Shown piece after piece: positions 1-64,000 of a stretch of DNA of 64,000 nt. Made by a program: the position numbers and the translations under genes. Every line of letters starts with the position of its first letter. Position 1 is the stretch's first letter. Source of the DNA: Thermoplasmata archaeon. Its GTDB lineage: Archaea > Thermoplasmatota > E2 > JACPAO01 > JAHFTW01. The notes below the pieces were generated by a model. The model had not been told where the DNA came from and made no database searches. It saw nothing but the letters and a program-made list of their open reading frames with translations. The DNA is taken from the NCBI GenBank assembly GCA_023269235.1, contig JAHFTW010000001.1:107548-171547 (forward strand), read 5' to 3'.

Positions 1-344
1 TCGTGAACCAGCAGGTCCTGCTCCGCATGCTCAAGCGCAGTGGACAAGAGGCCGACGTCGCCTCCGACGGCGCCAAGGGCGTCGAGGCCGTCAAGGCGAA
101 GCCGTACGAGCTGCTGTTCATGGACGTCCAGATGCCGGGCATGGACGGCTACGAGGCCACACGTTGCATCCGCACCCTGCACGGCCCCCAGCCACGCATC
201 ATCGGCACGACGGCGCACGCCGGCCTCGACGACCACCGCCGTTGCATGGAGTCCGGCATGGATGACGTCCTCACCAAGCCATTGCAACTGCGCGACCTGG
301 AACGCGTCCTCCACGACGCCGCCCAGGCCAAGCCGAAGACGTGA
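1..344 (+). CDS. Response-regulator receiver (REC) domain, 3' part of a truncated gene
   Basis: The reading frame enters from the window edge, so only the C-terminal receiver domain is visible (about 113 residues). Counting from the GTG at 3, the phospho-acceptor is Asp41 in 'LLFMDVQMPGMDG', the conserved Thr is in 'IGTTAHA', and the signalling Lys is Lys92 in 'VLTKPLQL'. The first visible residues, V-N-Q-Q-V-L-L-R-M-L, match the helix that follows the acidic 'EDN' pocket of REC domains. The GTG is therefore probably an internal valine, not a start. The 'EDNxVNQ' style and C-terminal position are typical of receiver domains at the end of hybrid histidine kinases. That parent protein is inference because the upstream part is missing. 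The downstream side holds a G-run and hairpins. Confidence 0.85.
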   Translation, partial: VNQQVLLRMLKRSGQEADVASDGAKGVEAVKAKPYELLFMDVQMPGMDGYEATRCIRTLHGPQPRIIGTTAHAGLDDHRRCMESGMDDVLTKPLQLRDLERVLHDAAQAKPKT

Positions 345-485
345 AGGAAAGCCCGCCGCAGAAAAAGTGGGGGGGGGGGGGGGGGTCCAGGGGCAGAGCC
401 CCTGGTGGACGAGAGCCTGGAGCGCAGCCGCGCTCCGGGCGCAGCAAACGAAGTGAGCGTTTCGGACGCTCGAACGAAGTGAGAG
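345..485. other. Intergenic stretch with a 17-base G run, two perfect hairpins and an 11-bp direct repeat
   Basis: A homopolymer of 17 G occupies 369-385. It is followed by a perfect 8-bp stem with a three-base loop (387-394 with 398-405) and a 7-bp stem (419-425 with 430-436). The 11-mer aacgaagtgag occurs at 447-457 and again at 473-483. No coding signal is convincing. The hairpins could end the receiver gene's transcript or be part of a dispersed extragenic repeat. The G run may also be a sequencing or assembly artefact. Confidence 0.5.
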
Positions 486-558
486 TGGACGAGGAGGGAT
501 TTGAACCCCCGGCCTCTGCCTTGCGAAGGCAGCGATCTACCAGCTGATCTACTCGCCC
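486..558 (-). tRNA. tRNA-Ala (anticodon CGC)
   Basis: Read on the minus strand, 558-552 (GGGCGAG) pairs with 493-487 (CTCGTCC) to form the acceptor stem. This stem includes the G3:U70 wobble that is the universal identity element of alanine tRNA. The D arm is GATC/GATC with AGCTGGTA in the loop. The anticodon stem is CTGCC/GGCAG with the loop TTCGCAA, giving anticodon CGC for GCG codons. The T arm has five pairs around TTCAAAT. The discriminator is A at 486, CCA is not encoded and no intron is seen. It lies between the receiver gene and a minus-strand Rossmann gene. Confidence 0.96.
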
Positions 559-620
559 GGTCTGGTCGCCCCCAACAGGAGGCGCAAGCGCGCCGACAGG
601 GGGGCCTGGGAAAAGGGTTC

Positions 621-1097
621 CTACGCGGTGGCCTCGACGTGGCTCAGGAGGCGCGCAACCTCGCGGGCGGCGGCCTCGGGGGTCTCGGCTGCGAGGACGG
701 TGTGCGGGACGCGGGCGCCTTTGGCGTGGGCCTCGGCCTGCGCGAGGGCGCCGGCGAGGGCGCGGGGGGCGTGCGTGGGCATGAGGACGACAAGGTGGTT
801 CACGAGCTCACGCTCGGCGGCGTAGCGGGCGTAGAGCGTGCCGCGCTCGACCTGGTAGGCGGTGGCGGTGCGGTCGAGGGGGGCGGCGTGGACGAGGGCC
901 TGGCACTCGGAGGCCACGGGTTCGAGGGAGCCGCCGAGGAAGGCGTCGCCGGCGAAGGGCTCGACGCGTGGCTGGTCGGCGAAGGGGTTCGTGCCGGGGG
1001 CGACGCCGAAGGCGCGGACGGTGTGACCGCTCTCCGCCAAGGCGGCGACGATGGCGGCCCCCGTGGGGTTGCCGACGCCGGTGACCAGGATGCGCAT
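621..1097 (-). CDS. Short NAD(P)-binding Rossmann-fold protein (SDR/epimerase-like)
   Basis: The protein has 158 residues if started at the ATG giving 'MRILVTGVGNPTGAAI'. This is preferred over an upstream ATG four codons earlier because it places the dinucleotide-binding Gly-rich loop immediately at the N-terminus, as in atypical short-chain dehydrogenases and NAD-dependent epimerases. It is about half the usual length and lacks a visible YxxxK catalytic pair. It may be a cofactor-binding or regulatory relative, not an active epimerase. The sequence ends in an Ala/Glu-rich helix. It reads toward the tRNA-Ala gene on the same strand. The substrate cannot be inferred. Confidence 0.6.
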   Translation of the reverse strand: MRILVTGVGNPTGAAIVAALAESGHTVRAFGVAPGTNPFADQPRVEPFAGDAFLGGSLEPVASECQALVHAAPLDRTATAYQVERGTLYARYAAERELVNHLVVLMPTHAPRALAGALAQAEAHAKGARVPHTVLAAETPEAAAREVARLLSHVEATA

Positions 1098-1190
1098 GGG
1101 GTCGCGCACACCGGCCGCCCCTTAGGGCCTTTCGGAGCCACGCGGGTGCCGGGCCGTTCGGGCCGTCACTCAAACCGTCTGCACACGCAC

Positions 1191-1200
1191 CTTAAGTAAG
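1191..1200 (+). promoter_or_regulatory. TATA-like box for the 1226 gene
   Basis: The sequence cttaagtaag lies about 26-35 bases before the GTG at 1226. This is the spacing expected for an archaeal TATA box feeding a leaderless or nearly leaderless transcript. The same spacing recurs at many starts in this window. Confidence 0.5.
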
Positions 1201-1225
1201 TCCAGAGACCCGTGTAGGTTGGACC

Positions 1226-2347
1226 GTGTCCACCATGACCGCGAACCTTGCCCGACTGGCCTCCTTGGCCCTCCTGACCGCCCTGATGCTGGCCTCCGCG
1301 GCCCACGCCCAGCGCGGCCCCGAGCCGGGCATGAGCCCTGAGGAGTACGCCGTCGCGTACGCCCAGGCGCAGGCGGCCGCCGCCTCCAACGACACCGTCG
1401 GCTACGCCACCTCCACCGCGACCGCCTCGGGCGTCCTCAACGCCACCGACGAGGCCGGCTACATCGCCTGCTGGGCCCTCTCCGACGCGTCGGACGGCTC
1501 CGCGGACATGGCCGACGGCGCCGTCTGCTCCCGCTTCTACACACCCCCTGGCCAGTACTCGCCTCCCGGCAAGGAGACTGAGGACAACGCGACGAAGGCC
1601 GCCGAGGAGTACGCCAACGCCACTGCGGTGGCCGCCGGCACCTTCCTCAACGCCACCTTCGACGCCGTGAACGGCACCGTCGCCGACCCCGGCTCCGCCC
1701 CCAGCCAGCTCGACAAGCTCCTCAACGCCACCGGCTCTTTCCTCGGTGCCATGGTGGACAACACCGTCCGCTTCGTGGGCGCCGTCGTCGAGGTCGTCGT
1801 GGACATCGTGAAGGCGATCCTTGGCGGCATCGGGCTCGGTGCGGCCTCGGCCGCAAAGGGCGTCAGCATGCTGGCCGACACGGTCGTCGCCTTGGCCCAA
1901 GGCCTCGGGGGCGCCGCCGCCACCTCGGCTTCCGTCGTTGGAGATTTCGCGGGGGCCGTCGTTGATGCCGTCCAGGCGGGCCTCGCCGCCGCCGGGGGCG
2001 GGGTGGGCGCCGTCGTGGATGCCCTCGTCTCCGGGGCCCAGGCCGCTGTGAACGGCTTCCTGGCCGGCATGCAGGCCGTCGTGCAGGGCGTCGTCGGCGC
2101 CATGGACGCCACCCTCAAGGGCATCGTCGCCGCCGGCAAGGCCATCGTCAAGGGCATCGGCTCCGCCGTCCAGGCCACCGCCGACGCCGTCGCCTCCGCA
2201 GCGGACGCCATCGGCAAGGCCATCGGCGGCCTCTTCGGCGGCTCCTCCGGGGGCCAGTCCGGCAAAGGCGTCCAGCTCCCCAAGGGCGTGGACACCAGCA
2301 AGGCCACCGGCCTCCTAGACCAGGTCACCGGCAAGCTCCGCGCCTAA
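1226..2347 (+). CDS. Secreted Ala/Gly-rich helical protein with many N-glycosylation sequons
   Basis: The protein has 373 residues from GTG; an in-frame ATG lies three codons later. A Sec signal peptide (about residues 4-29, cleavage after 'SAAHA') is followed by a ~110-residue region with two Cys and seven N-x-S/T sequons, mostly NAT/NGT. The remaining ~200 residues consist of Ala/Val/Gly-rich amphipathic helices with a loose 11-residue rhythm (V-x-x-A-x-x-G). They recall helical lipid- or surface-binding repeat proteins. There is no C-terminal transmembrane anchor, and it ends in a G/S-rich linker plus a short helix. I do not recognise the family. The sequons suggest an N-glycosylated extracellular protein. 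A T-rich tract after the stop looks like an archaeal terminator. Confidence 0.72.
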   Translation: MSTMTANLARLASLALLTALMLASAAHAQRGPEPGMSPEEYAVAYAQAQAAAASNDTVGYATSTATASGVLNATDEAGYIACWALSDASDGSADMADGAVCSRFYTPPGQYSPPGKETEDNATKAAEEYANATAVAAGTFLNATFDAVNGTVADPGSAPSQLDKLLNATGSFLGAMVDNTVRFVGAVVEVVVDIVKAILGGIGLGAASAAKGVSMLADTVVALAQGLGGAAATSASVVGDFAGAVVDAVQAGLAAAGGGVGAVVDALVSGAQAAVNGFLAGMQAVVQGVVGAMDATLKGIVAAGKAIVKGIGSAVQATADAVASAADAIGKAIGGLFGGSSGGQSGKGVQLPKGVDTSKATGLLDQVTGKLRA

Positions 2348-2360
2348 GACTCACGTCGCC

Positions 2361-2380
2361 CCTTTTTCCCCTCTTTTCCC
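2361..2380 (+). terminator. T-rich transcription terminator tract
   Basis: Two T runs in a pyrimidine stretch lie just after the stop at 2347. Archaeal RNA polymerase terminates at such oligo-T tracts without needing a hairpin. Similar tracts follow other monocistronic surface-protein genes here. Confidence 0.55.
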
Positions 2381-2398
2381 CCCGCCTTCATCGAACAT

Positions 2399-2414
2399 GA
2401 TTTTATTTTCATGT
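2399..2414 (+). promoter_or_regulatory. AT-rich promoter with flanking inverted CATG for the HicB-like gene
   Basis: The core ttttatttt sits between two CATG tetramers about 25-35 bases before the ATG at 2436. It is an A/T island in GC-rich surroundings and fits a TATA box. The symmetric flanks could be a binding site for an autoregulating antitoxin. The operator role is inference. Confidence 0.45.
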
Positions 2415-2435
2415 CTCTAGTTCCAAAGCCGGGCC

Positions 2436-2636
2436 ATGGTTTGTCCAGAGCGGAGCGAGGCGGATTGGACCTCCATCGCGGCCGTGCCCGATCTGCCAGG
2501 AGGTCTGGCGGACGGGCCGACCCCGGAGGATGCTGCACGCGAAGTCCGGGTCGTCATGGGGCTTTGGCTTGAGCTTGCCCGAGAGCCTGGCCGGTCCATC
2601 CCGCTGCCTCGTGCCCACATCCTGGCCGAAGCTTGA
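2436..2636 (+). CDS. HicB-like antitoxin, orphan
   Basis: The protein has 66 residues. The core 'VPDLPGGLADGPTPEDAAREVRVVMGLWLE' (given here only as the landmarks V-P-D-L-P-G, then T-P-E-D-A, then L-W-L-E) follows the HicB fold, in which this partially degraded RNase-H-like domain binds the HicA toxin. The first beta strands are shortened compared with full HicB proteins. No HicA-type dsRNA-binding gene is adjacent. Its 3' end (…R-A-H-I-L-A-E-A-stop) is repeated 563 bases downstream, beyond a RelBE-like module. It may be a remnant antitoxin, an orphan or part of a composite locus. Confidence 0.6.
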   Translation: MVCPERSEADWTSIAAVPDLPGGLADGPTPEDAAREVRVVMGLWLELAREPGRSIPLPRAHILAEA

Positions 2637-2639
2637 CCG
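2610..2639 (+). repeat. Direct repeat, copy 1 (3' end of the HicB-like gene)
   Basis: This 30-base segment covers the last codons and stop of the HicB-like gene. It matches 3173-3202 at 27 of 30 positions, including the 20-mer gcccacatcctggccgaagc. Mismatches in the coding part are synonymous, so copy 2 still spells R-A-H-I-L-A-E-A-stop. Confidence 0.85.
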
Positions 2640-2689
2640 TGCTTGGCGGCGGCGCAAAGGATATGAGCTATAGCATCCATAGCAAGGGC

Positions 2690-2878
2690 ATGGAGTCCAC
2701 GACCATCCAGATTCCGGTCGCCCTGCGCAACCGCCTTCGCCGGCACGGCGTCGCGGGCCAATCGTACGCGAAGGTGATCGAGGCCCTGCTCGACAGCGTG
2801 GAGCACAAGCAGTTCATGGCGGACCTCTACGCGAAGCTGGACGAGGACGAGGGGACGGTCCGGTTGGCCGACCTGTGA
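2690..2878 (+). CDS. Small RelB/RHH-type antitoxin of a RelBE-like module
   Basis: The protein has 62 residues from the ATG 'MESTTIQIPVALRNRLRRHG'. The N-terminus has the alternating pattern (T-I-Q-I-P-V-A-L-R-N-R-L) of a DNA-binding ribbon or short antitoxin strand followed by helices. The acidic C-terminus (LDEDEGTVRLADL) is the kind of tail that wraps the toxin. An upstream ctatag element lies about 20 bases before the start. The stop overlaps the toxin start by four bases (GTGA), which implies translational coupling. The antitoxin role is inferred from the neighbour and size. In this family the complex usually represses its own promoter. Confidence 0.65.
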   Translation: MESTTIQIPVALRNRLRRHGVAGQSYAKVIEALLDSVEHKQFMADLYAKLDEDEGTVRLADL

Positions 2879-3144
2879 AGCGCGAGGTCGTGGTCCGGGT
2901 CGCGGCCCAGCGCGCCCTCAAGCGGCTGGATGCCACGGCTCGAGACCGGGTCGTCGCCGCCGCGCGAAGCCTTGGGGAAGACCCCTTCACGGCAAGGCCT
3001 GGGATGGACATCCGGCGGCTCAAAGGGGAGTTCGAGCGGGAAGACCTCTATCGCCTGCGCGTCGGAAGCCACCGCGTGTTCTACGCGGTCGGGGACGACA
3101 CCGTCACCCTCGTGGATGTCCGAAAGAGGGACGCGGCGTACTAG
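2875..3144 (+). CDS. RelE/ParE-superfamily toxin
   Basis: The protein has 89 residues from a GTG that overlaps the preceding stop. Family hallmarks are the N-terminal 'ALKRLDATARDRVVAAARSL' helical hairpin, the central 'D-I-R-R-L-K-G' strand, 'L-Y-R-L-R-V-G-S-H-R-V-F-Y-A' with basic catalytic-face residues, and a closing 'V-D-V-R-K-R-D-A-A-Y' strand. RelE members cleave mRNA in the ribosomal A site; ParE members poison gyrase. The R-x-L-K-G and R-V-F-Y pattern with a terminal Lys-Arg-Asp-x-x-Tyr favours RelE-like chemistry. The module is bracketed by the duplicated end of the HicB-like gene. Confidence 0.8.
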   Translation: MKREVVVRVAAQRALKRLDATARDRVVAAARSLGEDPFTARPGMDIRRLKGEFEREDLYRLRVGSHRVFYAVGDDTVTLVDVRKRDAAY

Positions 3145-3172
3145 CCCGTACGGCCCGCATCCCCCACCCTAG

Positions 3173-3202
3173 CGCGCCCACATCCTGGCCGAAGCCTGAG
3201 CG
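3173..3202 (+). repeat. Direct repeat, copy 2 (duplicate of the HicB-like gene end)
   Basis: This is a second copy of the HicB-like 3' terminus, including the stop codon, located just past the RelE-like stop with no gene body in front of it. Together with copy 1 it brackets the RelBE-like pair as a target-site duplication or recombination scar would. Confidence 0.85.
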
Positions 3203-3282
3203 GCGGTCGCCAAACCTTGTTTATCAACCCAACCCTGGACGGCCCCATCCCGCGCCCCAGGGCCTCTTCTGTTCGACCCTTA

Positions 3283-3431
3283 AACAGCGTCATTTATCTA
3301 GGTCCGGGCCGTCGGTCGGTCTTGAGTCCATGCACGGACGCCCGCAAGGGTGCCCTGCTGGCAGGGCCATCGCCATCGGTGATGGCTTAGCCCCGCACGC
3401 CGCGTGGACCAACACAAAGGAGATACCACAC
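3283..3431 (+). promoter_or_regulatory. Promoter and structured 5' leader of the surface-layer gene
   Basis: An A/T-rich element (catttatct, near 3288-3297) can serve as TATA box. The ~110-base leader that would follow contains three consecutive stems: gtcc/ggac at 3326-3339, a perfect 7-bp stem gccctgc/gcagggc at 3352-3367, and gccatc/gatggc around 3366-3386. A clear Shine-Dalgarno (aaaggaga, ~3416-3423) precedes the ATG at 3432. Long structured leaders that stabilise mRNA are known for abundant S-layer transcripts. The function here is inference. Confidence 0.5.
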
Positions 3432-5741
3432 ATGAACAACACTAGCAAGAACCTGCTGGCCGTTGCCCTGGTGCTCAGCTTCGTCGCGACGGCCATCCCG
3501 GCCGTCTCGGCTCAGTCCAGCGTCAACTTCGGCTCCCAGGTCAAGCTCGGTGACAATGACTTCCTGCCGCTCTCCGCGGCCGTTAGCATTGCCCTGGCTG
3601 CCTCGCAGCCTGCCGCCCTCGCGGCGGACACGATCAAGGAAGTCAACTTCGGCACCGGCGGCATCGCTGACAGCTGTTTCTACTACAGCCTCGGCGCGGT
3701 CGCTGCCATCGCCAAGTTTGACGTCCGTCTGACCCCCTGCCAGGGCAAGGCCGCTGGCACGCAGGTCACCGACTCCGACGTCGTCGAGAAGGCCGCCCCG
3801 ATTATCCTCGCGGTCCCCGCCGTCGCGGCCTCGGCCGTGAAGGTCGTTTACGCTGACATCAACGCGAACGGCCGCTACGACCTCGGCGACTCGGTCTACC
3901 TCGGCTCGAGCTCCGGCGCCCCCGCCGCGGGCTTCTCGGCCTCGACCGGCACGACGGTTTGGACCATCCGCCTCACGAGCTACGGCTCGATGGCGGCCGG
4001 CACCATCGTCAAGCCCGGCGACGCTGACCAGACCGCCTACGGCGCGGTTGCCCCCTTGCAGCCGGCCAGCGTCGCTTTGTTCGACGCTGACCTGAGCGGC
4101 GCTGTCCTCAACGCTGGCGACGCAGTCTACCTGTACCCCGCCGCGGCCGGTGTCGCCGCTGGCACCGCGGTCCCGGTCTACGCCGTCCGCCTCGCCAACG
4201 GCCCCATGGCCTTCGGCACCCAGGTCAAGCTCGGCGACTCCGACTTCAAGCCGACCGCAACGGGAGCCAACACGGCTCTCATCGCTTCGGCCGCAATCGC
4301 TGCCGGCGACTCCGTGAAGGAGACCAACTTCGGCACCGGAGGCATCGCTGACTCGTGCTTCTACTACCAGCCGGTCCCCGGCGCGCTCATCGCCAAGGGC
4401 GATGTCCGCCTGACCCCCTGCCAGGGCAAGGCCGCTGGCACGCAGGTCACCGACTCCGACGTCGTCGAGAAGGCAGCCGCGGCCATCACGGCCCGCGTCA
4501 CCGCCCTCGTCGTCGCCTTCGCCGACGTCAACGCCAACGGCCGCTACGACCAGGGAGACTCCGTCTACCTGACCAACGCCGCCGCCGGCTTCGGCGCCTC
4601 GACCGGCACGACCGCCTGGACCATCCGCTTGACGCCTTACGGCAGCTTCGCGGCCGGCACCATGGTCAAGCCGGGAGACGCCGACCAGACCGCCTACGGC
4701 GCGACCGCCATTGCGGTCCCCGGCGGCGCCACTGGCGTCACGTTCTTCGACGTTGACCTGAGCACCACCGCCAACTTGGGCGACGCCTACTACCTGGCCT
4801 TCGCGGCCACGGGCGCCGGCGTCCGCTTCCCGGTCTACGCCATCCGCCTTGCCAACGGCCCCGCGGCCTTCGGCACCCAGCTGAAGTTCGGCGACTCCGA
4901 CTTCCTGCCGACTGCCGCTGGCGTGGTCACCGCGCTGGCCGCTGCCAGCGTCCGCGAGACCAACTTCGGCACCGGCGGCATCGCCGACTCGTGCTTCTAC
5001 TACAGCGCCGCCGGTGCGGCCGCTGTCTCGAAGTTCGACGTTCGTCTGACCCCCTGCCAGGGCAAGGCCGCTGGCACGCAGGTCACGGACTCCGACGTTG
5101 TTGAGAAGGCCGCCGCCGTCGTCGCCACGGGCGCGCTGCGCGTTGCCTTCGCCGACATCAACGCTGATGGCAAGTACAACATGGGCGACTCGGTCTACCT
5201 GACCACGGGCGCCGCTGGCGTCCTGCCCGGCTCGACCGGAATCGCTGCGTTCTCCATCCGCTTGACGCCTTACGGCAGCTTCGCTGCCGGCACCGTCGTC
5301 AAGCCCGGCGACGCTGACCAGACGGCCTACGGAGCCATCGCCCCGACCCTGACCACCGCGGTCGGCGTGACCTTCTTCGACACCGACCTGAGCACCTTCG
5401 CCACCGGCCTCAACGCCGGCGACGTCGCGTACCTCTTCATCGGAGCCGCCCCCGCCGCTGGCACGCCCTTCGCGGTCTACAGCGTCCGCCTCGCTGGCAC
5501 CAGCCTGGTCGCCAACAACGGCGGCTCGACCGTGACCAACACCGGCAGCTCGTCCTCGAGCTCCAGCAGCTCGTCTTCGAGCAGCTCCACCGGCACCTCG
5601 TCTTCGAGCAGCTCCTCTTCGAGCAGCTCGTCCTCGAGCATGGCCAGCACCTCGAGTGGCCCCCAGACCCCCGGCTTCGAGCTGGTGGCCCTGGTCGCCG
5701 CCCTCGGCGCTGCCCTGGTCCTGGTCCGCCGCAAGCTCTAA
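3432..5741 (+). CDS. Surface-layer-like protein with three ~220-residue repeats, Ser tracts and PGF-CTERM anchor
   Basis: The protein has 769 residues. It has a signal peptide (about residues 1-28, ending 'AVSA'), then three homologous modules starting near residues 30, 259 and 476. Each module carries 'FGTGGIADSCFYY', 'DVRLTPCQGKAAGTQVTDSD', a dockerin/EF-hand-like loop 'D-x-N-A-N-G-x-Y-x-x-G-D', and 'AAGTxVKPGDADQTAYGA'. The two Cys per module probably form a disulfide, and the loops could bind calcium. Two poly-Ser tracts, likely O-glycosylated, lead to 'PGFELVALVAALGAALVLVRRKL'-type hydrophobic and Arg/Lys-ended tail. This matches the archaeal PGF-CTERM sorting signal processed by archaeosortase. 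The ATG is chosen for its Shine-Dalgarno and the signal peptide. It is likely a major cell-surface protein. Paralogs follow at 6779 and 7648. Confidence 0.85.
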   Translation: MNNTSKNLLAVALVLSFVATAIPAVSAQSSVNFGSQVKLGDNDFLPLSAAVSIALAASQPAALAADTIKEVNFGTGGIADSCFYYSLGAVAAIAKFDVRLTPCQGKAAGTQVTDSDVVEKAAPIILAVPAVAASAVKVVYADINANGRYDLGDSVYLGSSSGAPAAGFSASTGTTVWTIRLTSYGSMAAGTIVKPGDADQTAYGAVAPLQPASVALFDADLSGAVLNAGDAVYLYPAAAGVAAGTAVPVYAVRLANGPMAFGTQVKLGDSDFKPTATGANTALIASAAIAAGDSVKETNFGTGGIADSCFYYQPVPGALIAKGDVRLTPCQGKAAGTQVTDSDVVEKAAAAITARVTALVVAFADVNANGRYDQGDSVYLTNAAAGFGASTGTTAWTIRLTPYGSFAAGTMVKPGDADQTAYGATAIAVPGGATGVTFFDVDLSTTANLGDAYYLAFAATGAGVRFPVYAIRLANGPAAFGTQLKFGDSDFLPTAAGVVTALAAASVRETNFGTGGIADSCFYYSAAGAAAVSKFDVRLTPCQGKAAGTQVTDSDVVEKAAAVVATGALRVAFADINADGKYNMGDSVYLTTGAAGVLPGSTGIAAFSIRLTPYGSFAAGTVVKPGDADQTAYGAIAPTLTTAVGVTFFDTDLSTFATGLNAGDVAYLFIGAAPAAGTPFAVYSVRLAGTSLVANNGGSTVTNTGSSSSSSSSSSSSSSTGTSSSSSSSSSSSSSSMASTSSGPQTPGFELVALVAALGAALVLVRRKL

Positions 5742-5792
5742 TCGCGCAAGCGACTGAGTGAACGGTAAGCATTCCTTTCCCCCTTTTCCCAA
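5740..5792 (+). repeat. Surface-gene 3' UTR/terminator repeat, copy 1
   Basis: The segment begins at the stop codon and contains a tcgc-GCAA-gcga mini-hairpin with a GNRA-type tetraloop. It ends in a T-rich pyrimidine tract suited to archaeal termination. It is repeated with a single mismatch at 6672-6724, on the far side of the Doc-like toxin module. Confidence 0.8.
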
Positions 5793-5881
5793 TCTCATCC
5801 CTTTCTGTTTTCTTTGGATTCATGGACCCCAGCGGCGGCTCCAAAACCTTCAAATCCATCCCCTGCCAAGGATGGACTACC

Positions 5882-6004
5882 ATGACGACTCCCCCCCCGG
5901 CCAAGGCGACGCCCCCGGCGAAGCCCGTGAGCGTCGCGACGTTTTACGAGACGTACAAAGAAAAATTCGGCAAGATGCTGGACGCGATGGGCCAAGTCGA
6001 GTGA
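5882..6004 (+). CDS. Predicted 40-residue antitoxin of a Doc/Fic module
   Basis: The product is a tiny protein: a Pro/Ala-rich N-terminal half followed by 'VSVATFYETYKEKFGKMLDAMGQVE', a single amphipathic helix. Its stop overlaps the GTG start of the Fic-domain gene by four bases. This is the same coupling as in the RelBE-like pair at 2.7-3.1 kb. No homologous family is recognised, so the antitoxin role rests on size, order and overlap. Phd-type antitoxins inhibit Doc with a C-terminal helix, which would fit the visible helix. A weak TATA (cttcaaatcc) lies about 25-35 bases upstream. Confidence 0.5.
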   Translation: MTTPPPAKATPPAKPVSVATFYETYKEKFGKMLDAMGQVE

Positions 6005-6513
6005 TTCGCATCGCTGACGCGGTTTCGGTCGGAGACGTCCGCGACCTTCACACTCGAATTTTTTCGGATCGTTCGCAGGGTTACCTCCGCTCAGGCGCGT
6101 TTGGCGTGCAGAACAATCGTGAAACCGAGCAGCGCATCCGCAATGTTCCGGGACGCAAGATTCGGCGCATTCTGGAGGCCCTCGATGCGGTGGACGGTTC
6201 GCGATTGCCGACGGCCTGGTCCCATTTCATGGCCGTTGGCGCGGGGACCCACGTATGGCCCGACGCCAATCACCGCACGACGATGTCCGTGTTCAGTTTG
6301 TTCTCCGAGCGGGCCTTTGGTCAACTTGTCGGTCTCCCAAGCGCGTTGGCCGCCGAAATGGTCGTGGCGAGCAAAGCCATGCGCGACGGTGACCGGCGGA
6401 ACCGTCCAGGAAAAGCTCGCTACTACACCGTCGAGGAACTTGCCGACCCCACGCACCCGTACCGGCTGCTCTTTGCCGCCTACGAGTCGGCCCTCATCTT
6501 CAAGCCCGCGTGA
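6001..6513 (+). CDS. Doc/Fic-family toxin
   Basis: The protein has 170 residues from GTG. The Fic motif H-x-[FW]-x-D-A-N-x-R is present as H84-V-W-P-D88-A-N90-H-R92-T-T. The catalytic His, the metal-binding Asp and the Asn/Arg are all intact, and D-A-N is the Doc-type variant. Doc phosphorylates elongation factor Tu (EF1A in archaea), while other Fic proteins AMPylate targets. The N-terminal 'DLHTRIFSDRSQGYLRSGAFGVQ' also resembles the Doc entry segment. The start is placed at the GTG overlapping the antitoxin stop; a longer upstream extension in this frame lacks coding character. The gene splits two surface-protein paralogs and is bracketed by duplicated gene-end sequence. Confidence 0.82.
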   Translation: MIRIADAVSVGDVRDLHTRIFSDRSQGYLRSGAFGVQNNRETEQRIRNVPGRKIRRILEALDAVDGSRLPTAWSHFMAVGAGTHVWPDANHRTTMSVFSLFSERAFGQLVGLPSALAAEMVVASKAMRDGDRRNRPGKARYYTVEELADPTHPYRLLFAAYESALIFKPA

Positions 6514-6539
6514 CAGACCCCGCCCGCTGGCGCCCAATC

Positions 6540-6609
6540 CCCGGCTTCGAGCTGGTGGCGTTGGTCGCCGCCCCCGGGCTGTCCTGGTCCGGGTCCGCTG
6601 CAAGCTGAA
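6540..6609 (+). pseudogene. Relic of a PGF-CTERM gene end (second copy of the surface-gene tail)
   Basis: Translating from 6540 gives P-G-F-E-L-V-A-L-V-A-A, the same eleven residues that open the tail of the 3432 gene. The frame then slips and reaches TGA at 6607-6609. It has no start and no upstream domain. This is the decayed 3' end of a surface-protein gene copy, sitting directly after the Doc-like toxin. Confidence 0.8.
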
Positions 6610-6671
6610 AGGCAGTTCGCGCAAGCGAACTGACGCACCGTCTGAAGCTGGCGCCAGCCGGCCATAGCCAC

Positions 6672-6724
6672 AATCGCGCAAGCGACTGAGTGGACGGTAA
6701 GCATTCCTTTCCCCCTTTTCCCAA
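6672..6724 (+). repeat. Surface-gene 3' UTR/terminator repeat, copy 2
   Basis: This is identical to 5740-5792 except for one base. A related hairpin (agttcgc-GCAA-gcgaact, near 6613-6630) lies just before it. With the relic at 6540-6609 it shows that a whole gene end plus its 3' UTR was duplicated around the toxin module. Confidence 0.85.
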
Positions 6725-6778
6725 CCCTTTCTTGTCCATTCCAGCATCTCTTTCAGCGTCCGCGCCGCCTCCACGGCC

Positions 6779-7618
6779 GTGCGCATCTTCCTGGTGTTGG
6801 CCCTCCTTGCCGTGCCTGCCGCGACAGCCCAAGGCATCGCGACCGCCAGCCTTCCCGTGCAGGCCAACAACGACGACCTGGGGGCGGATCCGCCCTGTCT
6901 TGTGCTCGACATGGGCCAAACCGCGGCCGCGGGCGCACAGCCCTTTGACCTCCGCCTGACGCCCTGCCTCGGCCACGCGCCCGGCACGGAGATCCAGTCC
7001 TCGGACACCATCGAGCTGCAAGCCACCTATCCGCAGGCACATGGGGCGACGCCCGAGAGCGTGCTGTACGCTGACCTCGACGCGAACGGGCGCTACAGCC
7101 CAGGCGACTCCGTCTACCTCACGAGCCAAACGGGCCCCGGCCTGATGCCGACGACAGGGACCGCCGCTTGGACGGTCCGGCTCACATCCGTGGACGGCTT
7201 TCCGGCCGGTTCCCTGGTGCGTGCCGGGGACGCCGACTTAGCGGCCTTCGGACCGAGCGCGCAGCCGTGGGCCGCCGCCAGCCTGGGTTGGCTCGACGCC
7301 GACAACTCCGTCACCTACACGCCCGGCGACATCGCCTTCCTCATGCCCGTCGCCCCCGGGACCTCGGCCGGCACGCAGCCGCCCGTGGGCAGCATCCGCG
7401 TCTCGGGAGCGACCCCCGCCTCCACGTCCTCGCCAACCCAGGCGCCGACCTCGACGAGCCCCACCAGGGCCGTCCCCTCGCCCACCGCGATGCCTGCGGC
7501 CCCGTCCGGAACGACCTCGATGGACGCGTCCAAAGGGACGCCGGGGACTGGATTTCTCCTTGGGCTCCTCGTCCTCGGCGGGGTCGCTTCCCGGCGGAGC
7601 CGACTTCAGGCGGCTTAA
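6779..7618 (+). CDS. Secreted surface protein, single-module paralog of the 3432 gene
   Basis: The protein has 279 residues from GTG, beginning 'MRIFLVLALLAVPAATA', a clear signal peptide. One repeat module is present: 'FDLRLTPCLGHAPGTEIQSSDTIEL', the dockerin-like loop 'ADLDANGRYSPGDSVYL', 'AAWTVRLTSVDGFPAGSLVRAGDADLAAFG' and a second loop 'DADNSVTYTPGD'. These match the 3432 protein module in order. A Thr/Ser/Pro-rich linker leads to a C-terminal 'PGTGFLLGLLVLGGVASRRS' anchor, a PGF-CTERM variant. It is probably a minor envelope protein. The next gene's TATA box overlaps its last codons. Confidence 0.8.
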   Translation: MRIFLVLALLAVPAATAQGIATASLPVQANNDDLGADPPCLVLDMGQTAAAGAQPFDLRLTPCLGHAPGTEIQSSDTIELQATYPQAHGATPESVLYADLDANGRYSPGDSVYLTSQTGPGLMPTTGTAAWTVRLTSVDGFPAGSLVRAGDADLAAFGPSAQPWAAASLGWLDADNSVTYTPGDIAFLMPVAPGTSAGTQPPVGSIRVSGATPASTSSPTQAPTSTSPTRAVPSPTAMPAAPSGTTSMDASKGTPGTGFLLGLLVLGGVASRRSRLQAA

Positions 7619-7620
7619 AT
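7610..7620 (+). promoter_or_regulatory. TATA box of the 7648 gene
   Basis: The element cggcttaaata ends at 7621, overlapping the stop of the upstream gene and lying about 27-38 bases before the ATG at 7648. It fits the window-wide archaeal promoter spacing. Confidence 0.55.
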
Positions 7621-7647
7621 AGGTCCAGGGGGCTTGGAGAGACTGCC

Positions 7648-10600
7648 ATGCGTCGCATCGCGCTCGCCAGTCTTGCCGTCGTCCTCGTCCTCGCGACGGT
7701 CCCCTACCCGGCCTCGGCCGTCAGCTACGGCACCTTCGGGACCCTGGTCACCGCCAGCAGCACGGACTTCAAGCCGACCTACACCGATGCCGGCTTGACC
7801 CCCAAGGTGGTGGACGCGACGGGCGGGGGTGGCGACCTCTCGACGCACGCCCTTTTCCTGGACCTCAGCAACACTCCAACCCAGGTGGACGCGAACCAGG
7901 ACCTTGGGCTGGCCGGCACGGCGACGAAGGGCGCGCTTGCAACGACGACGACGTCGGCGACGGACCTTGGCGCGTTCCTCAGCAATGTTCGCTACCTGGA
8001 GTCGGACGGCATCATGGGCCTCACCACGGGCGACATCGTCGTGTGGTCCTTGGACGCGACGCTCAGCGCGAACGACATCATCCTCTCGTCCACCGTCTCG
8101 CCCGCGGAAGGCGGGGCCACCACGGGCGGTACCGTCATCACGGCGGGCTCCACCCTGTTGACCTCGGCCACCAACGCCAATGGAATCTACCCGGATTCCT
8201 TGACGCTCACCAGCGCCACGTTCTTCTTGAAATCCTTCGACGCGAACGGCAACGGCGCCCTCGGCACTGGTGACCGCCTGTTCCTTACCACAAACACAGG
8301 CAGCACGCCCCAGGTCGGCGACATCTACCTCGGGATCGGCACCGGCGGGACGCTCGGCACCGTCGTCACCTCGAGCGACACCAGCTACGTCCTCTCTCCG
8401 GGCGCCGTCACGGCCTACCTGGGCGCCACCTACACAGGAGCGGGTGCCTCCACGGACGGACTTTGGATTCATTTCCCCACGCCCGGAGGAACCAACGCCA
8501 ACCTCCTCACGAACGATATCATCCTCCGCTCCGCGCCGAGTACGTCGGGCGCGGCTGGCAGCGTGGTCACCACGCCGTCCACCGGCCAGGGGCTGGCGCT
8601 CGCGTCGCCGGCCACGACTTCGCTGGCGCCGCTAATCTTCTACCTGGACGTGGACGGTACGACCGGCTACTCCATCGGCGACCCAGTCTACTTGAACCGC
8701 CCGTCCGCGCTGGGCGGAGGCGCCGACGCTGGCTGCGCAACCGCACCGTGCCTGGATGCCCTTGACTACCGTCTGACCTCAATCACGGTTGGCTCCGCCA
8801 CCTATGCGGCCGGCACCGTCGTCGGCGCGAGCGACCAGGACCTGGCGCAATACGCTGCCAAGATTGGCAACGAAAACAAAGGTACGGGCGTCTGGGCGGT
8901 CCGGCTCTTCGACAACGACAACGGCGGGGGCTTGACGCTCAACTCCTTGACGAACGCGAAGTTCGCCGACATCGCAGGCGGTACCGCCAACACATGGGAC
9001 GTCGCGACCGAGCCGGTCTATGTCTCCGCGAACGCCGTGGTGACCAGCGGCGACAAACGTGTCTACACCGTGGCGGGCCAGCCGGCCCTCGGCACAGTCG
9101 TCTGCACAGGCACCCCGGATGCGGACTGCGGACGCACTTTTGTCACCAGTCCAGCCGCCGCGACCGCGCTCGCTGATTTCAAGGTGAGCGGGGGCGATGG
9201 CGTCTACGACTCCACGTCCGGTGAGGCGGTCTACTTCAGCAAGGATGCGCGCGTCAACGCCCTGGACCAGCGTTTGACGGTCCTTGGGACCCTTCTCACG
9301 GGGGCGGTCCTCTCAGCGGACGCGGACGCCATCCAGCGCCACGTCGAGACGAGCGACCAGCTTTTCGCCTCGTTCTGTCCCACCGGCACTTGCCAGCCGC
9401 GCCTCACGTGGAACGACATCCTCCTGGCGCCCACGCTCGGCACACGCTACGGCTTCGGCCCGACGGTAGGGTTGACGACGCTCACGACGACTGGATTCAT
9501 CCCGACCCTGAAGGCCGTCACGTTGCAGCTCATCCGGTACGACCGCGACCCTTCGGGTGGCGACACGACCGACGGGTTCTACGCGAGCAACGATGGAACG
9601 TTGGGCACCAACGACCTGCGTCTCGTCGGTTTCTCCGGGGGCGCGGGCCCCGGCCTCTTCGTCACCGGCTCCAACACTGAGGAGGTCTCGGCCGGCTCGA
9701 GCGCGACCTCCATCGCGGCCAACGTCGCCTCTCTAATCAAATACCGCGAGCTCGACGGCCTCACAGGCTTCACTGCGGGCGACGTCGCCTACATTGACCT
9801 CACGACCACGGGCAGCGTCATCAGCGGCGCCTCGAACGGTGTCCTGGACCTCAACGACATCCGTCTCAGCAACTACCCAAGCGGCGGCGCCGGCGGCAAC
9901 GTCGTCGCGGCCGGTGGTTCCGAGACCACGAACAGCCAGACTGGGCAGGCCCTTACCGGCACCTTCGTCCTGGCCTATTTCGACGCCAACGGCGACGGGG
10001 TGTTCAGCGCCGACGATGTCCTCTACGCCGTCCCGACCGCGATTGGCTCGACAGCGCAGGTCCCGCTCAACGCCATCTACCTCAGTGGTGCGGGGGGCAC
10101 CATCGGTGGGGCCGCCCCGGTCTCCTCCACGCCTGTTGTCACGACGCCGAACACGGCCACCTCGACCGGCACCGCGTCCTCCAGCGCCTCCGCTTCAAGC
10201 AGCAGCTCCTCCATCAGTCCCCCCACAACCGCCTCAGACGGGACGCTCGGCGGGAACCCGGACGTCGTGAAGGCGAACCAGGGAATCAAGGACTCGTTGC
10301 AGGTGGATTTGTCGGGCGGCGTCGCCAAGCTCACGTGGGCCCAGCAGGACGCCATCACGGGCTACCAAGTGTGGAGCCACAACTCGCCCTACGTCCTGCT
10401 CGCGACGCTCAACGACCCGTCGAAGACGAGCTACACGGACGCCGCGGGGACGACCTCGACCGGGTACCTGGTCACGTCGTTCCACGGCTCCGACGGCAAC
10501 CTCACGGCGGCGCAAGTGAACGCCGGCCAGATCCCCGGCCTCAAGGCCAACACCATCCCGGCGGGCGCGGTGGGGACCGGGGCCGTCTCCGCGACCTCGA

Positions 10601-10689
10601 CGAAGGCGCCCATCCCGGCGCCCGGCATCGTCGTTGCGCTCGGCGCCGTCGCGGTCGCCCTCGTCCTGGCGCGTCGCCGCCTCCTGTAG
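7648..10689 (+). CDS. Large secreted surface protein with dockerin-like loops, Fn3-like domain and C-terminal anchor
   Basis: The protein has 1013 residues. A signal peptide (about 1-27) precedes a long series of variable modules with recurring Ca-loop-like D-x-[DN]-x-[NG]-G/T-x-x-x-x-G-D segments (for example 'DVDGTTGYSIGDPVYL', 'DANGDGVFSADDVLYA') and 'S-x-x-D-I-[IL]-L' strands. They appear related to the 3432 and 6779 proteins but more diverged. Near residue 830 there is a Thr/Ser tract. A fibronectin-III-like domain follows ('AKLTWAQQDAITGYQVWSH…TSTGYLVTSF'), then 'APGIVVALGAVAVALVLARRRLL', a PGF-CTERM-like anchor. A Cys pair appears in 'GCATAPC' and others. It is probably a cell-wall or adhesin-type glycoprotein and a natural substrate for the adjacent O-mannosyltransferase. 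Confidence 0.8.
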   Translation: MRRIALASLAVVLVLATVPYPASAVSYGTFGTLVTASSTDFKPTYTDAGLTPKVVDATGGGGDLSTHALFLDLSNTPTQVDANQDLGLAGTATKGALATTTTSATDLGAFLSNVRYLESDGIMGLTTGDIVVWSLDATLSANDIILSSTVSPAEGGATTGGTVITAGSTLLTSATNANGIYPDSLTLTSATFFLKSFDANGNGALGTGDRLFLTTNTGSTPQVGDIYLGIGTGGTLGTVVTSSDTSYVLSPGAVTAYLGATYTGAGASTDGLWIHFPTPGGTNANLLTNDIILRSAPSTSGAAGSVVTTPSTGQGLALASPATTSLAPLIFYLDVDGTTGYSIGDPVYLNRPSALGGGADAGCATAPCLDALDYRLTSITVGSATYAAGTVVGASDQDLAQYAAKIGNENKGTGVWAVRLFDNDNGGGLTLNSLTNAKFADIAGGTANTWDVATEPVYVSANAVVTSGDKRVYTVAGQPALGTVVCTGTPDADCGRTFVTSPAAATALADFKVSGGDGVYDSTSGEAVYFSKDARVNALDQRLTVLGTLLTGAVLSADADAIQRHVETSDQLFASFCPTGTCQPRLTWNDILLAPTLGTRYGFGPTVGLTTLTTTGFIPTLKAVTLQLIRYDRDPSGGDTTDGFYASNDGTLGTNDLRLVGFSGGAGPGLFVTGSNTEEVSAGSSATSIAANVASLIKYRELDGLTGFTAGDVAYIDLTTTGSVISGASNGVLDLNDIRLSNYPSGGAGGNVVAAGGSETTNSQTGQALTGTFVLAYFDANGDGVFSADDVLYAVPTAIGSTAQVPLNAIYLSGAGGTIGGAAPVSSTPVVTTPNTATSTGTASSSASASSSSSSISPPTTASDGTLGGNPDVVKANQGIKDSLQVDLSGGVAKLTWAQQDAITGYQVWSHNSPYVLLATLNDPSKTSYTDAAGTTSTGYLVTSFHGSDGNLTAAQVNAGQIPGLKANTIPAGAVGTGAVSATSTKAPIPAPGIVVALGAVAVALVLARRRLL

Positions 10690-10696
10690 GTCGGTC

Positions 10697-10720
10697 TGTT
10701 CCTCCCTCTTTTTCTACCTC
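10697..10720 (+). terminator. T-rich terminator after the surface-protein gene
   Basis: A pyrimidine stretch with a five-T run lies directly after the stop at 10689 and before the GTG start at 10741. It fits archaeal intrinsic termination. Confidence 0.45.
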
Positions 10721-10740
10721 CATCCGGTGGCTCGGCCATC

Positions 10741-13332
10741 GTGCAGCTGTCGGTCGTCCTTCCCACCTACAATGAGGCGGGCAACATTGCCCGCATGGTG
10801 GCGGCGCTGCGCGACGAGCTGAAGGCCCTTGACCATGAGGTCCTGGTCATCGACGACAACTCGTTGGACGGGACGGCGGAGCTGGCCCGCAAGGCGGGCG
10901 CTCGCGTCATCGTGCGCACCGCGGAGCGCGGGCTCGCGACGGCGGTCGTGCGCGGCATCGCGGAGGCCAAAGGGACGTACGTCGCCGTGATGGACGCCGA
11001 CTTCCAGCACCCGGTCGCCACGGTCCACCGAATGGCGGAGCGCGCCGTCGCGCGGGACGCCGACCTCGTGGTGGGCAGCCGCTACGTCGAGGGTGGCACG
11101 GAGGGCGACTTCAGCTTCGTCCGCAAGCAGATCAGCCGCGGCGCGTCGTTCCTCGCCAACGTCGGCCTGCCCCCCGTGCGCAAGTTCCACCTCACCGACC
11201 CGATGAGCGGCCTGTTCCTGGTCCGCCGCGACCGCGTGGACGCCGCGCAGTTGCGCCCGTCCGGCTACAAGGTTCTCCTCGAGGTCATCGCGCGGGCCCG
11301 CCTGGAGCGCGTCGAGGAGGTCGGCTACGTGTTCGGCACGCGCGCCGCCGGCGACTCCAAGCTGGGCGCGAAGACCATCGTCCAGTATGTCATGCATCTT
11401 GCGGCGCTCGCCGCGCAGGACCGCGAGAACCGGCGCATGGTGCGCTTCGCCCTCGTGGGCGCCTCCGGCGTCCTCGTCAACTACATCCTGCTGTTCCTGC
11501 TGTTCCAGCTCCTGGGGTTGGAGTACCATCTCTCCCTCGCGGCGGCGCTCGAGGCGAGCGTCATCACGAACTTCCTCCTCAACGACCGGTACACGTTCCG
11601 CGACCACCACGAGGACGGCTGGTGGACGCGGCTCGGGCTGTTTCACCTGGTGAGCTTCTTCGGCCTCGCGTGCAGCTTCGCGACGCAGAGCGTGCTCGTG
11701 GACTTCCTCGGCCTCAACAAATACCTCGTCCTCCCCCTCGGCGTCCTCGCCGGCTTCATCCCGAACTGGATGGGAAACCAGCGTTTCACCTACGGCGGCA
11801 AGGCGCGGCCCAAGACAAGCCGCTGGCTCCCGTACGCGGTCCTCGTCGTCGCCGCATCGGGCCTCTACCTGGGCGGCCTTGGCGAGATCCATGACGTGTA
11901 CTTCGACGAGCACTACTACGTCTCCGTCGCGCACCAGCTCGACAACGGCATCCTCGACGACCCGTGCTGGGCCAACGACGCCACGTTGTCGGAGCGGCCG
12001 CTCAACTACGAGCACCCGCCCCTCGCCAAGCTCATCCTGTGGGCGAGCGTGCACGCGTACGACACGTACCCGGCCGTCTTCGAGGGATGCCGCGACCCGG
12101 ACAACACCAACACGGTCTCCCCGCCTTGCCAGATCCTCAACAACGACGGCGGCGTCATCGCGACGGGCACCAGCCACAAGGCGTGCTACGACACGTTCAC
12201 GCAGGGCCTCCGGGAGCAGGGCAACCCGTACGCCTGGCGCGGCCCCGCGGCCCTGTTCGGCGTCATCACGGTCCTCTTCATCGCGCTCACCGCGCGCCGG
12301 CTGTTTCAGAGCGACGTCGCGGGCACGCTCGCGGGGGCCTTCGTCCTCCTCGACACCCTGATGGTGACGTCGAGCCGCATCGCGCTCCTGGACATCTTCG
12401 CCGTCGGCTTCGCGGTCGTCGCGGCCTGGTGCGCGACCTACCCTTCCCGCAAGGGCATCCTCGGCGCCGCGCTCTTCCTCGGCCTCGGGTTCTCCAGCAA
12501 GTACTACGTCCTCTTCGCCGGCCCGCCGGTCCTGCTCCTCGCGTTCTGGGCGCAGTGGCGCGCCGGCCGCCTCACGCGCCGCCGCTTCGACCTGGCGCTC
12601 TTCGCCCTCCCTACCATCCCGCTCGGCGTCTGGGTCGCGACCTACGCGCCGTGGTGGGCCCTGTGGGTCAAGGAGCACGGGCTCGCGTGGGCCGTCGAGC
12701 ATTGGGGTCGCGTGCAGGTCGAGGCCATCAAGTGGATGGCCGCCGGCAAGCAGGACCACCAGTACATCTCGCAGCCCATCGAGTGGATTCCCATCGTGCG
12801 GCCCATCTTCTACATCGGCTCGGGACAGATCCTCGCGGACGGGGACTGGAGGAGCTACATCTACGGCATCGGCAACCCCGCGGTCTGGTGGCTCGGCTCC
12901 GTCGTCGCCGTGGCCGCGCTTGCCTGGTTCATCTTCGGCTACGCGGTCGCGCTGGGTCGGCGCGCCCAAGGTCCGTTCCGTTACCTCGCCGGCCTGCCGC
13001 GTTGGCGCCAGGCGACCCTCGTCGGCGGCCTGTTCCCGCTCTTGAGCTACGGGGCGTTCTTCGTCCTCACCCGCTCGACCTTCATCTTCTACATGACCCT
13101 CGTCGCGCCGTTCTTGGCCCTGGCGCTTGGGGGTGCGGTGGCGCGGCTGTGGGAGCACCCTGCGCGCTGGGCGCGCACGACCGCCATCGCGGTGTGCGGC
13201 CTCGCCGTGGCCTGCTTCCTGTGGTTCCTCCCGCTGGCGCTCTACATCCCCATCCCGCGCGACTACTTCCATTTCCTGTTCAAGCTCGTGCCGTGGATGC
13301 ACGAGTGCGGCAAGGACTTCCTCTGCGCCTAG
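10741..13332 (+). CDS. Fusion: polyprenyl-phosphate mannose synthase + GtrA + PMT-type O-mannosyltransferase
   Basis: The protein has 863 residues from GTG. Residues 1-230 form a GT-A glycosyltransferase family 2 domain of the DPM1 type ('VVLPTYNEAGNI', 'VIDDNSLDGT', metal-binding 'DADFQHP', 'LTDPMSGLFLV'). Residues ~233-355 are a four-helix GtrA domain ('FALVGASGVLVNYILLFLLF', 'NFLLNDRYTF', 'GNQRFTY'). Residues ~365-863 are a multi-TM GT39/PMT domain with the acidic catalytic pair in 'YFDEHYYV' (~residue 387) and the family signature 'YEHPPLAK' (~426). DPM1 makes lipid-linked mannose, GtrA is associated with moving or anchoring the lipid donor, and PMT transfers the sugar to Ser/Thr of exported proteins. 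One polypeptide therefore appears to cover donor synthesis through transfer. It sits right after Ser/Thr-rich surface proteins. No MIR domain is seen. Confidence 0.88.
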   Translation: MQLSVVLPTYNEAGNIARMVAALRDELKALDHEVLVIDDNSLDGTAELARKAGARVIVRTAERGLATAVVRGIAEAKGTYVAVMDADFQHPVATVHRMAERAVARDADLVVGSRYVEGGTEGDFSFVRKQISRGASFLANVGLPPVRKFHLTDPMSGLFLVRRDRVDAAQLRPSGYKVLLEVIARARLERVEEVGYVFGTRAAGDSKLGAKTIVQYVMHLAALAAQDRENRRMVRFALVGASGVLVNYILLFLLFQLLGLEYHLSLAAALEASVITNFLLNDRYTFRDHHEDGWWTRLGLFHLVSFFGLACSFATQSVLVDFLGLNKYLVLPLGVLAGFIPNWMGNQRFTYGGKARPKTSRWLPYAVLVVAASGLYLGGLGEIHDVYFDEHYYVSVAHQLDNGILDDPCWANDATLSERPLNYEHPPLAKLILWASVHAYDTYPAVFEGCRDPDNTNTVSPPCQILNNDGGVIATGTSHKACYDTFTQGLREQGNPYAWRGPAALFGVITVLFIALTARRLFQSDVAGTLAGAFVLLDTLMVTSSRIALLDIFAVGFAVVAAWCATYPSRKGILGAALFLGLGFSSKYYVLFAGPPVLLLAFWAQWRAGRLTRRRFDLALFALPTIPLGVWVATYAPWWALWVKEHGLAWAVEHWGRVQVEAIKWMAAGKQDHQYISQPIEWIPIVRPIFYIGSGQILADGDWRSYIYGIGNPAVWWLGSVVAVAALAWFIFGYAVALGRRAQGPFRYLAGLPRWRQATLVGGLFPLLSYGAFFVLTRSTFIFYMTLVAPFLALALGGAVARLWEHPARWARTTAIAVCGLAVACFLWFLPLALYIPIPRDYFHFLFKLVPWMHECGKDFLCA

Positions 13333-13383
13333 CGTCGGTTACGGGTCGTCAGACTTCCTTGGGCGGGCGGTGGCGTCGGGGGC

Positions 13384-14427
13384 TCAGGCCGAGGCCTGCT
13401 TGAGGTGCGCCTTGAGGGCCTTGATCTCGCGGATCTCGGCGGGGTCCTCGCCCTTGAGCGCGGCGACGTACACGGACGTGTAGTCGAGGAACTGGAGCAT
13501 GCGCGCCTGCTCGACGACGTGGTCGCCGAAGGAATCAATGGGGTTCGCTGTGAGGTTGGTCCAGCGCACGCCCCAGCCACGGTAGCGCTCCTCCATGTAG
13601 GAGAGGCGGCGGCGCAGCTGCGGGTTCTGGTTGCCGTGGCTCAGCGCCAGGACGGTGAAGTGGCGGCGGTTCTCGACGTCGCCGCCCCAGCCGGTGAGGT
13701 CGTTATGGTTCGACTCGGGGACCAGGTCCACGTCGGCGATCTTCTTCGCGTTCTCGTTGAGCATGCCGCGGAAGTGCAGGCCGACGCCGTAGAACGCAGG
13801 GGTCGCGTAGATCTGCGGGATGGGGCGGTGCAGGGTGCGGGCGAGCTGCTTGGCCTCGTTCTTCGCCTCGGGGACCTGGGGGCCGCAGGTGGCGTCCACC
13901 TCGCGCACGGCCTCCACCGCCTCGGCGACAGGGACCTTGTCCTTCAGGAGGCCGGAGCCCTCGAGGAACCCAAGGACGCTGAACCAGGAATAGCCGAAGG
14001 CGGCGCGTGGCTGGTAGCCGGGTGGCTGCGGGATGGTGCGGGCGGCGAGGGTGGCCAGCGTGCCGCCGGTGCTGAAGCCGGTCACCTCGACGCCGCGCTC
14101 GCGGGCGGACTTGACGACGGCGAGGGTCTCCTCGGTCTCGCCGGAGTAGCTGATGGCGAGGCAGTGCCAGCCCTTCTTGACGTGGTGCGGGAACTGGTAG
14201 TGCTTGACGACGCTGAACGGCAGCTCCAGGCTGCGCGTGGCGGCGTCCTTGACCAGGTTGGCGCACATGCCGGAGAAGCCCATGCCGGCGAACAGCAGGC
14301 CGTCCGCCTTGACGTGCGCCGGCGCCCCCTTGCGGCCCGCCGTGAAGCCGTCCTGGAGCAGGGCGGACTTCGACTGGATGGCTGGCAGGAACCCGCTGGG
14401 GTCGTTGAGGGTGGGCAAGTCGGGCAT
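13384..14427 (-). CDS. Bifunctional phosphoglucose/phosphomannose isomerase (SIS domains)
   Basis: The protein has 347 residues. The tandem SIS fold shows 'ADGLLFAGMGFSGMCANLV' and 'CLAISYSGETEETLAVV' (phosphate-binding S-Y-S-G-x-T-E-E), then the C-terminal half with 'ESNHNDLTGW', the E-x-N-H-N signature containing the catalytic His of the archaeal/bacterial PGI/PMI family. Length and motif order match that family (about 300-350 residues). It interconverts fructose-6-phosphate with glucose- or mannose-6-phosphate and so could feed mannose to GDP-Man and the neighbouring O-mannosylation enzyme. A TATA box (ccctataaaa on the plus strand) lies ~24-33 bases upstream, suggesting a leaderless mRNA. 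Confidence 0.85.
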   Translation of the reverse strand: MPDLPTLNDPSGFLPAIQSKSALLQDGFTAGRKGAPAHVKADGLLFAGMGFSGMCANLVKDAATRSLELPFSVVKHYQFPHHVKKGWHCLAISYSGETEETLAVVKSARERGVEVTGFSTGGTLATLAARTIPQPPGYQPRAAFGYSWFSVLGFLEGSGLLKDKVPVAEAVEAVREVDATCGPQVPEAKNEAKQLARTLHRPIPQIYATPAFYGVGLHFRGMLNENAKKIADVDLVPESNHNDLTGWGGDVENRRHFTVLALSHGNQNPQLRRRLSYMEERYRGWGVRWTNLTANPIDSFGDHVVEQARMLQFLDYTSVYVAALKGEDPAEIREIKALKAHLKQASA

Positions 14428-14450
14428 GACGAGCGCTCCACGAGAGGCGA

Positions 14451-14460
14451 CCCTATAAAA
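14451..14460 (-). promoter_or_regulatory. TATA box of the PGI/PMI gene
   Basis: On the minus strand this reads ttttataggg, 24-33 bases before the ATG at 14427. It is one of the clearest TATA boxes in the window. It forms a divergent promoter region with the element at 14526. Confidence 0.65.
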
Positions 14461-14525
14461 ATGGGGCTTTCGCAGGCCCGCGCGAGGCCCGCCAGACGGG
14501 CGTCCTCTCCTGGGCGCAGGTGCGG

Positions 14526-14533
14526 CTTATAAG
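14526..14533 (+). promoter_or_regulatory. TATA box of the 14554 membrane-protein gene
   Basis: The palindromic cttataag lies 21-28 bases before the ATG at 14554. This supports that ATG over the in-frame TTG six bases earlier and predicts a leaderless transcript. Confidence 0.6.
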
Positions 14534-14553
14534 TTGGCGGCGGGTGCTTGAGG

Positions 14554-15201
14554 ATGGACATGATGCGCGACCGCAACCTCCTGAGGCGCGACCTGCTGGC
14601 CATCCCCGGGGGGCTCCTCGCCGCCTACGGCCTCGTGGGGCTCCTCTACGCCCTGTTCTGGCGCTCCGACGAGGGGCCCTGCGTGGACTCGTACCGTCTG
14701 CTGGTGAGCGGCGCCTGCTACAACATCCTCCCGCTCCTCATCACGGTCTTCCTGCTCGGCCTCACGCTCTTGCTGGTCGGCATCCTGGTGTTCCGCGGCC
14801 GCGTCGAGCGCCTCGAGGGCCACTTGCACTCCGGCACCCCGACGCACTTCTTCCTTGCCTTCCTGGTCAGCATGGCCGCCATCCCCGGCATCGCCGCGCT
14901 CATCCTGCGCTACGTCGAGCGGTCCAACGGCCTCCTGTTCACGACCAGCATCGGCGGCACGCTCGTCAAGACGGTGGCCCTCTTCGTCACCCTCGCGCTC
15001 GCCGGCGCCCTGATGCTGCTGCCCTACGCCATCCTCCTGGGCCGCCAGGCCGCGCGCCGCCGCCGCTTCCTCTCCGAGGCGCGCCGCGTCGTCCCCGCCG
15101 TGCCCGGCGAGACACGCGCCCGCGGCCGCGCCGCCGTCGCGGACGACGACGAGGAACCGTCCTCCGTCCCCGACGAGGCGGACTGGCCCGAGAGCCGCTG
15201 A
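14554..15201 (+). CDS. Four-TM membrane protein of unknown function
   Basis: The protein has 215 residues. Hydrophobic segments lie near residues 13-34 ('LLAIPGGLLAAYGLVGLLYAL'), 55-77, 95-115 and 130-155, with a short Cys-containing loop between the first two ('GPCVDSYRLLVSGACY'). The two cysteines, likely extracytoplasmic, may form a disulfide. The C-terminal ~55 residues are charged and probably disordered, first Arg-rich then strongly acidic. I do not recognise a family. It is transcribed divergently from the PGI/PMI gene and precedes tatA by 40 bases, so co-transcription with tatA is possible. Confidence 0.7.
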   Translation: MDMMRDRNLLRRDLLAIPGGLLAAYGLVGLLYALFWRSDEGPCVDSYRLLVSGACYNILPLLITVFLLGLTLLLVGILVFRGRVERLEGHLHSGTPTHFFLAFLVSMAAIPGIAALILRYVERSNGLLFTTSIGGTLVKTVALFVTLALAGALMLLPYAILLGRQAARRRRFLSEARRVVPAVPGETRARGRAAVADDDEEPSSVPDEADWPESR

Positions 15202-15241
15202 TCGGCGCCCTCGTCTTGCGTCCTTCCCACGCAAAGGCGAA

Positions 15242-15547
15242 ATGGACGGTGGGGGTGGCACGGCCGTGGCACTCTTCGAGGAAGGCCCCCTCCTGGTCAT
15301 CGTCATCGTCGTCCTGCTCCTGTTCGGAGCGGCCGCCATCCCGAAGCTGGCCCGCAGCCTGGGCCGCGCCAAAGGAGAGTTCCAGCGGGCGAAGGGCGAA
15401 TTCGAAGGCGAAGTGGCCAAGTCGGCCACCGCGCCGGTCGCGGCCAGCGAGGAGCAGGTCGTCAGCACCGCCCGCGGCCTCGGCATCGACACCGCCGGCA
15501 AGTCCGTGGACGAGCTGAAGCGGCTCATCCAGCAGAAGATGGCCTAG
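15242..15547 (+). CDS. tatA: Twin-arginine translocase subunit TatA/B
   Basis: The protein has 101 residues. A short acidic/Gly N-terminus precedes the single TM helix (~15-33, 'PLLVIVIVVLLLFGAAA') and the family hinge 'F-G-x-x-x-I-P-K-L-A-R-S-L-G-R-A', which begins the amphipathic helix. TatA oligomers form the membrane-weakening pore through which folded proteins with RR signals pass. The last ~35 residues ('QVVSTARGLGIDTAGKSVDELKRLIQQKM') look like a small SAP/helical unit not typical of TatA. The tatC gene is on the opposite strand and the two stop codons share the same CTAG. Confidence 0.85.
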   Translation: MDGGGGTAVALFEEGPLLVIVIVVLLLFGAAAIPKLARSLGRAKGEFQRAKGEFEGEVAKSATAPVAASEEQVVSTARGLGIDTAGKSVDELKRLIQQKMA

Positions 15548-16425
15548 GCGTCCTGGGCCTCGGCCGCCCGGGGCCTTCGTGATGCCCACAGCGCCCCCAC
15601 CAAGTAGAGCAGGAACACCGGCCCGGCGAGGAGCAACTGGCTGACGATGGTCGGGTCCGGGGTGAGGACCATGCCGGCGACGAGGGCGGCGACGAGCGCG
15701 TGCTTCCACTGGCGCAAGAACGTGCGGCCCTCGACGAGTCCCGTGCGCGCGAGCACGACCAAGACGACTGGCGTCTCGAAGGCAAGGCCGAACCCGACGA
15801 GGAACGCGAGCGTGAAACTGGAGAACTCATGCACGTCGAGGAGGGGGGACGCGCCCAACGCGTCGCTGAAGCCGTACAATGCCGCCAGCGTCACCGGGAG
15901 GACGAACAGGTAGGCGAACGCGGCCCCCGTGACGAAGAGGAGCGTCGTCGGGACGACCGCCTGGAGAAGCAGTCGGGATTCGCGAGGACGCAGGGCCGGG
16001 CCGAAAAAGCGCCCAAGCTGGACCAGCATCACCGGCAGGGCCACGGCGAACCCCAGGGATAGGCTCCAGGCGAACTGCGCGGTGAATCCGTCGAGCGGGC
16101 TCGTCACCACCAGGTGGACGTTCGCGGGGACCAGGTGCGCCGCCGCCATCCGGAACAGTTGCGCAGAGAGGTTGTCGTACACGTCGAGGGTGGGGATGGG
16201 CCACGGTCCGTTCCAGTCAACGCGGACGCTCAGCGCCACCAATGTGCCCGCGACGAAGGCCGCGATGCACAGGAGCAGTCGGCGTCGTAGTTCCTCGATG
16301 TGCTCGAGGATGGAGAGAGACCCGTCCGCGCGTCGGCGGCCGGCCGCCAAGGCGCCGAGGAGGACGACGAGCATGAAGGCCACGACCCCCGCGGCGACGA
16401 CTTGCAGGAGCCCTCCTTCCGCCAT
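15544..16425 (-). CDS. tatC: Twin-arginine translocase subunit TatC
   Basis: The protein has 293 residues from the ATG at 16425. The TatC signature 'SILEHIEELRRRLLLCIAAF' (H-x-x-E-L-R-R-R-L) is at about residue 37-56, followed by six hydrophobic helices and the 'F-x-x-x-F-x-L-x-F-G-x-x-F-E-x-P' element near residues 200-220. TatC binds the twin-Arg signal peptide and nucleates the translocon. An additional N-terminal hydrophobic segment (residues ~5-27) precedes the usual cytoplasmic N-tail, making a predicted seven-helix protein. A longer upstream extension in frame has no TatC character and overlaps mvk. It is convergent with tatA. Confidence 0.88.
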   Translation of the reverse strand: MAEGGLLQVVAAGVVAFMLVVLLGALAAGRRRADGSLSILEHIEELRRRLLLCIAAFVAGTLVALSVRVDWNGPWPIPTLDVYDNLSAQLFRMAAAHLVPANVHLVVTSPLDGFTAQFAWSLSLGFAVALPVMLVQLGRFFGPALRPRESRLLLQAVVPTTLLFVTGAAFAYLFVLPVTLAALYGFSDALGASPLLDVHEFSSFTLAFLVGFGLAFETPVVLVVLARTGLVEGRTFLRQWKHALVAALVAGMVLTPDPTIVSQLLLAGPVFLLYLVGALWASRRPRAAEAQDA

Positions 16426-16531
16426 GGCCAGCGCCACGGGCTCGCCGGCTTGAAGGTGGCGGCGACGGGCGCGGCCGGGGGCAGCAAGGACTCCGGCACC
16501 TTGAAGCGCCCGGCGCGGGTGCGAGACCGTC

Positions 16532-17533
16532 TTGAGCGAACTGGAAAGCCTCCGCGCCGTGGCGTCCGCGCCGGGCAAGGTCATCCTCTTCGGGGAGCAC
16601 GCCGTCGTGTACGGCCACCCCGCCATCGCCGCCGCCACCGACCAGCGCACCGTCGTCGAGGTGGACTGCTGCGGCGACCGCACCACGGTGAACGGCTTCC
16701 GCATCCACGACCGCTTCCACTCCTACCTCCTCACCAGCGTGGAACGGGTCTGGAAGCGGCCCGACGCCGTGCGCATCCAGACCGAGGGCGGCGTGCCCAG
16801 CGCTTCGGGGACCGGTTCCAGCGCGGCCCTGACCGTCGCCTGCGTCGCCGCCTTGCGTCGCCTGCAGGGGCACGAGGACATCCCCGGCCTCGCCCAGGCC
16901 GCCTTCGAGGTCGAGCGCGCCACCCAGGGCGGCGGCTCCCCCACGGACACCTCCACCTCCACGGCGGGCGGCGGCATCGCCATCAGCAGCAGCCTCGACC
17001 CGCCCAAGGTCGGCGAGAGGCTCTGGGATGTCGGCTGGCACGTCCCCGGCGAGGAGCGCAGCTGGACCGTCGAGCGCATCGACATGCCGCCCCTCACCGT
17101 CGTCCTGGGCAACTCCGGCGTCAAGGGCCGCACGGACGAGCAGGTCGCCAAGGTCGCCAACGCCGCGAAGAAGAACGCTGTCGTGCGCGATTCCCTCGCC
17201 GAGATCGGTGCCCTCACCCGCGAGGCCGTCCCCGCCCTCCGCAAGAAGGACTGGGCCGCGGTCGGCGCCCTCATGGACAAGGCCCACAGCCGCCTCCACA
17301 CCCTCGGCGTCAACCACCCCGCCGTCGAGACGCTCATCCAGGCCGTCCGCGCCGCCCCCGGCACGCTCGGCTGCAAGATCACCGGCGCCGGCGGTGGCGG
17401 TAGCATGGTCGTCCTCACCGACCGACCCGCCGTGGCCGCGAAGGCCATCGAGGCCGCGGGCGGCACCGCCTACGGCGTCACGCTTGGCTCACCCGGCGCC
17501 CGCCTCGAGAAGATGGCGGCGGTCGAGCCGTGA
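16532..17533 (+). CDS. mvk: Mevalonate kinase
   Basis: The protein has 333 residues from TTG; no ATG or GTG lies close by. This GHMP kinase has 'APGKVILFGEHAVVYGHPAIA' at the N-terminus, the ATP-binding Gly/Ser loop 'PSASGTGSSAAL' (~89-100), the catalytic-base region 'GGSPTDTSTSTAGG' and the C-terminal 'KITGAGGGGSMVVL' motif. It phosphorylates mevalonate to 5-phosphomevalonate. Its stop overlaps the IPK start (GTGA), tying it to the archaeal isoprenoid route. That route reaches IPP through isopentenyl phosphate, not mevalonate diphosphate. The decarboxylase or dehydratase steps are not in this window. Confidence 0.9.
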   Translation: MSELESLRAVASAPGKVILFGEHAVVYGHPAIAAATDQRTVVEVDCCGDRTTVNGFRIHDRFHSYLLTSVERVWKRPDAVRIQTEGGVPSASGTGSSAALTVACVAALRRLQGHEDIPGLAQAAFEVERATQGGGSPTDTSTSTAGGGIAISSSLDPPKVGERLWDVGWHVPGEERSWTVERIDMPPLTVVLGNSGVKGRTDEQVAKVANAAKKNAVVRDSLAEIGALTREAVPALRKKDWAAVGALMDKAHSRLHTLGVNHPAVETLIQAVRAAPGTLGCKITGAGGGGSMVVLTDRPAVAAKAIEAAGGTAYGVTLGSPGARLEKMAAVEP

Positions 17534-18276
17534 GCGCGGCGGGTCCCCTCCTCGTCAAGCTCGGCGGGTCGCTTCTCACAGACAAGGCGCGCGAGCAGGC
17601 GCTCCGTCCGGCACGGACGCAACGGCTGATGCGCGAGCTGGCCACGGCCATCGGGCCCGTCGTCCTCGTCCACGGAGCGGGCTCCTTCGGCCATCCACAG
17701 GTCAAGCGCCACAAGGCGGCGCTCAGGCGTGCCGGTCCCAAGCAGGAGTTGGCCGTCGCGGAGGTCCTCGAGAGCCTACGGCACCTGAGCAAGAAGGTGC
17801 TCGCCGCCGCCCGCAAGGCCGGCATCGAGCCCGCCCCAATCGTCCTTGATGGCCGTGGCCTCGACGCCGCCGCCCTGCGCGAGGTGCGCGCCGCCTTGGC
17901 CGTGGACCGGGTCCCCGTCCTGCACGGCACGCTGGTGCGCGACGGCGCGGCGTGGCGGGTCCTGGGCGGCGACGAGATCATGGCCGGGCTCGCCGCGGCG
18001 CTCAAGCCGAGCCGGATCGTCTGGGCCACCGACGTCCAAGGCATCTACGACCGCGACCCGCGCGCAGGCTCCGCCAACCTTCTGCCAGAGGCCCGCGCCG
18101 TCCCCGTCTCCCGGGCTGGCCGCGGTGCCGACGTCACCGGTCGCATGGGGGGAAAGCTGGAGTGGTCGGGCCGCGCTGCCAAGGTGGCTCCCACCTGGAT
18201 TGTCGGCGGCCACGTCGCAGGGCGCCTCGAGAAGGCGCTCCAAGGCCGCCCCAAGGGCACCCGGGTCCTCCCGTAG
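17530..18276 (+). CDS. ipk: Isopentenyl phosphate kinase
   Basis: The protein has 248 residues of the amino-acid-kinase fold. 'LLVKLGGSLLTDK' binds ATP phosphates, 'VLVHGAGSFGH' contains the catalytic His that separates IPK from other members of the fold, and 'VPVLHGTLVRDG', 'VLGGDEIMAGLA' and 'WATDVQGIYDRDP' complete the family pattern. It phosphorylates isopentenyl phosphate to IPP, the last step of the archaeal mevalonate pathway. It starts at GTG inside the mvk stop and is co-translated with it. Ends 53 bases before the next gene. Confidence 0.93.
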   Translation: MSAAGPLLVKLGGSLLTDKAREQALRPARTQRLMRELATAIGPVVLVHGAGSFGHPQVKRHKAALRRAGPKQELAVAEVLESLRHLSKKVLAAARKAGIEPAPIVLDGRGLDAAALREVRAALAVDRVPVLHGTLVRDGAAWRVLGGDEIMAGLAAALKPSRIVWATDVQGIYDRDPRAGSANLLPEARAVPVSRAGRGADVTGRMGGKLEWSGRAAKVAPTWIVGGHVAGRLEKALQGRPKGTRVLP

Positions 18277-18329
18277 CGGTTGCCAAACGCTTCAAGAACC
18301 GGACCCTTCCCGGTGCCTGAGGCCCTTCA

Positions 18330-18614
18330 ATGCCCATCCCCGGCGGCACCCCCCACCACAACAAGATCTACGACTTCCTGAAGGCGGAGGGCTACACCAC
18401 GCCGGACAAGCTCGTCGACGCCGACAAGATTGCCCTCGGCACCAAGCTCGGCAAGGGCATCGTCGCCAACCTGCTCCTCGACCTCGAGAAGCGGGGCTTC
18501 GCCAAGCGCGTCGCCCGCGGCAAGGCCGCCGGCTACTACATCACGCAGATCGTCGCCGACGCCCCCAAGCAGGCCGCCGGCGAAACGAGCTTCACAGCTG
18601 ACGACATCTTCTAG
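18330..18614 (+). CDS. Small predicted winged-helix-like protein in the isoprenoid cluster
   Basis: The protein has 94 residues and starts at ATG. The core 'HHNKIYDFLKAEGYTTPDKLVDADKIALGTKLGKGIVANLLLDLEKRGFAKRVARGKAAGYYI' (landmarks: I-Y-D-F-L-K-A-E-G, then G-I-V-A-N-L-L-L-D-L-E-K-R-G-F, then Y-Y-I) has the helix-turn-helix plus wing layout of small wHTH proteins. The C-terminal 20 residues are acidic and probably flexible. I cannot assign a family. Its place between ipk and fni suggests either a regulator of the cluster or an unrelated small DNA/RNA-binding protein. Confidence 0.6.
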   Translation: MPIPGGTPHHNKIYDFLKAEGYTTPDKLVDADKIALGTKLGKGIVANLLLDLEKRGFAKRVARGKAAGYYITQIVADAPKQAAGETSFTADDIF

Positions 18615-18649
18615 GCCGGCAGAACGCCTCCTGAGCGAGGCCCACCCCT

Positions 18650-18680
18650 TCTTCCCTTTTCCCACCCCTGTTTTTATGGA
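18650..18680 (+). promoter_or_regulatory. T-rich terminator followed by TATA-like box of the fni-idsA operon
   Basis: After the stop at 18614 a pyrimidine tract with a T4 run fits a terminator. The immediately following gtttttatgg (18669-18678) lies about 24-33 bases before the GTG at 18702 and fits a TATA box, so a new transcription unit begins here. Confidence 0.5.
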
Positions 18681-18701
18681 CTCCTTCCCTGCCAAACCGC
18701 A

Positions 18702-19787
18702 GTGGCATCCTCCAAGCGAACGAAGCCAACCGCCCCCGTCGCCCACGACGCCGACGCCAAGGCCCTGGAGACGGAGCGCCGCAAGGAGGAGCACCTGCGC
18801 ATCCCCCTCGAAAAGGACGTCCAGTCCATCCCAAGCCCGTGGGATGCCATCCGGCTCCGCCACAATCCTATCCCTGAGATGGACAAGACGGACATCGACC
18901 TGCGCACCACGTTCCTGGGCCGAAAGCTGATGGCTCCCATCCAGATCACCGGCATGACCGGGGGCGCCAAGAAGGCCAAGGAGTTCAACGCCCGCCTGGC
19001 CGCCGCCGCGGCCGAGCACGGCGTCGCCATGGGCGTCGGCTCGCAACGCGCTGCCCTGGAGAACCCCAAACTCGCCGAGACGTACTCGGTCATCCTTGAC
19101 CACGACGTGCCGCTGCGCATTGCGAACCTGGGACTACCACAAATTATCCTCTGGGGCGACGAGGCTCCCGCCAAGGCGAAGGAGGCGGTCGCCATGGTCG
19201 AGGCGCACGCCCTCGCCATCCACCTCAACAATCTCCAGGAGGCCGTCCAGCCTGAAGGCGACACCGTCGCCAAGGGCGGCCTCGCCGCCATCGCCAAAGT
19301 CGCCAAGGCGCTCAAGGTCCCCGTCGTCGCCAAGGAGACGGGTGCCGGCATCGATGGCCGCGCCGCAACCGACCTGGTCCGCGCCGGGGTCAAGGCCATT
19401 GACGTCGGCGGCCTCGGCGGCACCAGCTTCAGCGCCGTCGAGCACTGGCGCGCCCTCGACCAGGGCGACGCCGTCAAGGCGCGCCTCGGCAAGACGTTCT
19501 GGGACTGGGGCACCCCGACTCCGGAGTGCGTCGCCTCTGTGCGGGCCACCCTGCCGGACATTCCGTTGGTTGCCACGGGCGGCTTGCGCACCGGCCTGGA
19601 CGCCGGCCGCGCCTTCGCCCTCGGCGCCGACCTTGCGGGCTTCGCCGGGCACCTCTTCCGCGCCGCCGCCGAGGGCCCCGACGCCGCCACGCGGGAGTTG
19701 GCGGTCCTTCAAGAAGAGTTGAAGACCACCCTGTACCTCGTGGGAGCCACTCGCCCGTCGGATTTGACGGAGGACCATCTCGCATGA
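18702..19787 (+). CDS. fni: Isopentenyl-diphosphate delta-isomerase, type II (FMN)
   Basis: The protein has 361 residues from GTG. The TIM-barrel landmarks of type II isomerases are present: 'RKEEHLRI' near the N-terminus, 'IQITGMTGGA', 'AMGVGSQRAALE', 'ANLGLPQI', 'HLNNLQEAVQPEGD' with the catalytic Gln and Glu, 'VPVVAKETGAGI', 'IDVGGLGGTSF', and 'VATGGLRTGLDAGRAFALGADLAGFA' for FMN phosphate binding. It converts IPP to DMAPP using reduced FMN. The first ~25 residues are a Lys/Ala-rich extension. Its stop overlaps the GGPP synthase start (ATGA). Confidence 0.94.
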   Translation: MASSKRTKPTAPVAHDADAKALETERRKEEHLRIPLEKDVQSIPSPWDAIRLRHNPIPEMDKTDIDLRTTFLGRKLMAPIQITGMTGGAKKAKEFNARLAAAAAEHGVAMGVGSQRAALENPKLAETYSVILDHDVPLRIANLGLPQIILWGDEAPAKAKEAVAMVEAHALAIHLNNLQEAVQPEGDTVAKGGLAAIAKVAKALKVPVVAKETGAGIDGRAATDLVRAGVKAIDVGGLGGTSFSAVEHWRALDQGDAVKARLGKTFWDWGTPTPECVASVRATLPDIPLVATGGLRTGLDAGRAFALGADLAGFAGHLFRAAAEGPDAATRELAVLQEELKTTLYLVGATRPSDLTEDHLA

Positions 19788-20776
19788 ACCTGGAAGCCGC
19801 CCTCCGCCCGTACCTCGACCAATTCAACGAGGAGATGTCCAAGTACCTGGTCAAGCGCGACCTGAAACCGGAGCCTCTCTACGACGCCATCCGCCACCTG
19901 CCGATCAAGGGCGGAGGCAAGCGCTTGCGCCCCATCATGGCCATCCTGGCCGCGCAGGCCGTCGGCGGCGACTCGAAGAAGGTCATGCCGTACGGCGTGG
20001 TCCTCGAGGTCCTGCACAACTTCACCCTCATCCACGACGACATCATGGACGACTGCGACACGCGCCGCGGCATCGAGGCCGTGCACGCGAAATGGGGCGT
20101 CCCCATGGGCATCCTCGCCGGCGACACGATGTTCGCCATGCTCTTCGAGATCCTCAACCAGGTGGACATGAGCGACGCGCTCTACCGCTCCATCAGCCAA
20201 GACGTCGCCAAGCTCGCCCGCGAGGTGTGCGAAGGCCAGTACTGGGACATGTTCTTCGAGGACCAGAAGAAGGTCGAGGAGCTCCAGTACTACCACATGA
20301 TCGAGCGCAAGACCGCCACGTTCTTCGAGATCGCGATGAAGAACGGCGCGGAGCTCGGCAACGGCGAGCCGCAGCAGGTCAAGAAGCTGGCCGAGTGCGG
20401 GCGCCTCATGGGCCTCGCCTTCCAGGTCTGGGACGACTACCTCGGCGTCACCTCCACCGACGCCGCGCTGGGCAAGCCCGCCCGCAGCGACATCGTGAAC
20501 GGCAAGAAGACGCTCGTCTACGTGGCCACGCACGGCCTCCTGGACCCCTTCGACCGCCGCCAGTTCGTCGACCTCTACAAGAAGGAGGACAAGACGGAGA
20601 AGGAAATCGCGGAGATCCTCAAGTTCATGGAGAAGTCGGGCGGCCTCGAGAAGGCCCGCACCCGCGCCCGCGAATTCAGCAGCTTCGCCAAGGCAACGCT
20701 CGCGGACCTCCCCGAGACGGCCGCCAAGCGTCTCCTGCTCATCCTGTGCGACTTCGCGAGCAACCGCCCGAAGTGA
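19784..20776 (+). CDS. idsA: Geranylgeranyl/farnesyl diphosphate synthase
   Basis: The protein has 330 residues. The trans-prenyltransferase motifs are the FARM 'L-I-H-D-D-I-M-D-D' (~residues 82-89), preceded by 'GGGKRLRP', and the second motif 'Q-V-W-D-D-Y-L-G' (~214-221). The second motif has DDxxG, not DDxxD, a common archaeal variant. The residues before the FARM ('EVLHNFTLIHDD') lack bulky aromatics at the position that limits chain length immediately upstream, in keeping with C20 product for ether lipids. Exact product length is inference. It is translationally coupled to fni, giving an IPP-to-GGPP operon. Confidence 0.9.
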   Translation: MNLEAALRPYLDQFNEEMSKYLVKRDLKPEPLYDAIRHLPIKGGGKRLRPIMAILAAQAVGGDSKKVMPYGVVLEVLHNFTLIHDDIMDDCDTRRGIEAVHAKWGVPMGILAGDTMFAMLFEILNQVDMSDALYRSISQDVAKLAREVCEGQYWDMFFEDQKKVEELQYYHMIERKTATFFEIAMKNGAELGNGEPQQVKKLAECGRLMGLAFQVWDDYLGVTSTDAALGKPARSDIVNGKKTLVYVATHGLLDPFDRRQFVDLYKKEDKTEKEIAEILKFMEKSGGLEKARTRAREFSSFAKATLADLPETAAKRLLLILCDFASNRPK

Positions 20777-20784
20777 ACTGACGC

Positions 20785-21780
20785 TTACAGGGCGTTCCCG
20801 ACCTGGGACGCCGGGTAGCCGGCGGGGACGGGCTTCGTCCAGATGCGTTGCGCTGTGGCGGAGTCGCGCACGAACTCACCGTCGCCGACGACGCAGTCCT
20901 TGAGGTGCACGCCGGTGTCCACGGTGACCCCGTCGCCGAGGACGCAGCCTTCGACGTGGGCGGAGGCGCGGACCGTGCAGCCTTTGCCCGCGACGGAGCC
21001 GGTGAAGGTGGCGTGGTCGCCGAGCCGGAACTCTGGCCCGGCCTTGAAGTGCGCATCGAGGGTGTGGCAGGCGTCAAGCAGTCGCTTCGGGTCGCCGACG
21101 TCGATCCAGGGGCCGTCGATGCCGAAGCCGTGGAAGCCCTGCGGGATGAGTTGCGGGAAGATCTCCTTCTCCATGCTCACCATCTTGCCGGCCGGGATGA
21201 GGGAGCGGACGCGGCGCTCCAGGAGGTAGGCGCCGGCATTGATGAGGCGGCTCGGGGCAAGGGCGGGGTCCTTGGGCTTCTCGACGAAACCTTGGATCGT
21301 GGTCGTGCCTGCGGGCGTGGTGGCGCCGGGCTGGATGACACCGAAGTTCACGACGTCGGCGAGCGGGACCTCCTTGAGGGCGATGGTGCCGACGGCGCGG
21401 GCGGCGCGGTGGGCCTTCAGCATCGCGCCCAGGTCCATGCGGCTCACGATGTCGGCGTTGAGGACGAAGAAGGAATCGGAGGTGAGGAACTTCTCGCAGT
21501 TCTTGACGGCGCCCGCGGTGCCGAGCGGTTCGTCCTCCTTGACGACGATGAAGGTGCGCCGGTCGCGTGCCGCCTTGCCGGGGCGGTTCTGCAGGTACGC
21601 GCCGAGCGCCTGCGCCTTCCAGTTGACGGCGACGATGACGCGGCTGACCTCGGGCGGCAGGCGATCAAGAACCCACTCGATCATCGGGCGACCGGCCACG
21701 GGCAGGAGCGGTTTCGGGCGCGTGTAGGTGAGCGGACGCAGGCGCGTCCCGTACCCGCCGGCGAGGATGATGGCGTCCAT
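20785..21780 (-). CDS. Sugar-phosphate nucleotidyltransferase with left-handed beta-helix tail
   Basis: The protein has 331 residues from the ATG giving 'MDAIILAGGYGTRLRPLTYTRPKPLLPVAGRPMI'. This is the textbook nucleotidyltransferase N-terminus with the G-G-x-G-T-R-L-R-P nucleotide loop and the P-K-P Lys. 'FFVLNADIVSRMDL' holds the metal Asp, and 'GFVEKPKDP' and 'NAGAYLLERRV' are family motifs. After ~235 residues hexapeptide-like repeats ('GDHATFTGSVAGKGCTVRASAHVEGCVLGDGVTV') form a short beta helix. Mannose-1-phosphate guanylyltransferase or glucose-1-phosphate nucleotidyltransferase are both possible. The nearby mannosyl-transfer genes make GDP-mannose attractive. It is divergent from gltX. 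Confidence 0.85.
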   Translation of the reverse strand: MDAIILAGGYGTRLRPLTYTRPKPLLPVAGRPMIEWVLDRLPPEVSRVIVAVNWKAQALGAYLQNRPGKAARDRRTFIVVKEDEPLGTAGAVKNCEKFLTSDSFFVLNADIVSRMDLGAMLKAHRAARAVGTIALKEVPLADVVNFGVIQPGATTPAGTTTIQGFVEKPKDPALAPSRLINAGAYLLERRVRSLIPAGKMVSMEKEIFPQLIPQGFHGFGIDGPWIDVGDPKRLLDACHTLDAHFKAGPEFRLGDHATFTGSVAGKGCTVRASAHVEGCVLGDGVTVDTGVHLKDCVVGDGEFVRDSATAQRIWTKPVPAGYPASQVGNAL

Positions 21781-21802
21781 GGCGAGGCGGCCAAGGGCGG
21801 CC

Positions 21803-21812
21803 ACTTTTAAGG
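21803..21812 (+). promoter_or_regulatory. TATA box of gltX
   Basis: The element acttttaagg lies 10-19 bases before the GTG at 21822, at the short end of the usual spacing. The true start could be a few codons downstream, but the archaeal GluRS N-terminus is variable. Confidence 0.45.
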
Positions 21813-21821
21813 GTCCCTCCC

Positions 21822-23660
21822 GTGGGCGCCGACGTGACCGGAACCGGCATTCCGTTGGAGACCGTGGCGCGCCGCCTCGTCCTCCAGAACGCCATCCTCC
21901 ATGAGGGCAAGGCCAGCGGCAAGGGCCTCGTCGGGCGTGTCATGGCAGGCCACCCCGAGTTCCGCGCGCAAGCCCAAGCCGTGATGGCTGCCTTGATGGC
22001 CGCCGAGGCCGCCGTCAACGCGATGTCCCTCGACGACCAGCGCGCCGCGCTCGAGGCCGAGGCGCCCGAGATGCTCACCATCCAGAAGAAGGAGCAGCGC
22101 GTGGGCCTCAAGCCGCTGCCCAACGTCAAGGGCAAGGTCGTCATGCGGTTCGCGCCGAACCCGAACGGCCCCCTGTCGCTCGGCCACTCGCGCGGCGTCA
22201 GCATCCTCGCGGAGTACTGGCGCATGTACGCGACCGATGGCCCGATGGGCCACGCCGCCGGCTCCGAATTGCTGCTGCGCTTCGACGACACCGACCCGCA
22301 GGTCAAGCCGCCCCTCATGGACGCCGCCCGCGGGTGGAACGGGTACGAGATGATCCGCAGCGACTTCAAGTGGCTCACCGGCAAGGACCCGAGCCGTGTC
22401 GTCGTCGCCTCGGACCGCATCAAGATTTACCAGGACGCCGCCCGCGACCTCATCCGCGTCGGCGGCGCGTACGTCTGCAACTGCGACGCCGAGACCTTCA
22501 AGGCCCTCAAGGACGCCAAGACGCCGTGCCCGCACCGCGACCAGACGATTGAGCACAACCTCGCAGGGTTCGACGGGATGTGCAACGGCACCACGAAAAA
22601 GGGCGCCGCCGTGCTGCGCGTCAAGACCGACATCCAGCATCCGCATCCGGGCCTGCGCGACTGGACGGCGTTCCGCGTCGTCGCCACGGACGCCATCCAT
22701 CCCCGCGAGACGCTGGGCCAGATCCCCCGCCACCACGCCTGGCCGCTGCTCGATTTCCAGTCGGCCATCGAGGACCACCTGCAGGGCGTCACGCACGTGA
22801 TTCGCGGCAAGGACCTGATGGACTCAACGCGCAAGCAGACGTTTCTCTACAAGCACATGGGTTGGACGTACCCGGAGACGCTCTACTGGGGCCGCGTCTC
22901 GGTGCACGAGTTCGGCAAGTTCAGCACCAGCATGATGCGCCGCGCCATCGAGGCCGGCAAGTTCTCCGGCTGGGACGACCCGCGCCTGCCCTGCCTCGCC
23001 GCCCTGCGCCGCCGGGGGTACTCCGCCGGTGCCGTGCGCGCGTTCTGGGTCAACCTCGGCCTCACCGAGAAGGACATCGCCGTCTCCCTCACGAACCTCG
23101 ACGCCGAGGACGCGAAGGCCAACGAGCCCGGCGCCCACCGCCTCTTCTTCGTCCCCGACCCGCAGCTGCTGCACATCGATGGCGTGGCCGGAAAAGTCGC
23201 CAAGCCTCTGCGCAACCCGAACCGCCCCGACGCGGGCCACCGCACGCTTACGGCCGAACCCCACCTCGTCGTGGCCAAGGACGACCTCGCGCCGCGCCTG
23301 CGACTCAAGGACCTCGGCAACATCGAGCAGGCCGGCGGGCACGGCAAGTTCACCGACGACGTGATGGACCGTTCGCTCGCCATCGTGCAGTGGCTCCCCA
23401 AGTCACTAGCTCTCCCGTTCACGGTCCTCAAGCCGCACTTCGAGACTGACGCGGAGGCCGCCGCGGCGGGCGACGATGGACCGGAGGACGAGCCATTGGC
23501 GCCCGGCGCTAAGCCGGAGCTCGAGGTCCCGCCCCTCTTGGAGATCACCGGCCTCGTCGAGCCTTCCGTCACCACCGAGGTGGGCAAGGTCGTCCAACTC
23601 GAGCGCTTCGGCTTCGTCCGTGTCGAGTCGCCCGAGCGCGGCGTCTGGCTGCACACCTGA
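21822..23660 (+). CDS. gltX: Glutamyl-tRNA synthetase, archaeal type
   Basis: The protein has 612 residues. Class I features are the HIGH-type element 'PNPNGPLSLGHSRG' (~residues 112-125) and the KMSKS-type element 'FGKFSTSMMRR' (~364-373) within the archaeal/eukaryotic GluRS-GlnRS architecture. This has an N-terminal helical domain and a C-terminal beta-barrel anticodon domain, not the bacterial helical cage. 'LLRFDDTDPQ' and 'VIRGKDLMDST' are further signatures. In archaea this enzyme is usually non-discriminating and charges both tRNA-Glu and tRNA-Gln, with the amidotransferase GatDE correcting the latter. An acidic insertion occurs near residues 550-570. Confidence 0.95.
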   Translation: MGADVTGTGIPLETVARRLVLQNAILHEGKASGKGLVGRVMAGHPEFRAQAQAVMAALMAAEAAVNAMSLDDQRAALEAEAPEMLTIQKKEQRVGLKPLPNVKGKVVMRFAPNPNGPLSLGHSRGVSILAEYWRMYATDGPMGHAAGSELLLRFDDTDPQVKPPLMDAARGWNGYEMIRSDFKWLTGKDPSRVVVASDRIKIYQDAARDLIRVGGAYVCNCDAETFKALKDAKTPCPHRDQTIEHNLAGFDGMCNGTTKKGAAVLRVKTDIQHPHPGLRDWTAFRVVATDAIHPRETLGQIPRHHAWPLLDFQSAIEDHLQGVTHVIRGKDLMDSTRKQTFLYKHMGWTYPETLYWGRVSVHEFGKFSTSMMRRAIEAGKFSGWDDPRLPCLAALRRRGYSAGAVRAFWVNLGLTEKDIAVSLTNLDAEDAKANEPGAHRLFFVPDPQLLHIDGVAGKVAKPLRNPNRPDAGHRTLTAEPHLVVAKDDLAPRLRLKDLGNIEQAGGHGKFTDDVMDRSLAIVQWLPKSLALPFTVLKPHFETDAEAAAAGDDGPEDEPLAPGAKPELEVPPLLEITGLVEPSVTTEVGKVVQLERFGFVRVESPERGVWLHT

Positions 23661-23669
23661 AGCATCGGG

Positions 23670-23957
23670 TCAGCGCGGCTTGCCTTTGGCGCCCGTCACG
23701 AGGTCGCCGAGCCAGACGCCCAGGATGAAGAGAAGCGAGATGAGGATGGCGTCGAGGACGATGCCGACCGCGCCGGCGATGGCCAGGATGGTGAGGAACG
23801 GACTGCCGGTCAGCGCCGCAAGCACCGCGAGGATGACGCCGAAGGCGATGCCGATCATCAGGCCCTGGCGGAACAGTTTGCCTTTGTCCTGCTTGCCCCG
23901 GGCGAGGGCGCCGTACGCGAGGCCGACAAGCACGATGACGAGGGGCCATCCAGCCAT
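23670..23957 (-). CDS. Small three-TM membrane protein
   Basis: The protein has 95 residues. Hydrophobic helices lie at about 4-18, 32-65 (probably two) and 66-86, with a Lys/Arg/Gln loop ('RGKQDKGKLFRQG') and a basic tail ('TGAKGKPR'). There are no recognisable catalytic residues. It sits between gltX (convergent) and another minus-strand small gene. The function is unknown. Confidence 0.6.
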   Translation of the reverse strand: MAGWPLVIVLVGLAYGALARGKQDKGKLFRQGLMIGIAFGVILAVLAALTGSPFLTILAIAGAVGIVLDAILISLLFILGVWLGDLVTGAKGKPR

Positions 23958-24003
23958 GCGGCACCATCGCCCGCGACGCCCATGAGGCTTTCGGGGCAGG
24001 TGC

Positions 24004-24207
24004 CTAGGGCAGCGCGGCGGCCGCGATGTGCGGCTCCAGGTCAGCGTAAGCCCGTTCGGCTGCCTCGCGGTCGGTCGTCTTCAGGAGCGCCTTGCCGTCG
24101 TCGTAGAGGCTCGACTCCACGGCGCCCTTCTTGACGATGAGGATGATGCGGGCGTCCACGACCACCACGAAGCCCGCGGCGAGGAGCCCCTTCTTGAGGC
24201 GCGCCAT
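24004..24207 (-). CDS. Small conserved-looking protein of unknown function
   Basis: The protein has 67 residues from the ATG at 24207 ('MARLKKGLLAAGFVVVVDARIILIVKKGAVESSLYDDGKALLKTTDREAAERAYADLEPHI', landmarks only). It is a compact alpha/beta pattern: helix, strand V-V-V-V-D-A, strand I-I-L-I-V-K-K, 'SSLYDDGKALLKTTD' hairpin, then a helix. The 'E-x-S-x-Y-x-x-G-x-x-L-x-K-T' region resembles small ligand- or metal-binding proteins found as single genes in archaea, but I cannot name the family. It faces the ThiI-like gene divergently. Confidence 0.55.
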   Translation of the reverse strand: MARLKKGLLAAGFVVVVDARIILIVKKGAVESSLYDDGKALLKTTDREAAERAYADLEPHIAAAALP

Positions 24208-24298
24208 GTCGGTCCGGCGCGGTGGCTCCGGCGTGGCGGTGAACCCCGCGGAGGTGGAGCAGGGCCGGAGGAGGGCCACGCGCGGCCCACGTCCCCGA

Positions 24299-24308
24299 CC
24301 TTTAAATC
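24299..24308 (+). promoter_or_regulatory. TATA box of the ThiI-like gene
   Basis: The element cctttaaatc lies 21-30 bases before the GTG at 24329. This strong match supports the internal GTG as the start and not the longer open frame upstream. Confidence 0.65.
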
Positions 24309-24328
24309 AGGAAGGCGTCGCCGCGCCC

Positions 24329-24931
24329 GTGAAGGCGGTCCTGCTGTTGTCCGGGGGTTTCGATTCCCCAGTGGCCGGCCGCATGCTGCTACGCCAGGGC
24401 GTCGAGCTCGAGGCGCTGCACGCGAGCTTCGAGCCGGTCACCGATGACGCCTCCGTCACGAAGGCCAAGGAGCTGTGCCGTCTGCTTGGCATCAAGCGGC
24501 TCTGGGTCGCCAAGATCGGCGAGCACCTTGGCCGCGTCCCGCACGACGCGGAGGCGCACCGGTACTATTTCCTCCTTCAGAAGCGTCTGCTCTACCGCCT
24601 CGCCGACGCGCTCGCCGACGAAGTGGGCGCCGACGCCATCGCCACCGGCGAGAACCTGGCGCAGGTGAGCAGCCAGACGTTGCCCAACCTCGTGACCCTC
24701 GAAGGCGCCGCGCGCCGTCCGCTCGTGCGCCCGCTCTTGGGGCTCGACAAGGCCGACATCCTGCGCCTCGCGAAGGAATGGGGCACCTACGAGACGTCGG
24801 TGGGACCTGAGTTGTGCGACCTGCTGGGGCCGCGCTTCCCGGCCACGACGAGCAAGCCGAGCCTGGTGGCGGCGGCCGAGGCGCGCGTCGGGCTGGCGGA
24901 CCTGCCGGAACTGGCCTGCCACACGGTCTGA
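24329..24931 (+). CDS. PP-loop ATPase domain of the ThiI type (tRNA 4-thiouridine synthesis-like)
   Basis: The protein has 200 residues. The PP-loop 'LLLSGGFDSPVAGRMLL' adenylates the substrate, and the C-terminal part 'AIATGENLAQVSSQTLPNLVTLEGAARRPLVRPLLGLDKADILRLAKEWGTYE' is characteristic of ThiI ('T-G-E-x-L-x-Q-V-x-S-Q-T-L-x-N-L'). The N-terminal THUMP and ferredoxin-like RNA-binding domains are absent, as is the rhodanese domain. It is therefore a standalone catalytic domain, like some archaeal ThiI homologs that work with partner proteins. A Cys in 'LCDLLGP' is a candidate active-site sulfur acceptor. Likely role: s4U8 formation in tRNA. Confidence 0.8.
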   Translation: MKAVLLLSGGFDSPVAGRMLLRQGVELEALHASFEPVTDDASVTKAKELCRLLGIKRLWVAKIGEHLGRVPHDAEAHRYYFLLQKRLLYRLADALADEVGADAIATGENLAQVSSQTLPNLVTLEGAARRPLVRPLLGLDKADILRLAKEWGTYETSVGPELCDLLGPRFPATTSKPSLVAAAEARVGLADLPELACHTV

Positions 24932-24950
24932 GGCCGGCCCTTCGCCAGGC

Positions 24951-25970
24951 CTACTTGTGCAGGCGGCGACGCAGCAGCATCGCGACCGCGCCGAGCGCCG
25001 GGAGCAGCAAGAGGCCCGCGTCGGGCGATCCGTTGCTGGTGCCCGAATAGCCGATGGAGGTGGACGGCGTCGTGCCGGAAGCCCCCGGGGACCGGGAGAC
25101 TGTGACGCCGCCGCTCTTCGTCGGCGTCTTCGTCGGGACGGAGCCGGGCTTGTCCTTCTCGTACCACGGGATGAACAGGTAGGAGAGCGTGAACAGGGAG
25201 TCGTACTCGATGGTCCCGAAGGCGCCGACGGGGATCGGGAGCGGGCTGTCCCCCTGCGTGAGCGTGAAGACCAAAGCGAGCCGGCTGGTCGCGTTCACCG
25301 TCAGGTCGACGTTCACGATGTAGGCCTTGGCGGCCTTGAGGATGACCGGGTAGAGCTGCGCCACCTCGTACGTCGCGACTGCTGTGGCATAGCCTGCCGG
25401 GTCGGCCGGGTCGGGGGAGCCGGGCGGGACGAATTGCGTCGGGTCGGGCGCGTTGCTGAGGTTCGCGTCGAGGGCGATGCTGACGGACGCCAGCGCCCGC
25501 AGAGCGGCGGGGCCGGCCGGGGGCGGCAGGACCGGGTCGGGGATGGGCTGCGGGATGGGGAGCGGCAACGGGAGGAAGGTCGTGTCCACGGGGTCGTAGC
25601 CGGCGGGTACCTCGACGAGAGTGACAGTCAGGTTGCCGCTCTTGATGACGGAGGGCCCGGGGTAGGGGACGATGATGAGCGGCCCCTTGATGCGTTCCGG
25701 GTGCGTCTCGTTTGCGCTGGTGAGGAACTGGACGGGCACGACGCCCGACGCGACCGGGAAGACGACTTTCACGGAGGGAGCCTTCGTGAGGTTGGGGAAG
25801 TTGGGGTGGAGCGGGTCGTAGCGGTCAAGGTTCCCGTCCGCGAACTGGCCGCCCGCGCCGTCCTTGAGCAGGTACAGGCGGTACACGGGTAGCGCGGAGA
25901 CGTTCGCCAAGGCGAGGGTGGCCACCACGGCCGCGGCGGCGGCGAAGGAGGCACGACGACCCAAAGGCAT
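24951..25970 (-). CDS. Secreted cell-surface protein with C-terminal anchor
   Basis: The protein has 339 residues. Signal peptide 'RRASFAAAAAVVATLALANVSA' is followed by a beta-rich domain, a Pro-rich stretch ('PLPLPIPQPIPDPVLPPP') near residues 130-150, another folded region rich in aromatic and hydrophobic strands, a Thr/Ser/Pro linker, and 'PDAGLLLLPALGAVAMLLRRRLHK', an archaeosortase-type tail. There are several N-x-T sequons. I do not recognise the domain. The ATG is chosen for the signal peptide; the open frame upstream is antisense to ppdK. A TATA (ggataaaagg on plus) lies ~20-30 bases upstream on the minus strand. Confidence 0.72.
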   Translation of the reverse strand: MPLGRRASFAAAAAVVATLALANVSALPVYRLYLLKDGAGGQFADGNLDRYDPLHPNFPNLTKAPSVKVVFPVASGVVPVQFLTSANETHPERIKGPLIIVPYPGPSVIKSGNLTVTLVEVPAGYDPVDTTFLPLPLPIPQPIPDPVLPPPAGPAALRALASVSIALDANLSNAPDPTQFVPPGSPDPADPAGYATAVATYEVAQLYPVILKAAKAYIVNVDLTVNATSRLALVFTLTQGDSPLPIPVGAFGTIEYDSLFTLSYLFIPWYEKDKPGSVPTKTPTKSGGVTVSRSPGASGTTPSTSIGYSGTSNGSPDAGLLLLPALGAVAMLLRRRLHK

Positions 25971-25989
25971 CACGTTCACCTTGTGGGAT

Positions 25990-26000
25990 GTTGGATAAAA
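25990..26000 (-). promoter_or_regulatory. TATA box of the 24951-25970 surface-protein gene
   Basis: On the minus strand this reads ccttttatcca, 20-30 bases before the ATG at 25970, within a short A/T island. The region to 26111 also holds the divergent ppdK promoter (ccctttttgtggg near 26080-26092). Confidence 0.55.
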
Positions 26001-26111
26001 GGATAGTTGCGAATTGGTTGAAAAGGCACCGCCGGCGCTCCCCAACCTTCCACTGGAAGGCGAGCCTCCTGGCAGACCACCCTTTTTGTGGGGGGCCGGG
26101 GTCCGCCGCAT

Positions 26112-28913
26112 GTGAGCCCCGCCCGCCCGGCCCGCAAGGTGACCAAGAAGGCCCCCGCCAAGAAGCCGGCCCGGGCCGCCCGCGCCAAGGCCGTGGCCGT
26201 GCTTGCCAAACCCGCGAAGAAAGGCAACGCGCAGCGGGTCTACTCGTTCGAGGAGGGAAACGCCTCGATGCGCGCCATCCTTGGCGGCAAGGGCGCCAAC
26301 CTGGCCGAGATGAGCCGGATCGGCCTTCCGGTCCCGCCGGGCTTCACCATCACGGCCGCCACCTGCATCGAGTACCAGAAGCTCGGCCAGTTCCCTGCCG
26401 GCCTCGAGGAGGACGTCTGGACCGCGCTCGCCGCCCTTGAGAAGAAGGCCGGCGCCAAGCTCGGCGACTCCGCCAATCCGCTCCTCGTCTCCGTCCGCTC
26501 GGGCGCCGCCGTCAGCCTCCCCGGCATGATGGACACCGTGCTCAACCTCGGCCTCAACGACGCCACCGTCGAGGGCATCGCGAAGGCGAGCAAGAACCCC
26601 CGCTTCGCCTACGACTCCTACCGCCGCTTCCTCACCATGTTCGGCGACGTCGTGCTCGGCCTGCCCCACCACGGCTTCGAGGAGCGCCTGAATCGGCTCA
26701 AGGCCCGCCTCAACGTCACGCAGGACACCGCCATCGGCGCCGCGGACCTCAAGGCCCTGTGCCAGGAGTACAAGGCCTACATCCAGGAGAAGACGGGCAA
26801 GCCGTTCACGCAGGACCCGCGCACGCAGCTCGCCCTCGCCATCGAGGCGGTCTTCGCGAGCTGGAACAACAAGCGCGCCATCACGTACCGCGACCTCAAC
26901 AAGATCCCGCACGACATGGGCACCGCCGTGAACGTGCAGATGATGGTGTTCGGCAACATGGGCGACGACTGCGCCACCGGCGTCGCCTTCACGCGCGACC
27001 CGAGCACAGGCGAGAAGGTGTTCTACGGCGAGTTCCTGCAGAACGCGCAAGGGGAGGACGTCGTCGCCGGCATCCGCACTCCGCAAGTCATCTCCAAACT
27101 CGGCAACATCATCCCCGCCGCCTACAAGCAGCTCGTCGCCGTCGCCAAGCAGCTCGAGACGCACTTCCGCGACATGCAGGACATCGAGTTCACCATCATG
27201 CGCGGCAAGCTGTACATGCTGCAGACACGCGTCGGCAAGCGCACCGGCTTCGCCGCGGTCCGCATCGCCCTCGAGATGCTGGACGAGAAGCTCATCTCGG
27301 AGTCGGAGGCCCTCCTGCGCGTCAGCCCCGACAACCTCAACCAACTCCTCAGGCCCATCTTCGACTCGAAGGAGAAAGCGGCCGCCCTCAAGAACGGCAA
27401 ACTGCTCGCGAAGGGCCTCAACGCAGGCCCTGGCGCCGCGACCGGACGCGTCGTCTTCACCGCCGACGACGCCGTGGAGTGGCACCGAAAGGGCGAGCAG
27501 GTCGTCCTCGTGCGCGACGAGACGAGCCCCGAGGACATCCACGGCATGCACGCCAGCGAGGGCTTCCTGACCGCGCGCGGCGGCATGACCAGCCACGCCG
27601 CGCTCGTCGCGCGCCAGATGGGCAAGGTCTGCGTCGCCGGCTGCAGCAGCCTCCGCATCGACGGCAAGGCGCACGCCTTCGCCGTCGGCGACCACCTCGT
27701 GCGCGAGGGCGACTGGATCAGCATTGACGGCTTCACTGGCGAGGTCATCCTCGGCAAGATGACGACGCTCCCCAGCGAGGTCGTGCAGGTCCTTGTCGAG
27801 AAGCGCATGCACCCCAGCATGGCGCCCACCTACCAGCTCTTCGATCGGCTGCTCCGGATGGCGGACAAGGTGCGCCGCATGAAGGTGCGCGCCAACGCCG
27901 ACCAGCCCGATCAAGCCGACACCGCCATCGCGTTCGGCGCCGAGGGCATCGGCCTGACGCGCACGGAGCACATGTTCTTCGGGCCGGGCAAGATCGAGCA
28001 CATGCGCGAGATGATCCTTGCCGAGAACGAGGCCGAGCGCCGCGAAGCCCTGAAGGACCTCCTGCCGCTGCAGCGCGCCGACTTCGAAGGCATCTTCCGC
28101 GCCATGGGCAGCAAGCCGGTCACCATCCGCATGCTCGACCCGCCGCTCCACGAGTTCCTTCCGCACGAGGAGAAGGAGCAGCGCCAGATGGCGCTCCTCA
28201 TGGGCATCGGCCTCAACGAGCTCCAGGAGCGCATCGCCGCGCTGCGCGAGAGCAACCCCATGCTCGGCCACCGCGGCTGCCGCCTCGGCATCACCTACCC
28301 GGAGATCACCGAGATGCAGGCCCGTGCTATCCTCGAGGCCGCGGTGCGCGTCAAGCGCGACGGCGTGGACGTCCACCCCGAGATCATGATCCCCATCGTG
28401 GGCCACGCCTCGGAGTTCGTCCACCAGGAAGCCGTCGTGCGCAAGGTCGCCGAGCAGGTCTTCAAGGAGTCCGGCACGAAGGTCGCCTACCTCGTCGGCA
28501 CGATGATCGAGCTGCCCCGCGCCGCGCTCACCGCCGACGAGATCGCCAAGCACGCCGAGTTCTTCTCCTTCGGCACGAACGACCTGACGCAGACGACGCT
28601 CGGCATCAGCCGCGACGACGCCGCCAGCTTCCTCGGCCCCTACATGGAGTCCAAGCTCATCCCGGCGGACCCCTTCGCCACCCTCGACCAGGCCGGAGTC
28701 GGCCAGCTTGTCCAGATGGGCACGCAGAAGGGCCGCGCCACCCGCAAAGACCTGAAAGTCGGCATTTGTGGCGAACATGGCGGCGACGCCGAATCCGTCA
28801 AGTTCTGCCACCGCACCGGGCTCGACTACGTCAGCTGCAGCCCCTACCGCCTGCCCATTGCCCGCCTCGCGGCCGCCCACGCGGTGCTGGAAGAGAAGCA
28901 GAAGGCGAAGTAA
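26112..28913 (+). CDS. ppdK: Pyruvate phosphate dikinase with basic N-terminal extension
   Basis: The protein has 933 residues from GTG. After a ~45-residue Lys/Ala/Arg-rich tail the ATP-grasp domain starts at 'RVYSFEEGN' with 'GGKGANLAEMSRIGLPVPPGF' and 'SVRSGAAVSLPGMMDTVLNLG'. The mobile phosphohistidine domain has 'TARGGMTSHAALVARQMGKVCVAG' (His ~495), and the PEP/pyruvate TIM barrel has 'GAEGIGLTRTEHMF', 'FLPH', 'GTNDLTQTTLG' and the catalytic Cys in 'GICGEHGG' (~886). It interconverts pyruvate + ATP + Pi with PEP + AMP + PPi, for gluconeogenesis or a PPi-based glycolysis. The basic extension is unusual. It is convergent with the aminopeptidase gene. Confidence 0.93.
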   Translation: MSPARPARKVTKKAPAKKPARAARAKAVAVLAKPAKKGNAQRVYSFEEGNASMRAILGGKGANLAEMSRIGLPVPPGFTITAATCIEYQKLGQFPAGLEEDVWTALAALEKKAGAKLGDSANPLLVSVRSGAAVSLPGMMDTVLNLGLNDATVEGIAKASKNPRFAYDSYRRFLTMFGDVVLGLPHHGFEERLNRLKARLNVTQDTAIGAADLKALCQEYKAYIQEKTGKPFTQDPRTQLALAIEAVFASWNNKRAITYRDLNKIPHDMGTAVNVQMMVFGNMGDDCATGVAFTRDPSTGEKVFYGEFLQNAQGEDVVAGIRTPQVISKLGNIIPAAYKQLVAVAKQLETHFRDMQDIEFTIMRGKLYMLQTRVGKRTGFAAVRIALEMLDEKLISESEALLRVSPDNLNQLLRPIFDSKEKAAALKNGKLLAKGLNAGPGAATGRVVFTADDAVEWHRKGEQVVLVRDETSPEDIHGMHASEGFLTARGGMTSHAALVARQMGKVCVAGCSSLRIDGKAHAFAVGDHLVREGDWISIDGFTGEVILGKMTTLPSEVVQVLVEKRMHPSMAPTYQLFDRLLRMADKVRRMKVRANADQPDQADTAIAFGAEGIGLTRTEHMFFGPGKIEHMREMILAENEAERREALKDLLPLQRADFEGIFRAMGSKPVTIRMLDPPLHEFLPHEEKEQRQMALLMGIGLNELQERIAALRESNPMLGHRGCRLGITYPEITEMQARAILEAAVRVKRDGVDVHPEIMIPIVGHASEFVHQEAVVRKVAEQVFKESGTKVAYLVGTMIELPRAALTADEIAKHAEFFSFGTNDLTQTTLGISRDDAASFLGPYMESKLIPADPFATLDQAGVGQLVQMGTQKGRATRKDLKVGICGEHGGDAESVKFCHRTGLDYVSCSPYRLPIARLAAAHAVLEEKQKAK

Positions 28914-28925
28914 GAGACGGCGCGC

Positions 28926-31490
28926 TCAGGCCGCCTGCACCCACGCAGCCAGCGCGGGCGCGAAGCGGTCAAGGAACTCCGCGCGCTCGCGGATGCGCTC
29001 CTCGCCGCGCGCGAACGCCTGCGATGCCGTGCCCTCGAGCCGGGAGCTCCAGAAGGAGACCATGTCCTGCAAGAGCGGGCTGGGCAATTCGCCGGACGCT
29101 TCCACGAGGTTGGCGATCCAGGCTTCCCCGAGGCGCTCTTTCACGAAGGCCCAGTTGGTCTTGACGAAGTCCCAGGCGGCGGCCTGGGCGTGCGGCTCGA
29201 CGAGCATGCCGCGCAGGATGGGTCCGACGGCTTGCGGGGCGATGGTGCCGTCCTTGCACAGGCCTAGGACGCGGGCGACCTGCTCCGGGGCCCGGAAGCC
29301 GCCTAGGACGTACAGGTACCGCTCGGTGTCCTGCGGGCTCGCCTTCTTCTCGCGGCGCGCAAGGAAGGTGGCGAGGTGGGTCTCCAAGGTCGCGGCGTCA
29401 CCCAGGATGGCCTCGATGCCGACAGCGACGCCGGAGAGGTTGGCGTCCACCTTGGCGGGGGCCTTGCGCTCGGCGGCCGCGACGGCGCGGGCCGCGGCGA
29501 TGGCGCTGGGGTCGCGGCCGATGCCGGCGACGGCGCGCAGGAGGGCGGCGCGCTGCAGGCGTTTCTGCGGCGTGTCCTTGGGCGCGGGCTTCGTGCCGAC
29601 GGCGCGCAGGCCGGGGCCGAGGACGCGGGCGACGAAGGCGCGGTAGCGCGGCAGGGCGGCGGGCGCGCGGGTCTCGAGGATGCGCTCGAACTCGCGCAGG
29701 AGCCCGACCTGGTGCTGGAGCACTTCGTAGGGCGCCTCGGGGTCGAGGAGCGAGCGCATCCAGGCGAGGTAGTTCTCGGGCGTCATCTGGCCGGCGCGCA
29801 GCTGGGCGCCCGCGTCGCGCAGGAGCGCCACGCGCTCGGCGGGCGGCAGCGTGGCGGCGGCTTGGGCGAGGCCGGGGCGCAGCGGGGCTGCGATGGCGGA
29901 TCGCAGGAAGCCGACGTCGCCGGCGTTGGGCCACAGCCACTTCAGGGTCCCCTCGACGGGGAGGGCGACGCGCTCTTCGGCGGCAGCGAGTAGGTGGCGG
30001 TGCTCGTGCACGCCGGCCGCGTCCTCGTAGCGGATGACGAGCGGGATGCGCCACAGGGTCTTCTCGGCGGGGGCGAGCGGGCTGGAACGGGCGCGTTCCT
30101 GGCGCAGCGTCAGGGCGCCGCGCTCCCAGGCGGCGGAGACGACGGGGTGGCCGGGCTGCGTGATCCAGTCCTGCATGATGCCGGAGACGTCCTGGCCGGA
30201 GGCCTGGCCGAGGTGGCGCCACAGGTCGGACCCCTTCGCGTTGCCGAGCCTGAACTCACCCATGTAAGAGCGAAGTCCGGCGCGGAACGTGTCGTCGCCG
30301 AGATAGGCGTGGAGCATGCGGAGCACCGCGGAGCCCTTGCCGTACGTGATGGCATCGAAGAGCTCGGACGCTTCGGCGGGGCTCTGGACGGGCGTGTAGA
30401 TGGCGTGCGTCTTGGCGAGCGCGTCGGTGCCCATCGCGGAGCCGGCGCGCTGGCGGAAGCGGGTCCAGACGTCGAGGTCCGGGGCGAGCGCGTCCACGGC
30501 GCGGTGCGCCATCCACTCCGCGAAGGCCTCGTTGAGCCACAAGTCGTCCCACCAGGCCATCGTGACCAGGTCGCCGAACCACATGTGCGCGAACTCGTGC
30601 GCGACGACGAGGGCGACGTCGCGGCGGTCGTCCCACGACGAGGCGGCGGGGTCCACCAGGAGGAGGCTGGGGCGGAAGGTGACGAGGCCTGCGTTCTCCA
30701 TGGCGCCGAAGGCGAAACTGGGGACTGCGACCTGGTCGTACTTCCCGAAGGCGTACTTCTGGCCGTAGGCCTTCTCGAACCAGGGCAGAAGCTCGGCGGC
30801 GAAGTCGCGGGCGTGACGACCCAGGGCCTCGCGGCCGCCGAGGGCCCAGACGCGGAACGGGACGCCGTTCACGGTCTTCGCCGGCAGGGCCGCGAAGTCG
30901 CCCACCACGACGGCGGCAAGGTAGCTTGCCATCGGCGGCGTCGGCTTGAACGTGGTCGTGGCGAGCGGGCCGGCGACCTTGCGGCTGGTCTGCGCGCCGT
31001 TCGTGAGGACGGTGGCATCCTTCGGGGCGGTGACGGTCCATGCCCACGAGGACTTGAAGTCGGGCTCGTCGAAGCAGGGCACGAAGCTGCGCGCGTCGGT
31101 GGCCTCGCACTGCGTCACGAGACAGGAGTCGGGGCCGTCCTTGGAGAGGTAGAGGCCCGCCATGCCGTTGCTGACGGTGCCCGTGTACACGACCTCGACG
31201 GTGAGCTTGCCGGCGGCGACCTTGCGGGGCACGCGGAGCACCACCTGCTCGTCGGCCGCCTTGGAGCTGACTTTCGCGGTCTGGCGCGTCTTGCCCTGGA
31301 CGAGCGCGGCCTCTTTGATGCGCAATCCCTTGGCGTGCAGGCGCAGTTCGGTGAACGCCTTGGACGCGGTGGCGGCGAGGCGCAACGTGGCGCTGTACTC
31401 CGGCTTCGCGGGGTCGGCCGTGAGGTGGAGGTCGTAGCGGACGGGGAGGACCGTGCGCGGGAGGCGGGACGACGAGGTGGAGGCGCTCAC
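28926..31490 (-). CDS. M1-family aminopeptidase (aminopeptidase N/tricorn-interacting-factor type)
   Basis: The protein has 854 residues from the GTG before 'SASTSSSRLPRTVLPVRYDLHL'; codons further upstream are Pro/Arg-rich and lack family similarity. It has the exopeptidase 'GAMEN' motif and the zinc site 'HEFAHMWFGDLVTMAWWDDLWLNEAFAEW' (H-E-x-x-H with the third ligand Glu in N-E-A-F-A-E). The C-terminal helical ERAP1-like half is complete. There is no signal peptide, so it probably acts in the cytoplasm on peptides released by proteases, like tricorn factors F2/F3 of Thermoplasma. It is convergent with ppdK, and its promoter region lies back to back with the trp operon leader. Confidence 0.92.
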   Translation of the reverse strand: MSASTSSSRLPRTVLPVRYDLHLTADPAKPEYSATLRLAATASKAFTELRLHAKGLRIKEAALVQGKTRQTAKVSSKAADEQVVLRVPRKVAAGKLTVEVVYTGTVSNGMAGLYLSKDGPDSCLVTQCEATDARSFVPCFDEPDFKSSWAWTVTAPKDATVLTNGAQTSRKVAGPLATTTFKPTPPMASYLAAVVVGDFAALPAKTVNGVPFRVWALGGREALGRHARDFAAELLPWFEKAYGQKYAFGKYDQVAVPSFAFGAMENAGLVTFRPSLLLVDPAASSWDDRRDVALVVAHEFAHMWFGDLVTMAWWDDLWLNEAFAEWMAHRAVDALAPDLDVWTRFRQRAGSAMGTDALAKTHAIYTPVQSPAEASELFDAITYGKGSAVLRMLHAYLGDDTFRAGLRSYMGEFRLGNAKGSDLWRHLGQASGQDVSGIMQDWITQPGHPVVSAAWERGALTLRQERARSSPLAPAEKTLWRIPLVIRYEDAAGVHEHRHLLAAAEERVALPVEGTLKWLWPNAGDVGFLRSAIAAPLRPGLAQAAATLPPAERVALLRDAGAQLRAGQMTPENYLAWMRSLLDPEAPYEVLQHQVGLLREFERILETRAPAALPRYRAFVARVLGPGLRAVGTKPAPKDTPQKRLQRAALLRAVAGIGRDPSAIAAARAVAAAERKAPAKVDANLSGVAVGIEAILGDAATLETHLATFLARREKKASPQDTERYLYVLGGFRAPEQVARVLGLCKDGTIAPQAVGPILRGMLVEPHAQAAAWDFVKTNWAFVKERLGEAWIANLVEASGELPSPLLQDMVSFWSSRLEGTASQAFARGEERIRERAEFLDRFAPALAAWVQAA

Positions 31491-31584
31491 GGCGCGCAAG
31501 ACTGGCGGTCGGGCTTGAGGGTTCGGGTCGGGTCCTGGGCCGCGGGCCCGCCGGGCGTGTGGTATTGGCCTGCCCAGGCCGGAA

Positions 31585-31661
31585 GTCAAATCCCCATGAA
31601 GGCAAAAAGGAACAATTGAGAGCAGTAATGGCTAATAGAGAACTTCAATGAGCTTCGCCGT
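31585..31661 (+). promoter_or_regulatory. A/T-rich leader of the trp operon with minute open frames
   Basis: This is one of the most A/T-rich stretches of the window. It could contain a promoter and start site for trpD. Three minute frames are visible: ATG…TGA at 31596-31619 (8 codons), ATG at 31628 to TGA at 31651, and ATG at 31648 to TGA at 31665. The second overlaps the third as ATGA, and the third overlaps the trpD GTG as GTGA. None contains Trp codons, so classical Trp-codon attenuation is not supported. A binding site for a trp repressor is possible but unrecognised. Confidence 0.4.
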
Positions 31662-32747
31662 GTGAACGTGAACCCGACCCTCCAGCCCTCGCGCCCCGCC
31701 TCGCTCCATCCAGGAACGAACGGCAAGACGCCGTTCTCCGTCCTTCTCGACCGCCTCCTGGACGACCAGCCGCTGCGCGAGACCGACGCCGAGCGCCTCA
31801 TGGACGACATCCTGGACGGCGCCCTCGGGCCAGAACGGCTCGCCGCGTTCATCACGGCCTTGCGCGCCCGTCCCCCCCAGGCGGACGGCCTCGCCGGCAT
31901 GGCCTTGAGCCTCCGCCGCCACGCCCGCCCGGTCGAGCGCGCCCCCGGCCTCCTGCTCGACACGTGCGGCACGGGCGCCGCGCGGCTGAAGACGTTCAAC
32001 GCCAGCACCTCCACCGCCTTCGTCGTCGCGGCGTGCGGCGTGCCGGTCGCCAAGCATGGCAACCGCAGCGTGACGCGCCCGAGCGGCAGCTCCGACCTCC
32101 TGGAGTCCGCGGGCGCCCGCCTCGACCTGGACCCGGCGCAGGCCGGGGCCCTCCTCGCGAGGCTCGGCATCGTCGTGCTCCATGCCCCGACCCACCATCC
32201 GTCGCTCCGCCATGCCGCCGACGTGCGCAAGGCCCTCGGCGTCCGGACCGTCTTCAACCTGCTTGGCCCGCTGTGCAACCCCGCCGCGCCGACGCACCAG
32301 GTCCTGGGCGTCGCGGAGCCGCGCCTCCTGCGGCCGATGGCCGACGCCCTCGTCCGGCTCGGATGCGACGAGGCCTACGTCCTGCACGGCGAGCCCGGGT
32401 TCGACGACGCCTCGCCCGCCGGCCTTGTCCACACCCTCCGCGTCCACCAGGGGAAGGTCGGCCCGCCGCGCGTCGTGACCCCCGAGGAGGTCGGGATCGC
32501 GCCCTGCCACCCTGACGCTCTCGCGCCCGTCGGCAAGGACGAGGCGCCCGCGCTGGCCCGCGCGGTCCTCGACGGCCGCGCCGGGCCGCGCAGCGACATG
32601 GTGGCCTTCAACGCCGCCTTCGCCCTCCACCTTGCAGGCCGCAGCGCCACCCTCGCCGACGGCGTGCGGGACGCGCGCGCCGCGATGGACTCCGGACGAC
32701 CGCGGGCGCTCTTCGACGCCTACGTCGCCGCCACGCGCGGGGCGTGA
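31662..32747 (+). CDS. trpD: Anthranilate phosphoribosyltransferase
   Basis: The protein has 361 residues from GTG. The PRPP/anthranilate motifs are 'LLDTCGTGAARLKTFNASTSTAFVVAACGVPVAKHGNRSVTRPSGSSDLLE' (D-x-C/V-G-T-G, then K-H-G-N-R-x-x-x-S-x-x-G/S-S-x-D) and 'VFNLLGPLCNPA'. Two of the positions are slightly altered from the usual T-G-G-D and K-H-G-N-R-A-x-S-S. It transfers phosphoribosyl from PRPP to anthranilate in tryptophan synthesis. It is the first gene of a trpD-trpCF-trpB-trpA-hydrolase-kynureninase-like unit. No trpE or trpG is in the window. Confidence 0.92.
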   Translation: MNVNPTLQPSRPASLHPGTNGKTPFSVLLDRLLDDQPLRETDAERLMDDILDGALGPERLAAFITALRARPPQADGLAGMALSLRRHARPVERAPGLLLDTCGTGAARLKTFNASTSTAFVVAACGVPVAKHGNRSVTRPSGSSDLLESAGARLDLDPAQAGALLARLGIVVLHAPTHHPSLRHAADVRKALGVRTVFNLLGPLCNPAAPTHQVLGVAEPRLLRPMADALVRLGCDEAYVLHGEPGFDDASPAGLVHTLRVHQGKVGPPRVVTPEEVGIAPCHPDALAPVGKDEAPALARAVLDGRAGPRSDMVAFNAAFALHLAGRSATLADGVRDARAAMDSGRPRALFDAYVAATRGA

Positions 32748-32751
32748 ACTC

Positions 32752-34104
32752 CTGCCCCTTCAGGCCCCTACGGGGCTCCTCGATGGGCTGGTCGCCGCCG
32801 CCCGTCGCCGCGTCGCCACCGGGGGGTACGACGCGGCCCCGGAGGGTCGCCCCACCGGCAGTCTGGTGGCCGCCGTCACGGCGCGTCGGCCCGGACTCGT
32901 CGCGGAGGTCAAGCCACGTTCCCCGAGCGAAGGGCCTCTTCTGCGGATGGCGCCCCTCGACTTCGCGAGCGAGGTCGTGGCGGGGGGCGCGGATGCCTTG
33001 AGCGTGCTCACCGACCCCGACTTCTTCGGCGGCTCCCTCGCGACCCTCGCCGCACTGGCCAAGGCCGGCGTCCCGACCCTGATGAAGGACATCCTCGTGG
33101 ACGAGCGCCAGCTCGACGCCGCCCGCACGGCCGGGGCCGCCGCCGTCCTGCTCATCGAGCGCGTGCTGGGGGCCGACCGGCGCGCCATCTTGGTCCGGGC
33201 CGCGCACGACCGCGGGCTCGAGGTGCTGCTGGAGACGCACGGCCTGCGGGAGACCGAGGCGGTCCGCGGCGCCCGCGCCGACCTGGTCGGCGTCAATGCC
33301 CGCGACCTTGCGACGTTCCAGGTGGACCGCGCCGAGGCCCTGGCTGCCGTCCGAGTGGCGGCCGACCATGGCCCGACGCTGCTCCTCTCCGGCGTGCGCG
33401 ACCGCCGCGACGTCGCGGAGGCGGCCGCTCACGGGGCCACGGCCATCCTCGTCGGCACGAGCGTCTTGCGAAGCCCCGTCCCCCGTCTTGCGGTGCGCGC
33501 CCTGCGCCGCCCGCTCGCGAAGGTGTGCGGCCTGCGCGACGCCGACGGTGTCGTCTGCGCCTCCGGCGCCGACCTGGCAGGATTCATCCTCTCTGACGGC
33601 TCGCCGCGCGCCGCGGCGCCGGCCGACCTCCCCGCCCTGATGGAGCAAGCGCGCGACGTCGGCCTCGCCCCCGTCCTCGTCACCGACGTCCCGGACCCTG
33701 CACGCATCCTCGCCGCGGCCCGGCAGGCCAAGCCGACGCTGGTCCAGTTGCATGGTCCTGCCAAGGCCGCCGCCGCGTCGTTGAACAAAGCAGGGTTCAC
33801 GGTCTTCTTCGCCACCCAGCCGGGCGAGGCCATCGCCGCCGACGCGGAGGGCGTCGTCCTGGACTCAGGCGCGGGAGGCTCAGGCGAGGCCCATGACTGG
33901 AGGCTCGATGGCCGCTCCCTCGCAGGACGGCGCGGCCTTCTGGCGTTCGTCGCCGGCGGCCTCGACGCCGACAACGCCCCCGCCGCGCTGGCCGCAAGCG
34001 GCGCCGCCGGGGCCGACGCCTCCAGCCGCCTCGAGACGTCGCCGGGCCGCAAGGACCGGGCGCGCGTGCGGGCGTTCATCGCCGCCGTGCAGGGTGCCGC
34101 ATGA
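32752..34104 (+). CDS. trpC: Fused indole-3-glycerol-phosphate synthase / phosphoribosylanthranilate isomerase
   Basis: This is a TrpC-TrpF fusion of about 450 residues. IGPS landmarks are 'LLDGLVAAARRRVATG', 'VAEVKPRSPSEG' (catalytic Lys), 'ALSVLTDPDFFGG', 'TLMKDILVDERQL' and 'LVGVNARDLATFQVD'. PRAI begins at 'LAKVCGLRDADGV' and ends 'AFVAGGLDADNAPAAL'. Homology to IGPS clearly extends back to the codons right after the trpD stop, but no in-frame ATG, GTG or TTG lies there. The nearest are TTG 32632 (deep inside trpD) and GTG 32866 (inside the domain). I place the start at a CTG by homology; a GTG at 32744 with the usual GTGA overlap is in another frame. The start is unresolved. Confidence 0.82.
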   Translation: MPLQAPTGLLDGLVAAARRRVATGGYDAAPEGRPTGSLVAAVTARRPGLVAEVKPRSPSEGPLLRMAPLDFASEVVAGGADALSVLTDPDFFGGSLATLAALAKAGVPTLMKDILVDERQLDAARTAGAAAVLLIERVLGADRRAILVRAAHDRGLEVLLETHGLRETEAVRGARADLVGVNARDLATFQVDRAEALAAVRVAADHGPTLLLSGVRDRRDVAEAAAHGATAILVGTSVLRSPVPRLAVRALRRPLAKVCGLRDADGVVCASGADLAGFILSDGSPRAAAPADLPALMEQARDVGLAPVLVTDVPDPARILAAARQAKPTLVQLHGPAKAAAASLNKAGFTVFFATQPGEAIAADAEGVVLDSGAGGSGEAHDWRLDGRSLAGRRGLLAFVAGGLDADNAPAALAASGAAGADASSRLETSPGRKDRARVRAFIAAVQGAA

Positions 34105-35279
34105 GCGACCCGGACGCCGCCGGCTACTTCGACGCGTACGGCGGCCGATGGGTCGGCGAGACGCTGGTGCCGGCCCTCCAGCGCGTCGAGGCGGCGTTCC
34201 GCTCCGCGCGCGCCGACCCCGCCTTCGGGGCCGAACTCGCGGAGTTGAACCAGCACTACGGCGGCCGCCCGACGCCGCTCACGCTCGCGCGCCGCCTCAC
34301 CGGCCACGCCGGCGGGGCGCGCATCTGGCTCAAGCGCGAGGATCTCGTGCACGGCGGCGCGCACAAGTTCAACAACGTCATGGGCCAGGCGCTGCTCGCC
34401 AAGCGGATGGGCGCCAAGCGCATCATTGCCGAGACAGGCGCCGGTCAGCACGGGGTCGCCGCAGCGATGGCGGGCGCTGTCCTCGGCCTCCCGGTCGAGG
34501 TCTACATGGGCGCGAAGGACGTGGCGCGGCAGGCGCCCAATGCGCAGCGCATGCGTCTCTTCGGGGCCACGCTCCACCCGGTCGAGCAAGGCAGCGCCAC
34601 TCTCAAGGACGCCGTCAACGCGGCGCTGCGCGACTGGGCCGCGCACCCGGACGACACCTACTACCTCATCGGCTCCGTCGTGGGGCCGCACCCGTTCCCG
34701 TGGATGGTCCGCACGTTCCAGTCGGTCATCGGCGCCGAGACGCGCGCGCAGTTCCCCGACCGCGCGGGCCGCCCCTTCCCCGACGCCGTCGTCGCCTGCG
34801 TGGGCGGCGGCAGCAACGCCATCGGGTCCTTCAGCGCCTTCCTGGACGATCCGGTCGCCTTGGTCGGCGTCGAGGCGGCAGGGCATGGGCTGGACTCGGG
34901 GCACCACGCCGCGACCGCCGCGCGCGGGAGCCCAGGCATCCTGCACGGCGCGCGCAGCCTCCTGCTGCAGGACGGCGACGGCCAGGTCGTCGAGGCGCAC
35001 AGCATCAGCGCCGGTCTCGACTACCCCGGCATCGGCCCCGAGCTCGCCGCGCTGCGGGACCGCGGCCGACTCCGCTTCGCCTCCGCCACGGACCGCGAGG
35101 CGGTCGCCGCCTGCCGGACGCTGGCGCGCGCCGAGGGCATCCTCGCGGCGCTCGAGTCGAGCCACGCCGTTGCCGAAGCGATTCGGCTCGCCCCGCTCCT
35201 CGGCAAGGATGCGGACCTCGTCGTCACCCTTTCTGGCCGCGGCGACAAGGACCTCGCCACGCTGGAGGCGACCCCGTGA
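34101..35279 (+). CDS. trpB: Tryptophan synthase beta subunit
   Basis: The protein has 392 residues and starts at ATG in the trpCF stop (ATGA). The TrpB1-type sequence shows 'GYFDAYGGRWVGETL', 'IWLKREDLVHGGAHKFNNVMGQALLAKRMG' with the PLP Lys at 89, 'AETGAGQHGVAAA', the phosphate-binding 'CVGGGSNAIG', and 'SISAGLDYPGIGPE'. It condenses indole with serine and is expected to pair with the adjacent TrpA. It lacks the long insertion of TrpB2. The overlap on both sides implies tight translational coupling. Confidence 0.96.
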   Translation: MSDPDAAGYFDAYGGRWVGETLVPALQRVEAAFRSARADPAFGAELAELNQHYGGRPTPLTLARRLTGHAGGARIWLKREDLVHGGAHKFNNVMGQALLAKRMGAKRIIAETGAGQHGVAAAMAGAVLGLPVEVYMGAKDVARQAPNAQRMRLFGATLHPVEQGSATLKDAVNAALRDWAAHPDDTYYLIGSVVGPHPFPWMVRTFQSVIGAETRAQFPDRAGRPFPDAVVACVGGGSNAIGSFSAFLDDPVALVGVEAAGHGLDSGHHAATAARGSPGILHGARSLLLQDGDGQVVEAHSISAGLDYPGIGPELAALRDRGRLRFASATDREAVAACRTLARAEGILAALESSHAVAEAIRLAPLLGKDADLVVTLSGRGDKDLATLEATP

Positions 35280-36052
35280 CCCGGCTGCGCGACGCAATCC
35301 TCCGGGCCCGCGCCGACGGGCGCGCCTTCCTGGCCGCGTACTGGCCCGCCGGCTATCCGTCGCCCGCAACGGACGCCGCCTTCCTGCGCGCCGTCGCCTC
35401 GGCCGACCTGGTGGAAGTGGGCGTCCCGTTCAGCGACCCGTCCGCGGACGGCCCTGTGCTCCAGGCCGCAAGCCGGCAGGCGCTCGACGCGGGCGCGACG
35501 GTCCAGCACGCCCTCGACCGGGTCCGGGACCTTCGGGCCGAGCATGCAGAGCTTCCGCTCGCTCTGATGACGTACGCGAACCTGGTCCACCACTCGGGCT
35601 GGGAGGGCTTTGCGCGGCGCGCCGCCGAGGCCGGCGCGGACGCCCTCATCCTGCCCGATGTCCCGATGGAGGAATCGGGCAGCATCCGCGCGGCCTTGGC
35701 CGACAACGGCCTGGCTTGGGTGCCGTTTGCCTCGCCTGTCTCCGGCGTATCCCGAGTGGCCGCGGCCGCTTCCCAGGCCACCGGCTTCCTCTACCTCACG
35801 GCCAACGTCGGCCTCACCGGCCAGGCCGGGTTGCCGGCCACGGCCGAGGCGACCGTGCGCAGCACGCGCGCGGCCTGCGGCGACGTCCCCCTGCTGGCAG
35901 GGTTCGGCGTGCGCGGCGCGGACGACGTGCGCCGCCTTCACCGGGCAGGCGCGGACGGGGCCATCGTCGGCTCGGCCCTGGTCGAGCGCGCCCCCGAAGG
36001 CCCCGAGGCCGTGGGGCGCCTGGTGCGTGCCCTGCACGGAGGCGGCGCATGA
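35276..36052 (+). CDS. trpA: Tryptophan synthase alpha subunit
   Basis: The protein has 258 residues from GTG overlapping the trpB stop. The TIM barrel has 'AYWPAGYPS', the catalytic Glu and Asp in 'LVEVGVPFSDPSADGPVLQAASRQAL', 'LMTYANLV', 'LILPDVPMEESG', 'LTANVGLTGQ' and 'LLAGFGVRGADDV'. It cleaves indole-3-glycerol phosphate to indole and glyceraldehyde-3-phosphate. Its stop overlaps the following hydrolase start (ATGA), so that gene is part of the same operon. Confidence 0.95.
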   Translation: MTRLRDAILRARADGRAFLAAYWPAGYPSPATDAAFLRAVASADLVEVGVPFSDPSADGPVLQAASRQALDAGATVQHALDRVRDLRAEHAELPLALMTYANLVHHSGWEGFARRAAEAGADALILPDVPMEESGSIRAALADNGLAWVPFASPVSGVSRVAAAASQATGFLYLTANVGLTGQAGLPATAEATVRSTRAACGDVPLLAGFGVRGADDVRRLHRAGADGAIVGSALVERAPEGPEAVGRLVRALHGGGA

Positions 36053-36771
36053 CCGCATCCCCCGTCGTGTTCCTCCACGGCGTCGGCTCGACGCCCCAGG
36101 TCTGGGAAGCGCAGGTCGCCGCCGTGGCGCCGCGCCGAGGCCTCGCCATCCCCTTTCCAGGCTATCTTCCAGGAACGGGGCCCGCGCCGACCGACGGCCC
36201 CGCGCTCGCGGACCGCCTCTGGCAAGCCGTCGACCAGGCGGGGGCCGACAACGTCCACGTGGTGGGTCTCAGTCTCGGCGCCGTCGCGGCGCTGCACATG
36301 CACGAGGCAACCCCGAAGCGCATCCTCAGCCTCGTGCTCGCGGACGGGTTCCTGCAGCATCCCCAGGGCGCCACCATCCTCGCCTCCGCATCCGAGACGC
36401 TAGAGCAGTCCGGCATGGCGGGCCTCGCAGCATCCCGCGCCCCGCGCGTGCTTGCGCCCGGGGCACCCGCCGAGATGGTGGGCCGCGTGCGGGACACCAT
36501 GGCGAACCTTCCACCCGACGCGTACCGCGCCGCCAGCCGCATCGTCTGGCTCGCCGACGTGCGCACCCAGGCCCGTCGCGTCCGCGCCCCGACGACCGTC
36601 CTTGTCGGCGAGGAGGATGTCGTCACGCCACTGGCGCTGAGCCAGGCGACGGCCGCCGCCATCCCGGGAGCGCGGCTCGTCCGCATCCCGGGCGCCGGCC
36701 ATCTCAGCAACCTCGACCGGCCGGAGGCCTTCAACGCGGCCTTGCGCACCCACTTGGAGGGCTTGCCATGA
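36049..36771 (+). CDS. Alpha/beta-hydrolase in the trp operon
   Basis: The protein has 240 residues. 'VVFLHGVGSTPQVWE' forms the oxyanion HG motif. The nucleophile elbow 'V-G-L-S-L-G-A-V-A' puts Ser at 75, the acid is in 'LVGEEDVVTP', and the catalytic His is His218 in 'IPGAGHLSNLDRPEAF'. The fold is that of carboxylesterases, lactonases and MhpC-like enzymes. The position, overlapping both trpA and a kynureninase-like gene, raises the possibility of an N-formylkynurenine amidase-type role. The sequence alone does not specify the substrate. Confidence 0.8.
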   Translation: MTASPVVFLHGVGSTPQVWEAQVAAVAPRRGLAIPFPGYLPGTGPAPTDGPALADRLWQAVDQAGADNVHVVGLSLGAVAALHMHEATPKRILSLVLADGFLQHPQGATILASASETLEQSGMAGLAASRAPRVLAPGAPAEMVGRVRDTMANLPPDAYRAASRIVWLADVRTQARRVRAPTTVLVGEEDVVTPLALSQATAAAIPGARLVRIPGAGHLSNLDRPEAFNAALRTHLEGLP

Positions 36772-37877
36772 CGCAGGCGGTCTATCTCAACCACTGCAGC
36801 ATGGGCCTTCCCACGCCGCGCGTCCGCCAGGCCCTACGCGACTACCTCGGCGAGTGGGCCACGATGGGCGCCGCAGGATGGACAGAGACGTGGCTCGACC
36901 GCCTCGACGAGTGGCGCAAGCTCACTGCCCGCCTGGTCGGCTGCCGCCCGGACGAGCTCGCGTGGCTGCCCTCGGTCGGCGCCGGGCTCGGCTCGCTTGC
37001 GAGCGCCCTTGCCACGCGGCGAGGCGCCGGCGACACCGGGCGCAATGAGGTCGTCCTCGCCGACCTGGAGTTCCCGGCCGCCCTCGCCGCGTTCGGGCCC
37101 CGGCCCGGCGTGCGTGTGCGATGGGCATCGAGCCGCGACGGCATCGGCGTGGAGGCGGAACGGTACGCAGCCCGAATGGGCCCGGCCACGCGCGCCGTCG
37201 TCGCCAGTCGGGTCTTCTACGGGACGGGCGCCGTGCAGGACGTCGCGACCATCGCGCGCGACGCACGCCGGGCCGGCGCGTTCGCGGTCCTCGACGATTA
37301 CCAGGGCACCGGCCAGCTACCGCTCGACGTCAAGGCACTGGGCGTGGACGCCGCCGTCGGCGGCTCGCTCAAATGGCTGCGCGGCGGCGTCGGCTCCGCC
37401 TGGATGTTCGTGGACCGCCGCCACGTGCGGGGCCTTGCGCCGTCCCATTCTGGGTGGTGGGCCAACCAGGGCATGTTCGACTTCGAGCCCGGCCGCTTCC
37501 GCTACTGGCCCGACGCGCGGCGCTTCGAGTGCGGCGAGGTCAACCTGCCCAGCCTGGCGACGGCCACGGAGGCGACGCGCGAGCTACTGGAGCTTGGACC
37601 TGCGCGTGTGAGTCGGCGCATCCAGGCGACGCGGCGCGAGCTGGTGGAGCGGCTCGAAGATGCCGGGCACGCGGTCCGCCAGCCCGCGGACCCGGCGCGC
37701 CGCAGCGGCATCGTGATGGTGCCGCGCCGCGACGCGGCCCGCGATGTCGCGCGGCTGGCACGCCGCGGCGTCACGGTGGATGCCCGCGGGGACGCCCTCC
37801 GCGTCTCGCCCCACCACGACACACCAGCGGCGCACCTTGAGAAGTTCGTGAAGGCGCTGGACGCGCTCCGTGCGTAG
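36768..37877 (+). CDS. Kynureninase-like / class V aminotransferase-fold PLP enzyme
   Basis: The protein has 369 residues and is coupled to the hydrolase by ATGA. The N-terminus 'VYLNHCSMGLPTPRVRQALRDYLGEWATMGAAGW' and 'LVGCRPDELAWLPSVGAGLGSLASAL' run parallel to kynureninases ('NSLGLxP…W…G…GW', 'LVGAxPxEV'). 'VLDDYQGTGQLPLDV' binds PLP, 'AAVGGSLKWLRGGVGSAWMFV' carries the Schiff-base Lys at ~202, and a 'SGWW' element follows as in kynureninase. The later 'RRFECGEVNLPSLATATEA' is closer to general class V enzymes (selenocysteine lyase, isopenicillin epimerase). Kynureninase would release anthranilate, the TrpD substrate, which suits the operon. The assignment is plausible, not proven. Confidence 0.68.
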   Translation: MTQAVYLNHCSMGLPTPRVRQALRDYLGEWATMGAAGWTETWLDRLDEWRKLTARLVGCRPDELAWLPSVGAGLGSLASALATRRGAGDTGRNEVVLADLEFPAALAAFGPRPGVRVRWASSRDGIGVEAERYAARMGPATRAVVASRVFYGTGAVQDVATIARDARRAGAFAVLDDYQGTGQLPLDVKALGVDAAVGGSLKWLRGGVGSAWMFVDRRHVRGLAPSHSGWWANQGMFDFEPGRFRYWPDARRFECGEVNLPSLATATEATRELLELGPARVSRRIQATRRELVERLEDAGHAVRQPADPARRSGIVMVPRRDAARDVARLARRGVTVDARGDALRVSPHHDTPAAHLEKFVKALDALRA

Positions 37878-37895
37878 CGGGTCCGTCGGGTCGCG

Positions 37896-38441
37896 CTACT
37901 CGAGGGTGGCGTGCCGCTTGCGCATGCTGGGCTCCGTCTCCCCGAGGCGCGCCATGAGCATCGCGACGACGGCGTCGAAGAAGAGCCACGCGCTGGTCTC
38001 GAACAGGGTGCCGAGCGGGGCGAGCTTGGCGCGGCTGCCGTTGCCTTCCGGGGGGACGAGGGGGACGACGACATGGGCAAGGCGGGCGACCTCCGAGTCG
38101 GGCTGCGCGGTGATGGCGACGACGGTGGCGCCCTGGCGGCGGCCCAGCTCGGCCGTCATGACGACGGGGTACGTGCTGCCGGAGCCCGAGACGAGGATGA
38201 CGACGTCGTCGCGCTTGACGGGCGCCGTGATGGTCTCGCCCACGACGTAGGTCTGGTAGCCGAGGTGGATGAGCCGCACCGCGAAGGCGCGCGCGACGAA
38301 GCCGGAGCGGCCGCGGCCGTACAGGAAGACGCGGCGGGCGGGCTGGAGCGCCTTCAGGAACGCCTCAAGGGTGGTGTCGGGGACGTGGACGGCCTTGCGG
38401 GCGGCGCCGAGGATGAACTCCAGCGGCTCGTCCAGGTCCAT
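37896..38441 (-). CDS. hxlB: 6-phospho-3-hexuloisomerase (SIS domain)
   Basis: The protein has 181 residues. The family pattern is 'VFLYGRGRSGFVARAFAVRLIHLGYQTYVVGETITAPV' followed by 'VVILVSGSGSTYPVVMTAELGRRQGATVVAITAQPDSEVA', as in PHI enzymes. These isomerise hexulose-6-phosphate to fructose-6-phosphate. In archaea PHI with HPS supplies ribulose-5-phosphate for nucleotides (reverse RuMP route). The partner HPS is not adjacent. It starts 8 bases after the stop of the AP-endonuclease-fold gene and is probably co-transcribed with it. Confidence 0.9.
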   Translation of the reverse strand: MDLDEPLEFILGAARKAVHVPDTTLEAFLKALQPARRVFLYGRGRSGFVARAFAVRLIHLGYQTYVVGETITAPVKRDDVVILVSGSGSTYPVVMTAELGRRQGATVVAITAQPDSEVARLAHVVVPLVPPEGNGSRAKLAPLGTLFETSAWLFFDAVVAMLMARLGETEPSMRKRHATLE

Positions 38442-38448
38442 GGGGGTC

Positions 38449-39807
38449 CTACGCCTCGTCCTTCAGGGTCGGGCGCTTCTGCTTGTCGTAGCGCACGCCC
38501 TTGCCGTCGGGGACCTTGAAGATGGGGCTGCAGCCTTCCTTCTTCTCCTTGAGGAAGACGTACTTGCCCTCGGCGTTCTTCCACAGCTTGTAGTCGTCCA
38601 CCTGGACCTGGCGGCGCACCTTGTCGGAGCTCTGCTGGACCTTCGGCTTCTGGTTCTCGGGCAGGTCCCAAATGGTCTCGCCGCGCCAGCCCTTGTGCTG
38701 GATGCAGTACTTGCCCTTGCCGTCCACCTTCTTCTTGCAGCGCTCGCCGGACTTGGTGAGGGCCTCGCAGTCGGGCATCGCCGCCTTGCGCGCCTCTTCT
38801 TCCTCCTTCTCGCGCCGCTTGGCCTCCTCGCGGGCCAGCTTCTCGGCCTCCTTCTGCGCCTTCATGCGGGCCGCCTCGGCCTCCTTCTCGCCGCGCACAC
38901 GGTCCTGCTCGGACTTGCGGTCGGCCTCCTTCTTGGCCTTCTCCTCGGCCTCGACGGCGTCCTTGAGCTCGCGGGCGACGCGGGCATCGCGGCGCTCCTT
39001 GACACGGTCGAAGACGATGTTCATGTACATCGCGTCGTGCTCAAGGATGGGGCTCGTGGAGATGATGGTGGCCGAGAGGTTGGCGTCCAGGAGGACGTCG
39101 CACAGCGGCTCGAACTTCAGGTCGCCCTTCTTGATGGGCAGGCGGTAGCGCGCGTTGCCGTTCTCGTAGTGGATGCCGGTGAAGTGGATGAGGACGTGAT
39201 CGAGCTTGAGCGGCGCCAGCTTCTCGAAGACGGCCGTGAAGTCCTCCGGGTTCTGCAGGATGCCGTTGCCGCGCGCGTGGATGTGCGCGAAGTCCAGCAC
39301 GGGGAGGATGCCCTTGACCTTCTGGCACACCTCGAGCACCTCCTCGAGGCTCCCGAAGACGTTGCGCTTGCCCATGATCTCCATGCCGAGGCGGGGGGTC
39401 CAGCCCTCCGACACGAAGGTGTCGCGGATGTCGCGGAGGTTCTTGACGACGCGGTTCATCGTCTCCTCCTTCGACAGTTCGCCATAGAAGCCAGGGTGGA
39501 AGACGAGGGTCTGCGCGCCCATGATGTGGGCGAGGTGGCCGGCCGCGAGGATCTTGTTCTTCGACATCTCGACGTTGGCCTCGTCGCCGGCCAGGTTGAG
39601 GTAGTAGGGCGCCTTGACGTGCAGCTCGATGCCCGCCTCCTCGGCGGTCTGGCGCACCTTCGCGGCCTCTTCCTCGTCCATGCGGATGCCGCGCACGAAC
39701 TGGACCTCCATGGCGTCCAGCTCCAGGTTGCGCGTGTAGATGATGCCGTCGCGCACGGTGCGGCCCTTGCACGACAGCGGAATGCCCGCAGGCCCGAACG
39801 AAATCAT
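38449..39807 (-). CDS. AP-endonuclease/xylose-isomerase-like TIM barrel fused to coiled coil and zinc motif
   Basis: The protein has 452 residues. Residues 1-265 form an endonuclease-IV-like (AP2Ec) barrel. Metal-binding positions appear in 'ELHVKAPYYLNLAG', 'LVFHPGFYG', 'RLGMEIMGKRNVFGSLEE', 'PVLDFAHIHARGNG', 'VLIHFTGIHYENG' and 'ANLSATIISTSPILEHDA'. Residues ~280-345 are a highly charged Glu/Lys/Arg helix. Residues ~348-375 hold a C-x9-C-x10-C-x2-H motif ('CEALTKSGERC…YCIQH'), probably a zinc knuckle. The ~75-residue tail is basic. Endonuclease IV repairs abasic DNA, but some barrels of this fold isomerise sugars. The fused nucleic-acid-binding-like modules favour a DNA or RNA role. A strong TATA lies upstream. 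Confidence 0.75.
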   Translation of the reverse strand: MISFGPAGIPLSCKGRTVRDGIIYTRNLELDAMEVQFVRGIRMDEEEAAKVRQTAEEAGIELHVKAPYYLNLAGDEANVEMSKNKILAAGHLAHIMGAQTLVFHPGFYGELSKEETMNRVVKNLRDIRDTFVSEGWTPRLGMEIMGKRNVFGSLEEVLEVCQKVKGILPVLDFAHIHARGNGILQNPEDFTAVFEKLAPLKLDHVLIHFTGIHYENGNARYRLPIKKGDLKFEPLCDVLLDANLSATIISTSPILEHDAMYMNIVFDRVKERRDARVARELKDAVEAEEKAKKEADRKSEQDRVRGEKEAEAARMKAQKEAEKLAREEAKRREKEEEEARKAAMPDCEALTKSGERCKKKVDGKGKYCIQHKGWRGETIWDLPENQKPKVQQSSDKVRRQVQVDDYKLWKNAEGKYVFLKEKKEGCSPIFKVPDGKGVRYDKQKRPTLKDEA

Positions 39808-39830
39808 GGACGGGCGGCCGACGGCCGACG

Positions 39831-39841
39831 GCTATAAAACG
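39831..39841 (-). promoter_or_regulatory. TATA box of the AP-endonuclease-fold gene
   Basis: The plus-strand gctataaaacg reads cgttttatagc on the minus strand, 24-34 bases before the ATG at 39807. It is among the best TATA boxes here. Confidence 0.65.
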
Positions 39842-39923
39842 CTCCAGGGACGCCGGACCGGGCGAGCAGCATGCGCGACGACAGAAGAGCGCTTTTGAAG
39901 GAGGGCGGTCTTGGAAGCCTCAC

Positions 39924-41138
39924 ATGGCAGGCGCAGACGCAGCCCGCACGAGCTTGGACACCCGCGCCGTGGCTGGCGACGCCGCCGACCGGCCGTACGT
40001 CACTAGCATGCTGCGTAGGCTGGGCTACACGGACGCCCAGATTGCTGACTACCTGGCCGGCAAGCCTCTCTCTCGCGGCGGGCCCGCCGCGCCCCCGCAC
40101 GCCACCCGCGCCACCGAGGCGGCTGACCGCCGCGCTGCCCGCGACATCGAGGTCGAGTACACCGGCCCCGGCCTGCGTGAGTACCGCCTCGTCCGCCCCA
40201 AGAACCTCGAGTTCGGCCAAATCCAGGGCGAGACCCTGGAGTTTACCGAGGCCCCTTCTGCGGTGGAGGAGAGCTACGTCTACCAGGAGACCCCGGCGTG
40301 GAACGACGGCGCTCCCTCGCAGGCCCCCTTCGAGGGCTGGGAGCAGGATGGCTGGCGCCTCTACAGGAAAGCCGACGCCACCGGCGAGGACCCACTCGCC
40401 GAGCACGCCTTCGCCCGCTACGATTCACCGGCCCCCGAGGGCATGGTCCCCGCCGGCGTCCCGGACGGCCACGAGGTCGTCTTCGACCCTGCGACCGGCG
40501 AGCCCAGCCTGCAAGCGCTCGCGCCCGCCGGCTTCCCCGGCTGGGAGCAGGATGGCTGGCGCCTCTACAAGTCCACCAAGTCGAAGAACCAGGACCCGCT
40601 CAAGACGCACCGCTTCGCCCGCAGCGAGGACAAGGCGCCGCGCAACCATGCGCCCGCCCCGGTCCCCGACGGCCACGAGGTCGTGTGGGACGAGGAGGGC
40701 AAGCCCGCCCTGCAGGCCATCGCGCCTCTCGAGGAGTCCTGGGCGGAGGCCCCGGCCGCCCCTGCCGAGGGATTCGAGCAGGACGGCTGGCAGCTCTACA
40801 GCAAGGACGAGGGCGAGGGCCAGGAAGCCCAGCGCATCTTCTTCTTCAGCCGCGAGGCGCCCGACGAGGCCGTCCCCGCCGAGGTCCCTGAAGGCTACGA
40901 GGTCGCCGTCAACCCCGAGACCGGCCGCCCCTTCCTGCGCCGCCAGGAGACCGAGCCCGACGCGAGCCCCATCGAGTCCGCCAACCCCACGGTGGACTCC
41001 GCCGTCGCCGGCCGCAAGCGCGTCCGCATCGTGCGCGTGCGCGCCGCCGACCGCGACGCCGCCCAGCGCAAGATGGAGCGCGAAGGCCGCCACGTCCTCG
41101 CCACCATGCCCATTGACATCGAGAAGAAGGTGAGCTAG
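39924..41138 (+). CDS. Repeat protein with three G-[WF]-E-Q-D-G-W modules, unknown function
   Basis: The protein has 404 residues. It has no signal peptide and starts with a short helical region ('YVTSMLRRLGYTDAQIADYLAGKPLS', UBA-like). Three homologous ~65-75-residue modules begin at about residues 138, 206 and 283: 'G-[WF]-E-Q-D-G-W-[RQ]-L-Y', then 'H-x-F-[AS]-R', then 'V-P-[DE]-G-[HY]-E-V-x-x-[DN]-x-x-[TG]-G-x-P-x-L'. Acidic, Pro-rich linkers separate them. The end is basic ('GRKRVRIVRVRAADRDAAQRKMEREGRHV'), followed by a short beta-type segment. I do not recognise the family. It is followed without a gap by two paralogous membrane proteins and probably works with them. A possible TATA (gcttttgaagg) lies ~28 bases upstream. 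Confidence 0.75.
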   Translation: MAGADAARTSLDTRAVAGDAADRPYVTSMLRRLGYTDAQIADYLAGKPLSRGGPAAPPHATRATEAADRRAARDIEVEYTGPGLREYRLVRPKNLEFGQIQGETLEFTEAPSAVEESYVYQETPAWNDGAPSQAPFEGWEQDGWRLYRKADATGEDPLAEHAFARYDSPAPEGMVPAGVPDGHEVVFDPATGEPSLQALAPAGFPGWEQDGWRLYKSTKSKNQDPLKTHRFARSEDKAPRNHAPAPVPDGHEVVWDEEGKPALQAIAPLEESWAEAPAAPAEGFEQDGWQLYSKDEGEGQEAQRIFFFSREAPDEAVPAEVPEGYEVAVNPETGRPFLRRQETEPDASPIESANPTVDSAVAGRKRVRIVRVRAADRDAAQRKMEREGRHVLATMPIDIEKKVS

Positions 41139-41537
41139 ATGGACGACGACAACCGCATCCGCGTCCGCCTGGAGTCCGAGATGCAGCCGGTCCGCTACGA
41201 GGACCGCATGGACCTCAACTCCGAGATTGACGTGGGCGTGGACACCCACATGAAGGGACTCGGCGTCGCCGGCCTCGTCGCCATCGCCGTCGGCGTGCTC
41301 TGCGTCCTCATCGGCTCCGTGCTGTTCACGCTGGGCTACCCGCAGGACTGGTACGCGAGCATCGCGAGCGACCGCTGGGGCGCCTCGCGCGCCCTCATCG
41401 AGCGCGTCGTCCTGTTCCTCGGCGGCGGCATCGTGCTGCTGTTCTTCGGCACGTCCGCGTTCTTCTACGGCCGCACCGTGCTCGGCTCCGGCCACCTCGA
41501 CCAGTTCACGACGAAAGAAGTGGAGGTGGAGGCCTAA
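41139..41537 (+). CDS. Two-TM membrane protein (paralog 1 of a pair)
   Basis: The protein has 132 residues. The ATG follows the previous stop directly. A soluble acidic N-terminal ~45 residues precede TM1 (~46-68, 'LVAIAVGVLCVLIGSVLFTLGY'), a short loop with 'YPQDWYASIASDRWG', TM2 (~86-106, 'VVLFLGGGIVLLFFGTSAFFYG') and an acidic tail. The loop after TM1 resembles the 'YPEQWYDAQGAIQ' loop at the same place in the next gene, so the two are paralogs. The stop and next start share one base (TAATG). No known domain. Confidence 0.7.
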   Translation: MDDDNRIRVRLESEMQPVRYEDRMDLNSEIDVGVDTHMKGLGVAGLVAIAVGVLCVLIGSVLFTLGYPQDWYASIASDRWGASRALIERVVLFLGGGIVLLFFGTSAFFYGRTVLGSGHLDQFTTKEVEVEA

Positions 41538-42106
41538 TGGCGGCCAAGAAGGTCGCCAAGACGGGCTCTGCCAAGCGCGCCCCCGCGGCCCGCGCCGTCA
41601 AGGACCGCCCCAAGCCCCAGAACGTCCCGCGCGCAAAGCCGAAGGCGGCCGCGAAGCCGGACGGCCAGCGGGACTTCCTCGTCGTCTACGAGGAGCCCGA
41701 CCCCTACGGCCTCCCCACCGAGGACGCGCTCATCCTCGACATCGAGGCGAACATCGCCAAGCGTGGCCAGGTGGACGTCCAGCAGAAGCTGGCGCTCGAG
41801 CTCACCAACACGACGAGCCGCCTCGGCACGTTTGGTTTCCTGACCGCCTGCATCGGCTCCATCCTCGGCCTCATCCTGATGATCACCTTCGCGGTCATCT
41901 ACCCGGAGCAGTGGTACGACGCGCAGGGCGCCATCCAGCGCACGGCCATCGTCAAGAGCCTCATCCTGCTCTCCATCGTCGCCATCCTGCTGATGGTGAC
42001 GGGCACCGTGCTGACGCACTACGGCCGCCGCATCCAGGCGCGCGGTAACCTGAGCGACGTCCGCCTCGTCGAGCGCGAGCCCGTCGCGAGCGCCCAGTTC
42101 CAGTAG
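41537..42106 (+). CDS. Two-TM membrane protein with Lys/Ala/Pro-rich N-terminus (paralog 2)
   Basis: The protein has 189 residues. The first ~45 residues are basic and low-complexity (A-K-K-V-A-K…K-A-A-A-K). A folded cytoplasmic segment 'RDFLVVYEEPDPYGLPTEDALILDIEANIAKRGQVDVQQKLALEL' follows, then TM1 (~97-118), the loop 'YPEQWYDAQGAIQRTAI', TM2 (~134-155) and 'HYGRRIQARGNLSDVRL'. The layout matches paralog 1. The basic tail could interact with nucleic acid, lipid head groups or the acidic repeat protein upstream. The function is unknown. Last gene of the three-gene unit. Confidence 0.7.
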   Translation: MAAKKVAKTGSAKRAPAARAVKDRPKPQNVPRAKPKAAAKPDGQRDFLVVYEEPDPYGLPTEDALILDIEANIAKRGQVDVQQKLALELTNTTSRLGTFGFLTACIGSILGLILMITFAVIYPEQWYDAQGAIQRTAIVKSLILLSIVAILLMVTGTVLTHYGRRIQARGNLSDVRLVEREPVASAQFQ

Positions 42107-42142
42107 GGCCCCCAACCGGGCCCTCGCGAGACCAGGATTCCG

Positions 42143-42856
42143 TCAGCGCCGTTCGCGGCGGTGTCGGCGCGCCAGCTTGTGGATCCATTCCTCGCCTTCG
42201 CGCCAGCGCGGGTAGCGGCGCTCGTCGCGCCGGAACGCGGCCGAGTGCACGATGCGGCGCGAGCCCGACCCCATGCGCACAGGGTGCACGATGTGGAGCA
42301 GCTCATGATAGAGGACGTAGTCGAGCACGAACTCGGGGACGTCCGCGTCGTCGAGGATCTGGCTCAGGACCACCACATTGTGGTCGGCGTCCCAGTGGCC
42401 GAAGCGGTGGCCTGCGACGGTGCGGCTCCACGACAGGCGCGGCACCTGCGGCAGCGCGAGGTCCATGTCGAGGCTGACGCGGAGGTAGGATTCGAGCAGG
42501 CTGCGGTGGGCCCCGACGGGCTCGATGTGCTTGCGGCCGGTGGCGGAGGCAGGCCGCTCGGCGAGGAACGCGCGGCTCGCCTTGCGCCAGGCCTCCGGGA
42601 TCGCCTCCTCGCGGACGCGGTGGAGGCGCGCGAGCAGGATGCCGGCTATCCCGCGCACGGCGTCCTCTGGGGCGTCGGCGAAGGCGGCGTTCAGGTTGAA
42701 GACGGCGCGGCCGCCCTCCTGGCGCACGGTCGAGCGGCCCTCGACGTAGGGATAGAGCAGGACGGTCGGTGGCGGCGTGGCCGGTCGCCCGAAGAGGAGG
42801 GCGTGCGCCTCCTGCACGAGAGGGACGAGATGGGGCGCGGGGCGCCGCAGGGCCAC
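42143..42856 (-). CDS. SprT-like zinc metalloprotease-fold protein
   Basis: The protein has 237 residues from the GTG at 42856; codons further upstream overlap pyrD and lack family character. The C-terminal domain has 'FGHWDADHNVVVLSQILDDADVPEFVLDYVLYHELLHIVHP', where H-E-L-L-H is the zinc-protease H-E-x-x-H. A later 'HSAAFRRDERRYP' offers the third ligand region, as in SprT/Spartan-type minigluzincins. The N-terminal ~110 residues form a helical accessory domain. SprT-like proteins in archaea are uncharacterised, while eukaryotic Spartan degrades DNA-protein crosslinks. It is downstream of pyrD on the same strand with a 25-base gap. Confidence 0.75.
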   Translation of the reverse strand: MALRRPAPHLVPLVQEAHALLFGRPATPPPTVLLYPYVEGRSTVRQEGGRAVFNLNAAFADAPEDAVRGIAGILLARLHRVREEAIPEAWRKASRAFLAERPASATGRKHIEPVGAHRSLLESYLRVSLDMDLALPQVPRLSWSRTVAGHRFGHWDADHNVVVLSQILDDADVPEFVLDYVLYHELLHIVHPVRMGSGSRRIVHSAAFRRDERRYPRWREGEEWIHKLARRHRRERR

Positions 42857-42881
42857 GCCGCGTCGAGCCCGGCCCCGCTCT

Positions 42882-43949
42882 TCAAGGCGAGGAAACGGGT
42901 GCGGTGCCGACCGCGTCGGCGAGCCGGTCCACGCCGGCCGCGTCCAGGGCCGCGACCAGTTCTTGGTGGACGAGGTGCGCCATGCGGGGCCCGCGGTAGA
43001 TGAATCCGGTGTAGGCTTGCACGAGGCTCGCGCCGGCGCGGACATGCCCGAACGCGTCGGCGCCGGTGAGGATGCCGCCCACGCCGATGATGGGAACGTC
43101 GCGGCCGAGCCCGTGGTGGAGGGCTGCGATGGCCTGCCGGGAGCGGGCAAGCAGTGGCGCGCCCGAGAGGCCGCCTTCGATGGCGGTCTCCGTGCCGGGC
43201 GGGCGGGCGCGCGTGGTGTTGGTGGCGATGATGGCCGCTACACCCGCGTCCACGGAGGCGCGCGCGACGGCGACCAGGTCGGCGTCGGGGGAGTCAGGAT
43301 GGAGTTTGAGAAGGACCGGGCGCGGGTGGCCGACGGCGTCGGCCGCCTCCTGCGTGGCGCGCACCAGGAGCGAAACGGCCTCGGGGGCTTGCAGTGCCCG
43401 CAGGCCCGGCGTGTTGGGGCTCGAGACGTTGATGGTGAGGAACCGGACGTGCGGGGCGAGGGCCCCGGCAGCGGCGCGCAGGTCCTCGTGCACCTTCTCG
43501 GCGGGCGTCGTCTTGTTGGGGCCGATGTTGCCCCCCACGAGTCCAAGCGGGGGGCGCTTGGCGAGGTTGCGGGCGGCGGCCTCCATGCCACGGCCGGGGA
43601 ACCCCATGCGGTTGACGAGCGCCTGGTGGTCGGGCCAGCGCTGGACCCGCAGGCCCTCGTTGCCGGGTTGGGGCTTGGGGGTGACCGTGCCGACCTCGAC
43701 GTGGCCGAAGCCGAGCGCGAGCAATGCGTTGTAGGCCTCGGCGCCTTTGTCGAAGCCGGCCGCCATCCCGAGCGGGGCCGCGACGTCCATGTCGAGGAAC
43801 CGCGTGGCCAGACGAGGCGACGGAGCGGGCGGGCGCAGCGCGGCGCGCAGCGAGGCGGAGGCCTGGGCCCCTTTCAGGAACCGCAGGGCCAGATGGTGCG
43901 CCCGCTCCGGGTCCATCTGGAACAGGAGGCTCTTGAGGGCCCCGTACAC
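42882..43949 (-). CDS. pyrD: Dihydroorotate dehydrogenase, class 2 (quinone-type)
   Basis: The protein has 355 residues from the GTG at 43949, which lies 22-30 bases after a TATA box. The N-terminal 'YGALKSLLFQMDPERAHHLALRFL' is the membrane-associating helical entry of class 2 enzymes. The barrel shows 'PLGMAAGFDKGAEAYNALLALGFGHVEVGTVTPKPQPGN', 'NRMGFPGRG', 'GGNIGPNKTT', 'LTINVSSPNTPGLRALQ' (catalytic Ser), 'ATNTTRARP', 'GGLSGAPL', and 'IGVGGILTGADAFGHVRAGASLVQAYTGFIYRGP'. It oxidises dihydroorotate with a respiratory quinone as acceptor. Many archaea use class 1B, so the class 2 form points to a quinone-linked respiratory chain and perhaps bacterial ancestry. Confidence 0.94.
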   Translation of the reverse strand: MYGALKSLLFQMDPERAHHLALRFLKGAQASASLRAALRPPAPSPRLATRFLDMDVAAPLGMAAGFDKGAEAYNALLALGFGHVEVGTVTPKPQPGNEGLRVQRWPDHQALVNRMGFPGRGMEAAARNLAKRPPLGLVGGNIGPNKTTPAEKVHEDLRAAAGALAPHVRFLTINVSSPNTPGLRALQAPEAVSLLVRATQEAADAVGHPRPVLLKLHPDSPDADLVAVARASVDAGVAAIIATNTTRARPPGTETAIEGGLSGAPLLARSRQAIAALHHGLGRDVPIIGVGGILTGADAFGHVRAGASLVQAYTGFIYRGPRMAHLVHQELVAALDAAGVDRLADAVGTAPVSSP

Positions 43950-43970
43950 GCGCGCTCCACCGGGCGGCGG

Positions 43971-43980
43971 CCTATATACG
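43971..43980 (-). promoter_or_regulatory. TATA box of pyrD
   Basis: The plus-strand cctatatacg reads cgtatatagg on minus, 22-31 bases before the GTG at 43949. It is adjacent to the divergent element ccttaaacg at 43992-44000, which lies ~27-35 bases before the ATG at 44027. Confidence 0.65.
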
Positions 43981-44026
43981 CCGGCCATCAAGCCTTAAAC
44001 GGACCAGGGCCGGTCCAGACTCGACC

Positions 44027-44260
44027 ATGGCCGTCGGATTCGTCCTCATCAGCGCCGCCCCCGGGAAGGAGCATGAGGTCTACAACACCCTGCTCAAGGT
44101 GAGCGAGATCGTCGAACTGCACCCGCTGTTCGGTGAGTACGACCTCATCGCCAAGCTCGAGGCGGCGGACTTCGACACACTGGGCCACGTCATCGTCAAC
44201 AAGATCCGCTCCATCGAGGGCGTCGTGGACACCAAGACCCTCACCGGCACCAAGTTCTAG
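44027..44260 (+). CDS. Standalone Lrp/AsnC ligand-binding (RAM) domain protein
   Basis: The protein has 77 residues. The whole sequence is the beta-alpha-beta-beta-alpha-beta RAM domain: 'VGFVLISAAPGKEHEVYNTLLKVSEIVELHPLFGEYDLIAKLEAADFDTLGHVIVNKIRSIEGVVDTKTLT' (landmarks G-K-E, then F-G-E-Y-D, then I-x-x-I-x-G-V). There is no DNA-binding HTH. Such single-domain proteins form oligomers that sense amino acids and can partner with full Lrp regulators. Archaea have many. The gene is divergent from pyrD and five bases before a small membrane-protein gene. Confidence 0.88.
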   Translation: MAVGFVLISAAPGKEHEVYNTLLKVSEIVELHPLFGEYDLIAKLEAADFDTLGHVIVNKIRSIEGVVDTKTLTGTKF

Positions 44261-44265
44261 GCAGG

Positions 44266-44577
44266 GTGTCCGGCGTGGCCGTCGAGTCCATCTTCCTCTC
44301 CACCCTGCTGCTGAGCTTCGCGGCGACGCTCCTCCTCGCCGGGCTGTTCGGCGCCTACTACGGCAAGGGTCGCAGCCGCAGCCTCGGTATCACCCTCGCG
44401 CTCGTCGCGGTCCTCCTCGGGGGCCTCTTCTGCGCCCTCACCTGGCCGCTGCTGCAGGGCATCACGCCCATCTTCGACCCGGAGGCCGTCGGCCGCGCGC
44501 TCGCCGCCGTCGGGGCCGCCACCATCGGCTTCGCCGTGGCGCTCGGGGTCTTCATCTTCATCGTGGTCCGCAGCTGA
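44266..44577 (+). CDS. Small three-TM membrane protein
   Basis: The protein has 103 residues from GTG. Hydrophobic segments at about 8-31, 39-60 and 78-101 leave a short basic loop ('YYGKGRSRS') and an acidic loop ('FDPEAVGRA'). There are no family motifs. The five-base gap to the RAM-domain gene suggests co-transcription. The function is unknown. Confidence 0.6.
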   Translation: MSGVAVESIFLSTLLLSFAATLLLAGLFGAYYGKGRSRSLGITLALVAVLLGGLFCALTWPLLQGITPIFDPEAVGRALAAVGAATIGFAVALGVFIFIVVRS

Positions 44578-44623
44578 GGCCGTGCAGGCAAGGCTCATCT
44601 GGCCGGCGCCACGTCGCGCGCCG

Positions 44624-46225
44624 ATGCGTCCCGCCCGACTCTCCCGTCTCGCCTTCGGTCTAGCCCTGTTCGTCCTCCTCGCCGGCTGCACGGCCACGCA
44701 GCCGTCCGCTTCGACGTCCTCGACGACGACCTCTGCGCGCGACGCGGCGGTCTCCGACTGCCTCGGTTCCCTCCGGGGCGTGGACCTCCAGCACGCCACC
44801 CTTGCGGATCTGCAGGCCGCGCTCGCTGCGGGCACCTTCACGAGCGTCCAGCTCGTGGACGCCTACGCCGCCCGCATCGCCGCCTACGATTCCGTCCAGG
44901 GGCCGGGCCCCAAGCTGAACGCGGTCCAGGAGGTGAGCGCCACCGCCCGCGCGCAGGCCGCCCAGATGGACCAGGAGCGTGCCGCCGGCCACCTGCGCGG
45001 CCCCCTGCACGGCATCCCCATCCTTCTCAAGGACAACGTCGGCACGATGGACGAGCCGACGACCGCGGGCTCCATCGCGCTCGCCACCAACGTCCCGCCC
45101 GCCGACGCCACCCTCACCGCCCGCCTGCGCGTGGCCGGCGCCATCATCCTCGGCAAGACCCACCTCTCCGAGTTCGCCAACTGGATGGCCGAGGGGATGC
45201 CGAACGGCTACAGCTCGCTCGGCGGCCAGGTCCACAACGCCTACACAGGCGGCGACCCGAGCGGCTCGTCCAGCGGCTCCGGCGTCGCGGGCTCCATGGC
45301 GTTCGCCACCGTCACGATCGGCACCGAGACCTCCGGCAGCATCCTCGGGCCCAGCGACGCCAACAGCCTCGTCGGCGTCAAGCCCACGACCGGGCTCGTG
45401 AGCCGCGCCGGCGTCATCCCGCTCGCCGCCAACTTCGACACGCCGGGCCCCATGGGGCGCCACGTCGCCGACGTCGCCGCGGTCCTGGGAGCCATCGCCG
45501 GCCCCGACGCAAAGGACGCGCAGACCGCCGCAGGCGGCTCGCATCTCCCGCCGGGCGGCGACTACACGGCGGGCCTGTCCGTGGACACCGTGAGGGGCGT
45601 CCGCATTGGCTACGACTCGACGTCCAGCGGCGCGCTCTACACGCGGGCGCTCGACGACCTGCGCGCCGCGGGCGCCACGCTCGTCCCCGTGGACCCGGGG
45701 CTTCTGCCGACCGCCGGCGTGCTGGAGCTCGCCGTCATCTTCAACGAGTTCAAGCAGAACCTCAACGCCTACCTCGTGACCCAGGCCGGCCCCAACCTGC
45801 CGGTGTCGGACCTGACCGGCATCATCCTCTACAACCAGCAGCACGCGGACAAGATCCCGTACGGCCAGGACCATCTCATCGAGTCCGACGTGATGCCCGG
45901 CGACTCCATCACGGCGGCCAACGCGGCGACGCCCATCATCCTCGCCAACCGCGCGGTCGCGGACAAGCTGTTCTCCGACAACGGCATCGAGGCCATCGTC
46001 GGCCCCAGCCTGGACTTCGTTTCGGTCGGTGCAGCGGCCGGTTACCCGACCGTCATCGTCCCCGCCGGCTACGACGGCCACGACCCGCAGGGGTTGAGCT
46101 TCTTCGGCCCCGCCTGGAGCGAGGCGAAGCTGCTGGGTTACGCGTACGCCTACGAGCAAGCGAGCCTGCGCCGCGAGCCGCCGACCACCATCACGCCGAC
46201 GCTGCTGAACGGGGTCTGCGCCTAG
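44624..46225 (+). CDS. Amidase-signature lipoprotein
   Basis: The protein has 533 residues from the ATG that makes a lipoprotein signal peptide with lipobox 'L-L-A-G-C' (Cys22), then a Ser/Thr linker. The amidase-signature Ser-Ser-Lys triad is evident: Lys in 'GIPILLKDNVGT', the Ser-rich loop 'GGDPSGSSSGSGVAGSMAFATVTIGTETSGSI', the latter containing the nucleophile region. Members hydrolyse amides such as glutamine amide, nitrile-derived amides or peptide amides. The lipidated, extracytoplasmic location suggests scavenging of external amides. It is complete and similar in length to secreted bacterial amidases, so lateral origin is possible. It is convergent with pgk. Confidence 0.87.
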   Translation: MRPARLSRLAFGLALFVLLAGCTATQPSASTSSTTTSARDAAVSDCLGSLRGVDLQHATLADLQAALAAGTFTSVQLVDAYAARIAAYDSVQGPGPKLNAVQEVSATARAQAAQMDQERAAGHLRGPLHGIPILLKDNVGTMDEPTTAGSIALATNVPPADATLTARLRVAGAIILGKTHLSEFANWMAEGMPNGYSSLGGQVHNAYTGGDPSGSSSGSGVAGSMAFATVTIGTETSGSILGPSDANSLVGVKPTTGLVSRAGVIPLAANFDTPGPMGRHVADVAAVLGAIAGPDAKDAQTAAGGSHLPPGGDYTAGLSVDTVRGVRIGYDSTSSGALYTRALDDLRAAGATLVPVDPGLLPTAGVLELAVIFNEFKQNLNAYLVTQAGPNLPVSDLTGIILYNQQHADKIPYGQDHLIESDVMPGDSITAANAATPIILANRAVADKLFSDNGIEAIVGPSLDFVSVGAAAGYPTVIVPAGYDGHDPQGLSFFGPAWSEAKLLGYAYAYEQASLRREPPTTITPTLLNGVCA

Positions 46226-46242
46226 GCCCGGTCCCCGCGGCG

Positions 46243-47418
<1,176 letters not shown>

Positions 47419-47472
47419 CGCGCCGGCCACCCCGCGCGGGGTTTCAAGGCTTGGCCCCGCGGCCCGCCCGAC

Positions 47473-47484
47473 TCCCTTAAACCG
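47473..47484 (+). promoter_or_regulatory. TATA box of the nop5-flpA operon
   Basis: The element tcccttaaaccg lies 22-33 bases before the GTG at 47506 and fits the window-wide leaderless promoter pattern. Confidence 0.55.
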
Positions 47485-47505
47485 AGGCCGGACCTGGACC
47501 CCGTC

Positions 47506-48831
47506 GTGGCCCGCCCGGTCTGGTTCGAGAAAGGCTCCGACATCACCGTCGTCGCCGACCACCTGCAGGCCTCTGCCGAGGCCGCCGTCGCCCCGCTCGC
47601 CTTCGAGCCGCGCGCCCTGCCCGGCAGCGCGTCGCCCGCCACCCTCCACCAGGCCGCCCTGCTGCGCGCACGCCGCCTTCTGACCGTCAGCCACGCCGAG
47701 CAGGACCGCATCCTCTCGCAGGAGGTCAACGCCATCGACGACCTCGTGCGCACGGCCAACCTGCTCGTCGAGCGCCTACGCGAATGGTACGCCCTGCACG
47801 CCCCCGAGGCGACCCGGCACGTCACGGACGCCAAGGAGCTCGCGAACCTCGTCGCGACGCACGGCGACCGCGCCAACGTCATGGCCGCCCTCAAGCAGGC
47901 CGACGTCGCCACCACGAGCCTGGGCACCGACCTCGACCCGGCCGACCTTGCCGTCATCCAGGGCTTCGCGGCCGCCCTGCAAGGCGTCCACGCCTCGTGG
48001 GCCGCGCTTGAGGCCCGTGTCGGCGGCCTCATGGAGACCGTCGCCCCCAACGTCGCCTCCGTCGTCGGTCCCGTCATCGGCGCGCGCCTCATCGCCCTGA
48101 GCGGCGGCCTGAACCGCCTCGCCACCTGGCCCGCCGGCACCGTCCAGCTGCTTGGCGCCGAGACCGCGCTCTTCCGCCACCTCAAGGAGGGCACCAAGCC
48201 CCCGAAGCACGGCATCCTGTTCCAGCATCCGCTCGTCCACCTGGCCCCGCCCTGGCAGCGCGGCCCCACGGCGCGCGCCCTCGCCCTCGCCGCCGCCACC
48301 GGCGCCAAGGCCGACGCGTTCACGAAGAACGACCTCCGCGCGTTCCTCAAGACGCAGCTTGACAACGACCTCGCGCGCGTCGCGAAGCGCAAGATGCCCT
48401 CGCGCGACGCCGGCTTCGGCCGCTACCCTCCCGGCCGGGGCACCGGCCCGCGCGGCCCCCCCGGCGCCGCCCCGCGCCAATGGAACCGCGGCCCGCCCAG
48501 CGACGGCCCACGCGGCCCGCCGCGCTCGTTCGACGGACCTCGCGGACCTCCGCGCTCCTTCGATGGCCCCCGCGGGCCCCCCCGCTCCTTCGATGGTCCG
48601 CGTGGACCGCCCCAGGATGGCCCGCGCTCCTTCGACGGACCGCGCAGCCAGCCGCCCCGCTCCTTCGATGGTCCCCGGGGCCCCCCGCGCGACGGCCCTG
48701 CCGCTCCCTACAAGCCGCGCGGCCCCGGAGCCGGCGGTTCAGGCGCCGGAGCGCCGTGGAAGCGCAAGCCGCAAGGCGCCTTCCGCGGCACCAACGCGCC
48801 CGCCAAGCCGCCCGGCAAGGGAGGTGCGTGA
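47506..48831 (+). CDS. Nop5 (Nop56/58-like) C/D-box sRNP protein with GPRGPP-repeat tail
   Basis: The protein has 441 residues from GTG. After an N-terminal domain with a coiled-coil segment (~75-170), the NOP domain reads '[69 protein letters not shown]' (hallmarks G-x-x-x-G-A-R-L-I, P-A-x-T-V-Q-x-L-G-A-E, P-K-x-G-x-L-F/I-x-H). It binds box C/D guide RNA with L7Ae and docks fibrillarin, which is encoded next. From ~residue 305 the tail is disordered with at least five near-repeats of '[10 protein letters not shown]', giving an RGG-like basic tail. Short Lys-rich tails are common in archaeal Nop5; this long Gly/Pro/Arg one is not. Confidence 0.93.
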
Positions 48832-49490
48832 TGCGCACGATTGGCCTCACCGGCTGCTACGACGACAAGGGGTTCCTGTGGACCGAGAACAAGGTCCCCG
48901 GCCACGCCGTGTACGGCGAGAAACTGCGCAAGGCGATGGGCCGCGAGTATCGCAACTGGAACCCGCACCGCAGCAAGCTCGCCGCGCTCGTGCGCAAGGA
49001 CCCCACGACGCCGTGGTTCGGCCCGAAGGACGACGTCCTGTACCTCGGCGCCGCCTCGGGCACGACCGTGAGCCACGTCAGCGACATCGTCTCCGGCTCC
49101 GTCTTCGCGGTCGAGTTCAGCCCGCGCTCCGTACGCGACCTGCTGTGGAACATCGAGCCGCGCCAGAACGTCGTCCCCATCCTCGAGGACGCCGGCGCCC
49201 CCGAACGCTACGCCGCCTACATCGCGCAGCCCGTCAACGTGCTGGTGCAGGACATCGCCCAGCGCCACCAGGTCGAGATCTTCCTGCGCAACCTGCCGTT
49301 CCTGCGCCCGGGCGGCCTCGGCATCCTCGTCGTGAAGGCGCGCAGCATCAACGTCAGCCAGCCGCCCGCCGCCATCTACGACGAGGTCGCGCGCAAGCTG
49401 ACGGCCGCCGGCCTGGTCATCGAGCGCAAGGTGGACCTCCACCCGTTCGAGCTCGACCACATGGCCTTCGTGGTGCGCAAGGCAGCGTGA
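48831..49490 (+). CDS. flpA: Fibrillarin-like rRNA/tRNA 2'-O-methyltransferase
   Basis: The protein has 219 residues. The ATG shares one base with the nop5 stop (TGATG). Fibrillarin motifs are 'YREWNPxRSKLAA'-type 'YRNWNPHRSKLAALV', the SAM loop 'VLYLGAASGTTVSHVSDIV', 'VFAVEFSPRSVRDLL', 'NVVPILEDAGAPERY' and 'VLVQDIAQ', with catalytic Lys/Asp/Lys/His positions ending at 'HPFELDHMAFV'. It methylates ribose 2'-OH of rRNA and tRNA at sites chosen by C/D guide RNAs. The operon with nop5 is the standard archaeal arrangement. Confidence 0.96.
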   Translation: MRTIGLTGCYDDKGFLWTENKVPGHAVYGEKLRKAMGREYRNWNPHRSKLAALVRKDPTTPWFGPKDDVLYLGAASGTTVSHVSDIVSGSVFAVEFSPRSVRDLLWNIEPRQNVVPILEDAGAPERYAAYIAQPVNVLVQDIAQRHQVEIFLRNLPFLRPGGLGILVVKARSINVSQPPAAIYDEVARKLTAAGLVIERKVDLHPFELDHMAFVVRKAA

Positions 49491-49494
49491 GCCG

Positions 49495-50463
49495 ATGGAG
49501 CTCAAGGGCAAGCGCATCCTCGTCACCGGCGGGGCCGGCTTCATCGGCAGCCACGCCGTGGACCGGCTCGTTGCCGAGGGCGCCGTCGTCACGGTCCTCG
49601 ACAACCTGAGCGGCGGGCGTGAGGAGTTCCTGGCCCCGTCGCGCGGCAATATCATGTTCGTCCGGGGCGACTGCGGAGACAAGACGACCCTCGACCGTCT
49701 CTTGCCCGGCATGGACGCGGTGTGGCACCTCGCCGCCAACCCCGACGTGCGCTCGGGCGAGACCGACCCGTTCGCGCACTACGACCAGAACATCCGCGTC
49801 ACGTACGAGGTCCTCGAGGGGATGCGCCGCCACCGGGTGCGGACGCTCGTCTTCACCAGCACGAGCACCGTGTACGGCCGCGCCAGCGTCCTGCCGACGC
49901 CCGAGGAGTACGGCCCGCTGCTACCCATCAGCGTCTACGGCGCCTGCAAGCTTGCCTGCGAGGCGCTCATCGCCTCGTTCGCCGGCACCTTCGGCCTGCA
50001 CGCGTTCCTGTTCCGCTTCGCCAACGTCGTCGGCCCCCGCTCGACGCACGGCGTCATCGTGGACTTCGTGCGCAAGCTGCGCGCCGACCCAGAGCGTCTC
50101 GAGATCCTCGGCGACGGGCGGCAGATGAAGAGCTACGTCCTCGTCGAGGACACCGTCGCCGGCATGGTGCATGCCGTCCGCCACACGCCCCTTCCAGCAG
50201 GCGCCGACGGCTCCTGCCACCCGTACAACATCGGCTCCCTCGACGGCATCGACGTCGTCACCCTCGCGAACCTCGTCGCGGCCGAGATGAAGCTGACGCC
50301 GAGGCACGTCTTCACGGGGGGCGCGGCCGACGGCGGCGGCTGGAAGGGCGACGTCAAGGTCATGGGCCTCGCGGTCGGCAAGCTCCAACGGCTCGGCCCG
50401 GGCTGGACGCCGCGCCACGGCAGCGCCGACGCGGTCCGGCTCACGGCACGTTCGCTGCTCTGA
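49495..50463 (+). CDS. NAD-dependent sugar epimerase/dehydratase (GalE-like)
   Basis: The protein has 322 residues. The extended SDR fold has the NAD loop 'RILVTGGAGFIGSHAVDRLV', 'VTVLDNLSGGR', 'VWHLAANPDVRSGETDP', the catalytic Ser/Thr in 'FTSTSTVYGRA' and the Tyr-x-x-x-Lys in 'SVYGACKLACEALI'. It is likely a UDP- or GDP-hexose 4-epimerase or a related sugar-nucleotide enzyme serving glycans of envelope proteins. It begins four bases after flpA and is probably co-transcribed, though functionally unrelated to the sRNP genes. Confidence 0.88.
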   Translation: MELKGKRILVTGGAGFIGSHAVDRLVAEGAVVTVLDNLSGGREEFLAPSRGNIMFVRGDCGDKTTLDRLLPGMDAVWHLAANPDVRSGETDPFAHYDQNIRVTYEVLEGMRRHRVRTLVFTSTSTVYGRASVLPTPEEYGPLLPISVYGACKLACEALIASFAGTFGLHAFLFRFANVVGPRSTHGVIVDFVRKLRADPERLEILGDGRQMKSYVLVEDTVAGMVHAVRHTPLPAGADGSCHPYNIGSLDGIDVVTLANLVAAEMKLTPRHVFTGGAADGGGWKGDVKVMGLAVGKLQRLGPGWTPRHGSADAVRLTARSLL

Positions 50464-50575
50464 CGGGCGTTTGCTCCTCTTGACAACAACCTTCAAGTCG
50501 TCGCGCCGGGCAGGCGGCGTCATGGACGATGGCCAACGACAAGGTTTAGGTTCGGTCCAGGAGTGGTGAAGGGCG
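50464..50575 (+). promoter_or_regulatory. Intergenic region with promoter of the heme protein gene
   Basis: The region holds no gene. The element aaggtttagg (50541-50550) lies ~26-35 bases before the ATG at 50576 and fits a TATA box. A further A/C-rich stretch (ttgacaacaacc) near 50480-50491 has no clear role. Confidence 0.45.
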
Positions 50576-52066
50576 ATGGTCCCCTCCAGGTGGCTGGCGT
50601 TCGCGGCGTTGGCGCTCCTCGCCACGGCAGGCGTCGCCGTCGGGTTGGGCGGCGAGGCCGGGCCCATCCCGGTCGCGAACTCCATCTGCTACGGTTGCCA
50701 CGCGGGCGACAACCCGCCGCTGCGCGCCATGTCCCAGCTCATCACGCCGGACACGACCTCGGCCAAGATCGGCTCCTCCTTCGACTACGCCGTCACCGTG
50801 CAGAACGTCTGGGAGGCCGAGTTCCGCTACACTGCCCCGGTGATCGACCTTGGCGGTGCGCCGAGCCTGCAGTTCAGCCCCAGCGTGCCGGACTACGACA
50901 ACGCCACCGACCTGGTCGTGCAGTTCCCGACTGACCCCACCGTGACCCAAGGTTCCGCCTCGGCGGACTTCGCCGTCCCCGGGGGCGCCTCCAGCCTCAC
51001 CGTGGTCCTAACGCCGGGCGATGCGAGCTCCACGAGCGGTCCTGACGTCACGCTCACCGTGTCCGGAGGCAGTGCGCCTGCGCAGACCATCAACGCCGCG
51101 CAGGGGGGCGGGGCCGAGACCTTCACCGCCTCGGGCGCCGACGCCGCCGCGTACTCCGGCGTGCTCCTGCACGTGGGCGCCACGGTCCCACGCGTGGATT
51201 CGGGCTCTGTCCCCCCGCGCGTCTTCGTCACGCCCGTGCCCGTCACCGTCGAGGTGCGCGCCAAGTTCGACCTCACGGGCCTCACGAAGCTCGCTCAGCC
51301 TATCGCCCAGGTCATCCCGGCGCACGGCAGTGCCATCGTGAGCTGGCCTCTGAAGGTGGCCGGCGAGCCGGGGGCCAACGAGGTCGTGCGCCTCTGGGTC
51401 AACACGACGGCCTTCTTCAAGCACGCCCGCGCCGAGGCCCCCGACCAGCCGAACTGGGGCAACTTCACGGAGCCCGACACGCGCGACCAGCTTACCCCTC
51501 TCGTGCTCACCGTCACGAAGAAGGGCGACAACCTCGTCCTCGCGCCGCAGGGCGGCACCACCATCGTGCGCCCCACCATCCAGAACGGCGCCACCATGGC
51601 CACCCTGAGCGAGGCCATCGGCTATGCCTCCGCGTTCCTCCTCGTCTCGAGCATCTGGTCGGGAGGCATGTTCGGCAAGGCGAGCCGTCGCTCGCTCAAC
51701 AGCGTCTTCGGCTCCGCCAAGCGCCGTGTGGCGTTCCACAATTTCCTGAGCTACGGCATCATCCTGGCCGCCGTCGTCCACATGGTGCTGTTCCTCATCG
51801 AGAGCTTCTACGACATCACCCTCGGCCTCATCTGGGGAGGCGTCGCCATCCTCGCGATGCTCGGCCTCGGCGTCACGGGCGCTTTGCAGGTGCCGATGAT
51901 CCGCAAGTGGAGCTACGGCTCCTGGCGCTGGACGCACTACGGCATGACCATCGCCGTCATCCTGTTCACCATCCTGCACATGCTCCTCGACGGCGTCCAC
52001 TTCGCCGACGTGCAGAGCGCGCTGCATTGGACCAACCCGTTCCCGACCACCGGCGGCTCGGCCTAG
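50576..52066 (+). CDS. Membrane c/b-type heme protein: secreted CxxCH domain fused to four-helix cytochrome-b-like module
   Basis: The protein has 496 residues. A signal peptide or N-anchor (1-22) is followed at once by a heme-c site C38-Y-G-C41-H42, then ~280 residues of beta-sandwich extracytoplasmic domain(s). The last ~160 residues contain four to five TM helices with paired His in 'VAFHNFLSYGIILAAVVHMVLFL' and 'WTHYGMTIAVILFTILHMLLDGVH'. The two histidine pairs are spaced as heme-b ligands of ferric-reductase or cytochrome-b561-like cores. The pairing suggests an electron path across the membrane to or from an external heme c. The adjacent copper oxidase could be its partner. No known named family is asserted. 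Confidence 0.72.
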   Translation: MVPSRWLAFAALALLATAGVAVGLGGEAGPIPVANSICYGCHAGDNPPLRAMSQLITPDTTSAKIGSSFDYAVTVQNVWEAEFRYTAPVIDLGGAPSLQFSPSVPDYDNATDLVVQFPTDPTVTQGSASADFAVPGGASSLTVVLTPGDASSTSGPDVTLTVSGGSAPAQTINAAQGGGAETFTASGADAAAYSGVLLHVGATVPRVDSGSVPPRVFVTPVPVTVEVRAKFDLTGLTKLAQPIAQVIPAHGSAIVSWPLKVAGEPGANEVVRLWVNTTAFFKHARAEAPDQPNWGNFTEPDTRDQLTPLVLTVTKKGDNLVLAPQGGTTIVRPTIQNGATMATLSEAIGYASAFLLVSSIWSGGMFGKASRRSLNSVFGSAKRRVAFHNFLSYGIILAAVVHMVLFLIESFYDITLGLIWGGVAILAMLGLGVTGALQVPMIRKWSYGSWRWTHYGMTIAVILFTILHMLLDGVHFADVQSALHWTNPFPTTGGSA

Positions 52067-52142
52067 ACCGTCCCGGTCGCCGCCGTCGAGGCGCCCGCCT
52101 CTTCGACAAGCCCTATAACGCGACGGGGACCTCGATGGCGCC

Positions 52143-53504
52143 ATGCAGGCCCCTACCCTGTTGATGGCCACCTTCGTCACCTTCGCCTTCCTGGGCGGGT
52201 GCATGGGCGGCTCGACCGTGGACACGAGCGACGCGCCGCGCGTCGTGGAGTACGAGCTCGTCGTCCATGCCGGCCTCTCCGACACGATGCAGCTGTACGA
52301 GAAGAACGACGGCAGCTACAGCAAGGCGGTCGCCATCACCTTCCAGACCCCCGACGCCGACCCGAACCCGCAGACCATGCCGGGGCCCGAGATCCGCGTC
52401 AAGGAAGGCGACACCGTCGTCATCCACGTCCTCAACCTCAACGGCCTCACGCACACGCTGCACCTGCACGGCGGCCTCATCCCCTGGGACCAGGACGGGA
52501 TGGACTTCCTCACCCAGAACCCCATCATGAACGGCGGGGAGTTCAACTACACGTTCCCCAACCTGAAGGCGGGCACCTACTGGTACCACTGCCACGTGGA
52601 CGGGGCGCACCACATCGACTTCGGCATGTACGGCGCCTTCATCGTCGAGGAGCGCCACCCCGCCGTCCCGCACGACCGCGAGTACACCCTCATGCTGGAC
52701 GAGGTGGACAACTGCCACGTCCACGGCAACGCCGACCCTCTGCCCTCCCCGGTCCCCGGCGGCGGTAACCAGGAGCCGACGCCCGACACGCAGACGCAGA
52801 CGCAGTGCTACTACCGCTTCCTCCTCGACAACCTGGCGCAGAACCAGTTGGTGAATTCGGTAGGGACGCAGACCGGAGGCGCCCAGCAGGCCACGGGCAG
52901 CCCGGACTGCGCCGCCGTCGAGCAGGCCGCCGCCAACCTCCCGGAGCCCGAGCGCAGCAACCTCCTCGTCCTCGTCGGCTGCGCCCCCGCGCACGCGCAT
53001 GGCACGCCGCCGCCGCAGCAGACGCCGCGCGTCTGGTGGCCGGAGACCTCGCCCGTGTACAACCCCGTGTACAACACGTTCGTCATCAACGGCAAGGCGT
53101 TCCCCGACTCCCCGGTCTTCCCAGTCAAGAGCGGCGAGACGGTCCTGTTCCGCCTCATCAACGTCGGCAACGAGTGGCACGCCTTCCACCTGCACGGCCA
53201 CACCATGTGGGTCACGCACAAGGACGGCTATGCGTGGGTCGGAGGCCAACAGGGCATGGACACCATCTCCATCGGGCCGGGCGAACGCTACGACGTGGTC
53301 GTCCACATGGACAACCCCGGCCTCTGGATGATGCACGACCAGAACGGCCTGACCAACACCAACGACAACGTCGCCCCGGGCGGCATGATGGCCTGCATGG
53401 CCTACGACGGGTTCCACGGCGCGCCGGTGTTCGAGTTCCAGCGCTCGCTCGACTGCAACACCTACGCGATGGACAACATCCTGGGCGAGCACCACCACGG
53501 CTAA
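52143..53504 (+). CDS. Two-domain multicopper oxidase lipoprotein
   Basis: The protein has 453 residues, with lipobox 'F-L-G-G-C' (Cys20). Copper motifs are H104-T-L-H107-L-H109-G in domain 1, then 'WYHCHVDGAHHIDFGM' with H149-C150-H151, H156 or H157 and M162, which combines type 3 and type 1 ligands. Domain 2 has H346-A-F-H349-L-H351-G-H and a late His398. The type 1 site therefore lies in domain 1 and no C-terminal H-C-H motif exists. This is the two-domain (laccase/nitrite-reductase-like) organisation, not the three-domain one. An insertion rich in Cys/Gln/Pro separates the domains (~190-290), and the protein ends H-H-H-G. A TATA (ccctataacg) lies ~22-31 bases upstream. The substrate is unknown. 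Confidence 0.87.
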   Translation: MQAPTLLMATFVTFAFLGGCMGGSTVDTSDAPRVVEYELVVHAGLSDTMQLYEKNDGSYSKAVAITFQTPDADPNPQTMPGPEIRVKEGDTVVIHVLNLNGLTHTLHLHGGLIPWDQDGMDFLTQNPIMNGGEFNYTFPNLKAGTYWYHCHVDGAHHIDFGMYGAFIVEERHPAVPHDREYTLMLDEVDNCHVHGNADPLPSPVPGGGNQEPTPDTQTQTQCYYRFLLDNLAQNQLVNSVGTQTGGAQQATGSPDCAAVEQAAANLPEPERSNLLVLVGCAPAHAHGTPPPQQTPRVWWPETSPVYNPVYNTFVINGKAFPDSPVFPVKSGETVLFRLINVGNEWHAFHLHGHTMWVTHKDGYAWVGGQQGMDTISIGPGERYDVVVHMDNPGLWMMHDQNGLTNTNDNVAPGGMMACMAYDGFHGAPVFEFQRSLDCNTYAMDNILGEHHHG

Positions 53505-53605
53505 ACGCGCGCTTGCGCGGAGGCCCTCGGCCCACCTCTCGGCATCGCGCGCCTTCGACGACGCGGCCACAGCCCTTTTCTGGGGCCGCCCGCCATGGAG
53601 GGCCG

Positions 53606-53791
53606 ATGGCAGACCTGGAATGGGGCGACGTCGTCCTCATCGGCGTGGTGGCGACCCTGGGCTTCACGCTCTTGTCCTACGCCTACTCGGCGCTGATGAA
53701 CAAGAAGAACTGGACGTACCAGGTCAAGTCCAAGCCGGCCAAAAAACCCGAGGGCCCTCCCGCCGAGGGCGCCTCCCCGCCCACGAAGTGA
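53606..53791 (+). CDS. Small single-TM protein downstream of the copper oxidase
   Basis: The protein has 61 residues. A short acidic start ('MADLEWGDVV') leads into one TM helix (~9-30, 'VLIGVVATLGFTLLSYAYSAL') and a basic/Pro-rich cytoplasmic tail ('NKKNWTYQVKSKPAKKPEGPP'). The size and layout resemble small accessory subunits of membrane complexes. It is 100 bases past the copper oxidase and convergent with tmk. The function is unknown. Confidence 0.6.
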   Translation: MADLEWGDVVLIGVVATLGFTLLSYAYSALMNKKNWTYQVKSKPAKKPEGPPAEGASPPTK

Positions 53792-53795
53792 GCGG

Positions 53796-54410
53796 CTAGG
53801 CGAGCGCCTTGCGGACCGCGGCGAGCGCGTCGCGCGCCAGCGCGGCCGCGTCCTGGTCCGCGTCGAGAATCGTGAACCGCTCGGGCTCCGTCTTGGCGAG
53901 CTCCAGGTAGGCGCGGCGCACCTTGCCGAGGAACTCCGCCTTCTCGTACGGCGAGCGCGCGGAACGACCCGTCGTGCGTGCCACGGCCTTCACAGGGTCG
54001 GCGTCGAACAGGAGCACGCGGTCCGGCAAGGGGCACCAGCCGTCGTGCATCCGGCGCATCTGCTCCATGGAGAGGGCACCGCCAAGCGTCACCGACTGGT
54101 AGGCGAGCGTGGAGTGCAGGAAGCGGTCGCACAGCACGGGGCGTCCGGCGGCCAACGCGGGCTCGATCTCGGCGCCAACGTGGCGGACGCGGTCGGCGAC
54201 GAAGAGGTGCAGCGTCGCGAGTGGCGGCCAGCCTTCGGTGATGGAGCGGCGCACCCACTCGCCGGACGGGCCGGCCGACTCCTCGCGCGTCGCGAGGGGG
54301 TCGAGGCCGTCGGACGCGAGCGCTTTGGCGATCATGGCGAGCGTGCTCGACTTGCCGGAGCCGTCGATGCCCTCGAAGACAACGAACCGGCCGCGGCGGG
54401 GCGAGGTCAT
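53796..54410 (-). CDS. tmk: Thymidylate kinase
   Basis: The protein has 204 residues. The P-loop 'FVVFEGIDGSGKSSTLAMIAKAL', the acceptor-site 'DRFLHSTLAYQSVTLGG' (D-R-x-x-x-S-x-x-A-Y-Q) and the LID-region Arg residues in 'RTTGRSARSPYE' identify dTMP kinase. It makes dTDP. Its ATG overlaps the stop of the upstream Lys/Ala-rich zinc-motif gene (ATGA), so both are one transcript read leftward from the bidirectional promoter near 54760. Confidence 0.92.
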   Translation of the reverse strand: MTSPRRGRFVVFEGIDGSGKSSTLAMIAKALASDGLDPLATREESAGPSGEWVRRSITEGWPPLATLHLFVADRVRHVGAEIEPALAAGRPVLCDRFLHSTLAYQSVTLGGALSMEQMRRMHDGWCPLPDRVLLFDADPVKAVARTTGRSARSPYEKAEFLGKVRRAYLELAKTEPERFTILDADQDAAALARDALAAVRKALA

Positions 54411-54727
54411 TTTCCGAGGTGGCTGTGGATGCCGCAGTAGGTCGAGCCCAGGCGCGGCGTGTTCTGGCAGGGGGAGCCGAACGGGTCGAAGGCGGGGCAG
54501 CCCTTGCCGACGGGGGCCTTGGGCTTGGCGCCCTTGGAGGGCTTGGCCGCCTTGGCCGTGGCCTTGGTGGGCTTGGGGGCGGGCTTGGCCGGCGCCTTGA
54601 CGGCCTTCGCGGGGGCCTTGGCCGCCTTCTTCACAGGGGCGGGCTTGGCGGCCGACTTCGGGGCCGGCTTCGCGGCGGATTTGGACGCCGGTTTGGCGAC
54701 CGGCTTCTTGGAGGACTTGGAGACCAT
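54407..54727 (-). CDS. Lys/Ala/Pro-rich (histone-H1-like) protein with C-terminal CCCH zinc motif
   Basis: The protein has 106 residues. Residues 1-75 are almost only Lys, Ala, Pro, Ser and Val, with 'K-x-A-x-K-P-A-P-K' repeats like eukaryotic linker-histone tails. The end is a compact motif C-x9-C-x10-C-x2-H ('CPAFDPFGSPC…YCGIH'), exactly the spacing found inside the AP-endonuclease-fold fusion at 38.4-39.8 kb. It probably binds nucleic acid through the basic tail, with zinc holding the small C-terminal knot. It is translationally coupled to tmk. Confidence 0.75.
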   Translation of the reverse strand: MVSKSSKKPVAKPASKSAAKPAPKSAAKPAPVKKAAKAPAKAVKAPAKPAPKPTKATAKAAKPSKGAKPKAPVGKGCPAFDPFGSPCQNTPRLGSTYCGIHSHLGK

Positions 54728-54752
54728 GAGGGGACCGCGAGCGCATTCCCGG

Positions 54753-54767
54753 TTCCGATTTATAACT
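54753..54767. promoter_or_regulatory. Bidirectional TATA region between the zinc-motif gene and the MaoC gene
   Basis: The core gatttataac is A/T-rich on both strands. It lies ~26-35 bases before the minus-strand ATG at 54727 and ~22-30 bases before the plus-strand GTG at 54787. One element could therefore serve both leaderless genes. Confidence 0.5.
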
Positions 54768-54786
54768 GCGACACCCTGGGAGAAGC

Positions 54787-55236
54787 GTGCCTGGGCGCCG
54801 ATTCGAGGAGTTCTCCGTCGGGCAGGTCATCCCGCACGCCACGACGCTGCGCGTCACGATGGAGGACAACGTCGCCTTCTGTCGCCTCACGCTCAACACG
54901 CAGCCGCTCCACCTCGACGAGGCCGCGGCGCGCAAGGCGGGCTTCCCCGGCGTCCTCGTCAACGGCCTCTTCACCTTCAGCGCCTGTGTTGGCGCCTCCG
55001 TCGAGGACACCACAGCCGGTACCCTCGTCGCGAATCTGGGCTACGAGGCCGTCGAGCACCCCAAGCCCGTCTTCCCCGGGGACACGCTCCGCTTCAGCAC
55101 CGAGGTCGTCGAGAAGCGCCCGAGCAGCAAGCCCGGCCGCGGCATCGTGACGCTCCTGCACCGGGTCCACAACCAGGGCGGCGACGAGGTGTGCCGCTTC
55201 AAGCGCGTCGTCATGGTCCAGGCCGGTGCCGCATGA
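54787..55236 (+). CDS. MaoC-like (hotdog-fold) dehydratase
   Basis: The protein has 149 residues from GTG. The hotdog fold begins 'FEEFSVGQVIPHATTLRVTMEDNVAFCRLTLNTQPLHLDEAAARKAGFPGVLVNGLFTFSACVG'. It contains the hydratase-2-type Asp/His region with 'N-x-x-P-L-H-L-D' in place of N-x-D-x-x-P-x-H. It hydrates or dehydrates acyl-CoA. Coupled by ATGA to a CitE-like lyase, the pair resembles mesaconyl-CoA hydratase and beta-methylmalyl-CoA lyase of the methylaspartate, ethylmalonyl-CoA or 3-hydroxypropionate schemes. The exact substrate is inferred from this pairing. Confidence 0.83.
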   Translation: MPGRRFEEFSVGQVIPHATTLRVTMEDNVAFCRLTLNTQPLHLDEAAARKAGFPGVLVNGLFTFSACVGASVEDTTAGTLVANLGYEAVEHPKPVFPGDTLRFSTEVVEKRPSSKPGRGIVTLLHRVHNQGGDEVCRFKRVVMVQAGAA

Positions 55237-56102
55237 GCCCCTCCACGTTCGCCGCCGCGCCGCGCCGGATGCGCAGCCTCCTCTACACGCCCGCCGACCG
55301 GCCCGAGCGCTACACGAAGGCATGGGCCGAGGGCACGGCCGACATCGTCTGCGCCGACCTCGAGGACGCCGTCGCCCCCGCCAACAAGGCCGCGGCCCGC
55401 CAGGCCGTCGCCACCGCGTTCAAGCAGCCCCCTTCGGCCTCCTGCTTGCGCGCCGTCCGCGTCAACGCCCCCGGGACACCCGCCTTCTCCGCCGACCTCG
55501 ACGCCATCCTGCCCCTTGGCCCCGACCTGCTCGTGGTCCCCAAGGTCGAGTCCGCCGACGACGTCGCGCGCCTCGCGGCCCGCGTCGAGCGCGAGGCCGC
55601 CGGCGCCACGCGGCTCGTCCTCATCCTCGAGACCGCCCGCGGCGTCGTGGACGCGCGCGAGATCCTCGCCACCTCCGCGGGCGTGGCGGCCGTCTGCTTC
55701 GGCGCCGAAGACCTTTCCGCCGACGTCGGCATCCGCAAGGGCCCTGACAGTCGTGAGGTCGCGATGGCGCGCCAATGGGTCGTCCTGTGCGCGGCAGCCG
55801 CCGGAATCCCGGCCCTCGACATGATCACGGCCGACTTCCGCGACCTCGAGCGCTGCGCCCGCGAGGCCCGCGAGGCCCGCGACTGGGGCTTCTCCGGCAA
55901 GATGTGCGTCCACCCGGCGCAGGCCGCCGCCATCCACGAAGCCTTCCGCCCCTCGCCCGACGAGGTCGCGTGGGCCCGCAAGGTCATGGCCGCCGTCGAG
56001 AAGGCCGGCGTCGGCGCCGGCGGCGTCGTCGAGGTCGAGGGCCGCATGGTGGACGTCCCTGTGATCGGTCAGGCCCGCCGTGTCCTGGCCGACGCGGCTT
56101 AA
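55233..56102 (+). CDS. CitE-like CoA-ester lyase (malyl-/methylmalyl-CoA lyase family)
   Basis: The protein has 289 residues. The TIM barrel of HpcH/HpaI/CitE type has 'RSLLYTPADRPERYTKA', the Mg-binding Glu/Asp in 'VCADLEDAVAPANKAAAR', 'AVRVNAPGTPAFSADLDAIL', 'LVVPKVESADDV', 'LILETARGVVDAREI' and 'AVCFGAEDLSADVGI', then 'GFSGKMCVHPAQ'. Such enzymes split L-malyl-CoA or beta-methylmalyl-CoA to glyoxylate plus acetyl- or propionyl-CoA, or act as thioesterases. No citrate lyase alpha or ACP subunits accompany it. The overlap with the MaoC gene supports a shared acyl-CoA route. Confidence 0.87.
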   Translation: MSPSTFAAAPRRMRSLLYTPADRPERYTKAWAEGTADIVCADLEDAVAPANKAAARQAVATAFKQPPSASCLRAVRVNAPGTPAFSADLDAILPLGPDLLVVPKVESADDVARLAARVEREAAGATRLVLILETARGVVDAREILATSAGVAAVCFGAEDLSADVGIRKGPDSREVAMARQWVVLCAAAAGIPALDMITADFRDLERCAREAREARDWGFSGKMCVHPAQAAAIHEAFRPSPDEVAWARKVMAAVEKAGVGAGGVVEVEGRMVDVPVIGQARRVLADAA

Positions 56103-56129
56103 GCGACCGAGGTTTGCCCCATTAGGCTC

Positions 56130-57209
56130 ATGAACCCGGAGGCCCGCTCGTCCCGCGTGCGCGGATTCGTCGTCCTGCTCCTTGTTGCCCTCGTTCTCCC
56201 GCTCTCCGGCTGCTTCGCGCCCTGCGAGGCGCCGCCTCCGGTCTCGGCGCGGGGCGTCTCCGCGACGGCCCCGCAATCCGCCGGCGACGGCTCCGCGGCG
56301 TTCGCCGTCGAGGTGCGCGAGGAGGGTCCCTCCGGGAAGCCCATCGCGGGCGCCGGCGTGGTCTTCTTCTGGGGCGACGAGACGTCGCGCGACCGGTCCG
56401 CCCTCGTCGCGGTCGGCCCGGACGGGGCCATCGTCCAGGCCCCCGGCGCCTCCGTCGCGATCGGCGGCATCCCGCCCCCGGCCTACACCACCACGTTGGA
56501 GCTGCGCACGGACGCGGAGGGTCACGCCGTCGGCAAGCTCCCCGCCGGCCGCATCGCCGGCGTCGTCGTCGCCGCCCCCGGCTACACCGAGGAGACCGTC
56601 CGCGCCTTCGCCACCGGCGGCTCAGGGACGCGGGCCCTCCGGGTCCCGCTCTATCACGACCACCTCGTCCTGGGCGCGCAGGGCGCCATCGGACCTGGCG
56701 CCCTCAGCACCGCCGTCGTCCCCGTTGTCGGGACGGTCGTCTGGTACCCGCAGCAGTCGCTCTTCTCGCCTGCCTACCTCGACCGCCTGGTCCGCCTCGA
56801 GCTCCACCTGAACTGGACCAACGGGCCGACGGCCTTCGCCGATCTGGGCCTTGGTCTCGGGCGCACCAGCTCGGCCATCGACCGCCTCGAGGACTCCCGG
56901 TTCGAGGTCGCCCCGGGGAGCTACAGCCAGGCGCTCTCCATGGGCCTCGACGAGCTGGACCAGCTCGACTTCACGGGCGCCGACCAGGTCCTGGCGGGCC
57001 CCGCGACCTCGACGGGCTACCTTGCCCCGTTCAACCTGGGGTACACGCTCTCCTGGACGGGCACGTTCGAGACCGCGTCGGCGTTCCAGAGCCAATGCGG
57101 CCTCGACCTCGACGGCCACCACGCCAGCTTCCGAGCGACCGCCTTCCCGGTGGCGCCCTTCGCGGTCGCCTTGCTCCTGCTCGTCGCCGCCGTGGCACGT
57201 AGGAACTGA
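56130..57209 (+). CDS. Lipoprotein with carboxypeptidase-regulatory-like beta domain and C-terminal TM
   Basis: The protein has 359 residues. It has a lipobox 'L-P-L-S-G-C' (Cys28), then a beta-sandwich region ('GKPIAGAGVVFFWGD…GHAVGKLPAGRIAGVVVAAPGYTEETV') with the pattern of carboxypeptidase-regulatory-like or invasin-like domains. A second domain of ~180 residues has unknown fold, and 'FAVALLLLVAAVARRN' closes as a TM helix with a basic end. It may therefore be anchored at both ends. The function is unknown. It is likely a cell-surface protein. Confidence 0.68.
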   Translation: MNPEARSSRVRGFVVLLLVALVLPLSGCFAPCEAPPPVSARGVSATAPQSAGDGSAAFAVEVREEGPSGKPIAGAGVVFFWGDETSRDRSALVAVGPDGAIVQAPGASVAIGGIPPPAYTTTLELRTDAEGHAVGKLPAGRIAGVVVAAPGYTEETVRAFATGGSGTRALRVPLYHDHLVLGAQGAIGPGALSTAVVPVVGTVVWYPQQSLFSPAYLDRLVRLELHLNWTNGPTAFADLGLGLGRTSSAIDRLEDSRFEVAPGSYSQALSMGLDELDQLDFTGADQVLAGPATSTGYLAPFNLGYTLSWTGTFETASAFQSQCGLDLDGHHASFRATAFPVAPFAVALLLLVAAVARRN

Positions 57210-57314
57210 GCCGCGACGAAGCCAGGCAAGACGCTGGACGACGGCCAAAAGAGAGGGACAAGAAGGAGGGGAGGAAGGGCAAAGGACGAAAAGCCTACGG
57301 GGCGGGCGCCCCAA

Positions 57315-57494
57315 TCAGCCCAGGATCTTGCGCGCGGCGGGGCGGTTCTTGATGAGGCCCTTGCCGCCCTTCGTCGTCTTGGCGCGAGCGCGGACGGCCT
57401 TCATGGCGCGGGCCTTCGCGAGGGCGCGCAGCTGCGCCGGCGTGGCCTTGCGCTTCTTCGTGGTCTTCTTGGAACTCTTGCGGGTGGGGGCCAT
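57315..57494 (-). CDS. Small very basic Lys/Arg-rich protein
   Basis: The protein has 59 residues from the ATG at 57494. It is about 40% Lys/Arg with Ala, Thr and Gly, including 'RKSSKKTTKKRKATPAQLRALAKARAMKAVRARAKTTKGG'. The middle could form a basic amphipathic helix. It resembles small chromatin or RNA-binding tails, but no family is recognised. A TATA (ctttaact on minus, near 57523-57530) lies ~29-36 bases upstream, which supports this start. Confidence 0.6.
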   Translation of the reverse strand: MAPTRKSSKKTTKKRKATPAQLRALAKARAMKAVRARAKTTKGGKGLIKNRPAARKILG

Positions 57495-57639
57495 AAGGCA
57501 CCGCGCAAGAATCACCGTGCAGAGTTAAAGCCCACCACTTCGCGCCGCCCATCGTCCTCGCGGCGGGGCCGCGCGCCGGTTGGGCAAGGCTCTCGAGGAG
57601 GGAGCTTATGTAGCGCTCCTTCTTGGGCGCGACCCGAGG

Positions 57640-58260
57640 ATGCTTGTGATGTCCCGCCTCTCTGTCGTGGCCCTCGTGGGGCTCGCCCTGCTCGTCATGC
57701 CCGCCGCCGCCCAGACCGTGCCGATGTCGGGCGCGACGCTGACCCTGCGCGACCTGCCCGCCCCGACGCAGTCCACCAACCAGACTTTCCTGCGCCAGAC
57801 GTTCGACGCCGGCCTCAGCGTCCAACCCGGCGCCTGCTCCACCGGCGGCACGGCCACGCTCGACCTCGTCGCCACCGTCGACAACAAGACCCTGCGCGCA
57901 GAGATCAGCCCGTCGCAGGTCGCCTACAACCTGGGCGTCAACGTGGGCACGAACGTCGGTGGCACGCGCAACTTCGAGACCGAGTTCGCGGTCGTCGTCA
58001 GCACCCCCCAGCTCGTCACCGTCCTCACGAACGCCACCGTGACCGTCACCGCGACCCCGTCCTTCGCCTGCTCCACCCCCGTCGCCGGAGTGGCCCCGAC
58101 CGTCGCCGCCGTGACGGGCACCTTCAAGGTCTCGTTCAAGCCTGACCTGGCCAACAAGATCGCCGGTGCCAGCTCTGAGGTCATGCCCGGCCTCGAGCTG
58201 CCGCTCCTGGCCGCCGCGCTCGTCGCCGTGGCCCTGGTCGTCCGCCGCAAGCAGGCCTAA
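57640..58260 (+). CDS. Secreted protein with PGF-CTERM-like anchor
   Basis: The protein has 206 residues. Signal peptide 'RLSVVALVGLALLVMPAAAQ' is followed by a ~150-residue all-beta domain with two Cys (GACSTGG, FACSTP), probably one disulfide, and several N-x-T sequons. It ends 'MPGLELPLLAAALVAVALVVRRKQA', which has the P-G, hydrophobic helix and Arg/Lys end of archaeosortase substrates. An alternative ATG lies three codons later. The domain is not recognised. A pyrimidine/T tract follows the stop. Confidence 0.72.
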   Translation: MLVMSRLSVVALVGLALLVMPAAAQTVPMSGATLTLRDLPAPTQSTNQTFLRQTFDAGLSVQPGACSTGGTATLDLVATVDNKTLRAEISPSQVAYNLGVNVGTNVGGTRNFETEFAVVVSTPQLVTVLTNATVTVTATPSFACSTPVAGVAPTVAAVTGTFKVSFKPDLANKIAGASSEVMPGLELPLLAAALVAVALVVRRKQA

Positions 58261-58265
58261 GGCCC

Positions 58266-58318
58266 GCAGTCGTCCTCTTTCCTTCCTTCCAGTCTTCCTT
58301 TCCTTCCTTGTTTTTGGC
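58266..58318 (+). terminator. T-rich terminator tract
   Basis: A long pyrimidine run with repeated CTTTCC/CTTCC blocks, ending in T5, lies after the stop at 58260. It fits archaeal termination. It also lies at the end of the convergent minus-strand gene. Confidence 0.5.
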
Positions 58319-58345
58319 GTCTCCCGACCCCTGCGGGAGCCGGGT

Positions 58346-59431
58346 TCAGGCGGCCTTCGCCGCGGCGTCGAGCCAGGCGGTGATGCGGCTGCGCAGCGCC
58401 GCGAACTTCGCCTCGAGGTGCACGTTGGGCGCGTCGATGCCAAAATGCAGGTCGTATCCGTGCGCGATGGCCTCGAGCTGCTCGCGCGCGATGCCGGGGC
58501 CCGGCGTGCGCACGCACACGAGGACCGAGAAGGAATTGGGGATGCGGCGCAGGAGAAGCGCATCGAAGCTACGCGCCTTGATGGCCTCGGGGGGCGTGTG
58601 GCTTGCGATGACGTCCACCATGAGGACGGCCTTGTTGTCCAGCTCGATGACGAGGTCCGCCTCGTGGGAGACGACGTGGCCGGAGGGAAGCGGGATGGTG
58701 ACAAGGTGCTGCGTCCGGACGACGCCTTCGGCGTGCGCAGGGGCGACATGGAACATCGTTCCCTTCGGCTGGCGCAACTCGGAGCCCGGCTCGCCGAAGG
58801 CCCGTAGCAAGGCGTTGGCGAGCACGGCGCGCGCCAACGTGACGGAGTCCGCGTCGGGCGGAAGGGTCAGGGCGGAGACGGGCGCGGGCGAAGCGGCCGG
58901 GGCGGGAGCGGGGGCAGCTTTCGGCTTGCCCCGCAACGTCTTGGAGGCCGCCGCGTCCGGGGAGACCGCGGCTGGAGGCTGCGAGGCGCGAGGGGGCACG
59001 GCCCGCAGACCCTCCGTGCGCACCTCGGGCTCCGGGGCCTCGCGCTCGGGGGACCGCAAGAAGCGCGGAAGTTTTCGGGCCGGCGGGGCCGGCGCCGGCG
59101 GAGGCGGCGGGACGCGGGCTGCCTCCTGGGCCTGGCGCGTCTCGCGCTCCGGCCGCCCGATGGGGATAGGCGTGCCTGCGATGGGCTTGAGCGAGGAGGG
59201 GATGACGACGACGTCGTCGTCCTTCACGAGGGCGTCGAGGGTCGCCTGCGTGCGCGGCTTGAGGCGCGTCGGCAGCTCTGCGCCGCCCCCGTCCTCCTCG
59301 GCACTGCGGGCGCGGTTCGACGTCGCCGCGCGCACCTTCGTCTTGCCGAGGAGATTGCCCTTCAGGGTCTTCTTGACGATGCGCACGAGGTTCCGGCCTG
59401 CAGGCGCCAGCGCACGCACGCGCCCTGGCAT
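58346..59431 (-). CDS. Uncharacterised protein divergent from the actin-like gene; disordered N-half, nuclease-like C-domain
   Basis: The protein has 361 residues from ATG; an in-frame GTG lies six codons upstream. A basic N-terminus ('VRIVKKTLKGNLLGKTKVRAATSNRARS') is followed by ~170 residues of Pro/Ala-rich disorder, then a folded C-terminal ~150 residues. That domain includes 'HVVSHEADLVIELDNKAVLMVDVIASHTPPEAIKARSFDALLLRRI' and 'SFSVLVCVRTPGPGIAREQLEAIA', whose E/D-x-x-I-E…K…V-D pattern and strand-helix order recall PD-(D/E)XK-type folds. The catalytic set is not convincing. It is divergent from the actin-like gene and may belong to the same system. Confidence 0.6.
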   Translation of the reverse strand: MPGRVRALAPAGRNLVRIVKKTLKGNLLGKTKVRAATSNRARSAEEDGGGAELPTRLKPRTQATLDALVKDDDVVVIPSSLKPIAGTPIPIGRPERETRQAQEAARVPPPPPAPAPPARKLPRFLRSPEREAPEPEVRTEGLRAVPPRASQPPAAVSPDAAASKTLRGKPKAAPAPAPAASPAPVSALTLPPDADSVTLARAVLANALLRAFGEPGSELRQPKGTMFHVAPAHAEGVVRTQHLVTIPLPSGHVVSHEADLVIELDNKAVLMVDVIASHTPPEAIKARSFDALLLRRIPNSFSVLVCVRTPGPGIAREQLEAIAHGYDLHFGIDAPNVHLEAKFAALRSRITAWLDAAAKAA

Positions 59432-59538
59432 CCCGCAGTCTCTCGACACGGCGCCGGCGCATAGCGTTTTTGGGATGCACGCGGCGGGCGCGGGCCGGCG
59501 CGTCGGCGTCCGGCGGGGCCTCTTCGCGTGGAACTCTC

Positions 59539-59650
59539 GGGCATAACCGTAAATAGCCGCCTCCCTTCGAGCAAAACCAACCACGAACGTCAGGAGAATC
59601 CCTCTGGGTTGTCTCCGCGCCGTTCGGGCTACCACTTGGAGGCACCAAAC
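59539..59650 (+). promoter_or_regulatory. Promoter and leader of the actin-like gene
   Basis: The element ccgtaaatagcc (59547-59558) matches a BRE/TATA core. Unlike most genes here, the start lies ~90 bases further on, leaving a leader of about 65 bases. It ends in a ribosome binding site (ttggagg, ~59636-59642) before the ATG at 59651. A leadered, Shine-Dalgarno-using mRNA suggests strong or regulated translation, as for the surface-layer gene. Confidence 0.6.
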
Positions 59651-60673
59651 ATGGCCAAAGGACTGGACGTCGGCACGATGAACATCATCGCCGCCGAGCG
59701 CCACGGCGACAAGACCACGCTCACCCAGCAGCGCAACTCCTTCGTTGAGATCGAGTACTCCGACGTCGCCGAGAAGATGCTCGCCCGCTCGGACGTTCTC
59801 TACATCAAGAAGGACAACCAGGTGTTCATCGTCGGTGAGGACGCCCTCAACTTCGCGAACATCTTCAACACCGCGACCCGCCGCCCCATGCAGAAGGGCA
59901 TCCTGTCGCGCGACGAGAAGTCGGCCATCCCGATGATCCGCTTGATCATCGAGCGCCTGGTCGGCACCCCGAAGGAGTCCGGCGAGATCCTCTACTACAC
60001 CTCGCCCGCCCGCCCGGCCGACTCCCCCAACCAGGATGTCCTGTACCACCAGAAGACCATCGAGTCCATCCTGCGCAAGCTCGACTACACCCCCCGCGTC
60101 ATCAACGAGGGCATGGCCGTCGTCTACTCCGAGCTCGCCGACAACCAGTTCACCGGCATCGGCGTCTCCTTCGGCGCCGGCATGACCAACATGTGCGTCT
60201 CGCACTACGGTCTCCCGGTCATGACCACCGCGGTCGCCCGCGGCGGCGACTGGATCGACAGCCAGGTCGCTGAGGCCACCGGCCACAGCAAGGACCGCGT
60301 CACCGCGATCAAGGAGCGCGAGTTCGAGATCAACCCTGAGAACCCCCAGGGCGAGGTCCAGAGCGCTCTGACCATCTACTACGACAACCTCGTCACCTAC
60401 GCCATCAACACGCTCAAGCGCGAGATGGCCCGCGCCAAGGTCGAGGAGGGCCTCACCCTGCCCGTCGCCATCACCGGCGGCACCGCCAGCTGCAAGGGCT
60501 TCAAGGACCTCTTCGAGCGCCGCATCTTCGAGGCCAACCTGCCCATCGAGATCTCCAAGGTCAAGATGGCCCGCAGCCCGCTCTACTCGGTTGCCATGGG
60601 CACCCTCGTCGCCGCTCGTGCCGAAGAGGCCGAGACGCTCGAGGAGCTCGTCGCCGTCGACTCGAAGAAGTAA
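59651..60673 (+). CDS. Actin/MreB-fold ATPase (archaeal actin-like protein)
   Basis: The protein has 340 residues. It carries the actin-superfamily nucleotide site: phosphate-1 'KGLDVGTMNIIAA' at the N-terminus, phosphate-2 'TGIGVSFGAGMTNMCV' (~residues 176-190) and the adenosine loop 'LPVAITGGTASCKGF' (~273-287). The connecting 'INEGMAVVYSEL' is typical of MreB/ParM/FtsA-like folds. It lacks the Hsp70 substrate domain and the FtsA 1C domain. It is close in size to MreB and to archaeal actins such as Ta0583, salactin and crenactin. It may form filaments. The downstream four-TM and repeat proteins are candidate membrane anchor and scaffold. It does not sit in an mreBCD, plasmid parM or ethanolamine (eutJ) context. 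Confidence 0.88.
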   Translation: MAKGLDVGTMNIIAAERHGDKTTLTQQRNSFVEIEYSDVAEKMLARSDVLYIKKDNQVFIVGEDALNFANIFNTATRRPMQKGILSRDEKSAIPMIRLIIERLVGTPKESGEILYYTSPARPADSPNQDVLYHQKTIESILRKLDYTPRVINEGMAVVYSELADNQFTGIGVSFGAGMTNMCVSHYGLPVMTTAVARGGDWIDSQVAEATGHSKDRVTAIKEREFEINPENPQGEVQSALTIYYDNLVTYAINTLKREMARAKVEEGLTLPVAITGGTASCKGFKDLFERRIFEANLPIEISKVKMARSPLYSVAMGTLVAARAEEAETLEELVAVDSKK

Positions 60674-60708
60674 AGCGGTCATGAGAATGGCCAGCCGAGG
60701 GATGCACC

Positions 60709-61716
60709 ATGTCTGACGCAGATCGCTATGCGGGCTTGTTCGGCTCGAAGACCTCCAAGGGTCAGCTCCAGGGCGGATTCCTCCTCCTGTCGCTGGGTGC
60801 CCTCTTCGGTCTGGCCGCCCTTATCCTCTTCATCTCCGCCCTGTTCAACACAGGCGACAAGACGCTGTACTACAACCTGATGAAGGCCGGCCTGACGATG
60901 GCCCCCATCGGCCTGGGAGGCATCCTCCTCGGCTTGACGGTGGCCCTGCCCACGAGCGCGTTCCTGCGCGTCGCGAGCTACGTCGGCGGGTTCTTCCTGG
61001 TCGTGTCGGCGCTCCTGTTCTTCTTCCACTACCCCAACAACTTCAATGTGGCCTCCAAGGGCTCGAAGCTCGCGGACTACATGGGTCTCGACGTCCTGGT
61101 GGCCGTCGGCGGATTCGTCCTCATGGCGGCCGCCGCGATCTCCAGCGTCGTGGGCTACTACCTCGGCCGGACCACCGTGGTCAAGGGCGAGGACGAAGCC
61201 GAGGACGACATGTACGGCGCGGGCTACGAGATCCCCGACTGGGTCGTGGAGCGCGACATCGAGTTCGCGATGAAGAAGTACGGCGTCTCGTGGGGCGCGG
61301 ACACGAATGACAACACTATTCGCGTCAACGTCGCCGACACCTTCGCCGGCGCCAAGATCGGCGGCCTCGGCAAGGCCCGCGTGGTCCAGCTCGACGCTGA
61401 CCAGGTGGACCTCGGCGTCGCCGGCCTGACGAAGGTGCGCCCCCAGAAGGGCGGCGCCATCCCGGGCGAGTGGGCCGACGAGGCCACCCGCGCCCTGGTC
61501 GCCTTCCGCAAGCAGAAAGAGTCGAACCCCAAGGCCTTCACGCCGAAGCGCACCTTCTGGCAGAAGGTCGGGGACTTCTTCTCGGGCCGCAACCGCGGCG
61601 GCAAGGCCACCTCGGCCCCCGCCCCGCGCCCGACCCCGGCCAGTGCGCCCCGTGCCAACGGCACGAGCGCCCCGGCCCGCCGCGGCAAGACCATCGTCAT
61701 TGACGACGACAAGTGA
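60709..61716 (+). CDS. Four-TM membrane protein with cytoplasmic C-domain, actin-operon partner
   Basis: The protein has 335 residues. Four hydrophobic segments lie at about 22-44, 57-79, 85-105 and 120-145. A soluble C-terminal domain follows ('YEIPDWVVERDIEFAMKKYGVSWGADTNDNTIRVNVADTFAGAKIGGLGKARVVQLDADQVDLGV', landmarks Y-E-I-P-D-W-V-V-E-R-D-I-E, then I-R-V-N-V-A-D). The last ~60 residues are basic and Pro/Ala-rich, ending 'TIVIDDDK'. It is 35 bases after the actin-like stop with a weak Shine-Dalgarno (gaggg). I do not recognise the family. A membrane receptor or anchor for the actin-like filament is a reasonable hypothesis. Confidence 0.72.
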   Translation: MSDADRYAGLFGSKTSKGQLQGGFLLLSLGALFGLAALILFISALFNTGDKTLYYNLMKAGLTMAPIGLGGILLGLTVALPTSAFLRVASYVGGFFLVVSALLFFFHYPNNFNVASKGSKLADYMGLDVLVAVGGFVLMAAAAISSVVGYYLGRTTVVKGEDEAEDDMYGAGYEIPDWVVERDIEFAMKKYGVSWGADTNDNTIRVNVADTFAGAKIGGLGKARVVQLDADQVDLGVAGLTKVRPQKGGAIPGEWADEATRALVAFRKQKESNPKAFTPKRTFWQKVGDFFSGRNRGGKATSAPAPRPTPASAPRANGTSAPARRGKTIVIDDDK

Positions 61717-61723
61717 GCCTTCG

Positions 61724-61790
61724 AGCCACCCTTCCTCCTTTCTCCTTCCCTCTTCCTTCCTCTTTCCCACCATCCCTTTCCAAATCTCCC
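61724..61790 (+). terminator. Pyrimidine/T-rich tract between the TM protein and the repeat protein genes
   Basis: About 65 bases of almost pure C/T with repeated CTTCC/CTTTC blocks follow the stop at 61716. It can act as an archaeal terminator, possibly partial, leaving the downstream repeat-protein gene at reduced or separate transcription. Confidence 0.45.
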
Positions 61791-61802
61791 GGGCGGTCCC
61801 AG

Positions 61803-64000
61803 ATGAGCAACTCCCCTTCCGACGCACAGAAGCGCGCGGCCCGCATGGCCGCCTTCAGCGCCAAAGTCAAGGACGAGGAGGATCAAGGCGTCGCCGTCCG
61901 CTCCTTCAACGAAGCCAAGGAGGGCTCGTCCGGCACGAAGACTTTCGACCCGAAGACGGGCCAGGTCCGTTCCGGCTCCGCCGGCGGAGCCGCGCCCGCC
62001 CCCAAGGCCAACGTCAAGACGGTCTCGGACGACGAGCTGTTCGCTGAGATCGACGCCGCCGTCGCGGCCGAGGAGAAGAAGTCCGGCAAGACCGTCACCC
62101 TCCCCTCCACGCCGGCCCCGGAGCCCGCCGCGCCCAAGCCCGCCACGGCCCCAAGTTTCTCGGCCAAGCGCCTCGCCGCCATGGCCAACTTCTCCATCGA
62201 CAAGCCGGAATCCCGCCCCGCCACCTCCCCCGGCGAGGCGGCCGCCGCCCAGCTCAGTGACCTGGGCGAGGTCGAAGTCAGCAAGCCCGCCATCGGCAAG
62301 GCCAAGCCGCTCGAGACCACGGAGGCGACCTTCGAGCTCAACGCCCCGACCCCGAAGCCCGCGCCTCGCATGGCCTCGGCCAAGGACGAGGAGTTTACCC
62401 TCGAGGCCCGCAAGCCCTCCGCCCGCGCCTCGGCCATCGACGCCGAGGCCGGCGATGTCCAGGTCAACGCGCCCAAGCCGCACCACATCCCCGTCGGCCA
62501 CGGCAAGTCCGGCGCCGGCGAGTTCTCCGTCCAGAAGGACGCCGCCCCCGCCTCCGCGCCGGCCAAGATTCGCAGCCCGTCCGAGGACGAGTTCACGGTC
62601 AAGCTCGACGCCGAGGCCAAGGACGTCGAGGGCATTGTCGCCCCCGCCGACACGGAGTATGCCGTCAAGTCCGACGCCCAGAGCAAGGACCTCGCCGCCT
62701 CCGCCGACCAGAAGGTGCAGGATGTCCTGGGCCAAACCCCCATCGAGCTGCCGCACAAGATGAGCAAGCCGGCGCCCGCCCCCCTCCCCAAGTCGCCCGC
62801 CGAGATGCGCCGCGACGCCGAGCGCCGCACGGTCGCCCCGCTCCCCGACTTCGGCGCGCAGCGCCCCAACGTCCGCCGCGACGCGGAGCCCAAGCACCTC
62901 CCCAAGATGCACAGCGCGGGGGACGATGCCGTGGACGCGCGCCGCGACGCGGCGCCAAAGGCCCTCCCCAAGATGCACAGCGCCGGCGACGATGCCGTCA
63001 ACGCCCGCCACGACGCGGCCCCGAAAGCCATGCCCCGTCTGCAGAACCCCGCCGACGCCAAGGTGGACGCGCGCCGCGACGCCAACGAGCCGAAGCACCT
63101 CCCCAAGATGGCGAACGCCGCCGATCGTGAGTCGTTCGTCGCCCGCCTGGACAAGGAGGCCCGTGAGGACCGCCCTCGGATGCTCAACCCCTCCGAGACT
63201 GGCACGCTCGATGCCCGCCAGGACCGCCAGCACGGCAAGCCCATCGGCGCCATCCGCAGCCCCGCCGACACGATGCGCCCGGACGTCCACATGGACCGCC
63301 AGGCCGCGCGCGAGTCGCCCCGCCTGCGCAGCCCCGGCGACGTCGGCGGCTTCGAGGCCAAGCTGGACAAAGAGTCCCGCGGCGGCATTGGCCGCATCCG
63401 TTCCCCTGCCGATTCGGCCTTCGAGACGAAGCAGGACGCACAGGCGAAGGCCTTGCCGCGCATGCGGAATGCCGCCGACGCAGACTCCTTCGAGACGCAC
63501 CAGGACGCGCAGGCGAAGGCCCTGCCGCGCATGCGGAATGCCGCCGACGCAGACTCCTTCGAGACCCACCGCGACGCGCAGGCCAAGGCCTTGCCGCGCA
63601 TGCGGAATGCCGCCGACGCGGACGCGTACGAGACGAAGCAGGACGCCCAGGCCAAGGTCCTTCCGCGCATGCGGAACGCCGCCGACGCGGACGCGTACGA
63701 GACGCATCAGGACGCCCAGGCGAAGCAGCTTCCCCGGATGCGCAACGCCGCGGACGCCGACACCTACGAGGCGAAGCTTGCCTGGCAGCAGAAGAAGGTC
63801 ACCGGCATCCGCAGCGCGGCCGACGCGGAAGCGTACGAGACCCAGCTGGATCGCGAGGACCGCGACGCGCCCGACTTGCACAACCCAGGCCAGACGGAGT
63901 TCGAGGTCAAGATGGAGCACGAGTCCGTCTGGACCACCCCGGTCCGCCGCGACATCGACGCCGAGTCCATCGCGGGCAAGAAGGGCAAGAGCGCCAAGTA
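61803..64000 (+). CDS. Long Cys-free repeat protein with 23-residue tandem units (3' stop cut by window edge)
   Basis: About 732 residues are visible; the last two bases (ta) are probably the start of the stop codon after 'KKGKSAK'. It starts 'MSNSPSDAQKRAARMAAFSAKVKDEED' with no signal peptide or TM. The first ~320 residues are low-complexity Ala/Pro/Lys/Glu with short recurring 'S-x-x-D-E-[FL]-x-x' motifs. From about residue 330 on, degenerate units 'L-P-[RK]-[ML]-x-[NS]-[AP]-[AG]-D…D/E-x-x-x-D' appear. The best seven (63408-63887) are near-perfect 23-residue copies of 'A-D-A-D-[SA]-[FY]-E-T-[HK]-Q-D-A-Q-A-K-x-L-P-R-M-R-N-A'. It is likely an elongated or disordered scaffold. It follows the actin-like and four-TM genes on the same strand. 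Confidence 0.8.
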   Translation, partial: MSNSPSDAQKRAARMAAFSAKVKDEEDQGVAVRSFNEAKEGSSGTKTFDPKTGQVRSGSAGGAAPAPKANVKTVSDDELFAEIDAAVAAEEKKSGKTVTLPSTPAPEPAAPKPATAPSFSAKRLAAMANFSIDKPESRPATSPGEAAAAQLSDLGEVEVSKPAIGKAKPLETTEATFELNAPTPKPAPRMASAKDEEFTLEARKPSARASAIDAEAGDVQVNAPKPHHIPVGHGKSGAGEFSVQKDAAPASAPAKIRSPSEDEFTVKLDAEAKDVEGIVAPADTEYAVKSDAQSKDLAASADQKVQDVLGQTPIELPHKMSKPAPAPLPKSPAEMRRDAERRTVAPLPDFGAQRPNVRRDAEPKHLPKMHSAGDDAVDARRDAAPKALPKMHSAGDDAVNARHDAAPKAMPRLQNPADAKVDARRDANEPKHLPKMANAADRESFVARLDKEAREDRPRMLNPSETGTLDARQDRQHGKPIGAIRSPADTMRPDVHMDRQAARESPRLRSPGDVGGFEAKLDKESRGGIGRIRSPADSAFETKQDAQAKALPRMRNAADADSFETHQDAQAKALPRMRNAADADSFETHRDAQAKALPRMRNAADADAYETKQDAQAKVLPRMRNAADADAYETHQDAQAKQLPRMRNAADADTYEAKLAWQQKKVTGIRSAADAEAYETQLDREDRDAPDLHNPGQTEFEVKMEHESVWTTPVRRDIDAESIAGKKGKSAK
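63408..63887 (+). repeat. Tandem 69-bp coding repeats (seven units)
   Basis: Unit boundaries taken at the Ala before the Asp fall at 63408, 63474, 63543, 63612, 63681, 63750 and 63819. Spacings are 66 then five times 69 bases, so the frame is kept. Units 2 and 3 are almost identical at the DNA level, which points to recent duplication, while the last two have diverged. Older, degenerate copies extend back to about 62790. Confidence 0.9.

Follow-up and report, generated by a model that had tools for sequence, protein, structure and literature searches.

A complete type III DPMS and a PMT-family half in a single reading frame of a Thermoplasmata archaeon

The stretch of DNA analysed here (the window) comprises 64,000 nucleotides of contig JAHFTW010000001.1 from a Thermoplasmata archaeon, and contains a long open frame in which a lipid-mannose synthase, a GtrA-type membrane domain and a protein O-mannosyltransferase (PMT) appear to follow one another. 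The locus raises the question of whether these parts form one natural protein, and whether such a protein could both make a lipid-linked sugar and transfer it to proteins. According to a 2016 survey (PMC4973528), protein O-mannosylation had not yet been described in archaea. The features of the fused gene and of its neighbours are shown in Table 1.

Table 1. Features of the fused gene and neighbouring genes, with positions in the window
Feature	Residues	Position	Strand	Basis
Surface protein, 803 aa in called frame		3330..5741	+	Poly-Ser stalk, PGF-CTERM-like tail; candidate acceptor
Surface protein, 279 aa		6779..7618	+	Ser/Thr/Pro-rich stalk before C-terminal hydrophobic segment; candidate acceptor
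Surface protein, 1013 aa		7648..10689	+	Signal peptide-like start, Ser-rich stretch, C-terminal hydrophobic anchor; candidate acceptor
Fused gene, DPMS (GT2 + GtrA)-PMT		10741..13332	+	Open frame, Pfam, 5mlz alignment; GTG start
GT2 catalytic domain	4-164	10750..11232	+	PF00535, 1.1e-30; PDB 5mlz alignment; DADFQH at 85-90
GtrA/DPMS four-helix transmembrane domain	235-350	11443..11790	+	PF04138, 4.5e-26
Linker	351-362	11791..11826	+	Short (~12 residues); no stop or good internal start
PMT/GT39-family domain	363-863	11827..13329	+	PF02366, PF16192; split PMT homologues; Pmt4-like fold
PMT catalytic Asp-Glu pair, first outer loop	389-390	11905..11910	+	Role from MtPMT D74 (PMC12331936)
YEHPPLAK motif	423-430	12007..12030	+	Motif scan, alignment
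R-x-x-F motif	778-781	13072..13083	+	Equivalent of yeast Pmt1 R649-F652 and MtPMT R441-Y444
Phosphoglucose/phosphomannose isomerase-like, convergent neighbour		13384..14427	-	PF10432, 2.6e-31; NCBIfam matches under curated cut-offs
Mevalonate kinase, isopentenyl phosphate kinase, type 2 IPP isomerase, prenyl diphosphate synthase		16532-20776	+	In a row
Mannose-1-phosphate guanylyltransferase-like nucleotidyltransferase		20785..21804	-	PF00483, 2.7e-40; NF052502, 1.5e-57, under cut-off

Continuity of the fused frame

The gene is a single open frame of 863 codons without internal stops, which begins with a GTG codon preceded 11 nt upstream by a Shine-Dalgarno-like GGTG and ends with a stop codon at 13330-13332. 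Pfam places a GT2 synthase, a GtrA domain and a GT-C transferase all within it, and the intact motifs that the original prediction had described as continuous in one 863-residue frame, including the D-E pair (D389-E390) and YEHPPLAK, were found there. GC content at third codon positions is 0.92-0.98 over the entire frame, including the domain junctions. An antisense ORF of 862 aa (10714-13302, reverse strand) lies opposite the fused gene and is read as a shadow frame of high-GC DNA.

The source assembly consists of 26 contigs and is 93 % complete. Two adjacent genes joined by an assembly or sequencing error would be in keeping with the occurrence of the fusion in one genome only and with the split homologues of both sister families, but this explanation fits poorly with the behaviour of the frame. 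When 180 single-base deletions and insertions were simulated over residues 345-375, only 2 deletions brought a stop close to where the first gene would naturally finish (residues 350 and 364), and with the remaining changes the frame read through to residue 384 or 539. The sole in-frame start codon between residues 321 and 385 is an ATG at residue 344, within the last GtrA helix, and no Shine-Dalgarno-like sequence was found upstream of it; this codon could in principle yield a separate PMT. Because so few indels restore two genes and the only start lies in the last GtrA helix, an error hiding two normal genes is unlikely. In addition, the fusion sits in a contig of 376,728 bases, and a chimera would have to join by chance genes that are already adjacent in relatives. 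Frameshift and chimera were rejected on the indel simulation, the uniform codon composition and the adjacency of the two genes in relatives, and the probability left to an error is very small. Split homologues and signs of a frameshift or chimera had both been named beforehand as evidence against the prediction; all close homologues found are indeed split, whereas the indel simulation and the uniform third-position GC speak against the other. The frame is confirmed as a real fusion of DPMS and PMT.

Domains and conserved residues of the two halves

Both N-terminal Pfam matches, PF00535 and PF04138, lie above their curated cut-offs, and residues 1-351 align with the solved DPMS of Pyrococcus furiosus over its whole length (5mlz, E=3e-74). 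Thirteen substrate residues, which bind the donor, the metal and the lipid phosphate or belong to the acceptor loop, were taken from the assignments in the P. furiosus structure paper (PMC5526996), and 12 are identical in the window protein (E12, D39, D85, D87, Q89, H90, R114, R128, S132, K177, R201 and K207 in its own numbering), among them Asp39, which contacts the guanine; the sole mismatch is P. furiosus F177, which is replaced by Tyr. As judged from this alignment, residues 1-351 represent a complete type III DPMS (GT2 plus four-helix transmembrane domain), so the DPMS-GtrA part alone is an already known arrangement, as the original prediction had noted for archaea. The combination is common in the phylum, where most full-length matches among 390 genomes fall in frames of about 350-460 aa, and a search of the window genome itself gave neither a second PF04138 domain elsewhere nor another match to the full DPMS and GtrA part. 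The N-terminal half is predicted to use GDP-mannose and dolichyl phosphate.

The C-terminal half matches PF02366 (PMT; residues 494-608, 1.7e-12, 47.9 bits against a cut-off of 22.7) and PF16192 (PMT_4TMC; residues 655-841, 1.5e-13, 51.1 bits against a cut-off of 32.4). No MIR domain was found in the window protein by Pfam; bacterial PMTs likewise are not known to carry one. Equivalences of PMT residues were drawn from an alignment with a Nocardia PMT and from data on the Mycobacterium tuberculosis PMT (MtPMT), in which D74 belongs to an essential D-E pair (PMC12331936). The position of MtPMT Y444 is occupied by Phe, as in yeast Pmt1, and D551 is, by alignment only, the likely equivalent of MtPMT D176. 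No solved structure was matched by phmmer with the PMT half alone, but a profile built from three archaeal PMT sequences matched yeast Pmt4 (E=1.9e-13). In structure models with a mean pLDDT of 63, which indicates moderate confidence, Pmt4 (9i5k) ranked first among GT-C proteins, above ArnT and OST (oligosaccharyltransferase), in both models. The assignment of the C-terminal half to the PMT family, with a predicted fold nearest to that of Pmt4, is well supported, and this half is predicted to transfer mannose to Ser/Thr of proteins.

The genome also encodes an STT3 homologue and further PMT-like proteins, so lipid-P-sugars may have other users, and the protein could instead consist of a lipid-P-hexose synthase and a GT-C transferase, other than a PMT, that serves another acceptor such as an N-glycan, a lipid or a polysaccharide. 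The GT2-GtrA-PMT_2 fusions of Rhizobium, which may act on other acceptors, point in the same direction. This alternative is considered unlikely in view of the PMT_4TMC domain, which Pfam does not find in the Rhizobium protein, the PMT motifs and the ranking of Pmt4 as the best GT-C fold match. The sugar is predicted to be mannose, with another hexose possible, as sequence alone does not fix it.

Relatives, neighbouring genes and proposed mechanism

Among the 390 genomes of the phylum, only 4 carry the PF16192 domain, of which three belong to the order of the window genome, and the fused frame occurs only in the window genome. In one sister family (JACPAO010000148.1) the DPMS gene ends at 9488 and the PMT gene starts at 9481 in another frame (locus coordinates), an overlap of 8 bp (ATGCCTGA), and the split PMT carries a long N-terminal extension that is absent from the window fusion. 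In the other (JAHWKR010000061.1) the two genes are separate, divergent neighbours. The proteins of the sister families are 47-48 % (DPMS) and 32-35 % (PMT) identical to the corresponding halves of the window protein. The sole other genome of the window family, which is 79 % complete, has neither gene. As DPMS and PMT genes are adjacent in both sister families, three families link the same gene pair, and the fusion appears to have arisen when neighbouring genes were joined; from these comparisons, the simplest history would be that the adjacent genes merged into one in the window lineage. Phyla outside Thermoplasmatota were sampled via plasmids and one scan of 84,980 species genomes, in which the only PMT relatives were the two sister loci and one unfused Bdellovibrionales GT-C protein. 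Two other long frames of the phylum (in genomes G335 and G358) were considered as fusions and rejected, their extra length lying upstream of the DPMS part and not representing a PMT.

Ser/Thr-rich surface proteins beside the fused gene had been noted in the original prediction. Three such proteins, each anchored, are encoded upstream, and their position and composition suggest that they are good acceptor candidates. Ser/Thr residues reach 24 of 25 in the 803-aa protein, 13 of 25 in the 279-aa protein and 17 of 25 in the 1013-aa protein, whose ORF was listed as 7168-10689 with a likely true start at 7648 and whose gene ends 51 bp upstream of the fused gene on the same strand. The tail of the 803-aa protein scores 20.3 bits against TIGR04126, under the cut-off of 24.5, and a PGF-type archaeosortase is encoded in the genome. 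Repeats of the form DxNxxGxYxxGDSVYL, which look dockerin-like by eye, are shared by the surface proteins, and the repeat units of the 803-aa and 279-aa proteins are 38-45 % identical. In the sister locus JAHWKR010000061.1, the PMT gene lies roughly 3 kb from a gene for a PKD-domain protein that has a TETPTESPTETPTESP stalk and is anchored at its C-terminus. MtPMT reportedly favours proline-rich targets (PMC12331936).

Downstream, the isomerase-like gene may possibly supply mannose-6-phosphate and the nucleotidyltransferase gene GDP-mannose, while the isoprenoid genes, besides a possible supply of lipid carrier, serve membrane lipids too; the genes for the supply of sugar and lipid and for possible clients all lie within about 18 kb. 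The isoprenoid row also holds a 94-aa protein without a Pfam match, before the type 2 IPP isomerase. At 15242-16704 a TatA-like gene (forward strand) runs up to the 3' end of TatC, which is convergent with it (reverse strand). As called, the TatC frame includes a long N-terminal stretch overlapping the start of the mevalonate kinase gene on the opposite strand. Farther away, an Endonuclease IV-like TIM barrel that is extended at its C-terminus by about 200 residues and weakly matches the GvpO N-terminal model is encoded at 38449-39807 (reverse strand), and a 381-aa protein encoded at 59528-60673 (forward strand) matches Volactin (PF25216, 1.9e-119), an actin family described from haloarchaea, a lineage different from that of the window.

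We consider it probable that two genes that were neighbours and functionally coupled have fused naturally, giving a bifunctional membrane enzyme that O-mannosylates proteins at the surface of the archaeal cell. That donor synthesis and acceptor transfer are joined in one protein, as originally proposed, is backed by sequence, fold and comparative evidence; the activities, the sugar and the acceptors are inferred. In such an enzyme the cytoplasmic GT2 domain would use GDP-mannose to mannosylate dolichyl phosphate. The four-helix GtrA/DPMS domain would act as an anchor and may help to flip or hand over the lipid-linked mannose, and on the outer side of the membrane the PMT domain would attach the mannose to Ser/Thr of exported proteins, for example the stalked surface proteins encoded upstream. 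Because the GtrA domain has four helices, the linker is predicted to stay on the cytoplasmic side, and D389-E390 would lie outside, after PMT helix 1; the cytosolic N-terminus reported for MtPMT (PMC12331936) agrees with this topology. Flipping or direct channelling through the GtrA domain is speculative, and a self-contained system, in which lipid-mannose would pass straight through GtrA to the fused PMT with the upstream stalked proteins as clients, is put forward only tentatively.

Both activities may also be real and the halves independent, the fusion being neutral and free of channelling; the PMT might then be released through internal initiation or by proteolysis. Separate proteins suffice in the sister families, and the P. 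furiosus DPMS still synthesizes its product when the equivalent transmembrane domain is deleted (PMC5526996), which makes independence a reasonable possibility, though one we do not favour. The linker of about 12 residues, the retention of catalytic residues in both halves and the absence from the fusion of the long N-terminal extension seen in the split PMT of JACPAO010000148.1 weigh against it, although coupling is not thereby proven.

The bifunctional enzyme would bear on the open question of the route that lipid-P-sugars take through the membrane and of the role played by GtrA/DPMS transmembrane domains; according to PMC11127046, a flippase role of the exporters treated there still lacks direct demonstration. 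With the inside and the outside enzyme in one chain, the whole reaction could be rebuilt in vesicles from a single protein, and the fusion could thus help to test how the sugar crosses. The window locus and the sister loci are concrete candidates for archaeal protein O-mannosylation.

Comparison with known systems

No published description of a DPMS-GtrA-PMT fusion was found in the open-access literature, a result that does not prove its absence. The search for the same domain order in other genomes that had been proposed gave the fused frame in one of the 390 genomes of the phylum and analogues on Rhizobium plasmids. These analogues, and the known three-component system that the parts form, weaken the claim that the arrangement is new in kind. 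Some of these plasmids encode GT2-GtrA-PMT_2 fusions of 881-914 aa, and others carry the parts as separate neighbouring genes. ACO34A_29245 (CP021375.1, 881 aa, locus 2911-5556), annotated as hypothetical, resembles the window protein in domain order and size and in having a neighbouring-gene state elsewhere, but it is bacterial, and its transferase is PMT_2 (PF13231) without PMT_4TMC (one protein scanned). The Rhizobium fusions represent a parallel case of fusion in bacteria. The novelty of the window protein lies in how known parts are combined, a combination seen in one genome.

With the type III DPMS of P. furiosus (5MLZ, PMC5526996) the window protein shares the GT2 domain, the interface helices, the four transmembrane helices and the substrate residues listed above, but the P. 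furiosus chain stops after the transmembrane domain, whereas the window chain continues into the PMT. With GT39 PMTs (yeast Pmt1/2/4 and M. tuberculosis PMT) it shares PF02366 and PF16192, the D-E pair in the first outer loop, the HPP motif, the R-x-x-F/Y motif and a Pmt4-like fold; it differs in being archaeal, in sitting behind a DPMS in one chain and in having acceptors that are only candidates. In three-component glycosylation systems (GtrA/GtrB/Gtr-type and CsbB/GtcA/YfhO; PMC8035078, PMC7389260, PMC11127046) the same three roles, those of a GT2 polyprenyl-P-sugar synthase, a GtrA-family membrane protein and a GT-C transferase, are filled by separate proteins acting on polysaccharides, whereas the window protein is one chain with a protein-type transferase and, by analogy, would functionally be a one-chain version of a three-component transmembrane glycosylation system.

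Follow-up and report, generated by a model that had tools for sequence, protein, structure and literature searches.

A volactin-family actin and its co-occurring four-TM protein at a Thermoplasmata locus: a candidate two-gene membrane module

What kind of actin is encoded near the end of a 64,000-nucleotide stretch of DNA from a Thermoplasmata archaeon (the whole stretch that was analysed, hereafter the window), and does it come with a membrane partner of its own? An initial annotation had read three same-strand genes here as an actin-fold ATPase, a four-TM partner, and an elongated repeat protein, together making up a membrane scaffold. Three ORFs, P0001 (340 aa), P0002 (335 aa), and P0003 (732 aa), were indeed found on one strand, the last of them running from 61803 to 64001 so that the final base of its stop codon lies 1 base beyond the window end (Table 1). 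All three are coding, because of the pattern of their GC fractions at codon positions 1/2/3 (0.58/0.40/0.96 for P0001, 0.63/0.46/0.93 for P0002, and 0.70/0.51/0.93 for P0003). A Shine-Dalgarno-like motif had also been reported ahead of the actin gene and is present there. On the 3' side of P0003, leuC/leuD-like genes and others follow, and judged from their sequences a cytoskeletal link is not evident among them.

Table 1. Features of the locus and C/T-rich tracts of the window, numbered from the first base of the window.
Feature	Position	Strand	Basis
Shine-Dalgarno-like GGAGG	59638..59642	+	8 bases 5' of the P0001 ATG at 59651; from sequence
P0001, volactin-family actin, 340 aa	59651..60673	+	PF25216; Foldseek; profile against PDB; nucleotide-binding loops
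P0002, candidate four-TM volactin partner, 335 aa	60709..61716	+	PF23600; adjacent to volactin in 19/19 own-phylum genomes with both
P0002 four-TM part, residues 24-147	60778..61149	+	Hydropathy and positive-inside counts; Pfam DUF7139 spans residues 5-151
P0002 C-terminal domain, predicted cytoplasmic, volactin-partner-specific	61225..61587	+	Profile A1, E = 2.7e-31 (partly by construction, since the 20 rows of A1 include P0002)
57-nt pyrimidine tract, probable transcription terminator after P0002	61725..61781	+	Tract statistics in the window
P0003, apparently lineage-specific repeat protein, 732 aa	61803..64000	+	22-24-residue period; codon pattern
C/T-rich tracts after same-strand stops	2354-2392, 5772-5796, 10695-10721, 18641-18675, 58273-58309, 61725-61781

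The actin gene and its family

P0001 matched the Pfam family Volactin (PF25216) along the whole profile (1-321 of 321), with 399.9 bits against a cut-off of 35 (E = 1e-119), and on this match it is a member of the known family volactin, that of the Haloferax shape actin VolA. Like VolA of Haloferax volcanii (HVO_2015), it belongs to the family over its full length and has an actin fold. The actin/MreB fold with three nucleotide-binding loops that had been noted at the outset was confirmed: the nearest solved folds in Foldseek were MreB (best), MamK, FtsA, EutJ, and PilM, the AlphaFold model having been built from a three-sequence alignment with a pLDDT of 59 and residues 1-89 poor, and the loops LDVGTMN, FGAGMTN, and ITGGT were invariant in a 3-row alignment with relatives.

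Other actin identities were weighed and failed on their scores. Salactin (PF25229, NF053533) is likewise an archaeal actin-like protein and shows weak similarity over the last 85 residues of P0001, but P0001 lies far under the family cut-off (14.6 bits against 27.1; 17.9 against 400 for a second model). FtsA gave 22.2 bits against a cut-off of 31.8, and 23 against 175.85 for a second model; EutJ and PilM were dismissed in the same way. Pfam searched up to E = 1 gave no MreB_Mbl match to P0001, and the sole MreB_Mbl match in the source genome was a 636-aa frame on a different contig. The magnetosome actin MamK was the best match of P0001 among solved structures in a sequence-profile search of the PDB (E = 2e-7), but the MamK score was 34.7 against a cut-off of 400, and no magnetosome gene was seen among the called neighbours. 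The earlier view had set the system apart from mreBCD, ParMRC, EutJ, and FtsA contexts, and had named a EutJ-like actin as a refuting outcome. The MreB, FtsA, and EutJ identities fail on score, and the protein falls into a known family, volactin.

Few archaeal actins have a known role in cell biology, and volactin is one of them. Its filaments in Haloferax volcanii are dynamic, run through the cytoplasm, and contact the membrane with their tips, and the protein promotes the change from rod to disk; the filaments shrink rapidly ahead of division, for which the authors propose unknown regulators, and the binding factors were termed as-yet unknown (PMC10869688). The published VolA work names no partner. 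One could suppose that the actin of the window segregates DNA or positions cargo, in the manner of ParM or salactin, with the membrane protein serving as a site on the envelope. Volactin dynamics have been compared to those of ParM (PMC10869688), and salactin, whose synteny is poor, acts in DNA partitioning in Halobacterium (PMC10746226). Nevertheless, this reading seems scarcely probable, since P0001 is no salactin by score, no partition genes were seen among the called neighbours, and Haloferax volactin affects shape.

In a tree of the family, P0001 grouped with the cellular and not with the phage-type forms. Every volactin match in the sample from the window's own phylum was weaker than the haloarchaeal matches; haloarchaea therefore appear to be absent from that sample, and the window's volactin appears, from these comparisons, to sit in another archaeal phylum than the haloarchaeal ones.

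A four-TM protein whose C-terminal domain follows volactin

P0002 had been described as a four-TM protein with a cytoplasmic domain, and both features were borne out. It has TM segments at residues 24-42, 62-80, 88-106, and 129-147, and this four-TM part matched DUF7139 (PF23600) with 57 bits against a cut-off of 30. An actin fold for which MreB is the best structural match, next to a membrane partner, recalls MreB with MreC/MreD or RodZ; however, P0002 matched DUF7139 alone in Pfam, and not MreC, MreD, or RodZ. Across 32 homologues, the TM2-TM3 loop held 70 Lys/Arg versus 13 Asp/Glu and the remaining two loops were acidic, which by the positive-inside rule places both termini of the partner in the cytoplasm. 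Unlike the Pfam DUF7139 model, P0002 and the volactin-linked forms bear an extra C-terminal cytoplasmic domain of ~120 residues (hereafter the C-domain), which carries a conserved acidic helix motif, TDEEIxRDIExA, and gave no significant match in Pfam or the PDB. We do not claim that P0002 has a further membrane anchor in the form of an amphipathic tail (hydrophobic moment only 0.6 sd over shuffles on average), and the AlphaFold model of P0002, from a two-row alignment (pLDDT 44), was too poor for use.

All genomes were searched, irrespective of volactin, with a profile restricted to the C-domain (A1, 20 rows). Volactin and partner occurred together in 19 of the 390 genomes scanned in the window's own phylum, and in all 19 the two genes sat directly side by side, separated by 5-205 bp. 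The partner lay upstream of volactin in 13, downstream in 4 (window included), and was divergent in 2; since the arrangement varies and the adjacency persists, the linkage is not simply that of a frozen DNA stretch. Besides the 19 paired genomes, the C-domain was found in three incomplete ones. The contigs stop shortly past the partner in two of these (G202 and G205), and in the third (G258, 63% complete) at least 1.3 kb of further contig follows, with volactin not found. A single own-phylum genome (G012) has a strong volactin match without a C-domain, and its volactin is of the phage type.

Two further observations concern this phylum. One genome (G211) carries a second, frame-broken volactin copy ~2.4 kb 3' of the intact one (L036, 12561-13438). 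In many genomes of family f24 (L055, L056, and others) there is a different actin-like protein with weak similarity to volactin (E about 1e-4 to 1e-8), possibly representing another archaeal actin family.

Of 146 haloarchaeal genomes, 86 had both a strong volactin and a strong C-domain match, and the other 60 had neither (Fisher 2e-42, a value that ignores shared ancestry). On a proxy tree covering 30 of them, the volactin trait, hence the pair, changed at least 3-5 times. The partner was directly upstream of volactin in 70 genomes, unlike in the window, where it is downstream. In the remaining 16 the two genes were unlinked, with two of these volactins lying at a contig start; as such genomes retain both, co-retention is not merely linkage. 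DUF7139 in the broad sense was present in 144/146 haloarchaeal genomes, and the 30 unlinked copies examined consisted of the TM part only, without the C-domain, which marks the C-domain as the part that tracks volactin. The volactin and partner trees had their major clades in common, with a distance correlation of 0.92 and the partner evolving faster. In one haloarchaeal genome (G450; L182, 5187-5627), from which the intact pair is gone, an ORF has the partner's first TM at its N-terminus and the volactin end at its C-terminus, apparently the scar left when a deletion ran, in frame, through what had been an operon.

Among named haloarchaeal loci, RR_RS02760-RR_RS02765 on Haloarcula marismortui pNG700 match both families and are both annotated as hypothetical, while DVR14_24145-24150 of Natrinema thermotolerans includes a candidate partner by position only, annotated as a permease. 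For the Haloferax volcanii control genome there are family matches only, with adjacency not seen. The neighbourhood search that had been suggested finds a strongly conserved pairing of actin and four-TM protein in two archaeal phyla, and nearly all scanned genomes with a cellular volactin have the four-TM protein as well. One might instead imagine an old gene pair that shared regulation keeps together, the products never being in physical contact. We consider this very unlikely, given that 16 haloarchaeal genomes keep both genes unlinked, that losses are joint, and that among DUF7139 proteins solely those with the C-domain track volactin.

Haloarchaea also contain a second protein type of ~800-1300 aa, with a volactin domain, a long coiled coil, and a C-terminal TM segment (L177, 4671-8360; L178, 4179-6578; L180, 5591-8494), which by its predicted domain order is an actin with a built-in tether. 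In another genome (G019; L186, 3209-4330) a DUF7139 TM region is preceded by an N-terminal half that resembles a coiled coil, and volactin is absent.

The repeat protein and the pyrimidine tracts

Unlike Haloferax volactin, the window's volactin, in what appears to be another phylum, is followed by an extra gene for a repeat protein. As initially described, P0003 is a Cys-free protein of 732 residues; it is rich in Ala, Asp, Pro, and Lys, and has at least 16 repeat units of 22-24 residues that are clear from about residue 258, the N-terminal third being only loosely repetitive. Between near-identical repeats, changes at codon positions 1/2/3 numbered 13/12/46, and this third-position excess indicates that a long antisense ORF is not a real frame. 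No homologue was detectable in the order's other three genomes, the repeat profile gave no other match at any locus tested, and no family model was matched above its cut-off.

P0002 and P0003 are 86 bp apart, with the 57-nt pyrimidine tract between them. The window contains 10 such tracts where 0.4 would be expected by mononucleotide shuffling, and 6 of the 10 begin 6-31 bases past a same-strand stop codon. From this excess and the position after stops we read the tracts as probable terminators of this GC-rich archaeon. In the only other genome of the same family (G149), an ORF with different, 20-residue repeats starts inside the partner's stop codon. Homology of this ORF to P0003 was rejected, as the P0003 repeat profile misses it, while several of its shuffles are found among the chance matches.

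These data bear on the three-part scaffold first envisaged, in which filament, anchor, and linker would act together, with the repeat protein as the elongated linker. The part of that proposal concerning an actin with a dedicated four-TM partner stands, while the repeat protein drops out as a conserved third member. P0003 is genuinely coding and close by on the same strand, and the repeat ORF at the partner's stop codon in the related genome could be taken in favour of a linker. However, with P0003 homologues missing elsewhere in the order and from the repeat-profile search, no such repeat protein seen beside volactin at other loci, and a terminator-like tract after P0002, we hold a linker role to be improbable. 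P0003 would instead be a lineage-specific addition whose connection to the pair is uncertain.

A possible tie between filament and membrane

We think it likely that the locus holds a two-gene volactin module in which the partner, consisting of DUF7139 and the C-domain, binds or anchors filaments at the membrane. ATP-binding volactin would form dynamic filaments, as the Haloferax literature describes, and the obligate four-TM partner would sit in the membrane, where its C-domain would most likely bind volactin. By anchoring, nucleating, or capping filament ends there, the partner could explain the tip-membrane contacts of Haloferax volactin, and the likely job in the uncultured euryarchaeal lineage of the window would be in cell shape or cell organisation. 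The volactin family itself is already known, but, as far as we could find, the two-protein module with a DUF7139 and C-domain protein is apparently undescribed: in a literature search that left out preprints and most subscription journals, we found neither a mention of DUF7139 nor a pairing of volactin with a membrane partner.

With a distribution matching that of volactin in 86/146 haloarchaeal genomes, a mostly adjacent gene, and a cytoplasmic domain of its own, the partner is a testable candidate for the membrane tie. Archaeal actin-membrane contact would thereby become a question for routine experiment, through a single partner gene in Haloferax, and the volactin-partner system would extend to a second archaeal phylum. 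A wider generalisation, which we put at somewhat less than an even chance, is that every cellular volactin works in an obligate pair with a membrane protein. In that case the DUF7139 and C-domain protein would be the missing filament-tip receptor, a type of actin anchor related neither to MreC/RodZ nor to FtsA. The pair would have passed between archaeal phyla as a unit, by inheritance or exchange, and some lineages would have added repeat or coiled-coil extensions.

The partner might alternatively be a membrane sensor or regulator, whose C-domain controls nucleation, capping, or disassembly of volactin in response to tension, curvature, or potential. Its four-TM body, which is small and has short loops on the outside, and the acidic helix motif would suit such a task, as would the fast pre-division shrinkage of Haloferax filaments and the regulators suggested there (PMC10869688), and volactin has been put forward as a mechanosensing cytoskeleton (PMC7617734). 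However, no sensory domain is indicated by the sequence, and we judge this reading rather unlikely; the roles of anchor and regulator are perhaps inseparable, and sequence does not tell them apart.

Volactin-family actins with 31-42% identity were also found in 67 viral contigs (IMG/VR, L192-L258), some of >500 kb, and in the GenBank "uncultured phage" records LR745208.1 and LR756511.1 (485 and 595 kb). In the tree the viral volactins separate from the cellular ones (support 100), and no DUF7139 was found within about 4 kb of them in their contigs, so that the fold can operate without the partner. Their phage neighbours gave no PHROGs match and mostly sub-threshold Pfam matches. A gene near the viral volactins resembles a tail-sheath protein, for which family searches gave no confirmation, and the neighbourhood may tentatively be read as a tail module.
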